From: Loxodes magnus
Taxonomy: Eukaryota; Ciliophora; Karyorelictea; Loxodida; Loxodidae
Reading direction: 5' to 3'
DNA length: 64,000 nt
NCBI GenBank assembly: GCA_946699065.1
Contig: CAMPDV010002398.1
Span: 20,651-84,650 of the forward strand
Shown here piece by piece: positions 1 through 64,000 of the stretch (position 1 is the stretch's first letter; the number at the start of each line of letters is the position of its first letter). The notes under the pieces were generated by a model, which was not told the DNA's origin, searched no databases, and was given only the letters and a program-made list of their open reading frames with translations. A program made the position numbers and the translations under genes.

Positions 1-358
1 CTGAGTTCGGTAATTGAAAGTAATAATAGAAAATGAGAAAGAGAGATAAGATTTGTGAGAAAAGTGAGTGGAAAAGCAAGTAAAAGAGTCTGAGTTAGGT
101 AATTGAAAGTAATAATAGAAAATGAGAAAGAGAGATAAGATTTGTGAGAAAAGTGAAGTAGAAAAGCAAGTAAAGAGTCTGAGTTCGGTAATTGAAAGTA
201 ATAATAGAAAATGAGAAAGAGAGATAAGATTTGTGAGAAAAGTGAAATAGAAAAGTAAGTAAAAGAGTCTGAGTTAGGTAATTGAAAGCAATAATAGAAA
301 ATAAGAAAGAGAGATAAGATTTGTGAGAAAAGTGAAGTAGAAAAGCAAGTAAAAGAGT

Positions 359-445
359 CTGAGTTAGGTAATTGAAAGTAATTGAAAATGAGCAGGTGAG
401 ATGAGATTTGTGAGAAAAGTGAAGTAGAAAAGCAAGTAAAAGAGT
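359..445 (+). repeat. 87-bp monomer variant with the caggtgag module
   Basis: In this variant the taataatag block is shortened by 3 bp to taattg and the GAGA core is replaced by agcaggtgagatgag. Further copies begin near 3480, 4006, 5535, 6161 and 7921. The same core on a longer block occurs near 2200 and 9891. In the right domain it appears as cacctgctc from about 39260 to 58970. I saw no copy between about 10 kb and 39 kb, so it marks subfamily mixture A. It creates CAGGTG (an E-box hexamer) and CAG/GTGAG (a strong 5' splice-site match); neither is shown to be used. Confidence 0.85.
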
Positions 446-894
446 CTGAGTTAGGTAATTGAAAGTAATAATAGAAAATGAGAAAGAGAGATAAGATTTT
501 GTGAGAAAAGTGAAGTGGAAAAGTAAGTAAAAGAGTCTGAGTTAGGTAATTGAAGTAATAATAGAAAATGAGAAAGAGAGATAAGATTTGTGAGAAAAGT
601 AAAGTAGAAAAGCAAGTAAAAGAGTCTGAGTTAGGTAATTGAAAGTAATAATAGAAAATGAGAAAGAGAGATAAGATTTGTGAGAAAAGTGAAGTAGAAA
701 AGCAAGTAAAAGAGTCTGAGTTAGGTAATTGAAAGTAATAATAGAAAATGAGAAAGAGAGATAAGATTTGTGAGAAAAGTGAAGTAGATAAGCAAGTAAA
801 AGAGTCTGAGTTAGGTAATTGAAGTAATAATAGAAAATGAGAAAGAGAGATAAGATTTGTGAGAAAAGTGAAGCAGAAAAGCAAGTAAAAGAGT

Positions 895-1029
895 CTGAGT
901 TAGGTAATTGAAAGTAATAATAGAAAATGAGAAAGAGAGATAAGATTTGTGAGAAAAGTGAAGTGTAAAAGAGTCTGAGTTAGGTAATTGAAAGTAAGAA
1001 AAAGCAAGTAGAAAAGCAAGTAAAAGAGT
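895..1029 (+). repeat. Two rearranged monomers (80 and 55 bp)
   Basis: The monomer at 895-974 lacks about 10 bp near its end (gaagtgtaaaagag). The next, 975-1029, is only 55 bp: gaaagta joins directly to agaaaaagcaag, removing the GAGA core and the atttgtgag segment. The inverted partner near 42.24-42.33 kb has an ordinary monomer here, so the change happened in the left copy after duplication, or is an assembly error. Confidence 0.8.
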
Positions 1030-4000
1030 CTGAGTTAGGTAATTGAAAGTAATAATAGGAAATGAGAAAGAGAGATAAGATTTGTGAGAAAAGTGAAGTG
1101 GAAAAGTAAGTAAAAGAGTCTGAGTTAGGTAATTGAAGTAATAATAGAAAATGAGAAAGAGAGATAAGATTTGTGAGAAAAGTGAAATAGAAAAGCAAGT
1201 AAAAGAGTCTGAGTTAGGTAATTGAAAGTAATAATAGAAAATGAGAAAGAGAGATAAGATTTGTGAGAAAAGTGAAGTGGAAAAGTAAGTAAAAGAGTCT
1301 GAGTTAGGTAATTGAAAGTAATAATAGAAAATGAGAAAGAGAGATAAGATTTGTGAGAAAAGTGAAGTAGAAAAGCAAGTAAAAGAGTCTGAGTTAGGTA
1401 ATTGAAAGTAATAATAGAAAATGAGCAAGAGAGATAAGATTTGTGAGAAAAGTGAAATAGAAAAGCAAGTAAAAGAGTCTGAGTTAGGTAATTGAAAGTA
1501 ATAATAGAAAATGAGAAAGAGAGATAAGATTTGTGAGAAAAGTGAAGCAGAAAAGCAAGTAAAAGAGTCTGAGTTAGGTAATTGAAAGTAATAATAGAAA
1601 ATGAGAAAGAGAGATAAGATTTGTGAGAAAAGTGAAGTGGAAAAGTAAGTAAAAGAGTCTGAGTTAGGTAATTGAAAGTAATAATAGAAAATGAGAAAGA
1701 GAGATAAGATTTGTGAGAAAAGTGAAGTAGAAAAGCAAGTAAAAGAGTCTGAGTGAGGTAATTGAAAGTAATAATATGAGAGATAAGATTTGTGAGAAAA
1801 GTGAAGTAGAAAAGCAAGTAAAAGAGTCTGAGTTAGGTAATTGAAAGTAATAATAGAAAATTAGAAAGAGAGATAAGATTTGTGAGAAAAGTGAAATAGA
1901 AAAGCAAGTAAAAGAGTCTGAGTTAGGTAATTGAAAGTAATAATAGAAAATGAGAAAGAGAGATGAGATTTGTGAGAAAAGTGAAAATGAAAAGCAAGTA
2001 AAAGAGTCTGAGTTAGGTAATTGAAAGTAATAATATGAGAGATAAGATTTGTGAGAAAAGTGAAGTAGAAAAGCAAGTAAAAGAGTCTGAGTTAGGTAAT
2101 TGAATGTAATAATATGAGAGATAGATTTGTGAGAAAAGTGAAGTAGAAAAGCAAGTAAAAGAGTCTGAGTTAGGTAATTGAATTAATAATAGAAAAATGA
2201 GCAGGTGAGATGAGATTTGTGAGAAAAGTGAAGTAGAAAAGCAAGTAAAAGAGTCTGAGTTAGGTAATTGAAAGTAATAATAGAAAATGAGAAAGAGAGA
2301 TAAGATTTGTGAGAAAAGTGAAGTAGAAAAGCAAGTAAAAGAGTCTGAGTTAGGTAATTGAAAGTAATAATAGAAAATGAGAAAGAGAGATAAGATTTGT
2401 GAGAAAAGTGAAGTAGAAAAGCAAGTAAAAGAGTCTGAGTTAGGTAATTGAATGTAATAATATGGGAGATAAGATTTGTGAGAAAAGTGAAATAGAAAAG
2501 CAAGTAAAAGAGTCTGAGTTAGGTAATTGAAGTAATAATAGAAAATGAGAAAGAGAGATAAGATTTGTGAGAAAATTGAAGTAGAAAAGCAAGTAAAAGA
2601 GTCTGAGTTCGGTAATTGAAAGTAATAATATGAGAGATAAGATTTGTGAGAAAAGTGAAGTGAAAAAGTAAGTAAAAGAGTCTGAGTTCGGTAATTGAAA
2701 GTAATAATATGAGAGATAAGATTTCTAAGAAAAGTGAAGTAGAAAAGCAAGTAAAAGAGTCTGAGTTAGGTAATTGAAAGTAATAATATGAGAGATAAGA
2801 TTTGTGAGAAAAGTGAAGTAGAAAAGCAAGTAAAAGAGTCTGAGTTAGGTAATTGAAAGTAATAATAGAAAATGAGAAAGAGAGATAAGATTTCTAAGAA
2901 AAGTGAAGTAGAAAAGCAAGTAAAAGAGTCTGAGTTAGGTAATTGAAAGTAATAATATGAGAGATAAGATTTGTGAGAAAAGTGAAGTAGAAAAGCAAGT
3001 AAAAGAGTCTGAGTTAGGTAATTGAAAGTAATAATAGAAAATGAGAAAGAGAGATAAGATTTGTGAGAAAAGTGAAGTGGAGAAGTAAGTAAAAGAGTCT
3101 GAGTGCGGTAATTGAAAGTAATAATAGAAAATTAGAAAGAGAGATAAGATTTGTGAGAAAAGTGAAATAGAAAAGCAAGTAAAAGAGTCTGAGTTAGGTA
3201 ATTGAAAGTAATAATATGAGAGATAAGATTTGTGAGAAAAGTGAAGTAGAAAAGCAAGTAAAAGAGTCTGAGTTAGGTAATTGAAAGTAATAATAGAAAA
3301 TGAGAAAGAGAGATAAGATTTGTGAGAAAAGTGAAGTGGAAAAGTAAGTAAAAGAGTCTGAGTTAGGTAATTGAAAGCAATAATAGAAAATAAGAAAGAG
3401 AGATAAGATTTGTGAGAAAAGTGAAGTAGAAAAGCAAGTAAAAGAGTCTGAGTTAGGTAATTGAAAGTAATTGAAAATGAGCAGGTGAGATGAGATTTGT
3501 GAGAAAAGTGAAGTAGAAAAGCAAGTAAAAGAGTCTGAGTTAGGTAATTGAAAGTAATAATAGAAAATTAGAAAGAGAGATAAGATTTGTGAGAAAAGTG
3601 AAGTGGAAAAGTAAGTAAAAGAGTCTGAGTTAGGTAATTGAAAGTAATAATAGAAAATGAGAAAGAGAGATAAGATTTGTGAGAAAAGTGAAGTGGAAAA
3701 GTAAGTAAAAGAGTCTGAGTTAGGTAATTGAAAGTAATAATATGAGAGATAAGATTTGTGAGAAAAGTGAAGCTGAAAAGCAAGTAAAAGAGTCTGAGTT
3801 AGGTAATTGAAAGTAATAATAGAAAATGAGAAAGAGAGATAAGATTTGTGAGAAAAGTGAAGTGGAAAAGTAAGTAAAAGAGTCTGAGTTAGGTAATTGA
3901 AAGCAATAATAGAAAATAAGAAAGAGAGATAAGATTTGTGAGAAAAGTGAAGTAGAAAAGCAAGTAAAAGAGTCTGAGTTAGGTAATTGAAAGTAATTGA

Positions 4001-6581
4001 AAATGAGCAGGTGAGATGAGATTTGTGAGAAAAAGTGAAGTAGAAAAGCAAGTAAAAGAGTCTGAGTTAGGTAATTGAAAGTAATAATAGGAAATGAGAA
4101 AGAGAGATAAGATTTGTGAGAAAAGTGAAGTGGAAAAGTAAGTAAAAGAGTCTGAGTTAGGTAATTGAAGTAATAATAGAAAATGAGAAAGAGAGATAAG
4201 ATTTGTGAGAAAAGTGAAGTAGAAAAGCAAGTAAAAGAGTCTGAGTTAGGTAATTGAATGTAATAATATGGGAGATAAGATTTGTGAGAAAAGTGAAGTA
4301 GAAAAGCAAGTAAAAGAGTCTGAGTTAGGTAATTGAAAGTAATAATAGAAAATGAGCAAGAGAGATAAGATTTGTGAGAAAAGTGAAGTAGAAAAGCAAG
4401 TAAAAGAGTCTGAGTTAGGTAATTGAAAGTAATAATATGAGAGATAAGATTTGTGAGAAAAGTGAAGTAGAAAAGCAAGTAAAAGAGTCTGAGTTAGGTA
4501 ATTGAAAGTAATAATAGAAAATGAGAAAGAGAGATAAGATTTGTGAGAAAAGTGAAGTAGAAAAGCAAGTAAAAGAGTCTGAGTTAGGTAATTGAATGTA
4601 ATAATATGGGAGATAAGATTTGTGAGAAAATTGAAGTAGAAAAGCAAGTAAAAGAGTCTGAGTTAGGTAATTGAAAGTAATAATAGAAAATGAGCAAGAG
4701 AGATAAGATTTGTGAGAAAATTGAAGTAGAAAAGCAAGTAAAAGAGTCTGAGTTCGGTAATTGAAAGTAATAATATGAGAGATAAGATTTGTGAGAAAAG
4801 TGAAGTGAAAAAGTAAGTAAAAGAGTCTGAGTTCTGTAATTGAAAGTAATAATATGAGAGATAAGATTTCTAAGAAAAGTGAAGTAGAAAAGCAAGTAAA
4901 AGAGTCTGAGTTAGGTAATTGAAAGTAATAATATGAGAGATAAGATTTGTGAGAAAAGTGAAGTAGAAAAGCAAGTAAAAGAGTCTGAGTTAGGTAATTG
5001 AAGTAATAATAGAAAATGAGAAAGAGAGATAAGATTTCTAAGAAAAGTGAAGTAGAAAAGCAAGTAAAAGAGTCTGAGTTAGGTAATTGAAAGTAATAAT
5101 ATGAGAGATAAGATTTGTGAGAAAAGTGAAGTAGAAAAGCAAGTAAAAGAGTCTGAGTTAGGTAATTGAAAGTAATAATAGAAAATGAGAAAGAGAGATA
5201 AGATTTGTGAGAAAAGTGAAGTGGAAAAGTAAGTAAAAGAGTCTGAGTGCGGTAATTGAAAGTAATAATAGAAAATTAGAAAGAGAGATAAGATTTGTGA
5301 GAAAAGTGAAATAGAAAAGCAAGTAAAAGAGTCTGAGTTAGGTAATTGAAAGTAATAATATGAGAGATAAGATTTGTGAGAAAAGTGAAGTGGAAAAGTA
5401 AGTAAAAGAGTCTGAGTTAGGTAATTGAAAGCAATAATAGAAAATAAGAAAGAGAGATAAGATTTGTGAGAAAAGTGAAGTAGAAAAGCAAGTAAAAGAG
5501 TCTGAGTTAGGTAATTGAAAGTAATTGAAAATGAGCAGGTGAGATGAGATTTGTGAGAAAAGTGAAGTAGAAAAGCAAGTAAAAGAGTCTGAGTTAGGTA
5601 ATTGAAAGTAATAATAGGAAATGAGAAAGAGAGATAAGATTTGTGAGAAAAGTGAAGTGGAAAAGTAAGTAAAAGAGTCTGAGTTAGGTAATTGAAAGTA
5701 ATAATAGAAAATTAGAAAGAGAGATAAGATTTGTGAGAAAAGTGAAGTGGAAAAGTAAGTAAAAGAGTCTGAGTTAGGTAATTGAAAGTAATAATAGAAA
5801 ATGAGAAAGAGAGATAAGATTTGTGAGAAAAGTGAAGTAGAAAAGCAAGTAAAAGAGTCTGAGTTAGGTAATTGAAGTAATAATAGAAAATGAGAAAGAG
5901 AGATGAGATTTGTGAGAAAAGTGAAGCAGAAAAGCAAGTAAAAGAGTCTGAGTTAGGTAATTGAAAGTAATAATAGAAAATGAGAAAGAGAGATAAGATT
6001 TGTGAGAAAAGTGAAGTGGAAAAGTAAGTAAAAGAGTCTGAGTTAGGTAATTGAAAGCAATAATAGAAAATAAGAAAGAGAGATAAGATTTGTGAGAAAA
6101 GTGAAGTAGAAAAGCAAGTAAAAGAGTCTGAGTTAGGTAATTGAAAGTAATTGAAAATGAGCAGGTGAGATGAGATTTGTGAGAAAAGTGAAGTAGAAAA
6201 GCAAGTAAAAGAGTCTGAGTTAGGTAATTGAAAGTAATAATAGGAAATGAGAAAGAGAGATAAGATTTGTGAGAAAAGTGAAGTGGAAAAGTAAGTAAAA
6301 GAGTCTGAGTTAGGTAATTGAAGTAATAATAGAAAATGAGAAAGAGAGATAAGATTTCCAAGAAAAGTGAAGTAGAAAAGCAAGTAAAAGAGTCTGAGTT
6401 AGGTAATTGAAAGTAATAATAGAAAATGAGAAAGAGAGATAAGATTTGTGAGAAAAGTGAAGTAGAAAAGCAAGTAAAAGAGTCTGAGTTAGGTAATTGA
6501 AAGTAATAATAGAAAATGAGAAAGAGAGATAAGATTTGTGAGAAAAGTGAAGTAGAAAAGCAAGTAAAAGAGTCTGAGTTA

Positions 6582-7457
6582 GGTAATTGAAAGTAATAAT
6601 AGAAAATGAGCAAGAGAGATAAGATTTGTGAGAAAAGTGAAATAGAAAAGCAAGTAAAAGAGTCTGAGTTAGGTAATTGAAAGTAATAATAGAAAATGAG
6701 AAAGAGAGATAAGATTTGTGAGAAAAGTGAAGCAGAAAAGCAAGTAAAAGAGTCTGAGTTAGGTAATTGAAAGTAATAATAGAAAATGAGAAAGAGAGAT
6801 AAGATTTGTGAGAAAAGTGAAGTGGAAAAGTAAGTAAAAGAGTCTGAGTTAGGTAATTGAAAGTAATAATAGAAAATGAGAAAGAGAGATAAGATTTGTG
6901 AGAAAAGTGAAATAGAAAAGCAAGTAAAAGAGTCTGAGTTAGGTAATTGAAAGTAATAATATGAGAGATAAGATTTGTGAGAAAAGTGAAGTAGAAAAGC
7001 AAGTAAAAGAGTCTAAGTGAGGTAATTGAAAGTAATAATAGAAAATGAGAAAGAGAGATAAGATTTGTGAGAAAAGTGAAATAGAAAAGCAAGTAAAAGA
7101 GTCTGAGTTAGGTAATTGAAAGTAATAATAGAAAATGAGAAAGAGAGATAAGATTTGTGAGAAAAGTGAAGCAGAAAAGCAAGTAAAAGAGTCTGAGTTA
7201 GGTAATTGAAAGTAATAATAGAAAATGAGAAAGAGAGATAAGATTTGTGAGAAAAGTGAAGTGGAAAAGTAAGTAAAAGAGTCTGAGTTAGGTAATTGAA
7301 AGTAATAATAGAAAATGAGAAAGAGAGATAAGATTTGTGAGAAAAGTGAAATAGAAAAGCAAGTAAAAGAGTCTGAGTTAGGTAATTGAAAGTAATAATA
7401 TGAGAGATAAGATTTGTGAGAAAAGTGAAGTAGAAAAGCAAGTAAAAGAGTCTAAGT
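6582..7457 (+). repeat. Two tandem copies of a 438/439-bp five-monomer unit
   Basis: The order gaaatag, gaagcag, gaagtgg with gtaag, gaaatag, then a short monomer with gaagtag, followed by the unusual gtctaagtgagg, occurs twice with the marker near 7013 and 7452. The length fits four 90-bp plus one 79-bp monomer (439). A closely related order lies at 1430-1860 and, inverted, near 41.5-41.9 kb. Confidence 0.8.
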
Positions 7458-8239
7458 GAGGTAATTGAAAGTAATAATAGAAAATTAGAAAGAGAGATAA
7501 GATTTGTGAGAAAAGTGAAGTGGAAAAGCAAGTAAAAGAGTCTGAGTTAGGTAATTGAAAGTAATAATAGAAAATTAGAAAGAGAGATAAGATTTGTGAG
7601 AAAAGTGAAGTGGAAAAGTAAGTAAAAGAGTCTGAGTTAGGTAATTGAAAGTAATAATATGAGAGATAAGATTTGTGAGAAAAGTGAAGCAGAAAAGCAA
7701 GTAAAAGAGTCTGAGTTAGGTAATTGAAAGTAATAATAGAAAATGAGAAAGAGAGATAAGATTTGTGAGAAAAGTGAAGTGGAAAAGTAAGTAAAAGAGT
7801 CTGAGTTAGGTAATTGAAAGCAATAATAGAAAATAAGAAAGAGAGATAAGATTTGTGAGAAAAGTGAAGTAGAAAAGCAAGTAAAAGAGTCTGAGTTAGG
7901 TAATTGAAAGTAATTGAAAATGAGCAGGTGAGATGAGATTTGTGAGAAAAGTGAAGTAGAAAAGCAAGTAAAAGAGTCTGAGTTAGGTAATTGAAAGTAA
8001 TAATAGGAAATGAGAAAGAGAGATAAGATTTGTGAGAAAAGTGAAGTGGAAAAGTAAGTAAAAGAGTCTGAGTTAGGTAATTGAAGTAATAATAGAAAAT
8101 GAGAAAGAGAGATAAGATTTGTGAGAAAAGTGAAGTAGAAAAGCAAGTAAAAGAGTCTGAGTTAGGTAATTGAAAGTAATAATAGAAAATGAGAAAGAGA
8201 GATAAGATTTGTGAGAAAAGTGAAGTGGAAAAGTAAGTA

Positions 8240-9770
8240 AAATAGTCTGAGTTAGGTAATTGAAAGTAATAATATGAGAGATAAGATTTGTGAGAAAAGT
8301 GAAGTAGAAAAGCAAGTAAAAGAGTCTGAGTTCGGTAATTGAAAGTAATAATATGAGAGATAAGATTTGTGAGAAAAGTGAAATAGAAAAGCAAGTAAAA
8401 GAGTCTGAGTTAGGTAATTGAAAGTAATAATAGAAAATGAGAAAGAGAGATAAGATTTGTGAGAAAAGTGAAGTAGAAAAGCAAGTAAAAGAGTCTGAGT
8501 TAGGTAATTGAAAGTAATAATATGAGAGATAAGATTTGTGAGAAAAGTGAAGTAGAAAAGTAAGTAAAAGAGTCTGAGTTCGGTAATTGAAAGTAATAAT
8601 ATGAGAGATAAGATTTGTGAGAAAATTGAAGTAGAAAAGCAAGTAAAAGAGTCTGAGTTCGGTAATTGAAAGTAATAATATGAGAGATAAGATTTGTGAG
8701 AAAAGTGAAATAGAAAAGCAAGTAAAAGAGTCTGAGTTCGGTAATTGAAAGTAATAATAGAAAATGAGAAAGAGAGATAAGATTTGTGAGAAAAGTGAAG
8801 TGGAAAAGTAAGTAAAAGAGTCTGAGTTAGGTAATTGAAAGTAATAATAGAAAATGAGAAAGAGAGATAAGATTTGTGAGAAAAGTGAAGTAGAAAAGCA
8901 AGTAAAAGAGTCTGAGTTAGGTAATTGAAAGTAATAATAGAAAATGAGCAAGAGAGATAAGATTTGTGAGAAAAGTGAAGTAGAAAAGCAAGTAAAAGAG
9001 TCTGAGTTAGGTAATTGAAGTAATAATAGAAAATGAGAAAGAGAGATGAGATTTGTGAGAAAAGTGAAGCAGAAAAGCAAGTAAAAGAGTCTGAGTTAGG
9101 TAATTGAAAGTAATAATAGAAAATGAGAAAGAGAGATAAGATTTGTGAGAAAAGTGAAGTGGAAAAGTAAGTAAAAGAGTCTGAGTTCGGTAATTGAAAG
9201 TAATAATAGAAAATGAGAAAGAGAGATAAGATTTGTGAGAAAAGTGAAGTAGAAAAGCAAGTAAAAGAGTCTGAGTTAGGTAATTGAAAGTAATAATATG
9301 AGAGATAAGATTTGTGAGAAAAGTGAAGTAGAAAAGCAAGTAAAAGAGTCTGAGTTCGGTAATTGAAAGTAATAATATGAGAGATAAGATTTGTGAGAAA
9401 AGTGAAGTGGAAAAGCAAGTAAAAGAGTCTGAGTTAGGTAATTGAAAGTAATAATAGAAAATGAGAAAGAGAGATAAGATTTGTGAGAAAAGTGAAATAG
9501 AAAAGCAAGTAAAAGAGTCTGAGTTAGGTAATTGAAAGTAATAATAGAAAATGAGAAAGAGAGATAAGATTTGTGAGAAAATTGAAGTAGAAAAGCAAGT
9601 AAAAGAGTCTGAGTTCGGTAATTGAAAGTAATAATATGAGAGATAAGATTTGTGAGAAAAGTGAAGTAGAAAAGCAAGTAAAAGAGTCTGAGTTCGGTAA
9701 TTGAAAGTAATAATAGAAAATGAGAAAGAGAGATGAGATTTGTGAGAAAAGTGAAGTAGAAAAGCAAGTA
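8240..9770 (+). repeat. Subfamily mixture B, small block
   Basis: It opens with aaaatagtctgag at about 8240, a variant otherwise seen mainly in type B regions. The ttcgg form of the ctgagttagg segment is frequent (near 8331, 8579, 8658, 8740, 9185, 9355, 9615, 9700). The gaaagcaat and caggtgag markers of type A are absent. Confidence 0.65.
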
Positions 9771-9779
9771 AAAGAGTCT

Positions 9780-12140
9780 GAGTTAGGTAATTGAATGTAA
9801 TAATATGAGAGATAAGATTTGTGAGAAAAGTGAAGTAGAAAAGCAAGTAAAAGAGTCTGAGTTAGGTAATTGAATTAATAATAAAAATGAGCAGGTGAGA
9901 TGAGATTTGTGAGAAAAGTGAAGTAGAAAAGCAAGTAAAAGAGTCTGAGTTAGGTAATTGAAAGTAATAATAGAAAATGAGAAAGAGAGATAAGATTTGT
10001 GAGAAAAGTGAAGTAGAAAAGCAAGTAAAAGAGTCTGAGTTAGGTAATTGAAAGTAATAATAGAAAATGAGAAAGAGAGATAAGATTTGTGAGAAAAGTG
10101 AAGTAGAAAAGCAAGTAAAAGAGTCTGAGTTAGGTAATTGAATGTAATAATATGGGAGATAAGATTTGTGAGAAAAGTGAAGTAGAAAAGCAAGTAAAAG
10201 AGTCTGAGTTAGGTAATTGAAAGTAATAATAGAAAATGAGAAAGAGAGATAAGATTTGTGAGAAAAGTGAAGTAGAAAAGCAAGTAAAAGAGTCTGAGTT
10301 AGGTAATTGAAAGTAATAATAGAAAATGAGAAAGAGAGATAAGATTTGTGAGAAAAGTGAAGTAGAAAAGCAAGTAAAAGAGTCTGAGTTAGGTAATTGA
10401 ATGTAATAATATGGGAGATAAGATTTGTGACAAAATTGAAGTAGAAAAGCAAGTAAAAGAGTCTGAGTTCGGTAATTGAAAGTAATAATATGAGAGATAA
10501 GATTTGTGAGAAAAGTGAAGTGAAAAAGTAAGTAAAAGAGTCTGAGTTCGGTAATTGAAAGTAATAATATGAGAGATAAGATTTCTAAGAAAAGTGAAGT
10601 AGAAAAGCAAGTAAAAGAGTCTGAGTTAGGTAATTGAAAGTAATAATATGAGAGATAAGATTTGTGAGAAAAGTGAAGTAGAAAAGCAAGTAAAAGAGTC
10701 TGAGTTAGGTAATTGAAAGTAATAATAGAAAATGAGAAAGAGAGATAAGATTTCTAAGAAAAGTGAAGTAGAAAAGCAAGTAAAAGAGTCTGAGTTAGGT
10801 AATTGAAAGTAATAATATGAGAGATAAGATTTGTGAGAAAAGTGAAGTAGAAAAGCAAGTAAAAGAGTCTGAGTTAGGTAATTGAAAGTAATAATAGAAA
10901 ATGAGAAAGAGAGATAAGATTTGTGAGAAAAGTGAAGTGGAAAAGCAAGTAAAAGAGTCTGAGTTAGGTAATTGAAAGTAATAATAGAAAATTAGAAAGA
11001 GAGATAAGATTTGTGAGAAAAGTGAAATAGAAAAGCAAGTAAAAGAGTCTGAGTTAGGTAATTGAAAGTAATAATATGAGAGATAAGATTTGTGAGAAAA
11101 GTGAAGTAGAAAAGCAAGTAAAAGAGTCTGAGTTAGGTAATTGAAAGTAATAATATGAGAGATAAGATTTGTGAGAAAAGTGAAGTGGAAAAGCAAGTAA
11201 AAGAGTCTGAGTTAGGTAATTGAAAGTAATAATAGAAAATGAGAAAGAGAGATAAGATTTGTGAGAAAAGTGAAGTGGAAAAGCAAGTAAAAGAGTCTGA
11301 GTTAGGTAATTGAAAGTAATAATAGAAAATGAGAAAGAGAGATAAGATTTGTGAGAAAAGTGAAATAGAAAAGCAAGTAAAAGAGTCTGAGTTAGGTAAT
11401 TGAAAGTAATAATAGAAAATGAGAAAGAGAGATAAGATTTGTGAGAAAAGTGAAGTGTAAAAGCAAGTAAAAGAGTCTGAGTTAGGTAATTGAAGTAATA
11501 ATAGAAAATGAGAAAGAGAGATAAGATTTGTGAGAAAAGTGAAGTAGAAAAGCAAGTAAAAGAGTCTGAGTTAGGTAATTGAAAGTAATAATAGAAAATG
11601 AGAAAGAGAGATAAGATTTGTGAGAAAAGTGAAGTAGAAAAGCAAGTAAAAGAGTCTGAGTTAGGTAATTGAATGTAATAATATGGGAGATAAGATTTGT
11701 GACAAAATTGAAGTAGAAAAGCAAGTAAAAGAGTCTGAGTTCGGTAATTGAAAGTAATAATATGAGAGATAAGATTTGTGAGAAAAGTGAAGTGAAAAAG
11801 TAAGTAAAAGAGTCTGAGTTCGGTAATTGAAAGTAATAATATGAGAGATAAGATTTCTAAGAAAAGTGAAGTAGAAAAGCAAGTAAAAGAGTCTGAGTTA
11901 GGTAATTGAAAGTAATAATATGAGAGATAAGATTTGTGAGAAAAGTGAAGTAGAAAAGCAAGTAAAAGAGTCTGAGTTAGGTAATTGAAAGTAATAATAG
12001 AAAATGAGAAAGAGAGATAAGATTTCTAAGAAAAGTGAAGTAGAAAAGCAAGTAAAAGAGTCTGAGTTAGGTAATTGAAAGTAATAATATGAGAGATAAG
12101 ATTTGTGAGAAAAGTGAAGTAGAAAAGCAAGTAAAAGAGT
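9780..12140 (+). repeat. Subfamily mixture A, second block, with 1272-bp duplication
   Basis: Type A markers return: gaatgtaataat near 9795, 10140, 10401 and 11672, caggtgag near 9891, and atttctaag near 10583, 10752, 11851 and 12023. About 10215-10895 is repeated at about 11487-12166. The very rare form gtgacaaaattg at 10428 and 11700 fixes the period at 1272 bp. The second copy ends in the 85-bp hybrid monomer. Confidence 0.8.
10215..10895 (+). repeat. Direct duplication, 1272-bp period, copy 1
   Basis: This matches 11487-12166 monomer by monomer: two long monomers, a gaatgtaataatatggg monomer with gtgacaaaattg, two ttcgg short monomers (the first with gaagtgaaaaag), the atttctaag form, a short, a long with atttctaag, and a short. 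The window-unique gtgac variant makes recent duplication the simplest reading. Confidence 0.85.
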
Positions 12141-12166
12141 CTGAGTTAGGTAATTGAAAGTAATAA
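11487..12166 (+). repeat. Direct duplication, 1272-bp period, copy 2
   Basis: Second copy of 10215-10895. The match ends inside the hybrid monomer 12141-12225, where copy 1 has an ordinary long monomer. A small difference is gaagtaataat in the monomer before the shared start. Confidence 0.85.
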
Positions 12167-12225
12167 TATGAGAAAGAGAGATAAGATTTGTGAGAAAAGT
12201 GAAGTAGAAAAGCAAGTAAAAGAGT
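12141..12225 (+). repeat. 85-bp hybrid monomer
   Basis: It contains taataatatgagaaagagag: the gaaaa of the long form is gone but the second aaagag step is still present. It is exactly the 5-bp-deletion intermediate between the 90-bp and 79-bp classes, or a crossover product between them. I noticed no other copy in the window. Confidence 0.85.
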
Positions 12226-12585
12226 CTGAGTTAGGTAATTGAAAGTAATAATAGAAAATGAGAAAGAGAGATAAGATTTGTGAGAAAAGTGAAATGGAAA
12301 AGCAAGTAAAAGAGTCTGAGTTAGGTAATTGAAAGTAATAATAGAAAATGAGAAAGAGAGATAAGATTTGTGAGAAAAGTGAAATAGAAAAGCAAGTAAA
12401 AGAGTCTGAGTTAGGTAATTGAAAGTAATAATAGAAAATGAGAAAGAGAGATGAGATTTGTGAGAAAAGTGAAGTAGAAAAGCAAGTAAAAGAGTCTGAG
12501 TTAGGTAATTGAAAGTAATAATAGAAAATGAGAAAGAGAGATAAGATTTGTGAGAAAAGTGAAGTGGAAAAGCAAGTAAAAGAGT

Positions 12586-12675
12586 CTGAGTTAGGTAATT
12601 GAAAGTAATAATAGAAAATGAGAAAGAGAGATAAGATTTGTGAGAAAAGTGAAGTAGAAAAGCAAGTAAAAGAGT
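12586..12675 (+). repeat. Reference 90-bp monomer (long class)
   Basis: This copy matches the majority base at every position I compared and can serve as the consensus. It contains 45 A, 24 G, 19 T and only 2 C (in ctgag and gcaag). A-runs of three or four bases recur near positions 18, 31, 39, 61, 74 and 84, roughly multiples of one helical turn, which could favour bending (inference). Common substitutions are ttagg to ttcgg or tgagg, gaagtag to gaaatag, gaagtgg or gaagcag, gcaag to gtaag, atgag to attag, and ataag to atgag in the GAGA core. Confidence 0.9.
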
Positions 12676-12765
12676 CTGAGTTCGGTAATTGAAAGTAATA
12701 ATAGAAAATGAGAAAGAGAGATAAGATTTGTGAGAAAAGTGAAGTAGAAAAGCAAGTAAAAGAGT

Positions 12766-12844
12766 CTGAGTTCGGTAATTGAAAGTAATAATATGAGAGA
12801 TAAGATTTGTGAGAAAAGTGAAGTAGAAAAGCAAGTAAAAGAGT
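12766..12844 (+). repeat. Reference 79-bp monomer (short class)
   Basis: This is a monomer 11 bp shorter than the long class. The taataatag-to-gagagataag section is reduced to taataatatgagagataag; the rest is unchanged. It fits two deletions from the long form, 5 bp (gaaaa) and 6 bp (one aaagag/gagaga step). The short class is abundant in both domains, alone or in runs (for example 13126-13440). Since 79 is not a multiple of 3, each short copy shifts the reading frame of the array. Confidence 0.9.
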
Positions 12845-15800
12845 CTGAGTTAGGTAATTGAAAGTAATAATAGAAAATGAGAAAGAGAGATAAGATTTGT
12901 GAGAAAAGTGAAGTGGAAAAGCAAGTAAAAGAGTCTGAGTTAGGTAATTGAAAGTAATAATAGAAAATGAGAAAGAGAGATAAGATTTGTGAGAAAAGTG
13001 AAGTAGAAAAGCAAGTAAAAGAGTCTGAGTTAGGTAATTGAAAGTAAATAGAAAATGAGAAAGAGAGATAAGATTTGTGAGAAAAGTGAAGTAGAAAAGC
13101 AAGTAAAAGAGTCTGAGTTAGGTAATTGAAAGTAATAATATGAGAGATAAGATTTGTGAGAAAAGTGAAGTAGAAAAGCAAGTAAAAGAGTCTGAGTTCG
13201 GTAATTGAAAGTAATAATATGAGAGATAAGATTTGTGAGAAAAGTGAAGTAGAAAAGCAAGTAAAAGAGTCTGAGTTCGGTAATTGAAAGTAATAATATG
13301 AGAGATAAGATTTGTGAGAAAAGTGAAGTAGAAAAGTAAGTAAAAGAGTCTGAGTTCGGTAATTGAAAGTAATAATATGAGAGATAAGATTTGTGAGAAA
13401 AGTGAAGTAGAAAAGCAAGTAAAAGAGTCTGAGTTAGGTAATTGAAAGTAATAATAGAAAATGAGAAAGAGAGATAAGATTTGTGAGAAAAGTGAAGTAG
13501 AAAAGCAAGTAAAAGAGTCTGAGTTAGGTAATTGAAAGTAATAATAGAAAATGAGAAAGAGAGATAAGATTTGTGAGAAAAGTGAAGTAGAAAAGCAAGT
13601 AAAAGAGTCTGAGTTAGGTAATTGAAAGTAATAATAGAAAATGAGAAATAGAGATAAGATTTGTGAGAAAAGTGAAGTAGAAAAGCAAGTAAAAGAGTCT
13701 GAGTGAGGTAATTGAAAGTAATAATAGAAAATGAGAAAGAGTAGAGATAAGATTTGTGAGAAAAGTGAAGTGAAAAGTAAGTAAAAGAGTCTGAGTGAGG
13801 TAATTGAAAGTAATAATAGAAAATGAGAAAGAGAGATAAGATTTGTGAGAAAAGTGAAGAAAAGCAAGTAAAAGAGTCTGAGTTAGGTAATTGAAAGTAA
13901 TAATAGAAAATGAGAAAGAGAGATAAGATTTGTGAGAAAAGTGAAGTGAAAAGCAAGTAAAAAGTCTGAGTTAGGTAATTGAAGTAATAATAGAAAATGA
14001 GAAAGAGAGATAAGATTTGTGAGAAAAGTGAAGCAGAAAAGCAAGTAAAAGAGTCTGAGGTAATTGAAAGTAATAATAGAAAATGAGAAAGAGAGATAAG
14101 ATTTGTGAGAAAAGTGAAGTGGAAAAGTAAGTAAAAGAGTCTGAGTTCGGTAATTGAAAGTAATAATAGAAAATGAGAAAGAGAGATAAGATTTGTGAGA
14201 AAAGTGAAGTAGAAAAGCAAGTAAAAGAGTCTGAGTTAGGTAATTGAAAGTAATAATATGAGAGATAAGATTTGTGAGAAAAGTGAAGTAGAAAAGCAAG
14301 TAAAAGAGTCTGAGTTCGGTAATTGAAAGTAATAATATGAGAGATAAGATTTGTGAGAAAAGTGAAGTGGAAAAGCAAGTAAAAGAGTCTGAGTTAGGTA
14401 ATTGAAAGTAATAATAGAAAATGAGAAAGAGAGATAAGATTTGTGAGAAAAGTGAAATAGAAAAGCAAGTAAAAGAGTCTGAGTTAGGTAATTGAAAGTA
14501 ATAATAGAAAATGAGAAAGAGAGATAAGATTTGTGAGAAAAGTGAAGTAGAAAAGCAAGTAAAAGAGTCTGAGTTAGGTAATTGAAGTAATAATAGAAAA
14601 TGAGAAAGAGAGATAAGATTTGTGAGAAAAGTGAAATAGAAAAGCAAGTAAAAGAGTCTGAGTTCGTTAATTGAAAGTAATAATAGAAAATGAGAAAGAG
14701 AGATAAGATTTGTGAGAAAAGTGAAGTAGAAAAGCAAGTAAAAGAGTCTGAGTGAGGTAATTGAAAGTAATAATAGAAAATTAGAAAGAGAGATAAGATT
14801 TGTGAGAAAAGTGAAGTGGAAAAGCAAGTAAAAGAGTCTGAGTTAGGTAATTGAAAGTAATAATAGAAAATGAGAAAGAGAGATAAGATTTGTGAGAAAA
14901 GTGAAATAGAAAAGCAAGTAAAAGAGTCTGAGTTCGGTAATTGAAAGTAATAATAGAAAATGAGAAAGAGAGATAAGATTTGTGAGAAAAGTGAAATAGA
15001 AAAGCAAGTAAAAGAGTCTGAGTTAGGTAATTGAAAGTAATAATAGAAAATGAGAAAGAGAGATAAGATTTGTGAGAAAAGTGAAATAGAAAAGTAAGTA
15101 AAAGAGTCTGAGTTAGGTAATTGAAAGTAATAATAGAAAATGAGAAAGAGAGATAAGATTTGTGAGAAAAGTGAAGTAGAAAAGCAAGTAAAAGAGTCTG
15201 AGTTAGGTAATTGAAGTAATAATAGAAAATGAGAAAGAGAGATGAGATTTGTGAGAAAAGTGAAGTGGAAAAGCAAGTAAAAGAGTCTGAGTTAGGTAAT
15301 TGAAAGTAATAATAGAAAATGAGAAAGAGAGATAAGATTTGTGAGAAAAGTGAAGTGGAAAAGTAAGTAAAAGAGTCTGAGTTCGGTAATTGAAAGTAAT
15401 AATAGAAAATGAGAAAGAGAGATAAGATTTGTGAGAAAAGTGAAGTAGAAAAGCAAGTAAAAGAGTCTGAGTTCGGAAATTGAAAGTAATAATATGAGAG
15501 ATAAGATTTGTGAGAAAAGTGAAGCAGAAAAGCAAGTAAAAGAGTCTGAGTTAGGTAATTGAAAGTAATAATAGAAAATGAGAAAGAGAGATAAGATTTG
15601 TGAGAAAAGTGAAATAGAAAAGCAAGTAAAAGAGTCTGAGTTCGGTAATTGAAAGTAATAATAGAAAATGAGAAAGAGAGATAAGATTTGTGAGAAAAGT
15701 GAAGTGGAAAAGTAAGTAAAAGAGTCTGAGTTAGGTAATTGAAAGTAATAATAGAAAATGAGAAAGAGAGATAAGATTTGTGAGAAAAGTGAAATAGAAA

Positions 15801-18104
15801 AGCAAGTAAAAGAGTCTGAGTTCGGTAATTGAAAGTAATAATAGAAAATGAGAAAGAGAGATAAGATTTGTGAGAAAAGTGAAGTAGAAAAGCAAGTAAA
15901 AGAGTCTGAGTTAGGTAATTGAAAGTAATAATAGAAAATGAGAAAGAGAGATAAGATTTGTGAGAAAAGTGAAGCAGAAAAGCAAGTAAAAGAGTCTGAG
16001 TTAGGTAATTGAAAGTAATAATAGAAAATGAGAAAGAGAGATAAGATTTGTGAGAAAAGTGAAGTGGAAAAGTAAGTAAAAGAGTCTGAGTTCGGTAATT
16101 GAAAGTAATAATAGAAAATGAGAAAGAGAGATAAGATTTGTGAGAAAAGTGAAGTGGAAAAGTAAGTAAAATAGTCTGAGTTAGGTAATTGAAAGTAATA
16201 ATATGAGAGATAAGATTTGTGAGAAAAGTGAAGTAGAAAAGCAAGTAAAAGAGTCTGAGTTCGGTAATTGAAAGTAATAATAGAAAATGAGAAAGAGAGA
16301 TAAGATTTGTGAGAAAAGTGAAGTAGAAAAGCAAGTAAAAGAGTCTGAGTTAGGTAATTGAAGTAATAATAGAAAATGAGAAAGAGAGATGAGATTTGTG
16401 AGAAAAGTGAAGCAGAAAAGCAAGTAAAAGAGTCTGAGTTAGGTAATTGAAAGTAATAATAGAAAATGAGAAAGAGAGATAAGATTTGTGAGAAAAGTGA
16501 AATAGAAAAGCAAGTAAAAGAGTCTGAGTTCGGTAATTGAAAGTAATAATAGAAAATGAGAAAGAGAGATAAGATTTGTGAGAAAAGTGAAGTAGAAAAG
16601 CAAGTAAAAGAGTCTGAGTTAGGTAATTGAAGTAATAATAGAAAATGAGAAAGAGAGATGAGATTTGTGAGAAAAGTGAAGCAGAAAAGCAAGTAAAAGA
16701 GTCTGAGTTAGGTAATTGAAAGTAATAATAGAAAATGAGAAAGAGAGATAAGATTTGTGAGAAAAGTGAAGTAGAAAAGCAAGTAAAAGAGTCTGAGTTA
16801 GGTAATTGAAAGTAATAATAGAAAATGAGAAAGAGAGATAAGATTTGTGAGAAAAGTGAAATAGAAAAGCAAGTAAAAGAGTCTGAGTTAGGTAATTGAA
16901 AGTAATAATAGAAAATGAGAAAGAGAGATAAGATTTGTGAGAAAAGTGAAGTGGAAAAGTAAGTAAAAGAGTCTGAGTTAGGTAATTGAAAGTAATAATA
17001 GAAAATGAGAAAGAGAGATAAGATTTGTGAGAAAAGTGAAGTGGAAAAGTAAGTAAAAGAGTCTGAGTTAGGTAATTGAAAGTAATAATAGAAAATGAGA
17101 AAGAGAGATAAGATTTGTGAGAAAAGTGAAATAGAAAAGCAAGTAAAAGAGTCTGAGTTCGGAAATTGAAAGTAATAATATGAGAGATAAGATTTGTGAG
17201 AAAAGTGAAGTAGAAAAGCAAGTAAAAGAGTCTAAGTGAGGTAATTGAAAGTAATAATAGAAAATGAGAAAGAGAGATAAGATTTGTGAGAAAAGTGAAG
17301 TGGAAAAGCAAGTAAAAGAGTCTGAGTTAGGTAATTGAAAGTAATAATAGAAAATGAGAAAGAGAGATAAGATTTGTGAGAAAAGTGAAGTAGAAAAGCA
17401 AGTAAAATAGTCTGAGTTAGGTAATTGAAAGTAATAATAGAAAATGAGAAAGAGAGATAAGATTTGTAAGAAAAGTGAAATAGAAAAGCAAGTAAAAGAG
17501 TCTGAGTGAGGTAATTGAAAGTAATAATAGAAAATTAGAAAGAGAGATAAGATTTGTGAGAAAAGTGAAGTGGAAAAGTAAGTAAAAGAGTCTGAGTTAG
17601 GTAATTGAAAGTAATAATAGAAAATGAGAAAGAGAGATAAGATTTGTGAGAAAAGTGAAATAGAAAAGCAAGTAAAAGAGTCTGAGTTAGGTAATTGAAA
17701 GTAATAATAGAAAATGAGAAAGAGAGATAAGATTTGTGAGAAAAGTGAAGTAGAAAAGCAAGTAAAAGAGTCTGAGTTAGGTAATTGAAAGTAATAATAG
17801 AAAATGAGAAAGAGAGATAAGATTTGTGAGAAAAGTGAAGTAGAAAAGCAAGTAAAAGAGTCTGAGTTAGGTAATTGAAAGTAATAATATGAGAGATAAG
17901 ATTTGTGAGAAAAGTGAAGTAGAAAAGCAAGTAAAAGAGTCTGAGTTCGGTAATTGAAAGTAATAATATGAGAGATAAGATTTGTGAGAAAAGTGAAGTA
18001 GAAAAAGTAAGTAAAAGAGTCTGAGTTCGGTAATTGAAAGTAATAATATGAGAGATAAGATTTGTGAGAAAAGTGAAGTGGAAAAGCAAGTAAAAGAGTC
18101 TGAG

Positions 18105-18200
18105 TTAGGTAATTGAAAGTAATAATAGAAAATGAGAAAAAAGAGAGATAAAAAGATTTGTAAGAAAAGTGAAATAGAAAAGCAAGTAAAAGAGTCTGAG
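18105..18200 (+). repeat. Monomer with A-run expansions
   Basis: The GAGA core reads gagaaaaaagagagataaaa and is followed by agatttgtaag, so extra bases have been added at two A-runs in one monomer. It lies about 400 bp from the orientation switch and is the only expansion of this kind in the left domain. Confidence 0.75.
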
Positions 18201-18410
18201 TGAGGTAATTGAAAGTAATAATAGAAAATTAGAAAGAGAGATAAGATTTGTGAGAAAAGTGAAGTAGAAAAGTAAGTAAAAGAGTCTGAGTTAGGTAATT
18301 GAAAGTAATAATAGAAAATGAGAAAGAGAGATAAGATTTGTGAGAAAAGTGAAATAGAAAAGCAAGTAAAAGAGTCTGAGTTAGGTAATTGAAAGTAATA
18401 ATAGAAAATG

Positions 18411-18747
18411 AGAAAGAGAGATAAGATTTGTGAGAAAAGTGAATTGGAAAAGTAAGTAAAAGAGTCTGAGTTAGGTAATTGAAAGTAATTATAGAAAATG
18501 AGAAAGAGAGATAAGATTTGTGAGAAAAGTGAATAGAAAAGCAAGTAAAAGAGTCTGAGTTAGGTAATTGAAAGTATTATTACTTTCAATTACCTAACTC
18601 AGACTCTTTTACTTGCTTTTCTATTTCACTTTTCTCACAAATCTTATCTCTCTTTCTCATTTTCTATAATTACTTTCAATTACCTAACTCAGACTCTTTT
18701 ACTTACTTTTCCAATTCACTTTTCTCACAAATCTTATCTCTCTTTCT
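18411..18747. repeat. Palindrome at the orientation switch
   Basis: The left arm is 18411-18576 (166 bp) and the right arm 18581-18747 (167 bp), with loop ttat at 18577-18580. The arms are identical except for one A (gaatag left, gaaatag right). Both carry two rare variants in register: aattatag instead of aataatag, and gaattgg instead of gaagtgg. Outside the arms the order of variants on the two sides differs (atgag left against attag right at the first mismatch). The shared rare variants mean one arm was copied from the other; this is not a chance meeting of two arrays. Confidence 0.92.
18575..18580. other. Inversion breakpoint with TA overlap
   Basis: The left array reads normally through gaaagta (to 18576), where ataatag should follow. 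The right array reads normally from tattattac (starting at 18575). The two share the bases TA at 18575-18576. A 2-bp overlap with a very short loop fits template switching or end-joining at a fold-back (inference). The breakpoint falls inside the AT-rich taataata block of the monomer. Confidence 0.85.
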
Positions 18748-21656
18748 AATTTTCTATTATTACTTTCAATTACCTCACTCAGACTCTTTTACTTGCTTTT
18801 CTACTTCACTTTTCTCACAAATCTTATCTCTCATATTATTACTTTCAATTACCTAACTCAGACTCTTTTACTTGCTTTTCTACTTCACTTTTCTCACAAA
18901 TCTTATCTCTCTTTCTAATTTTCTATTATTACTTTCAATTACCTCACTCAGACTCTTTACTTGCTTTTCTACTTCACTTTTCTCACAAATCTTATCTCTC
19001 ATATTATTACTTTCAATTACCGAACTCAGACTCTTTTACTTGCTTTTCTACTTCACTTTTCTCACAAATCTTATCTCTCATATTATTACTTTCAATTACC
19101 TAACTCAGACTCTTTTACTTGCTTTTCTACTTCACTTTTCTTAGAAATCTTATCTCTCATATTATTACTTTCAATTACCGAACTCAGACTCTTTTACTTA
19201 CTTTTTCACTTCACTTTTCTCACAAATCTTATCTCTCATATATTACTTTCAATTACCGAACTCAGACTCTTTTACTTGCTTTTCTACTTCACTTTTCTCA
19301 CAAATCTTATCTCTCATATTATTACTTTCGATTACCGAACTCAGACTCTTTTACTTGCTTTTCTACTTCACTTTTCTCACAAATCTTATCTCTCATATTA
19401 TTACTTTCAATTACCTAACTCAGACTCTTTTACTTGCTTTTCTACTTCACTTTTCTCACAAATCTTATCTCTCTTTCTCATTTCTATTATTACTTTCAAT
19501 TACCTAACTCAGACTCTTTTACTTGCCTTTTCTACTTCACTTTTCTCACAAATCTTATCTCTCTTTCTCATTTTCTATTATTACTTTCAATTACCTAACT
19601 CAGACTATTTTACTTGCTTTTCCACTTCACTTTTCTCACAAATCTTATCTCTCATATTATTACTTTCAATTACCGAACTCAGACTCTTTTACTTGCTTTT
19701 CTACTTCACTTTTCTCACAAATCTTATCTCTCATATTAGTACTTTCAATTACCTAACTCAGACTCTTTTACTTGCTTTTCTATTTCACTTTTCTCACAAA
19801 TCTTATCTCTCTTTCTCATTTTCTATTATTACTTTCAATTACCTAACTCAGACTCTTTTACTTGCTTTTCTACTTCACTTTTCTCACAAATCTTATCTCT
19901 CTTTCTCATTTTCTATTATTACTTTCAATTACCTCACTCAGACTCTTTTACTTGCTTTTCTATTTCACTTTTCGCACAAATCTTATCTCTCTTTCTCATT
20001 TTCTATTATTACTTTCAATTACCTAACTCAGACTATTTACTTGCTTTTCCACTTCACTTTTCTCACAAATCTTATCTCTCTTTCTCATTTTCTATTATTA
20101 CTTTCAATTACCTAACTCAGACTCTTTTACTTGCTTTTCCACTTCACTTTTCTCACAAATCTTATCTCTCTTTCTAATTTTCTATTATTACTTTCAATTA
20201 CCGAACTCAGACTCTTTTACTTGCTTTTCTACTTCACTTTTCTCACAAATCTTATCTCTCATATTATTACTTTCAATTACCTAACTCAGACTCTTTTACT
20301 TGCTTTTCTATTTCACTTTTCTCACAAATCTTATCTCTCTTTCTCATTTTCTATTATTACTTTCAATTACCTCACTCAGACTCTTTTACTTGCTTTTCTA
20401 CTTCACTTTTCTCACAAATCTTATCTCTCTTTCTCATTTTCTATTATTACTTTCAATTACCTAACTCAGACTCTTTTACTTACTTTTCCACTTCACTTTT
20501 CTCACAAATCTTATCTCTCTTTCTCATTTTCTATTATTACTTTCAATTACCTAACTCAGACTCTTTTACTTGCTTTTCTATTTTACTTTTCTCACAAATC
20601 TTATCTCTCTTTCTCATTTTCTATTATTACTTTCAATTACCTAACTCAGACTCTTTTACTTGCTTTTCTACTTCACTTTTCTCACAAATCTTATCTCTCA
20701 TATTATTACTTTCAATTACCGAACTCAGACTCTTTTACTTACTTTTCCACTTCACTTTTCTCACAAATCTTATCTCTCATATTATTACTTTCAATTACCG
20801 AACTCAGACTCTTTTACTTGCTTTTCTACTTCACTTTTCTCACAAATCTTATCTCTCATATTATTACTTTCAATTACCTAACTCAGACTCTTTTACTTGC
20901 TTTTCTACTTCACTTTTCTCACAAATCTTATCTCTCTTTCTCATTTTCTATTATTACTTTCAATTACCTCACTCAGACTCTTTTACTTACTTTTCTACTT
21001 CACTTTTCTCACAAATCTTATCTCTCTTTCTCATTTTCTATTATTACTTTCAATTACCTCACTCAGACTCTTTTACTTGCTTTTCCACTTCACTTTTCTC
21101 ACAAATCTTATCTCTCTTTCTCATTTTCTATTATTACTTTCAATTACCTAACTCAGACTCTTTTACTTGCTTTTCTACTTCACTTTTCTCACAAATCTTA
21201 TCTCTCTTTCTAATTTTCTATTATTACTTTCAATTACCTAACTCAGACTCTTTTACTTGCTTTTCTATTTCACTTTTCTCACAAATCTTATCTCTCTTTC
21301 TCATTTTCTATTATTACTTTCAATTACCGAACTCAGAATCTTTTACTTGCTTTTCTACTTCACTTTTCTCACAAATCTTATCTCTCTTTCTCATTTTCTA
21401 TTATTACTTTCAATTACCGAACTCAGACTCTTTTACTTGCTTTTCTACTTCACTTTTCTCACAAATCTTATCTCTCTTTCTCATTTTCTATTATTACTTT
21501 CAATTACCTAACTCAGACTCTTTTACTTGCTTTTCCACTTCACTTTTCTCACAAATCTTATCTCTCTTTCTAATTTTCTATTATTACTTCAATTACCTAA
21601 CTCAGACTCTTTTACTTGCTTTTCTACTTCACTTTTCTCACAAATCTTATCTCTCA
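18575..21656 (-). repeat. 3.08-kb higher-order repeat, copy 1
   Basis: About 35 monomers whose variant order is repeated in the next 3.08 kb. Shared points are ccaattcac (18711, 21793, 24871), cttagaaatc in a short monomer (19141, 22223, 25300) and tcgattaccgaac (19328, 22411, 25488). Also shared are the ctttttcacttcac form and agactatttt. Spacing is about 3082 between copies 1 and 2 and about 3077-3078 between 2 and 3. Copy 1 begins exactly at the breakpoint. Private changes are catatatt near 19239, ttcgcac near 19973 and cagaatc near 21336. Confidence 0.9.
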
Positions 21657-24600
21657 TATTATTACTTTCAATTACCTAACTCAGACTCTTTTACTTGCTT
21701 TTCTATTTCACTTTTCTCACAAATCTTATCTCTCTTTCTCATTTTCTATAATTACTTTCAATTACCTAACTCAGACTCTTTTACTTACTTTTCCAATTCA
21801 CTTTTCTCACAAATCTTATCTCTCTTTCTAATTTTCTATTATTACTTTCAATTACCTCACTCAGACTCTTTTACTTGCTTTTCTACTTCACTTTTCTCAC
21901 AAATCTTATCTCTCATATTATTACTTTCAATTACCTAACTCAGACTCTTTTACTTGCTTTTCTACTTCACTTTTCTCACAAATCTTATCTCTCTTTCTAA
22001 TTTTCTATTATTACTTTCAATTACCTCACTCAGACTCTTTTACTTGCTTTTCTACTTCACTTTTCTCACAAATCTTATCTCTCATATTATTACTTTCAAT
22101 TACCGAACTCAGACTCTTTTACTTGCTTTTCTACTTCACTTTTCTCACAAATCTTATCTCTCATATTATTACTTTCAATTACCTAACTCAGACTCTTTAC
22201 TTGCTTTTCTACTTCACTTTTCTTAGAAATCTTATCTCTCATATTATTACTTTCAATTACCGAACTCAGACTCTTTTACTTACTTTTTCACTTCACTTTT
22301 CTCACAAATCTTATCTCTCATATTATTACTTTCAATTACCGAACTCAGACTCTTTTACTTGCTTTTCTACTTCACTTTTCTCACAAATCTTATCTCTCAT
22401 ATTATTACTTTCGATTACCGAACTCAGACTCTTTTACTTGCTTTTCTACTTCACTTTTCTCACAAATCTTATCTCTCATATTATTACTTTCAATTACCTA
22501 ACTCAGACTCTTTTACTTGCTTTTCTACTTCACTTTTCTCACAAATCTTATCTCTCTTTCTCATTTTCTATTATTACTTTCAATTACCTAACTCAGACTC
22601 TTTTACTTGCTTTTCTACTTCACTTTTCTCACAAATCTTATCTCTCTTTCTCATTTTCTATTATTACTTTCAATTACCTAACTCAGACTATTTTACTTGC
22701 TTTTCCACTTCACTTTTCTCACAAATCTTATCTCTCATATTATTACTTTCAATTACCGAACTCAGACTCTTTACTTGCTTTTCTACTTCACTTTTCTCAC
22801 AAATCTTATCTCTCATATTATTACTTTCAATTACCTAACTCAGACTCTTTTACTTGCTTTTCTATTTCACTTTTCTCACAAATCTTATCTCTCTTTCTCA
22901 TTTTCTATTATTACTTTCAATTACCTAACTCAGACTCTTTTACTTGCTTTTCTACTTCACTTTTCTCACAAATCTTATCTCTCTTTCTCATTTTCTATTA
23001 TTACTTTCAATTACCTCACTCAGACTCTTTTACTTGCTTTTCTATTTCACTTTTCTCACAAATCTTATCTCTCTTTCTCATTTTCTATTATTACTTTCAA
23101 TTACCTAACTCAGACTATTTTACTTGCTTTTCCACTTCACTTTTCTCACAAATCTTATCTCTCTTTCTCATTTCTATTATTACTTTCAATTACCTAACTC
23201 AGACTCTTTTACTTGCTTTTCCACTTCACTTTTCTCACAAATCTTATCTCTCTTTCTAATTTTCTATTATTACTTTCAATTACCGAACTCAGACTCTTTA
23301 CTTGCTTTTCTACTTCACTTTTCTCACAAATCTTATCTCTCATATTATTACTTCAATTACCTAACTCAGACTCTTTTACTTGCTTTTCTATTTCACTTTT
23401 CTCACAAATCTTATCTCTCTTTCTCATTTTCTATTATTACTTTCAATTACCTCACTCAGACTCTTTTACTTGCTTTTCTACTTCACTTTTCTCACAAATC
23501 TTATCTCTCTTTCTCATTTTCTATTATTACTTTCAATTACCTAACTCAGACTCTTTTACTTACTTTTCCACTCACTTTTCTCACAAATCTTATCTCTCTT
23601 TCTCATTTTCTATTATTACTTTCAATACCTAACTCAGACTCTTTTACTTGCTTTTCTATTTTACTTTTCTCACAAATCTTATCTCTCTTTCTCATTTTCT
23701 ATTATTACTTTCAATTACCTAACTCAGACTCTTTTACTTGCTTTTCTACTTCACTTTTCTCACAAATCTTATCTCTCATATTATTACTTTCAATTACCGA
23801 ACTCAGACTCTTTTACTTACTTTTCCACTTCACTTTTCTCACAAATCTTATCTCTCATATTATTACTTTCAATTACCGAACTCAGACTCTTTTACTTGCT
23901 TTTCTACTTCACTTTTCTCACAAATCTTATCTCTCATATTATTACTTTCAATTACCTAACTCAGACTCTTTTACTTGCTTTTCTACTTCACTTTTCTCAC
24001 AAATCTTATCTCTCTTTCTCATTTTCTATTATTACTTTCAATTACCTCACTCAGACTCTTTTACTTACTTTTCTACTTCACTTTTCTCACAAATCTTATC
24101 TCTCTTTCTCATTTTCTATTATTACTTTCAATTACCTCACTCAGACTCTTTTACTTGCTTTTCCACTTCACTTTTCTCACAAATCTTATCTCTCTTTCTC
24201 ATTTCTATTATTACTTTCAATTACCTAACTCAGACTCTTTTACTTACTTTTCCACTTCACTTTTCTCACAAATCTTATCTCTCTTTCTAATTTTCTATTA
24301 TTACTTTCAATTACCTAACTCAGACTCTTTTACTTGCTTTTCTATTTCACTTTTCTCACAAATCTTATCTCTCTTTCTCATTTTCTATTATTACTTTCAA
24401 TTACCGAACTCAGACTCTTTTACTTGCTTTTCTACTTCACTTTTCTCACAAATCTTATCTCTCTTTCTCATTTTCTATTATTACTTTCAATTACCGAACT
24501 CAGACTCTTTTACTTGCTTTTCTACTTCACTTTTCTCACAAATCTTATCTCTCTTTCTCATTTTCTATTATTACTTTCAATTACCTAACTCAGACTCTTT

Positions 24601-24734
24601 TACTTGCTTTTCCACTTCACTTTTCTCACAAATCTTATCTCTCTTTCTAATTTTCTATTATTACTTTCAATTACCTAACTCAGACTCTTTTACTTGCTTT
24701 TCTACTTCACTTTTCTCACAAATCTTATCTCTCA
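21657..24734 (-). repeat. 3.08-kb higher-order repeat, copy 2
   Basis: Follows copy 1 head to tail with the same variant order to its end. Open frames of identical length recur at the repeat spacing (20660-20881 with 23738-23959; 21616-21831 with 24694-24909). Private changes include single-base losses near 23350, 23573 and 23625 and an acttacttttccac monomer near 24240 where copy 1 has acttgcttttctac. Confidence 0.9.
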
Positions 24735-26520
24735 TATTATTACTTTCAATTACCTAACTCAGACTCTTTTACTTGCTTTTCTATTTCACTTTTCTCACAA
24801 ATCTTATCTCTCTTTCTCATTTTCTATAATTACTTTCAATTACCTAACTCAGACTCTTTTACTTACTTTTCCAATTCACTTTTCTCACAAATCTTATCTC
24901 TCTTTCTAATTTTCTATTATTACTTTCAATTACCTCACTCAGACTCTTTTACTTGCTTTTCTACTTCACTTTTCTCACAAATCTTATCTCTCATATTATT
25001 ACTTTCAATTACCTAACTCAGACTCTTTTACTTGCTTTTCTACTTCACTTTTCTCACAAATCTTATCTCTCTTTCTAATTTTCTATTATTACTTTCAATT
25101 ACCTCACTCAGACTCTTTTACTTGCTTTTCTACTTCACTTTCTCACAAATCTTATCTCTCATATTATTACTTTCAATTACCGAACTCAGACTCTTTACTT
25201 GCTTTTCTACTTCACTTTTCTCACAAATCTTATCTCTCATATTATTACTTTCAATTACCTAACTCAGACTCTTTTACTTGCTTTTCTACTTCACTTTTCT
25301 TAGAAATCTTATCTCTCATATTATTACTTTCAATTACCGAACTCAGACTCTTTTACTTACTTTTTCACTTCACTTTTCTCACAAATCTTATCTCTCATAT
25401 TATTACTTTCAATTACCGAACTCAGACTCTTTTACTTGCTTTTCTACTTCACTTTTCTCACAAATCTTATCTCTCATATTATTACTTTCGATTACCGAAC
25501 TCAGACTCTTTTACTTGCTTTTCTACTTCACTTTTCTCACAAATCTTATCTCTCATATTATTACTTTCAATTACCTAACTCAGACTCTTTTACTTGCTTT
25601 TCTACTTCACTTTTCTCACAAATCTTATCTCTCTTCTCATTTTCTATTATTACTTTCAATTACCTAACTCAGACTCTTTTACTTGCTTTTCTACTTCACT
25701 TTTCTCACAAATCTTATCTCTCTTTCTCATTTTCTATTATTACTTTCAATTACCTAACTCAGACTATTTTACTTGCTTTTCCACTTCACTTTTCTCACAA
25801 ATCTTATCTCTCATATTATTACTTTCAATTACCGAACTCAGACTCTTTTACTTGCTTTTCTACTTCACTTTTCTCACAAATCTTATCTCTCATATTATTA
25901 CTTTCAATTACATAACTCAGACTCTTTTACTTGCTTTTCTATTTCACTTTTCTCACAAATCTTATCTCTCTTTCTCATTTTCTATTATTACTTTCAATTA
26001 CCTAACTCAGACTCTTTTATTGCTTTTCTACTTCACTTTTCTCACAAATCTTATCTCTCTTTCTCATTTTCTATTATTACTTTCAATTACCTCACTCAGA
26101 CTCTTTTACTTGCTTTTCTATTTCACTTTTCTCACAAATCTTATCTCTCTTTCTCATTTTCTATTATTACTTTCAATTACCTAACTCAGACTATTTTACT
26201 TGCTTTTCCACTTCACTTTTCTCACAAATCTTATCTCTCTTTCTCATTTTCTATTATTACTTTCAATTACCTAACTCAGACTCTTTTACTTGCTTTTCCA
26301 CTTCACTTTTCTCACAAATCTTATCTCTCTTTCTAATTTTCTATTATTACTTTCAATTACCGAACTCAGACTCTTTTACTTGCTTTTCTACTTCACTTTT
26401 CTCACAAATCTTATCTCTCATATTATTACTTTCAATTACCTAACTCAGACTCTTTTACTTGCTTTTCTATTTCACTTTTCTCACAAATCTTATCTCTCTT
26501 TCTCATTTTCTATTATTACT
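24735..26520 (-). repeat. 3.08-kb higher-order repeat, partial copy 3
   Basis: The order of copies 1 and 2 is followed for about 1.8 kb, including ccaattcac at 24871, cttagaaatc at 25300, tcgattaccgaac at 25488 and two agactatttt monomers (25764, 26191). It then drops one monomer relative to copy 2 and the correspondence is lost near 26520, so the third copy is truncated by recombination with another block. Confidence 0.85.
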
Positions 26521-27059
26521 TTCAATTACCTAACTCAGACTCTTTTACTTACTTTTCCACTTCACTTTTCTCACAAATCTTATCTCTCTTTCTCATTTTC
26601 TATTATTACTTTCAATTACCTTACTCAGACTCTTTTACTTGCTTTTCTATTTCACTTTTCTCACAAATCTTATCTCTCTTTCTCATTTTCTATTATTACT
26701 TTCAATTACCTAACTCAGACTCTTTTACTTGCTTTTCCACTTCACTTTTCTCACAAATCTTATCTCTCTTTCTAATTTTCTATTATTACTTTCAATTACC
26801 TAACTCAGACTCTTTTACTTGCTTTTCTACTTCACTTTTCTCACAAATCTTATCTCTCTTTCTAATTTTCTATTATTACTTTCAATTACCGAACTCAGAC
26901 TCTTTTACTTGCTTTTCTACTTCACTTTTCTCACAAATCTTATCTCTCATATTATTACTTTCAATTACCTAACTCAGACTCTTTTACTTGCTTTTCTATT
27001 TCACTTTTCTCACAAATCTTATCTCTCTTTCTCATTTTCTATTATTACTTTCAATTACC

Positions 27060-27650
27060 GAACTCAGACTCTTTTACTTGCTTTTCCACTTCACTTTTCT
27101 CACAAATCTTATCTCTCATATTATTACTTTCAATTACCGAACTCAGACTCTTTTACTTGCTTTTCTACTTCACTTTTCTCACAAATCTTATCTCTCATAT
27201 TATTACTTTTCAATTACCTAACTCAGACTCTTTTACTTGCTTTTCTACTTCACTTTTCTCACAAATCTTATCTCTCTTTCTCATTTTCTATTATTACTTT
27301 CAATTACCTAACTCAGACTCTTTTACTTACTTTTTCACTTCACTTTTCTCACAAATCTTATCTCTCATATTATTACTTTCAATTACCGAACTCAGACTCT
27401 TTTACTTGCTTTTCTACTTCACTTTTCTCACAAATCTTATCTCTCATATTATTACTTTCGATTACCGAACTCAGACTCTTTTACTTGCTTTTCTACTTCA
27501 CTTTTCTCACAAATCTTATCTCTCATATTATTACTTTCAATTACCTAACTCAGACTCTTTTACTTGCTTTTCCACTTCACTTTTCTCACAAATCTTATCT
27601 CTCTTTCTCATTTTCTATTATTACTTTCAATTACCTTACTCAGACTCTTT
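27060..27650 (-). repeat. Direct duplication, 1.45-kb period, copy 1
   Basis: Order: ccac, short, ccgaactc, short, long, then ctttttcacttcac (27329), short, ccgaactc, short, tcgattaccgaac (27458), short and a ccac monomer. The same order starts near 28510, with markers at 28779 and 28907 (spacing 1449-1450). Confidence 0.75.
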
Positions 27651-28509
27651 TACTTGCTTTTCTATTTCACTTTTCTCACAAATCTTATCTCTCTTTCTCA
27701 TTTTCTATTATTACTTTCGATTACCGAACTCAGACTCTTTACTTGCTTTTCTACTTCACTTTTCTCACAAATCTTATCTCTCTTTCTAATTTTCTATTAT
27801 TACTTTCAATTACCTAACTCAGACTCTTTTACTTGCTTTTCTACTTCACTTTCTCACAAATCTTATCTCTCATATTATTACTTTCAATTACCTAACTCAG
27901 ACTCTTTTACTTGCTTTTCTATTTCACTTTTCTCACAAATCTTATCTCTCTTTCTCATTTTCTATTATTACTTTCAATTACCTAACTCAGACTCTTTTAC
28001 TTACTTTTCCACTTCACTTTTCTCACAAATCTTATCTCTCTTTCTCATTTTCTATTATTACTTTCAATTACCTTACTCAGACTCTTTTACTTGCTTTTCT
28101 ATTTCACTTTTCTCACAAATCTTATCTCTCTTTCTCATTTTCTATTATTACTTTCAATTACCTAACTCAGACTCTTTTACTTGCTTTTCCACTTCACTTT
28201 TCTCACAAATCTTATCTCTCTTTCTAATTTTCTATTATTACTTTCAATTACCGAACTCAGACTCTTTTACTTGCTTTTCTACTTCACTTTTCTCACAAAT
28301 CTTATCTCTCTTTCTAATTTTCTATTATTACTTTCAATTACCGAACTCAGACTCTTTTACTTGCTTTTCTACTTCACTTTTCTCACAAATCTTATCTCTC
28401 ATATTATTACTTTCAATTACCTAACTCAGACTCTTTTACTTGCTTTTCTATTTCACTTTTCTCACAAATCTTATCTCTCTTTCTCATTTTCTATTATTAC
28501 TTCAATTAC

Positions 28510-29100
28510 CTAACTCAGACTCTTTTACTTGCTTTTCCACTTCACTTTTCTCACAAATCTTATCTCTCATATTATTACTTTCAATTACCGAACTCAGACT
28601 CTTTTACTTGCTTTTCTACTTCACTTTTCTCACAAATCTTATCTCTCATATTATTACTTTCAATTACCTAACTCAGACTCTTTTACTTGCTTTTCTATTT
28701 CACTTTTCTCACAAATCTTATCTCTCTTTCTCATTTTCTATTATTACTTTCAATTACCTAACTCAGACTCTTTTACTTACTTTTTCACTTCACTTTTCTC
28801 ACAAATCTTATCTCTCATATTATTACTTTCAATTACCGAACTCAGACTCTTTTACTTGCTTTTCTACTTCACTTTTCTCACAAATCTTATCTCTCATATT
28901 ATTACTTTCGATTACCGAACTCAGACTCTTTTACTTGCTTTTCTACTTCACTTTTCTCACAAATCTTATCTCTCATATTATTACTTTCAATTACCTCACT
29001 CAGACTCTTTTACTTGCTTTTCCACTTCACTTTTCTCACAAATCTTATCTCTCTTTCTCATTTTCTATTATTACTTTCAATTACCTAACTCAGACTCTTT
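28510..29100 (-). repeat. Direct duplication, 1.45-kb period, copy 2
   Basis: Second copy of 27060-27650. Differences include ctatttcac in place of ctacttcac in one monomer and cctcactc in place of cctaactc near 28993. Part of the block is itself shared with the 3.08-kb unit (same ctttttcac to tcgattacc order), so it probably arose by unequal exchange from that unit (inference). Confidence 0.72.
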
Positions 29101-32100
29101 TACTGCTTTTCTATTTCACTTTTCTCACAAATCTTATCTCTCTTTCTCATTTTCTATTATTACTTTCAATTACCTAACTCAGACTATTTTACTTGCTTTT
29201 CCACTTCACTTATCTCTCTTTCTCATTTTCTATTATTACTTTCAATTACCTAACTCAGACTCTTTACTTACTTTTCTACTTCACTTTTCTCACAAATCTT
29301 ATCTCTCTTTCTAATTTTCTATTATTACTTTCAATTACCTCACTCAGACTCTTTTACTTGCTTTTCTATTTCACTTTTCTCACAAATCTTATCTCTCTTT
29401 CTCATTTTCTATTATTACTTTCAATTACCTAACTCAGACTATTTTACTTGCTTTTCCACTTCACTTTTCTCACAAATCTTATCTCTCTTTCTCATTTTCT
29501 ATTATTACTTTCAATTACCTAACTCAGACTCTTTTACTTGCTTTTCTATTTCACTTTCTCACAAATCTTATCTCTCTTTCTCATTTTCTATTATTACTTT
29601 CAATTATCTAACTCAACTCTTTTACTTACTTTTCACTTCACTTTTCTCACAAATCTTATCTCTCATATTATTACTTTCAATTACCGAACTCAGACTCTTT
29701 TACTTACTTTTCCACTTCACTTTTCTCACAAATCTTATCTCTCTTTCTCATTTTCTATTATTACTTTCGATTACCTAACTCAGACTCTTTTACTTGCTTT
29801 TCTATTTCACTTTTCTCACAAATCTTATCTCTCTTTCTCATTTTCTATTATTACTTTCAATTACCTAACTCAGACTCTTTTACTTACTTTTCCACTTCAC
29901 TTTTCTCACAAATCTTATCTCACTTTCTCATTTTCTATTATTACTTTCAATTACCTAACTCAAACTCTTTTACTTGCTTTTCTACTTCACTTTTCTTAGA
30001 AATCTTATCTCTCTTTCTCATTTTCTATTATTACTTTCAATTACCTAACTCAGACGATTTTACTTGCTTTTCTACTTCACTTTTCTCACAAATCTTATCT
30101 CTCTTTCTCATTTTCTATTATTACTTTCAATTACCTAACTCAGACTCTTTTACTTGCTTTTCTACTTCACTTTTCTCACAAATCTTATCTCTCATATTAT
30201 TACTTTCAATTACCTAACTCAGACTCTTTTACTTACTTTTCTACTTCACTTTCTCACAAATCTTATCTCTCTTTCTAATTTTCTATTATTACTTTCAATT
30301 ACCTAACTCAGACTCTTTTACTTGCTTTTCTACTTCACTTTTCTCACAAATCTTATCTCTCTTTCTCATTTTCTATTATTACTTTCAATTACCTAACTCA
30401 GACTCTTTTACTTGCTTTTCCACTTCACTTTTCTCACAAATCTTATCTCTCTTTCTAATTTTCTATTATTACTTTCAATTACCTAACTCAGACTCTTTTA
30501 CTTGCTTTTCTACTTCACTTTTCTCACAAATCTTATCTCTCTTTCTAATTTTCTATTATTACTTTCAATTACCTCACTTAGACTCTTTTACTTGCTTTCT
30601 ACTTCACTTTTCTCACAAATCTTATCTCTCATAGTATTACTTTCAATTACCTAACTCAGACTCTTTTACTTGCTTTTCCACTTCACTTTTCTCACAAATC
30701 TTATCTCTCATATTATTACTTTCAATTACCGAACTCAGACTCTTTTACTTGCTTTTCTATTTCACTTTTCTCACAAATCTTATCTCTCTTTCTCATTTTC
30801 TATTATTACTTTCAATTACCTAACTCAGACTATTTACTTGCTTTTCCACTTCACTTTTCTCACAAATCTTATCTCTCTTTCTCATTTTCTATTATTACTT
30901 TCAATTACCTAACTCAGACTCTTTTACTTGCTTTCCACTTCACTTTCTCACAAATCTTATCTCTCTTTCTAATTTTCTATTATTACTTTCAATTACCTAA
31001 CTCAGACTCTTTTACTTGCTTTTCCACTTCACTTTTCTCACAAATCTTATCTCTCTTTCTCATTTTCTATTATTACTTTCAATTACCTAACTCAGACTCT
31101 TTTACTTGCTTTTCTACTTCACTTTTCTCACAAATCTTATCTCTCTTTCTAATTTTCAATTATTACTTTCAATTACCTCACTCAGACTCTTTTACTTGCT
31201 TTTCCACTTCACTTTTCTCACAAATCTTATCTCTCTTTCTAATTTTCTATTATTACTTTCAATTACCTAACTCAGACTCTTTTACTGCTTTTCCACTTTC
31301 ACTTTTCTCACAAATCTTATCTCTCTTTCTAATTTTCTATTATACTTTCAATTACCTCACTTAGACTCTTTTACTTGCTTTTCTACTTCACTTTTCTCAC
31401 AAATCTTATCTCTCATATTATTACTTTCAATTACCTAACTCAGACTCTTTTACTTGCTTTTCCACTTCACTTTTCTCACAAATCTTATCTCTCATATTAT
31501 TACTTTCAATTACCGAACTCAGACTCTTTTACTTGCTTTTCTACTTCACTTTTCTTAGGAATCTTATCTCTCATATTATTACTTTCAATTACCGAACTCA
31601 GACTCTTTTACTCGCTTTTCTACTTCACTTTTCTCACAAATCTTATCTCTCATATTATTACTTTCAATTACCTAACTCAGACTCTTTTACTTGCTTTTCT
31701 ACTTCACTTTTCTCACAAATCTTATCTCTCTTTCTCATTTTCTATTATTACTTTCAATACCTAACTCAGACTCTTTTACTTGCTTTTCTATTTCACTTTT
31801 CTCACAAATCTTATCTCTCTTTCTCATTTTCTATTATTACTTTCAATTACCTAACTCAGACTCTTTTACTTGCTTTTCCACTTCACTTTTCTCACAAATC
31901 TTATCTCTCTTTCTAATTTTCTATTATTACTTTCAATTACCTCACTCAGACTCTTTTACTTGCTTTTCTACTTCACTTTTCTCACAAATCTTATCTCTCA
32001 TATTATTACTTTCAATTACCTAACTCAGACTCTTTTACTTGCTTTTCTATTTCACTTTTCTCACAAATCTTATCTCTCTTTCTCATTTTCTATTATTACT

Positions 32101-32625
32101 TTCAATTACCTAACTCAGACTATTTTACTTGCTTTTCTACTTCACTTTTCTCACAAATCTTATCTCTCTTTCTCATTTTCTATTATTACTTTCAATTACC
32201 TAACTCAGACTCTTTTACTTGCTTTTCCACTTCACTTTTCTCACAAATCTTATCTCTCTTTCTAATTTTCTATTATTACTTTCAATTACCTCACTCAGAC
32301 TCTTTTACTTGCTTTTCTACTTCACTTTTCTCACAAATCTTATCTCTCATATTATTACTTTCAATTACCTAACTCAGACTCTTTTACTTGCTTTTCTATT
32401 TCACTTTTCTCACAAATCTTATCTCTCTTTCTCATTTTCTATTATTACTTTCAATTACCTAACTCAGACTCTTTTACTTACTTTTCCACTTCACTTTTCT
32501 CACAAATCTTATCTCTCTTTCTCATTTTCTATTATTACTTTCAATTACCTAACTCAGACTCTTTACTTGCTTTTCTACTTCACTTTTCTTAGAAATCTTA
32601 TCTCTCTTTCTCATTTTCTATTATT

Positions 32626-34659
32626 ACTTTCAATTACCTAACTCAGACTCTTTTACTTGCTTTTCTACTTCACTTTTCTCACAAATCTTATCTCTCTTTC
32701 TCATTTTCTATTATTACTTTCAATTACCTAACTCAGACTCTTTTACTTGCTTTTCTACTTCACTTTTCTCACAAATCTTATCTCTCATATTATTACTTTC
32801 AATTACCTAACTCAGACTCTTTTACTTACTTTTCTACTTCACTTTTCTCACAAATCTTATCTCTCTTTCTAATTTTCTATTATTACTTTCAATTACCTAA
32901 CTCAGACTCTTTTACTTGCTTTTCTATTTCACTTTTCTCACAAATCTTATCTCTCTTTCTCATTTTCTATTATTACTTTCAATTACCGAACTCAGACTCT
33001 TTTACTTGCTTTTCCACTTCACTTTTCTCACAAATCTTATCTCTCTTTCTAATTTTCTATTATTACTTTCAATTACCTCACTCAGACTCTTTTACTTGCT
33101 TTTCTACTTCACTTTTCTCACAAATCTTATCTCTCATATTATTACTTTCAATTACCTAACTCAGACTCTTTTACTTGCTTTTCTATTTCACTTTTCTCAC
33201 AAATCTTATCTCTCTTTCTCATTTTCTATTATTACTTTCAATTACCTAACTCAGACTATTTTACTTGCTTTTCCACCTCACTTTTCTCACAAATCTTATC
33301 TCTCTTTCTCATTTTCTATTATTACTTTCAATTACCTAACTCAGACTATTTTACTTGCTTTTCTACTTCACTTTTCTCACAAATCTTATCTCTCTTTCTC
33401 ATTTTCTATTATTACTTTCAATTACCGAACTCAGACTCTTTTACTTACTTTTCCACTTCACTTTTCTCACAAATCTTATCTCTCATATTATTACTTTCAA
33501 TTACCGAACTCAGACTCTTTTACTTGCTTTTCTACTTCACTTTTCTCACAAATCTTATCTCTCATATTATTACTTTCAATTACCTAACTCAGACTCTTTT
33601 ACTTGCTTTTCTACTTCACTTTTCTCACAAATCTTATCTCTCTTTCTCATTTTCTATTATTACTTTCAATTACCTCACTCAGACTCTTTTACTTACTTTT
33701 CTACTTCACTTTTCTCACAAATCTTATCTCTCTTTCTCATTTTCTATTATACTTTCAATTACCTCACTCAGACTCTTTTACTTGCTTTTCCACTTCACTT
33801 TTCTCACAAATCTTATCTCTCTTTCTCATTTTCTATTATTACTTTCAATTACCTAACTCAGACTCTTTTACTTGCTTTTCCACTTCACTTTTCTCACAAA
33901 TCTTATCTCTCTTTCTAATTTTCTATTATTACTTTCAATTACCTAACTCAGACTCTTTTACTTGCTTTTCTATTTCACTTTTCTCACAAATCTTATCTCT
34001 CTTTCTCATTTTCTATTATTACTTTCAATTACCTAACTCAGACTATTTTACTTGCTTTTCCACTTCACTTTTCTCACAAATCTTATCTCTCTTTCTCATT
34101 TTCTATTATTACTTTCAATTACCTAACTCAGACTATTTTACTTGCTTTTCCACTTCACTTTTCTCACAAATCTTATCTCTCTTTCTAATTTTCTATTATT
34201 ACTTTCAATTACCGAACTCAGACTCTTTTACTTGCTTTTCTATTTCACTTTTCTCACAAATCTTATCTCTCTTTCTCATTTTCTATTATTACTTTCAATT
34301 ACCTAACTCAGACTCTTTTACTTGCTTTTCCACTTCACTTTTCTCACAAATCTTATCTCTCTTTCTCATTTTCTATTATTACTTTCAATTACCTAACTCA
34401 GACTATTTTACTTGCTTTTCCACTTCACTTTTCTCACAAATCTTATCTCTCATATTATTACTTTCAATTACCGAACTCAGACTCTTTTACTTGCTTTTCT
34501 ACTTCACTTTTCTCACAAATCTTATCTCTCATATTATTACTTTCGATTACCGAACTCAGACTCTTTTACTTGCTTTTCTACTTCACTTTTCTCACAAATC
34601 TTATCTCTCATATTATTACTTTCAATTACCTAACTCAGACTCTTTTACTTGCTTTTCTA
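32626..34659 (-). repeat. 2.03-kb direct duplication, 3.22-kb period, copy 1
   Basis: Matches 35847-37881. The near-unique form ccacctcac occurs at 33273 and 36494 (spacing 3221). Open frames of 223 codons at 32916-33587 and 36137-36808 have identical translations. One base is missing at about 33751 (tattatac), so the spacing becomes 3222 beyond it. The match ends at 34660, where ctatttcac faces ctacttcac. Confidence 0.9.
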
Positions 34660-35340
34660 TTTCACTTTTCTCACAAATCTTATCTCTCTTTCTCATTTTC
34701 TATTATTACTTTCAATTACCTAACTCAGACTCTTTTACTTACTTTTCCACTTCACTTTTCTCACAAATCTTATCTCTCTTTCTCATTTTCTATTATTACT
34801 TTCAATTACCTAACTCAGACTCTTTTACTTGCTTTTCTACTTCACTTTTCTTAGAAATCTTATCTCTCTTTCTCATTTTCTATTATTACTTTCAATTACC
34901 TAACTCAGACTCTTTTACTTGCTTTTCTACTTCACTTTTCTCACAAATCTTATCTCTCTTTCTCATTTTCTATTATTACTTTCAATTACCTAACTCAGAC
35001 TCTTTTACTTGCTTTTCTACTTCACTTTTCTCACAAATCTTATCTCTCATATTATTACTTTCAATTACCTAACTCAGACTCTTTTACTTGCTTTTCTATT
35101 TCACTTTTCTCACAAATCTTATCTCTCTTTCTCATTTTCTATTATTACTTTCAATTACCTAACTCAGACTCTTTTACTTACTTTTCCACTTCACTTTTCT
35201 CACAAATCTTATCTCTCTTTCTCATTTTCTATTATTACTTTCAATTACCTAACTCAGACTCTTTTACTTGCTTTTCTACTTCACTTTTCTTAGAAATCTT
35301 ATCTCTCTTTCTCATTTTCTATTATTACTTTCAATTACCT
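34570..35340 (-). repeat. 439-bp local repeat
   Basis: The order short, ctatttcac, acttacttttccac, then ctacttcac with cttagaaatc occurs at 34570-34854 and 35009-35293, 439 bp apart (four 90-bp plus one 79-bp monomer), with identical translations. A related third run lies at 35560-35820 without the cttag form. Confidence 0.82.
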
Positions 35341-35830
35341 AACTCAGACTCTTTTACTTGCTTTTCCACTTCACTTTTCTCACAAATCTTATCTCTCATA
35401 TTATTACTTTCAATTACCGAACTCAGACTCTTTTACTTGCTTTTCTACTTCACTTTTCTCACAAATCTTATCTCTCTTTCTAATTTTCTATTATTACTTT
35501 CAATTACCTCACTCAGACTCTTTTACTTGCTTTTCTACTTCACTTTTCTCACAAATCTTATCTCTCATATTATTACTTTCAATTACCTAACTCAGACTCT
35601 TTTACTTGCTTTTCTATTTCACTTTTCTCACAAATCTTATCTCTCTTTCTCATTTTCTATTATTACTTTCAATTACCTAACTCAGACTCTTTTACTTACT
35701 TTTCCACTTCACTTTTCTCACAAATCTTATCTCTCTTTCTCATTTTCTATTATTACTTTCAATTACCTAACTCAGACTCTTTTACTTGCTTTTCTACTTC
35801 ACTTTTCTCACAAATCTTATCTCTCATATT

Positions 35831-35856
35831 ATTACTTTCAATTATTACTTTCAATT
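35831..35856 (-). repeat. 13-bp microduplication at a duplication edge
   Basis: The sequence attactttcaatt is present twice in direct succession. It sits exactly where the second copy of the 3.22-kb-spaced duplication begins, so it is probably the scar of the strand exchange or slippage that made the copy. Confidence 0.85.
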
Positions 35857-37881
35857 ACCTAACTCAGACTCTTTTACTTGCTTTTCTACTTCACTTTTCT
35901 CACAAATCTTATCTCTCTTTCTCATTTTCTATTATTACTTTCAATTACCTAACTCAGACTCTTTTACTTGCTTTTCTACTTCACTTTTCTCACAAATCTT
36001 ATCTCTCATATTATTACTTTCAATTACCTAACTCAGACTCTTTTACTTACTTTTCTACTTCACTTTTCTCACAAATCTTATCTCTCTTTCTAATTTTCTA
36101 TTATTACTTTCAATTACCTAACTCAGACTCTTTTACTTGCTTTTCTATTTCACTTTTCTCACAAATCTTATCTCTCTTTCTCATTTTCTATTATTACTTT
36201 CAATTACCGAACTCAGACTCTTTTACTTGCTTTTCCACTTCACTTTTCTCACAAATCTTATCTCTCTTTCTAATTTTCTATTATTACTTTCAATTACCTC
36301 ACTCAGACTCTTTTACTTGCTTTTCTACTTCACTTTTCTCACAAATCTTATCTCTCATATTATTACTTTCAATTACCTAACTCAGACTCTTTTACTTGCT
36401 TTTCTATTTCACTTTTCTCACAAATCTTATCTCTCTTTCTCATTTTCTATTATTACTTTCAATTACCTAACTCAGACTATTTTACTTGCTTTTCCACCTC
36501 ACTTTTCTCACAAATCTTATCTCTCTTTCTCATTTTCTATTATTACTTTCAATTACCTAACTCAGACTATTTTACTTGCTTTTCTACTTCACTTTTCTCA
36601 CAAATCTTATCTCTCTTTCTCATTTTCTATTATTACTTTCAATTACCGAACTCAGACTCTTTTACTTACTTTTCCACTTCACTTTTCTCACAAATCTTAT
36701 CTCTCATATTATTACTTTCAATTACCGAACTCAGACTCTTTTACTTGCTTTTCTACTTCACTTTTCTCACAAATCTTATCTCTCATATTATTACTTTCAA
36801 TTACCTAACTCAGACTCTTTTACTTGCTTTTCTACTTCACTTTTCTCACAAATCTTATCTCTCTTTCTCATTTTCTATTATTACTTTCAATTACCTCACT
36901 CAGACTCTTTTACTTACTTTTCTACTTCACTTTTCTCACAAATCTTATCTCTCTTTCTCATTTTCTATTATTACTTTCAATTACCTCACTCAGACTCTTT
37001 TACTTGCTTTTCCACTTCACTTTTCTCACAAATCTTATCTCTCTTTCTCATTTTCTATTATTACTTTCAATTACCTAACTCAGACTCTTTTACTTGCTTT
37101 TCCACTTCACTTTTCTCACAAATCTTATCTCTCTTTCTAATTTTCTATTATTACTTTCAATTACCTAACTCAGACTCTTTTACTTGCTTTTCTATTTCAC
37201 TTTTCTCACAAATCTTATCTCTCTTTCTCATTTTCTATTATTACTTTCAATTACCTAACTCAGACTATTTTACTTGCTTTTCCACTTCACTTTTCTCACA
37301 AATCTTATCTCTCTTTCTCATTTTCTATTATTACTTTCAATTACCTAACTCAGACTATTTTACTTGCTTTTCCACTTCACTTTTCTCACAAATCTTATCT
37401 CTCTTTCTAATTTTCTATTATTACTTTCAATTACCTCACTCAGACTCTTTTACTTGCTTTTCTATTTCACTTTTCTCACAAATCTTATCTCTCTTTCTCA
37501 TTTTCTATTATTACTTTCAATTACCTAACTCAGACTCTTTTACTTGCTTTTCCACTTCACTTTTCTCACAAATCTTATCTCTCTTTCTCATTTTCTATTA
37601 TTACTTTCAATTACCTAACTCAGACTATTTTACTTGCTTTTCCACTTCACTTTTCTCACAAATCTTATCTCTCATATTATTACTTTCAATTACCGAACTC
37701 AGACTCTTTTACTTGCTTTTCTACTTCACTTTTCTCACAAATCTTATCTCTCATATTATTACTTTCGATTACCGAACTCAGACTCTTTTACTTGCTTTTC
37801 TACTTCACTTTTCTCACAAATCTTATCTCTCATATTATTACTTTCAATTACCTAACTCAGACTCTTTTACTTGCTTTTCTA
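35847..37881 (-). repeat. 2.03-kb direct duplication, 3.22-kb period, copy 2
   Basis: Second copy of 32626-34659. It starts directly after a 13-bp microduplication (attactttcaatt at 35831-35843 and again at 35844-35856) that looks like the join scar of the duplication. It carries the longest open frame of the window (36576-38867, 763 codons), which stays open mainly because the base lost from copy 1 is present here; I regard that frame as non-coding. Confidence 0.9.
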
Positions 37882-37922
37882 CTTCACTTTTCTCACAAAT
37901 CTTATCTCTCTTTCTCATTTTC

Positions 37923-40900
37923 TATTATTACTTTCAATTACCTAACTCAGACTCTTTTACTTGCTTTTCTATTTCACTTTTCTCACAAATCTTATCTCTC
38001 TTTCTAATTTTCTATTATTACTTTCAATTACCGCACTCAGACTCTTTTACTTACTTTTCCACTTCACTTTTCTCACAAATCTTATCTCTCTTTCTCATTT
38101 TCTATTATTACTTTCAATTACCTAACTCAGACTCTTTACTTGCTTTTCTACTTCACTTTTCTCACAAATCTTATCTCTCATATTATTACTTTCAATTACC
38201 TAACTCAGACTCTTTTACTTGCTTTTCTACTTCACTTTTCTTAGAAATCTTATCTCTCTTTCTCATTTTCTATTATTACTTCAATTACCTAACTCAGACT
38301 CTTTTACTTGCTTTTCTACTTCACTTTTCTCACAAATCTTATCTCTCATATTATTACTTTCAATTACCTAACTCAGACTCTTTTACTTGCTTTTCTACTT
38401 CACTTTTCTTAGAAATCTTATCTCTCATATTATTACTTTCAATTACAGAACTCAGACTCTTTTACTTACTTTTTCACTTCACTTTTCTCACAAATCTTAT
38501 CTCTCATATTATTACTTTCAATTACCGAACTCAGACTCTTTTACTTGCTTTTCTACTTCAATTTTCTCACAAATCTTATCTCTCTTGCTCATTTTCTATT
38601 ATTACTTTCAATTACCTAACTCAGACTCTTTTACTTGCTTTTCTACTTCAATTTTCTCACAAATCTTATCTCCCATATTATTACATTCAATTACCTAACT
38701 CAGACTCTTTTACTTGCTTTTCTACTTCACTTTTCTCACAAATCTTATCTCTCTTTCTCATTTTCTATTATTACTTTCAATTACCTAACTCAGACTCTTT
38801 TACTTGCTTTTCTACTTCACTTTTCTCACAAATCTTATCTCTCATATTATTACTTTCAATTACCTAACTCAGACTCTTTTACTTGCTTTTCTACTTCACT
38901 TTTCTCACAAATCTTATCTCTCTTGCTCATTTTCTATTATTACTTTCAATTACCTAACTCAGACTCTTTTACTTGCTTTTCTACTTCACTTTTCTCACAA
39001 ATCTTATCTCCCATATTATTACATTCAATTACCTAACTCAGACTCTTTTACTTGCTTTTCTACTTCACTTTTCTCACAAATCTTATCTCTCTTTCTCATT
39101 TTCTATTATTACTTCAATTACCTAACTCAGACTCTTTTACTTACTTTTCCACTTCACTTTTCTCACAAATCTTATCTCTCTTTCTCATTTCCTATTATTA
39201 CTTTCAATTACCTAACTCAGACTCTTTTACTTGCTTTTCTACTTCACTTTTCTCACAAATCTCATCTCACCTGCTCATTTTCAATTACTTTCAATTACCT
39301 AACTCAGACTCTTTTACTTGCTTTTCTACTTCACTTTTCTCACAAATCTTATCTCTCTTTCTTATTTTCTATTATTGCTTTCAATTACCTAACTCAGACT
39401 CTTTTACTTACTTTTCCACTTCACTTTTCTCACAAATCTTATCTCTCTTTCTCATTTTCTATTATTACTTTCAATTACCTAACTCAGACTCTTTTACTTG
39501 CTTTTCAGCTTCACTTTTCTCACAAATCTTATCTCTCATATTATTACTTTCAATTACCTAACTCAGACTCTTTTACTTACTTTTCCACTTCACTTTTCTC
39601 ACAAATCTTATCTCTCTTTCTCATTTTCTATTATTACTTTCAATTACCTAACTCAGACTCTTTTACTTACTTTTCCACTTCACTTTTCTCACAAATCTTA
39701 TCTCTCTTTCTAATTTTCTATTATTACTTTCAATTACCTAACTCAGACTCTTTTACTTGCTTTTCTACTTCACTTTTCTCACAAATCTCATCTCACCTGC
39801 TCATTTTCAATTACTTTCAATTACCTAACTCAGACTCTTTTACTTGCTTTTCTACTTCACTTTTCTCACAAATCTTATCTCTCTTTCTTATTTTCTATTA
39901 TTGCTTTCAATTACCTAACTCAGACTCTTTTACTTACTTTTCCACTTCACTTTTCTCACAAATCTTATCTCTCTTTCTCATTTTCTATTATTACTTTCAA
40001 TTACCTAACTCAGACTCTTTTACTTGCTTTTCTACTTCACTTTTCTCACAAATCTTATCTCTCATATTATTACTTTCAATTACCTAACTCAGACTCTTTT
40101 ACTTGCTTTTCTATTTCACTTTTCTCACAAATCTTATCTCTCTTTCTAATTTTCTATTATTACTTTCAATTACCGCACTCAGACTCTTTTACTTACTTCT
40201 CCACTTCACTTTTCTCACAAATCTTATCTCTCTTTCTCATTTTCTATTATTACTTTCAATTACCTAACTCAGACTCTTTTACTTGCTTTTCTACTTCACT
40301 TTTCTCACAAATCTTATCTCTCATATTATTACTTTCAATTACCTAACTCAGACTCTTTTACTTGCTTTTCTACTTCACTTTTCTTAGAAATCTTATCTCT
40401 CTTTCTCATTTTCTATTATTACTTTCAATTACCTAACTCAGACTCTTTTACTTGCTTTTCTACTTCACTTTTCTCACAAATCTTATCTCTCATATTATTA
40501 CTTTCAATTACCTAACTCAGACTCTTTTACTTGCTTTTCTACTTCACTTTTCTTAGAAATCTTATCTCTCATATTATTACTTTCAATTACCGAACTCAGA
40601 CTCTTTTACTTACTTTTTCACTTCACTTTTCTCACAAATCTTATCTCTCATATTATTACTTTCAATTACCGAACTCAGACTCTTTTACTTGCTTTTCTAC
40701 TTCAATTTTCTCACAAATCTTATCTCTCTTTCTCATTTTCTATTATTACTTCAATTACCTAACTCAGACTCTTTTACTTGCTTTTCTATTTCACTTTTCT
40801 CACAAATCTTATCTCCATATTATTACATTCAATTACCTAACTCAGACTCTTTTACTTGCTTTTCTACTTCACTTTTCTCACAAATCTTATCTCTCTTTCT

Positions 40901-43281
40901 CATTTTCTATTATTACTTTCAATTACCTAACTCAGACTCTTTTACTTGCTTTTCTACTTCACTTTTCTCACAAATCTTATCTCTCTTTCTCATTTTCTAT
41001 TATTACTTTCAATTACCTAACTCAGACTCTTTTACTTGCTTTTCTACTTCACTTTTCTCACAAATCTCATCTCACCTGCTCATTTTCTATTATTAATTCA
41101 ATTACCTAACTCAGACTCTTTTACTTGCTTTTCTACTTCACTTTTCTCACAAATCTATCTCTCATATTATTACATTCAATTACCTAACTCAGACTCTTTT
41201 ACTTGCTTTTCTACTTCACTTTTCTCACAAATCTTATCTCTCATATTATTACTTTCAATTACCTAACTCAGACTCTTTTACTTGCTTTTCATTTTCACTT
41301 TTCTCACAAATCTCATCTCTCTTTCTCATTTTCTATTATTACTTTCAATTACCTAACTCAGACTCTTTTACTTGCTTTTCTATTTCACTTTTCTCACAAA
41401 TCTTATCTCTCTTTCTAATTTTCTATTATTACTTTCAATTACCTAACTCAGACTCTTTTACTTGCTTTTCTACTTCACTTTTCTCACAAATCTTATCTCT
41501 CATATTATTACTTTCAATTACCTCACTCAGACTCTTTTACTTGCTTTTCTACTTCACTTTTCTCACAAATCTTATCTCTCTTTCTCATTTTCTATTATTA
41601 CTTTCAATTACCTAACTCAGACTCTTTTACTTACTTTTCCACTTCACTTTTCTCACAAATCTTATCTCTCTTTCTCATTTTCTATTATTACTTTCAATTA
41701 CCTAACTCAGACTCTTTTACTTGCTTTTCTGCTTCACTTTTCTCACAAATCTTATCTCTCTTTCTCATTTTCTATTATTACTTTCAATTACCTAACTCAG
41801 ACTCTTTTACTTGCTTTTCTATTTCACTTTTCTCACAAATCTTATCTCTCTTGCTCATTTTCTATTATTACTTTCAATTACCTAACTCAGACTCTTTTAC
41901 TTGCTTTTCTACTTCACTTTTCTCACAAATCTTATCTCTCTTTCTCATTTTCTATTATTACTTTCAATTACCTAACTCAGACTCTTTTACTTACTTTTCC
42001 ACTTCACTTTTCTCACAAATCTTATCTCTCTTTCTCATTTTCTATTATTACTTTCAATTACCTAACTCAGACTCTTTTACTTGCTTTTCTATTTCACTTT
42101 TCTCACAAATCTTATCTCTCTTTCTCATTTTCTATTATTACTTCAATTACCTAACTCAGACTCTTTTACTTACTTTTCCACTTCACTTTTCTCACAAATC
42201 TTATCTCTCTTTCTCATTTCCTATTATTACTTTCAATTACCTAACTCAGACTCTTTTTACTTGCTTTTCTGACTTCACTTTTCTCACAAATCTTATCTCT
42301 CTTTCTCATTTTCTATTATTACTTCAATTACCTAACTCAGACTCTTTTACTTGCTTATCTACTTCACTTTTCTCACAAATCTTATCTCTCTTTCTCATTT
42401 TCTATTATTACTTTCAATTACCTAACTCAGACTCTTTTACTTGCTTTTCTACTTCACTTTTCTCACAAATCTTATCTCTCTTTCTCATTTTCTATTATTA
42501 CTTTCAATTACCTAACTCAGACTCTTTTACTTGCTTTTCTACTTTACTTTTCTCACAAATCTTATCTCTCTTTCTCATTTTCTATTATTACTTCAATTAC
42601 CTAACTCAGACTCTTTTACTTACTTTTCCACTTCACTTTTCTCACAAATCTTATCTCTCTTTCTCATTTTCTATTATTACTTTCAATTACCTAACTCAGA
42701 CTCTTTTACTTGCTTTTCTACTTCACTTTTCTCACAAATCTCATCTCACCTGCTCATTTTCAATTACTTTCAATTACCTAACTCAGACTCTTTTACTTGC
42801 TTTTCTACTTCACTTTTTCTCACAAATCTTATCTCTCTTTCTTATTTTCTATTATTGCTTTCAATTACCTAACTCAGACTCTTTTACTTGCTTTTCTACT
42901 TCACTTTTCTCACAAATCTCATCTCACCTGCTCATTTTCAATTACTTTCAATTACCTAACTCAGACTCTTTTACTTGCTTTTCTACTTCACTTTTCTCAC
43001 AAATCTTATCTCTCTTTCTTATTTTCTATTATTGCTTTCAATTACCTAACTCAGACTCTTTTACTTACTTTTCTATTTCACTTTTCTCACAAATCTTATC
43101 TCTCTTTCTCATTTTCTATTATTACTTTCAATTACCGAACTCAGACTCTTTTACTTGCTTTTCTACTTCACTTTTCTCACAAATCTTATCTCTCTTTCTC
43201 ATTTTCTATTATTACTTTCAATTACCTAACTCAGACTCTTTTACTTGCTTTTCCACTTCACTTTTCTCACAAATCTTATCT
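37923..43281 (-). repeat. Right arm of the 5.3-kb inverted duplication
   Basis: This is the inverted partner of 1-5359, with the same order of rare variants: ccgcactc near 38031, cttagaaatc near 38240, the cacctgctc module near 39261 and 39789, attgctttc near 39376 and 39903, and the cattttcac variant near 41289. Between the arms lie about 32.6 kb that include the orientation switch. The right copy probably continues past 43281, since the left partner is simply cut by the window. Confidence 0.88.
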
Positions 43282-44950
43282 CTCTTTCTCATTTCTATTA
43301 TTACTTTCAATTACCGAACTCAGACTCTTTTACTTGCTTTTCTACTTCACTTTTCTCACAAATCTTATCTCTCATATTATTTACTTTCAATTACCTAACT
43401 CAGACTCTTTTACTTGCTTTTCTACTTCACTTTTCTCACAAATCTCATCTCTCTTTCTCATTTTCTATTATTACTTCAATTACCTAACTCAGACTCTTTT
43501 ACTTGCTTTTCTACTTCACTTTTCTCACAAATCTCATCTCTCTTTCTCATTTTCTATTATTACTTCAATTACCTAACTCAGACTCTTTACTTGCTTTTCT
43601 ATTTCACTTTTCTCACAAATCTTATCTCTCTTTCTCATTTTCTATTATTACTTTCAATTACCTAACTCAGACTCTTTTACTTGCTTTTCTACTTCACTTT
43701 TCTCACAAATCTTATCTCTCTTGCTCATTTTCTATTATTACTTTCAATTACCTAACTCAGACTCTTTTACTTGCTTTTCTACTTCACTTTTCTCACAAAT
43801 CTTATCTCCCATATTATTACATTCAATTACCTAACTCAGACTCTTTTACTTGCTTTTCTACTTCACTTTTCTCACAAATCTTATCTCTCTTTCTCATTTT
43901 CTATTATTACTTTCAATTACCTAACTCAGACTCTTTTACTTGCTTTTCTACTTCACTTTTCTCACAAATCTTATCTCTCTTTCTCATTTTCTATTATTAC
44001 TTTCAATTACCTAACTCAGACTCTTTTACTTGCTTTTCTACTTCACTTTTCTCACAAATCTCATCTCACATGCTCATTTTCTATTATTAATTCAATTACC
44101 TAACTCAGACTCTTTTACTTGCTTTTCTACTTCACTTTTCTCACAAATCTTATCTCTCATATTATTACTTTCAATTACCTAACTCAGACTCTTTTACTTG
44201 CTTTTCTATTTCACTTTTCTCACAAATCTTATCTCTCTTTCTCATTTTCTATTATTACTTTCAATTACCTAACTCAGACTCTTTTACTTACTTTTCCACT
44301 TCACTTTTCTCACAAATCTTATCTCTCTTTCTCATTTTCTATTATTACTTTCAATTACCTAACTCAGACTCTTTTACTTGCTTTTCTGCTTCACTTTCTC
44401 ACAAATCTTATCTCTCTTTCTCATTTTCTATTATTACTTTCAATTACCTAACTCAGAACTCTTTTACTTGCTTTTCTATTTCACTTTTCTCACAAATCTT
44501 ATCTCTCTTGCTCATTTTCTATTATTACTTTCAATTACCTAACTCAGACTCTTTTACTTGCTTTTCTACTTCACTTTTCTCACAAATCTTATCTCTCTTT
44601 CTCATTTTCTATTATTACTTTCAATTACCTAACTCAGACTCTTTTACTTACTTTTCTACTTCACTTTCTCACAAATCTTATCTCTCATATTATTACATTC
44701 AATTACCGAACTCAGACTCTTTTACTTGCTTTTCTACTTCACTTTTCTCACAAATCTCATCTCTCTTTCTCATTTTCAATTATTACTTCAATTACCTAAC
44801 TCAGACTCTTTTACATGCTTTTCTACTTCACTTTTCTTAGAAATCTTATCTCTCTTTCTCATTTTCTATTATTACTTCAATTACCTAACTCAGACTCTTT
44901 TACTTACTTTTCCACTTCACTTTTCTCACAAATCTTATCTCTCATATTAT
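43245..44950 (-). repeat. 3.13-kb higher-order repeat, copy 1
   Basis: Variant order matches 46378-48080. Open-frame starts at 43414 and 43503 recur at 46547 and 46636 (spacing 3133). The cacatgctc module at about 44064 faces cacctgctc at about 47195. The ctgcttcac monomer near 44386 faces 47522, and the short monomer with ccgaactc after attacattc near 44700 faces 47833. Confidence 0.8.
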
Positions 44951-46377
44951 TACATTCAATTACCTAACTCAGACTCTTTTACTTGCTTTTCTACTTCACT
45001 TTTCTCACAAATCTTATCTCTCTTTCTTATTTTCTATTATTGCTTTCAATTACCTAACTCAGACTCTTTTACTTACTTTTCCACTTCACTTTTCTCACAA
45101 ATCTTATCTCTCTTTCTCATTTTCTATTATTACTTCAATTACCTATACTCAGACTCTTTTACTTGCTTTTCTACTTCACTTTTCTCACAAATCTTATCTC
45201 TCATATTATTACTTTCAATTACCTAACTCAGACTCTTTTACTTGCTTTTCTACTTCACTTTTCTCACAAATCTCATCTCACCTGCTCATTTTCAATTACT
45301 TTCAATTACCTAACTCAGACTCTTTTACTTACTTTTCTACTTCACTTTCTCACAAATCTTATCTCTCATATTATTACATTCAATTACCGAACTCAGACTC
45401 TTTTACTTGCTTTTCTACTTCACTTTTCTCACAAATCTCATCTCTCTCTTTCTCATTTTCAATTATTACTTCAATTACCTAACTCAGACTCTTTTACTTG
45501 CTTTTTCTACTTCACTTTTCTTAGAAATCTTATCTCTCTTTCTCATTTTCTATTATTACTTCAATTACCTAACTCAGACTCTTTTACTTACTTTTCCACT
45601 TCACTTTTCTCACAAATCTTATCTCTCATATTATTACATTCAATTACCTAACTCAGACTCTTTACTTGCTTATCTACTTCACTTTGCTCACAAATCTTAT
45701 CTCTCTTTCTCATTTTCTATTATTACTTTCAATTACCTAACTCAGACCTCTTTTACTTGCTTTTCTACTTCACTTTTCTCACAAATCTTATCTCTCTTTC
45801 TCATTTTCTATTATTACTTTCAATTACCTAACTCAGACTCTTTTACTTGCTTTTCTACTTTACTTTTCTCACAAATCTTATCTCTCTTCTCATTTTCTAT
45901 TATTACTTCAATTACCTAACTCAGACTCTTTTACTTACTTTTCCACTTCACTTTTCTCACAAATCTTATCTCTCTTTCTCATTTTCTATTATTACTTTCA
46001 ATTACCTAACTCAGACTCTTTTACTTGCTTTTCTACTTCACTTTTCTCACAAATCTCATCTCACCTGCTCATTTTCAATTACTTTCAATTACCTAACTCA
46101 GACTCTTTTACTTGCTTTTCTACTTCACTTTTCTCACAATCTTATCTCTCTTTCTTATTTCTATTATTGCTTTCAATTACCTAACTCAGACTCTTTTACT
46201 TACTTTTCTATTTCACTTTTCTCACAAATCTTATCTCTCTTTCTCATTTTCTATTATTACTTTCATTACCGAACTCAGACTCTTTTACTTGCTTTTCTAC
46301 TTCACTTTTCTCACAAATCTTATCTCTCTTTTCTCATTTCTATTATTACTTTCAATTACCTAACTCAGACTCTTTTA

Positions 46378-48080
46378 CTTGCTTTTCCACTTCACTTTTC
46401 TCACAAATCTTATCTCTCTTTCTCATTTTCTATTATTACTTTCAATTACCGAACTCAGACTCTTTTACTTGCTTTTCTACTTCACTTTTCTCACAAATCT
46501 TATCTCTCATATATTACTTTCAATTACCTAACTCAGACTCTTTTACTTGCTTTTCTACTTCACTTTTCTCACAAATCTCATCTCTCTTTCTCATTTTCTA
46601 TTATTACTTCAATTACCTAACTCAGACTCTTTTACTTGCTTTTCTACTTCACTTTTCTCACAAATCTCATCTCTCTTTCTCATTTTCTATTATTACTTCA
46701 ATTACCTAACTCAGACTCTTTTACTTGCTTTTCTATTTCACTTTTCTCACAAATCTTATCTCTCTTTCTCATTTTCTATTATTACTTTCAATTACCTAAC
46801 TCAGACTCTTTTACTTGCTTTTCTACTTCACTTTTCTCACAAATCTTATCTCTCTTGCTCATTTTCTATTATTACTTTCAATTACCTAACTCAGACTCTT
46901 TTACTTGCTTTTCTACTTCACTTTTCTCACAAATCTTATCTCCCATATTATTACATTCAATTACCTAACTCAGACTCTTTTACTTGCTTTTCTACTTCAC
47001 TTTTCTCACAAATCTTATCTCTCTTTCTCATTTTCTATTATTACTTTCAATTACCTAACTCAGACTCTTTTACTTGCTTTTCTACTTCACTTTTCTCACA
47101 AATCTTATCTCTCTTTCTCATTTTCTATTATTACTTTCAATTACCTAACTCAGACTCTTTTACTTGCTTTTCTACTTCACTTTTCTCACAATCTCATCTC
47201 ACCTGCTCATTTTCTATTATTAATTCAATTACCTAACTCAGACTCCTTTTACTTGCTTTTCTACTTCACTTTTCTCACAAATCTTATCTCTCATATTATT
47301 ACTTTCAATTACCTAACTCAGACTCTTTTACTTGCCTTTTCTATTTCACTTTTCTCACAAATCTTATCTCTCTTTCTCATTTTCTATTATTACTTTCAAT
47401 TACCTAACTCAGACTCTTTTACTTACTTTTCCACTTCACTTTTCTCACAAATCTTATCTCTCTTTCTCATTTTCTATTATTACTTTCAATTACCTAACTC
47501 AGACTCTTTTACTTGCTTTTCTGCTTCACTTTTCTCACAAATCTTATCTCTCTTTCTCATTTTCTATTATTACTTTCAATTACCTAACTCAGACTCTTTT
47601 ACTTGCTTTTCTACTTCACTTTTCTCACAAATCTTATCTCTCTTTCTCATTTTCTATTATTACTTCAATTACCTAACTCAGACTCTTTTACTTGCTTTTC
47701 TACTTTACTTTTCTCACAAATCTTATCTCTCTTTCTCATTTTCTATTATTACTTCAATTACCTAACTCAGACTCTTTTACTTACTTTTCTACTTCACTTT
47801 CTCACAAATCTTATCTCTCATATTATTACATTCAATTACCGAACTCAGACTCTTTTACTTGCTTTTCTACTTCACTTTTCTCACAAATCTCATCTCTCTT
47901 TCTCATTTTCATTTATTACTTCAATTACCTAACTCAGACTCTTTTACTTGCTTTTCTACTTCACTTTTCTTAGAAATCTTATCTCTCTTTCTCATTTTCT
48001 ATTATTACTTCAATTACCTAACTCAGACTCTTTTACTTACTTTTCCACTTCACTTTTCTCACAAATCTTATCTCTCATAT
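46378..48080 (-). repeat. 3.13-kb higher-order repeat, copy 2
   Basis: Second copy of 43245-44950. Upstream, the block near 42.7-43.0 kb also has a counterpart at about 46.0 kb, but copy 1 carries two extra monomers there (cacctgctc at 42739 and 42919, 180 bp apart). Part of the block (acttacttttctac, then attacattc with ccgaactc, then cttagaaatc) appears a third time at 45.33-45.68 kb. Confidence 0.75.
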
Positions 48081-51000
48081 TATTACATTCAATTACCTAA
48101 CTCAGACTCTTTTACTTGCTTATCTACTTCACTTTTCTCACAAATCTTATCTCTCTTTCTCATTTTCTATTATTACTTTCAATTACCTAACTCAGACTCT
48201 TTTACTTGCTTTTCTACTTCACTTTCTCACAAATCTTATCTCTCTTTCTCATTTTCTATTATTACTTTCAATTACCTAACTCAGACTCTTTTACTTGCTT
48301 TTCTACTTTACTTTTCTCACAAATCTTATCTCTCTTTCTCATTTTCTATTATTACTTCAATTACCTAACTCAGACTCTTTTACTTACTTTTCCACTTCAC
48401 TTTTCTCACAAATCTTATCTCTCTTTCTCATTTTCTATTATTACTTTCAATTACCTAACTCAGACTCTTTTACTTGCTTTTCTACTTCATTTTTCTCACA
48501 AATCTCATCTCACCTGCTCATTTTCAATTACTTTCAATTACCTAACTCAGACTCTTTTACTTGCTTTTCTACTTCACTTTTCTCACAAATCTTATCTCTC
48601 TTTCTATTTTCTATTATTGCTTTCAATTACCTAACTCAGACTCTTTTACTTACTTTTCCACTTCACTTTTCTCACAAATCTTATCTCTCTTTCTCATTTT
48701 CTATTATTACTTCAATTACCTAACTCAGACTCTTTTACTTGCTTTTCTACTTCACTTTTCTCACAAATCTTATCTTCATATTATTACTTTCAATTACCTA
48801 ACTCAGACTCTTTTACTTGCTTTTCTACTTCACTTTTCTCACAAATCTTATCTCTCATATTATTACTTTAAATTACCTAACTCAGACTCTTTTACTTGCT
48901 TTTCTACTTCACTTTTCTTAGAAATCTTATCTCTCTTTCTCATTTTCTATTATTACTTCAATTACCTAACTCAGACTCTTTTACTTACTTTTCCACTTCA
49001 CTTTTCTCACAAATCTTATCTCTCATATTATTACATTCAATTACCTAACTCAGACTCTTTTACTTGCTTTTCTACTTCACTTTTCTCACAAATCTTATCT
49101 CTCTTTCTCATTTTCTATTATTACTTTCAATTACCTAACTCAGACTCTTTTACTTGCTTTTCTACTTCACTTTTCTCACAAATCTCATCTCACCTGCTCA
49201 TTTTCAATTACTTTCATTACCTAACTCAGACTCTTTTACTTGCTTTTCTGCTTCACTTTTCTCACAAATCTTATCTCTCATATTATTACATTCAATTACC
49301 TAACTCAGACTCTTTTACTTGCTTTTCTACTTCACTTTTCTCACAAATCTTATCTCTCTTTCTCATTTTCTATTATTACTTTCAATTACCTAACTCAGAC
49401 TCTTTTACTTGCTTTTCTACTTCACTTTTCTCACAAATCTCATCTCTCTTTCTAATTTTCTATTATTAATTCAATTACCTAACTCAGACTCTTTTACTTG
49501 CTTTTTCTACTTCACTTTTCTCACAAATCTTATCTCTCATATTATTACATTCAATTACCTAACTCAGACTCTTTTACTTGCTTTTCTACTTCACTTTTCT
49601 CACAAATCTTATCTCTCTTTCTCATTTTCTATTATTACTTCAATTACCTAACTCAGACTCTTTTACTTACTTTTCCACTTCACTTTTCTCACAAATCTTA
49701 TCTCTCTTTCTAATTTTCTATTATTACTTTCAATTACCTAACTCAGACTCTTTTACTTGCTTTTCTACTTCACTTTTCTCACAAATCTTATCTCTCTTTC
49801 TCATTTTCTATTATTACTTTCAATTACCTAACTCAGACTCTTTTACTTGCTTTTCTACTTCACTTTCTCACAAATCTTATCTCTCATATTATTACATTCA
49901 ATTACCGAACTCAGACTCTTTTACTTGCTTTTCTACTTCACTTTTCTTAGAATCTTATCTCTCTTTCTCATTTTCTATTATTACTTCAATTACCTAACTC
50001 AGACTCTTTTACTTGCTTTTCTACTTCACTTTTCTCACAAATCTTATCTCTCTTTCTCATTTTCTATTATTACTTTCAATTACCTAACTCAGACTCTTTT
50101 TACTTGCTTTTCTACTTCACTTTTCTCACAAATCTTATCTCTCTTTCTCATTTTCTATTATTACTTCAATTACCTAACTCAGACTCTTTTACTTACTTTT
50201 CACTTCACTTTTCTCACAAATCTTATCTCTCTTTCTCATTTCCTATTATTACTTTCAATTACCTAACTCAGACTCTTTTACTTGCTTTTCTACTTCACTT
50301 TTCTCACAAATCTCATCTCACCCTGCTCATTTTCAATTACTTTCAATTACCTAACTCAGACTCTTTTACTTGCTTTTCTACTTCACTTTTCTCACAAATC
50401 TTATCTCTCTTTCTCATTTTCTATTATTGCTTTCAATTACCTAACTCAGACTCTTTTACTTGCTTTTCCCCACTTCACTTTTCTCACAAATCTTATCTCT
50501 CTTTCTCATTTTCTATTATTACTTTCAATACCTAACTCAGACTCTTTTACTTGCTTTTCTACTTCACTTTTCTTAGAAATCTTATCTCTCTTTCTCATTT
50601 TCTATTATTACTTTCAATTACCTAACTCAGACTCTTTTACTTGCTTTTCTACTTCACTTTTCTCACAAATCTTATCTCTCTTTCTCATTTTTCTATTATT
50701 ACTTTCAATTACCTAACTCAGACTCTTTTACTTGCTTTTCTACTTCACTTTTCTCACAAATCTTATCTCTCTTTCTTATTTTCTATTATTGCTTTCAAAT
50801 TACCTAACTCAGACTCTTTTACTTACTTTTCCACTTCACTTTTTCTTAGAAATCTTATCTCTCTTTCTCATTTTCTATTATTACTTTCAATTACCTAACT
50901 CAGACTCTTTTACTTGCTTTTCTACTTCACTTTTCTCACAAATCTTATCTCTCTTTCTTATTTTCTATTATTGCTTTCAATTACCTAACTCAGACTCTTT

Positions 51001-52377
51001 TACTTACTTTTCCACTTCACTTTTCTCACAAATCTTATCTCTCTTTCTCATTTTCTATTATTACTTTCAATTACCTAACTCAGACTCTTTTACTTGCTTT
51101 TCTACTTCACTTTTCTCACAAATCTTATCTCTCTTTCTCATTTTCTATTATTACTTCAATTACCTAACTCAGACTCTTATACTTACTTTTCCACTTCACT
51201 TTTCTCACAAATCTCATCTCACCTGCTCATTTTCAATTACTTTCAATTACCTAACTCAGACTCTTTTACTTGCTTTTCATTTTCACTTTTCTTAGAAATC
51301 TTATCTCTCTTCTCATTTTCTATTATTACTTCAATTACCTAACTCAGACTCTTTTACTTACTTTTCCACTTCACTTTTCTCACAAATCTTATCTCTCATA
51401 TTATTACATTCAATTACCTAACTCAGACTCTTTTACTTGCTTTTCTACTTCACTTTTCTCACAAATCTAATCTCTCTTTCTCATTTTCTATTATTACTGT
51501 CAATTACCTAACTCAGACTCTTTTACTTACTTTTCCACTTCACTTTTCTCACAAATCTTATCTCTCATATTATTACATTCAATTACCTAACTCAGACTCT
51601 TTTACTTGCTTTTCTACTTCACTTTTCTCACAAATCTCATCTCTCTTTCTCATTTTCAATTATTACTTTAAATTACCTAACTCAGACTCTTTTACTTGCT
51701 TTTCTACTTCACTTTTCTCACAAATCTTATCTCTCTTTCTCATTTTCTATTATTACTTTAAATTACCTAACTCAGACTCTTTTACTTGCTTTTCTACTTC
51801 ACTTTTCTCACAAATCTTATCTCTCTTTCTCATTTTCTATTATTACTTTCAATTACCTAACTCAGACTTCTTTTACTTGCTTTTCTACTTCACTTTTCTC
51901 ACAAATCTTATCTCTCATATTATTACTTTCAATTACCTAACTCAGACTCTTTTACTTGCTTTTCTGCTTCACTTTTCTCACAAATCTCATCTCACCTGCT
52001 CATTTTCTATTATTACTTTCAATTACCTAACTCAGACTCTTTTACTTGCTTTTCTACTTCACTTTTCTCACAAATCTCATCTCTCTTTCTCATTTTCTAT
52101 TATTACTTCAATTACCTAACTCAGACTCTTTTACTTGCTTTTCATTTTCACTTTTCTTAGAAATCTTATCTCTCTTTCTCATTTTCTATTATTACTTCAA
52201 TTACCCTAACTCAGACTCTTTTACTTACTTTTCCACTTCACTTTTCTCACAAATCTTATCTCTCATATTATTACAATTCAATTACCTAACTCAGACTCTT
52301 TTACCTTGCTTTTCTACTTCACTTTTCTCACAAATCTCATCTCTCTTTCTCATTTTCAATTATTACTTCAATTACCT

Positions 52378-52396
52378 AACTCCCCCCCCCAGACTC
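52378..52396 (-). other. C-run insertion in a monomer
   Basis: The normal ctaactcagac is interrupted by a run of nine C (52382-52390). No other C-run longer than four was seen in the window. It lies in the indel-rich part of the array and looks like a sequencing or consensus error, though a real insertion is possible. Confidence 0.8.
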
Positions 52397-55300
52397 TTTT
52401 ACTTGCTTTTCTACTTCACTTTTCTCACAAATCTATACTCTCTTTCTCATTTTCTATTATTACTTTCAATTACCTAACTCAGACTCTTTTACTTGCTTTT
52501 CTACTTCACTTTTCTCACAAATCTTATCTCTCTTTCTCATTTTCTATTATTACTTCAATTACTAACTCAGACTCTTTTACTTACTTTTCCACTTCACTTT
52601 TCTCACAAATCTCATCTCACCTGCTCATTTTCTATTATTACTTTCAATTACCTAACTCAGACTCTTTTTACTTGCTTTTTCTACTTCACTTTTCTCACAA
52701 ATCTCATCTCTCTTTCTCATTTTCTATTATTACTTCAATTACCTAACTCAGACTCTTTTACTTACTTTTCGCACTTCACTTTTCTCACAAATCTTATCTC
52801 TCATATTATTACATTCAATTACCTAACTCAGACTCTTTTACTTGCTTTTCTACTTCACTTTTCTCACAAATCTCATCTCTCTTTCTCATTTTCTATTATT
52901 ACTTTCAATTACCTAACTCAGACTCTTTTACTTGCTTTTTCTACTTCACTTTTCTCACAAATCTTATCTCTCTTCTCATTTTCTATTATTACTTCAATTA
53001 CCTAACTCAGACTCTTTTACTTGCCTTTTCTACTTCACTTTTCTCACAAATCTTATCTCTCATATTATTACTTTCAATTACCTAACTCAGACTCTTATAC
53101 TTGCTTTTCTGCTTCACTTTTCTCACAAATCTCATCTCACCTGCTCATTTTCTATTTATTACTTTCAATTACCTAACTCAGACTCTTTTACTTGCTTTTC
53201 TACTTCACTTTTCTCACAAATCTCATCTCTCTTTCTCATTTTCTATTATTACTTCAATTACCTAACTCAGACTCTTTTTACTTGCTTTTCATTTTCACTT
53301 TTCTTAGAAATCTTATCTCTTCTTTCTCATTTTCTATTATTACTTCAATTACCTAACTCAGACTCTTTTACTTACTTTTCCACTTCACTTTTCTCACAAT
53401 CTTATCTCTCATATTATTACATTCAATTACCTAACTCAGACTCTTTACTTGCTTTTCTACTTCACTTTTCTCACAAAATCTCATCTCTCTTTCTCATTTT
53501 CAATTATTACTTCAATTACCTAACTCAGACTCTTTTACTTGCTTTTCTACTTCACTTTTCTCACAAATCTTATCTCTCTTTCTCATTTTCTATTATTACT
53601 TCAATTACCTAACTCAGACTCTTTTACTTACTTTTCCACTTCACTTTTCTCACAAATCTCATCTCACCTGCTCATTTTCAATTACTTTCAATTACCTAAC
53701 TCAGACTCTTTTACTTGCTTTTCATTTTCACTTTTCTTAGAAATCTTATCTCTCTTTCTCATTTTCTATTATTACTTCAATTACCTAACTCAGACTCTTT
53801 TACTTACTTTTCCACTTCACTTTTTCCTCCAAATCTTATCTCTCATATTATCTACATTCAATTACCTAACTCAGACTCTTTTACTTGCTTTTCTACTTCA
53901 CTTTTCTCACAAATCTTATCTCTCTTTCTCATTTTCTATTATTACTTTCAATTACCTAACTCAGACTCTTTTACTTGCTTTTCTACTTCACTTTTCTCAC
54001 AAATCTTATCTCTCTTTCTCATTTTCTATTATTACTTCAATTACCTAACTCAGGACTCTTTTACTTGCTTTTCTACTTCACTTTTCTCACAAATCTTATC
54101 TCCCATATTATTACATTCAATTACCTAACTCAGACTCTTTTACTTGCTTTTCTTACTTCACTTTTCTCACAAATCTTATCTCTCTTTCTCATTTTCTATT
54201 ATTACTTTCAATTACCTAACTCAGACTCTTTTACTTGCTTTTCTACTTCACTTTTCTCACAAATCTTATCTCTCTTTCTTATTTCTATTATTGCTTTCAT
54301 TTACCTAACTCAGACTCTTTTACTTACTTTTCCACTTCACTTTTCTCACAAATCTTATCTCTCTTTCTCATTTTTCTATTATTACTTTCAATTACCTAAC
54401 TCAGACTCTTTTACTTGCTTATCTACTTCACTTTTCTCACAAATCTTATCTCTCTTTCTCATTTTCTATTATTACTTTCAATTACCTAACTCAGACTCTT
54501 TTACTTGCTTTTCTACTTCACTTTTTCTCACAAATCTTATCTCTCTTTCTCATTTTCTATTATTACTTCAATTACCTAACTCAGACTCTTTTACTTACTT
54601 TTCCACTTCACTTTTCTCACAAATCTCATCTCACCTGCTCATTTCAATTACTTTCAATTACCTAACTCAGACTCTTTTACTTGCTTTTCTACTTCACTTT
54701 TCTCACAAATCTCATCTCTCTTTCTCATTTTCTATTATTACTTCAATTACCTAACTCAGACTCTTTTACTTACTTTTCCACTTCACTTTTCTCACAAATC
54801 TTATCTCTCATATTATTACATTCAATTACCTAACTCAGACTCTTTTACTTGCTTTTCTACTTCACTTTTCTCACAAATCTCATCTCTCTTTCTCATTTTC
54901 TATTATTACTTTAAATTACCTAACTCAGACTCTTTTACTTGCTTTTCTGCTTCACTTTTCTCACAATCTCATCTCACCTGCTCATTTTCTATTATTACTT
55001 CAATTACCTAACTCAGACTCTTTTACTTGCTTTTCTACTTCACTTTTCTCACAAATCTTATCTCTCATATTATTACTTTCAATTACCTAACTCAGACTCT
55101 TTTACTTGCTTTTCTATTTCACTTTTCTCACAAATCTCATCTCACCTGCCTCATTTTCTATTATTACTTTCAATTACCTAACTCAGACTCTTTTACTTGC
55201 TTTTCTACTTCACTTTTCTCACAAATCTCATCTCTCTTTCTCATTTTCTATTATTACTTCAATTACCTAACTCAGACTCTTTTACTTGCTTTTCATTTTC

Positions 55301-58300
55301 ACTTTCCTTAGAAATCTTATCTCACCTGCTCATTTTCAATTATTACTTCAATATCCTAACTCAGACTCTTTTACTTACTTTTCCACTTCACTTTTCTCAC
55401 AAATCTTATCTCTCATATTATTACATTCAATTACCTAACTCAGACTCTTTTACCTTGCTTTTCTACTTCACTTTTCTCACAAATCTCATCTCTCTTTCTC
55501 ATTTTCTATTATTACTTCAATTACCTAACTCAGACTCTTTTACTTGCTTTTCTACTTCACTTTTCTCACAAATCTTATCTCTCTTTCTCATTTTCTATTA
55601 TTACTTTCAATTACCTAACTCAGACTCTTTTACTTGCTTTTCTACTTCACTTTTCTCACCAAATCTCATCTCTCTTTCTCATTTTCTATTATTACTTCAA
55701 TTACCTAACTCAGACTCTTTTACTTACTTTTCCACTTCACTTTTCTCACAAATCTCATCTCACCTGCTCATTTTCAATTACTTTCAATTACCTAACTCAG
55801 ACTCCTTTTACTTGCTTTTCTACCTTCACTTTTCTTAGAAATCTTATCTCTCTTTCTCATTTTCTATTATTACTTCAATTACCTAACTCAGACTCTTTTA
55901 CTTACTTTTCCACTTCACTTTTCTCACAAATCTTATCTCTCATATTATTACATTCAATTACCTAACTCAGACTCTTTTACTTGCTTTTCTACTTCACTTT
56001 CTCACAAATCTCATCTCTCTTTCTCATTTTCTATTATTACTTCAATTACCTAACTCAGACTCTTTTACTTGCTTTTCTACTTCACTTTTCTCACAAATCT
56101 TATCTCTCTTTCCTCATTTTCTATATTACTTTCAATTACCTAACTCAGACTCTTTTACTTGCTTTTCTACTTCACTTTTCTCACAAATCTTATCTCTCTT
56201 TCTCATTTTCTATTATTACTTCAATTACCTACTCAGACTCTTTTACTTACTTTTCCACTTCACTTTTTCTCACAAATCTCATCTCACCTGCTCATTTTCA
56301 ATTACTTTCAATTACCTAACTCAGACTCTTTTACTTGCTTTTCTACTTCACTTTTCTCACAAATCTCATCTCTCTTTCTCATTTTCTATTATTACTTCAA
56401 TTACCTAACTCAGACTCTTTTACTTACTTTTCCACTTCACTTTTCTCACAAATCTTATCTCTCATATTATTACATTCAATTACCTAACTCAGACTCTTTA
56501 CTTGCTTTTCTACTTCACTTTTCTCACAAATCTCATCTCTCTTTCCTCATTTTCTATTATTACTTTAAATACCTAACTCAGACTCTTTTTACTTGCTTTT
56601 TCTACTTCACTTTTCTCACAAATCTCATCTCTCTTTCTCATTTTCTATTATTACTTCAATTACCTAACTCAGACTCTTTTACTTACTTTTCCACTTCACT
56701 TTTCTCACAAATCTTATCTCTCATATTATTTACATTCAATTACCTAACTCAGACTCTTTTACTTGCTTTTCTACTTCACTTTTCTCACAAATCTCATCTC
56801 TCTTTCTCATTTTCTATTATTACTTTCAATTACCTAACTCAGACTCTTTTACTTGCTTTCTGCTTCACTTTTCTCACAAATCTCATCTCACCTGCTCATT
56901 TTCTATTATTACTTCAATTACCTAACTCAGACTCTTTTACTTGCTTTTCTACTTCACTTTTCTCACAAAATCTTATCTCTCATATTATTACTTTAAATTA
57001 CCTAACTCAGACTCTTTTACTTGCTTTTCTACTTCACTTTTCTCACAAATCTTATCTCTCTTTCTCATTTTCTATTATTACTTTCAATTACCTAACTCAG
57101 GACTCTTTTACTTGCTTTTCTACTTCACTTTTCTCACAAATCTTATCTCTCTTTCTTATTTTCTATTATTACTTTCAATTACCTAACTCAGACTCTTTTA
57201 CTTGCTTTTTCTACTTCACTTTTCTCACAAATCTTATCTCTCTTTCTCATTTTCTATTATTACTTCAATTACCCTAACTCAGACTCTTTTACTTACTTTT
57301 CCACTTCACTTTTCTCACAAATCTCATCTCACCTGCTCATTTTCAATTACTTTCAATTACCTAACTCAGACTCTTTTACTTGCTTTTCATTTTCACTTTT
57401 CTTAGAAATCTTATCTCTCTTTCTCATTTTCTATTATTACTTCAATTACCTAACTCAGACTCTTTTACTTACTTTTCCACTTCACTTTTCTCACAAATCT
57501 TATCTCTCATATTATTACATTCAATTACCTAACTCAGACTCTTTTACTTGCTTTTCTACTTCACTTTTCTCACAAATCTCATCTCTCATATTATTACATT
57601 CAATTACCTAACTCAGACTCTTTACTTGCTTTTCTACTTCACTTTTCTCACAAATCTCATCTCTCTTTCTCATTTTCTATTATTACTTCAATTACCTAAC
57701 TCAGACTCTTTTACTTGCTTTTCTACTTCACTTTTCTCACAAATCTTATCTCTGTTCTCATTTTCTATTATTACTTTCAATTACCTAACTCAGACTCTTT
57801 TACTTACTTTTCCACTTCACTTTTCTCACAAATCACATCTCACCTGCTCATTTTCAATTACTTTCAATTACCTAACTCAGACTCTTTACTTGCTTTTCAT
57901 TTTCACTTTTCTTAGAAATCTTATCTCTCTTTCTCATTTTCTATTATTACTTCAATTACCTAACTCAGACTCTTTTACTTACTTTTCCACTTCACTTTTC
58001 TCACAAATCTTATCTCTCATATTATTACATTCAATTACCTAACTCAGACTCTTTTACTTGCTTTTCTACTTCACTTTTCTCACAAATCTCATCTCTCTTT
58101 CTCATTTTCTATTATTACTTCAATTACCTAACTCAGGACTCTTTTACTTACTTTTCCACTTCACTTTTCTCACAAATCTTATCTCTCATATTATTACATT
58201 CAATTACCTAACTCAGACTCTTTTACTTGCTTTTCTGCTTCACTTTTCTCACAAATCTCATCTCTCTTTCTCATTTTCTATTATTACTTTCAATTACCTA

Positions 58301-61300
58301 ACTCAGACTCTTTTACTTACTTTTCCACTTCACTTTTCTCACAAATCTTATCTCTCTTTCTTATTTTCTATTATTGCTTTCAATTACCTAACTCAGACTC
58401 TTTTACTTGCTTTTCTACTTCACTTTTCTCACAAATCTCATCTCACCTGCTCATTTTCTATTATTACTTCAATTACCTAACTCAGACTCTTTTACTTGCT
58501 TTTGCTACTTCACTTTTCTCACAAATCTTATCTCTCTTTCTCATTTTCTATTATTACTTTAAATTACCTAACTCAGACTCTTTTACTTGCTTTTCTACTT
58601 CACTTTTCTCACAAATCTTATCTCTCATATTATTACTTTCAATTACCTAACTCAGACTCTTTTACTTGCTTTTCTACTTCACTTTTCTCACAAATCTTAT
58701 CTCTCATATTATTACTTTAAATTACCTAACTCAGACTCTTTTACTTGCTTTTCTACTTCACTTTTCTCACAAATCTTATCTCTCTTTCTCATTTTCTATT
58801 ATTACTTTCAATTACCTAACTCAGACTCTTTTACTTGCTTTTCTACTTCACTTTTCTCACAAATCTTATCTCTCTTTCTTATTTTCTATTATTACTTCAA
58901 TTACCTAACTCAGACTCTTTTACTTACTTTTCCACTTCACTTTTCTCACAAATCTCATCTCACCTGCTCATTTTCAATTACTTTCAATTACCTAACTCAG
59001 ACTCTTTTACTTGCTTTTCTACTTCACTTTTCTCACAAATCTTATCTCTCATATTATTACTTTAAATTACCTAACTCAGACTCTTTTACTTGCTTTTTCC
59101 ACTTCACTTTTCTCACAAATCTTATCTCTCTTTCTCATTTTCTATTATTACTTTCAATTACCTGACTCACACTCTTTTACTTGCTTTTCTACTTCACTTT
59201 TCTTAGAAATCTAATCCTCTCTTTCTTATTTTCTATTATTACTTTCAATTACCTAACTCAGACTCTTTTACTTGCTTTTCTACTTCACTTTTCTCACAAA
59301 TCTCATCTCTCTTCTCATTTTCTATTATTACTTTCAATTACCTAACTCAGACTCTTTTACTTGCTTTTCCACTTCACTTTTCTCACAAATCTTATCTCTC
59401 TTTCTCATTTTCTATTATTACTTTCAATTACCTAACTCAGACTCTTTTACTTACTTTTCCACTTCACTTTTCTTAGAAATCTAATCTCTCTTTCTCATTT
59501 TCTATTATTACTTTCAATTACCTAACTCAGACTCTTTTACTTGCTTTTCCACTTCACTTTCTCACAAATCTCATCTCTCTTTCTCATTTTCTATTATTAC
59601 TTTCAATTACCTAACTCAGACTCTTTTACTTGCTTTTCTACTTCACTTTTCTCACAAATCTTATCTCTCTTTCTCATTTTCTATTATTACTTTCAATTAC
59701 CTAACTCAGACTCTTTTACTTGCTTTTCTACTTCACTTTTCTCACAAATCTCATCTCTCTTTCTCATTTTCTATTATTACTTTCAATTACCTAACTCAGA
59801 CTCTTTTACTTGCTTTTTACACTTCGCTTTTCTCACAAATCTCATCTCTCTTTCTCATTTTCTATTATTACTTCAATTACCTAACTCAGATTCTTTTACT
59901 TGCTTTTCTACTTCACTTTTCTTAGAAATCTAATCTCTCTTTCTCATTTTCTATTATTACTTCAATTACCTAACTCAGACTCTTTTACTTGCTTTTCTAC
60001 TTCACTTTTCTCACAAATCTTATCTCTCATATTATTACTTTCAATTACCTAACTCAGACTCTTTTACTTGCTTTTCTACTTCACTTTTCTTAGAAATCTC
60101 ATCTCTTTTTCTAATTTTCTATTATTACTTATAATTACCTAACTCAGACTCTTTTACTTGCTTTTCTACTTCACTTTTCTCACAAATCTTATCTCTCTTT
60201 CTCATTTTCTATTATTACTTTCAATTACCTAACTCAGACTCTTTTACTTGCTTTTCCACTTCACTTTTCTCACAAATCTCATCTCTCTTTCTCATTTCTA
60301 TTATTACTTTCAATTACCTAACTCAGACTCTTTTACTTGCTTTTCTACTTCACTTTTCTCACAAATCTTATCTCTCTTTCTCATTTTTCTATTATTACTT
60401 CAATTGACTAACTCAGACTCTTTTACTTGCTTTTCCACTTCACTTTTCTTAGAAATCTAATCTCTCTTTCTTATTTTCTATTATACTTCAATTACCTAAC
60501 TCAGGACTCTTTTACTTACTTTTCCACTTCACTTTTCTCACAAATCTTATCTCTCTTCTTATTTTCTATTATTACTTCAATTACCTAACTCAGACTCTTT
60601 TTACTTACTTTTCCACTTCACTTTTCTCACAAATCTTATCTCTCTTTCTTATTTTCTATTATTGCTTTCAATTACCTAACTCAGATTCTTTTACTTGCTT
60701 TTCTACTTCACTTTTCTCACAAATCTCATCTCTCTTTCTCATTTTCTATTATTACTTCAATTACCTAACTCAGACTCTTTTACTTACTTTTCCACTTCAC
60801 TTTTCTCACAAATCTTATCTCTCTTTCTTATTTTCTATTATTGCTTTCAATTACCTAACTCAGACTCTTTTACTTGCTTTTCTACTTCACTTTTCTTAGA
60901 AATCTAATCTCTCTTTCTTATTTTCTATTATTACTTTCAATTACCTAACTCAGACTCTTTTACTTGCTTTTCTACTTCACTTTTCTCACAAATCTTATCT
61001 CTCTTTCTCATTTTCTATTATTACTTTCAATTACCTAACTCAGACTCTTTTACTTGCTTTTCTACTCACTTTTCTCACAAATCTTATCTCTCATATTATT
61101 ACTTTCAATTACCTAACTCAGACTCTTTTACTTGCTTTTCTACTTCACTTTTCTCACAAATCTTATCTCTCATATTATTACTTTAAATTACCTAACTCAG
61201 ACTCTTTTACTTGCTTTTCTACTTCACTTTTCTCACAAATCTTATCTCTCTTTCTCATTTTCTATTATTGCTTTCAATTACCTAACTCAGACTCTTTTAC

Positions 61301-61774
61301 TTGATTTTCATTTTCACTTTTCTCACAAATCTCATCTCTTTTAAAATTTTCTATTATTACTTTCAATTACCTAACTCAGACTCTTTTACTTGCTTTTCTA
61401 CTTCACTTTTCTTAGAAATCTCATCTCTTTTTCTAATTTTCTATTATTACTTATAATTACCTAACTCAGACTCTTTTACTTGCTTTTCACTTCACTTTTC
61501 TCACAAATCTCATCTCTCTTTCTCATTTTCTATTATTACTTTCAATTACCTAACTCAGACTCTTTTACTTGCTTTTCTACTTCACTTTTCTCACAAATCT
61601 TATCTCTCATATTATTACTTTTCAATTACCTAACTCAGACTCTTTTACTTGCTTTTCTACTTCACTTTTCTTAGAAATCTCATCTCTTTTTCTAATTTTC
61701 TATTATTACTTATAATTACCTAACTCAGACTCTTTTACTTGCTTTTCTACTTCACTTTTCTCACAAATCTTATC

Positions 61775-62290
61775 TCTCTTTCTTATTTTCTATTATTACT
61801 TCAATTACCTAACTCAGACTCTTTTACTTACTTTTCCACTTCACTTTTCTCACAAATCTTATCTCTCATATTATTACATTCAATTACCTAACTCAGACTC
61901 TTTTACTTGCTTTTCTACTTCACTTTTCTCACAAATCTTATCTCTCTTTCTCAATTTCTATTATTACTTCAATTGACTAACTCAGACTCTTTTACTTGCT
62001 TTTCCACTTCACTTTTCTCACAAATCTCATCTCTCTTTCTCATTTTCTATTATTACTTTCAATTACCTAACTCAGACTCTTTTACTTGCTTTTCTACTTC
62101 ACTTTTCTCACAAATCTTATCTCTCTTTCTCATTTTCTATTATTACTTCAATTGACTAACTCAGACTCTTTTACTTGCTTTTCCACTTCACTTTTCTCAC
62201 AAATCTCATCTCTCTTTCTCATTTTCTATTATTACTTTCAATTACCTAACTCAGACTCTTTTACTTGCTTTTCTACTTCACTTTTCTTAG
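61775..62290 (-). repeat. 525-bp higher-order repeat, copy 1
   Basis: Six-monomer unit: cttatt monomer, acttacttttccac, short with attacattc, attgactaactc, ctcatc monomers, then cttagaaatctaatc. An equivalent open frame starts at 61907, 62433 and 62958 in the three copies. This copy is the most divergent, with tcaatttc near 61952. Confidence 0.78.
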
Positions 62291-62815
62291 AAATCTAATC
62301 TCTCTTTCTTATTTTCTATTATTACTTCAATTACCTAACTCAGACTCTTTTACTTACTTTTCCACTTCACTTTTCTCACAAATCTTATCTCTCATATTAT
62401 TACATTCAATTACCTAACTCAGACTCTTTTACTTGCTTTTCTACTTCACTTTTCTCACAAATCTTATCTCTCTTTCTCATTTTCTATTATTACTTCAATT
62501 GACTAACTCAGACTCTTTTACTTGCTTTTCTACTTCACTTTTCTCACTAATCTCATCTCTCTTTCTCATTTTCTATTATTACTTCAATTACCTAACTCAG
62601 ACTCTTTTACTTGCTTTTCTACTTCACTTTTCTCACAAATCTCATCTCTCTTTCTCATTTTCAATTATTACTTCAATTACCTAACTCAGACTCTTTTACT
62701 TGCTTTTCCACTTCACTTTTCTCACAAATCTCATCTCTCTTTCTCATTTTCTATTATTACTTTCAATTACCTAACTCAGACTCTTTTACTTGCTTTTCTA
62801 CTTCACTTTTCTTAG
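62291..62815 (-). repeat. 525-bp higher-order repeat, copy 2
   Basis: Bounded by cttagaaatc at 62286 and 62811, exactly 525 bp apart. The length fits one 79-bp, four 89-bp and one 90-bp monomer. It shares the private cactaatctc (62547) with copy 3 but not copy 1, so copies 2 and 3 are the closest pair. Confidence 0.85.
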
Positions 62816-63340
62816 AAATCTAATCTCTCTTTCTTATTTTCTATTATTACTTCAATTACCTAACTCAGACTCTTTTACTTACTTTTCCACTTCACTTTTC
62901 TCACAAATCTTATCTCTCATATTATTACATTCAATTACCTAACTCAGACTCTTTTACTTGCTTTTCTACTTCACTTTTCTCACAAATCTTATCTCTCTTT
63001 CTCATTTTCTATTATTACTTCAATTGACTAACTCAGACTCTTTTACTTGCTTTTCTACTTCACTTTTCTCACTAATCTCATCTCTCTTTCTCATTTTCTA
63101 TTATTACTTCAATTACCTAACTCAGACTCTTTTACTTGCTTTTCTACTTCACTTTTCTCACAAATCTTATCTCTCTTTCTCATTTTCTATTATTACTTCA
63201 ATTGACTAACTCAGACTCTTTTACTTGCTTTTCCACTTCACTTTTCTCACAAAATCTCATCTCTCTTTCTCATTTCTATTATTACTTTCAATTACCTAAC
63301 TCAGACTCTTTTACTTGCTTTTCTACTTCACTTTTCTCAC
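62816..63340 (-). repeat. 525-bp higher-order repeat, copy 3
   Basis: It follows copy 2 with the same order, including cactaatctc at 63072. It differs near its end, where attgactaactc returns and caaaatctc appears near 63251; it does not close with cttagaaatctaatc. Confidence 0.8.
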
Positions 63341-64000
63341 AAATCTCATCTCTCTTTCTCATTTTCTATTATTACTTCAATTACCTAACTCAGACTCTTT
63401 TACTTGCTTTTCCACTTCACTTTTCTCACAAATCTTATCTCTCATATTATTACATTCAATTACCTAACTCAGACTCTTTTACTTACTTTTCCACTTCACT
63501 TTTCTCACAAATCTTATCTCTCATATTATTACATTCAATTACCTAACTCAGACTCTTTTACTTGCTTTTCTACTTCACTTTTCTCACAAATCTTATCTCT
63601 CTTTCTCATTTTCTATTATTACTTCAATTGACTAACTCAGACTCTTTACTTGCTTTTCCACTTCACTTTTCTCACAAATCTTATCTCTCTTTCTCATTTT
63701 CTATTATTACTTTCAATTACCGAACTCAGACTCTTTTACTTGCTTTTCTATTTCACTTTTCTCACAAATCTTATCTCTCTTTCTCATTTTCTATTATTAC
63801 TTTCAATTACCTAACTCAGACTCTTTTACTTGCTTTTCCACTTCACTTTTCTCACAAATCTCATCTCTCTTTCTAATTTTTCTATTATTACTTTCAATTA
63901 CCGAACTCAGACTCTTTTACTTGCTTTTCTATTTCACTTTTCTCACAAATCTTATCTCTCTTTCTCATTTTCTATTATTACTTTCAATTACCTAACTCAG

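Follow-up and report, generated by a model that had tools for sequence, protein, structure and literature searches.

A near-perfect palindrome at an orientation switch in an AT-rich satellite points to local inverted copying

Foldback inversions have been described in yeast, where the accessible text reports short loops, with a median of 3-4 nt, in cells lacking SAE2 or MRE11 function and larger loops, with a median of 36 nt, in cells with intact MRE11 and SAE2; it states a minimum of 4 bp for the foldback stems and places loops below 15 nt in the short-loop class (PMC7467729). For human inverted duplications, the available part of the source gives 2-bp inverted microhomology at 7 of 13 junctions, within a range of 2-8 bp, and describes the duplications as large, with spacers of mostly a few kb (PMC3907307). 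Satellites with opposed orientations form a second group of related systems. The inversion sites of Tribolium madens are predicted to form hairpins with stems of 58 and 98 bp in a repeat deriving from an element of ~110 bp, and the accessible portion of that paper states that macro-dyad symmetries are documented only in Tribolium (PMC13081366). Additionally, forward and reverse satellite strands are shown in the available excerpt on Brachypodium (PMC10910784), and recombination between inverted centromere repeats is treated in the accessible part of a review (PMC10813616).

We analyzed a stretch of 64,000 nt, hereafter the window, which consists as a whole of a single AT-rich tandem repeat (satellite) with a GC content of ~0.29 and a very strong purine/pyrimidine strand bias. 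The monomers are ~90 bp long, or 79 bp without an 11-bp piece, and splitting at an anchor yielded 736 monomers, 298 of them distinct. The GC skew is ~+0.83 over 1-18 kb and ~-0.83 over 19-64 kb, and orientation-specific words change strand once, between 18563 and 18575, with the single strand flip of the window at 18576/18577. The opposite subarrays of this one satellite span at least 18.6 kb and at least 45.4 kb, each running off the window (Table 1). Long stop-free frames were seen; however, stop codons are scarce in the pyrimidine strand for reasons of composition, and the 79-bp monomers break the frame. The protein-coding reading was dropped by this composition and frame argument alone. 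Searches with two monomer words found no match in viral_contigs and genome_contigs, which contain viral, bacterial, and archaeal sequence, five sequence words had no match in the literature searched, and the palindrome described below had none among plasmids and phages. One-base indels per monomer amount to 0.63-1.28 in the five 4-kb bins of 44000-64000, and to 0.15-0.38 in 10 of the 11 bins below 44 kb, the exception being the bin of 28-32 kb with 0.59; the excess could be due to lower consensus quality or older sequence. Another recent direct copy, with a period of ~3.13 kb, is formed by 43381-45202 and 46514-48334 (98.7%).

Table 1 Coordinates of the satellite arrays, the palindrome, and the repeat copies in the 64-kb window.
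Feature	Positions	Strand	Remarks
Left satellite array	1..18576	+	purine-rich strand on top; ~90 + 79 bp monomers; TRF row 1-18576, GC skew, no internal flip
Right satellite array	18577..64000	-	pyrimidine-rich strand on top; tandem repeat search, GC skew, strand words
Left arm	18411..18576	+	166 nt; GAATTGG at 18441 (private base 18444), AATTATAG at 18487; one A fewer than right arm
Right arm	18581..18747	-	167 nt; sequence identical to starts of other two 3.08-kb copies
Loop	18577..18580		4 nt, TTAT; site of strand flip
TA common to both sides	18575..18576		2 bp; sequence at three repeat starts and array edges
Generic stretch, ordinary left array rejoined in register	18411..18443	+	122 copies on +, 237 on -
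3.08-kb repeat copy 1	18575..21656	-	left end cut by flip; 18575-23568 vs 21657-26647 direct match, 99.3%
3.08-kb repeat copy 2	21657..24734	-	direct match
3.08-kb repeat copy 3, partial	24735..26858	-	18575-20699 vs 24735-26858, 98.9%
4.35-kb segment	1010..5360	+	matches 37923-42270 in inverted orientation; no substitution, 5 one-base indels
Inverted partner of 1010-5360	37923..42270	-	0 substitutions, 5 one-base indels

The flip lies at the center of a near-perfect palindrome. Global alignment of the left arm with the reverse complement of the right arm gives one gap and 0 substitutions, in agreement with the initial annotation, which had read two arms of 166 and 167 bp, a 4-nt loop, and a difference of a single A. 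The gap reflects one A too few in an AAA run of the left arm, where GTGAATAGAAAAG occurs as its one copy in the window; since all three right copies, whose first 200 nt are identical, have the A-containing form, the left-arm state is the odd one. We took the right arm as the presumptive template state, on the ground that the same sequence opens the other two 3.08-kb copies. At the center, the left side ends with ...GAAAGTA and the right side starts with TATTATTAC, as in copies 2 and 3, and the TA at 18575-18576 is common to the two, which upholds the 2-bp overlap proposed earlier for the breakpoint. This TA may have served as the priming microhomology. Folded as DNA, the 337 nt form a single hairpin with a 4-nt loop at -186.5 kcal/mol (mean of 100 shuffles, -33.7), a folding energy that simply restates the palindrome. 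A diverged, unusually long monomer (18093-18188, 96 bp, with extra A runs) is found a few monomers to the left of the flip.

Two variants within the arms are otherwise confined to the right 3.08-kb repeats, as had been noticed along with their in-register positions and as window-wide word positions confirm. Specifically, AATTATAG is found on the + strand at 18487 only and its complement at 18664, 21746, and 24824 only, while GAATTGG is found on the + strand at 18441 only and its complement at 18711, 21793, and 24871 only. In the 18.6 kb of the left array each variant has a single copy, beside the flip; the right array has three copies of each, near the starts of the 3.08-kb copies. A single base separates each variant from a common form, so the evidence amounts to two private bases; the common forms, GTGAAGTGG and AGTAATAATAG, have 43 and 126 copies and 140 and 324 copies, respectively, on the two strands. 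Among 370 right dimers, the three 3.08-kb copies are nearest to the left arm with 1 edit, and the next follows at 3 edits. Among 181 left dimers, the junction dimer is nearest to the right arm with 1 edit and three others stand at 2; its margin over the other left dimers is one edit only, resting on the two private bases, and these three dimers elsewhere count against a fold-back origin.

Any head-to-head join in a satellite yields an imperfect palindrome. When 300 random left/right head-to-head joins were simulated, their arms differed by a median of 9.5 edits over 166 nt; the number of joins within 12 edits was 185, within 2 edits 11, and within 1 edit 4. An offset of at most 4, a measure that is meaningful only for joins with at most 12 edits, was found in 3 of the 300 joins, and together with at most 1 edit in none of them; the real junction has 1 edit and an offset of 4. 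At most 1 edit was likewise seen in 24 of 4000 random left-right dimer pairs. Because random joins are already so alike, near-perfect arms as such weigh less, and it is the private bases together with the tiny loop that carry the argument beyond chance. The same figures bear on an ordinary end-joining inversion, in which the variants would be shared by chance or come from unseen 3.08-kb copies in the left array. The left array does continue beyond the window, and end joining, too, commonly shows a 2-bp microhomology; however, both private bases occur a single time in the left array, beside the flip, the combination of identity and loop was matched by no random join, and opposed repeat copies should stay alike past 166 nt but diverge. 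We therefore regard such an inversion as highly improbable.

The outer edge of the copied tract is less sharp than its center. The first mismatch of the arm falls at 18410 against all three right copies, and beyond the arms 80-nt mirror windows differ by 1 to 19 edits (background mean 5.5), so that the divergence of variant order claimed for this region holds. Since 18411-18443 is generic, the copied tract may end anywhere from 18411 to 18444, which gives a length of 133-166 nt, and its outer end has no scar and no sharp breakpoint. Over the last 4.3 kb of the left array, the nearest right-array match in the window is 3-15 edits away per 360-nt window. Past the arm, this part of the left array has no near-identical inverted counterpart in the right array of the window, so that the fold-back reading has to assume a second switch, which would be scarless and lie at the outer edge. 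The initial annotation had suggested a fold-back or template switch with about 170 bp copied in reverse. It is upheld in part: the private bases, the 4-nt loop, and the TA overlap support the view that right-array sequence was copied locally, in inverted orientation, onto the left side, as far as sequence comparison can indicate. The tract is to be set at the shorter length above, and the near-perfect arms count for less than was assumed.

The start of the 3.08-kb series coincides exactly with the flip. Had the series arisen later than the flip, its left end must have landed within ~90 bp of the flip by chance, given that copies 2 and 3 share the private bases, unless the hairpin itself provoked the amplification. 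A series formed first and a flip second appears to be the simpler order, in which case the flip would be no older than repeats that are 98.9-99.3% alike. The three identical repeat starts are indistinguishable by sequence as templates. A flip that cuts the series at its first copy is what a break or a stalled strand in the right array, resolved at this point, would be expected to leave.

As the best explanation, we propose a fold-back of the leftward-growing strand of the right array, which would have copied its own 133-166 nt and then ordinary satellite, and we give this reading about an even chance of being correct. The sequence itself shows the two arms with their loop, the shared TA, the private bases, the exit in register, and only one flip. 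In this reading, a replication or repair strand, namely the purine-rich one of the right array, would extend leftward up to ...GAAAGTAATAATA, and its terminal TA would pair with the TA six bases upstream, leaving the 4-nt loop. The polymerase would then extend on its own strand over the length of the tract, so that the resulting left arm would carry both private bases of the 3.08-kb repeat. On leaving the hairpin, the strand would continue in register on ordinary, oppositely oriented satellite and so form the left array. The A missing from the AAA run of the left arm would have been lost or miscalled. Copying from right to left is the simpler direction, since the right-arm variants recur in two other 3.08-kb copies and are present once each in the left array; this direction, the priming stem, a single event, and a real junction are all inferred. 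The weak points of the fold-back reading are the second switch, the 2-bp stem, and the larger loops of yeast with intact MRE11 and SAE2.

The left arm passes into ordinary left array without losing register, and nothing there betrays a second non-homologous join. This is also what would be expected if an older flip, made by any mechanism and with imperfect arms, was later corrected by a template switch across the hairpin that replaced 133-166 nt of the left arm by right-arm sequence. Any flip in this satellite creates such a quasi-palindrome, as the large share of simulated joins with at most 12 edits illustrates. This quasi-palindrome correction fits almost as well as the fold-back and is its closest rival; we consider it possible, while leaning against it. 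An independent flip would have to meet within 4 nt of the mirror phase, as 3 of the 300 simulated joins did, but this objection is weak, with our own phase-only estimate at about one in ten. A tract of 133-166 nt seems long for a template-switch correction. Both readings share the template-switch step and differ in the timing of the flip, and they are indistinguishable on one assembled haplotype; because the private bases trace the copied sequence, the two models make different, checkable predictions.

The junction sequence is known here from the assembly alone, and fold-back reads and inverted chimeras are known library errors. The inverted join could have arisen from a chimeric or folded-back read, or from two satellite contigs wrongly joined, in a region that kilobase-long, near-identical repeats in both orientations make hard to assemble. 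We consider such an artefact fairly unlikely, since arm identity ends after 166 nt and the flanks differ, so that a second switch would be needed as well, and the arms of a simple fold-back read should equal its folded part in length.

Copying between orientations appears to have occurred at the kilobase scale as well, over tens of kilobases if it took place in cis, as judged from the 4.35-kb inverted pair in Table 1. The indels of this pair all lie in runs (left copy, +3 A and +1 G; right copy, +1 A). The left edge of the block coincides with an odd monomer of ~55 bp (~968-1022), and a scar is visible at 960-1022, where this short monomer contains a AAAAGCAAGTA-like piece twice; the opposite edge is in register on both sides, with monomer types that differ. 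A window-wise check, in which four 200-nt windows beyond the scar had 0, 1, 0, and 3 edits, hinted that the copy continues past 1010 to the window edge. We do not claim this: the collinear match of 1-965 is no better than matches elsewhere (97.4% collinear by direct alignment, 97.7% to the right array, and 97.8% to another left segment). In the right array, 32620-34958 and 35841-38179 form a tandem copy with a period of 3.22 kb (99.4% over 2.34 kb) that crosses the edge of the block, and a left duplication and this tandem copy both cross the same edge. A mirror of the whole array about the flip was rejected, the axis of the 4.35-kb pair being near 21640 and not 18578. Deleting two 3.08-kb copies (6160 bp) would move this axis to within ~17 bp of the flip; we treat the near-fit as a coincidence, because the 4.3 kb left of the flip are not mirror-identical and the 3.22-kb tandem copy spoils the sum.

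The evidence for both arrays as one pool is mixed. Outside the 4.35-kb block, left 360-nt windows have a median of 6 edits to the right array and 6 to the rest of the left array (n = 151; 45 nearer to the right, 57 nearer to the left, 49 tied), and right windows (n = 449) have a median of 5 edits to the right array versus 9 to the left; the right array, being 2.4 times longer, is favored as a target in both comparisons. The flip could be viewed as a working part of satellite evolution, in which the head-to-head junction would allow opposite arrays to pair in cis, kilobase tracts would cross orientations, and the arms would be renewed by fold-back synthesis that keeps the center palindromic; we think this unlikely. 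If it were true and the host is not a Tribolium beetle, macro-dyad organization would extend beyond that genus. The 4.35-kb inverted copy suggests that a strand flip need not stop exchange between array halves.

Comparison with the accessible texts on foldback inversions reveals the same inverted arms, short spacer, and arm copied from adjoining sequence, together with a putative short inverted microhomology at the loop edge (PMC7467729, PMC3907307). The 4-nt loop fits the short-loop class of less than 15 nt in the available yeast account (PMC7467729), and the 2-bp TA is within the human range of 2-8 bp (PMC3907307) but under the 4-bp minimum for yeast stems (PMC7467729). Copying of the arm from adjacent sequence is seen here in the two private bases shared only with the adjoining 3.08-kb repeat type. 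In the foldback class the inverted copy extends up to a second rearrangement; here it ends in the generic stretch, where a second switch would be implied that leaves no scar. Unlike the human duplications, which the excerpt describes as large with spacers of mostly a few kb, the present copy is no longer than 166 nt and runs in register into more of the same satellite, with a spacer of 4 nt (PMC3907307).

The macro-dyad satellite of Tribolium madens likewise presents one satellite in two opposite subarrays with a hairpin-prone inversion site; as far as the available text goes, its sites number thousands of conserved copies with one facing subunit diverged, whereas this window has one site with near-identical arms (PMC13081366). 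Arabidopsis centromere satellite arrays also have orientation switches and inverted stretches, for which the accessible part of the paper gives no base-level junction (PMC9757041). Quasi-palindrome template-switch mutation resembles the present case in that template switching extends the identity of inverted arms, but, according to the accessible text, it acts on pre-existing imperfect repeats, and a pre-existing flip is here only a possibility (PMC3820800). A base-level fold-back scar at a satellite orientation switch was not found in the literature searched, in the portions available, which marks the limit of the search and is no proof of absence. Orientation reversals of satellites are already known from Arabidopsis and Tribolium, and the present case is a clear example, not a new kind. 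In the accessible literature, orientation switches are reported without their base-level origin; the private bases at this flip indicate what was copied from where.
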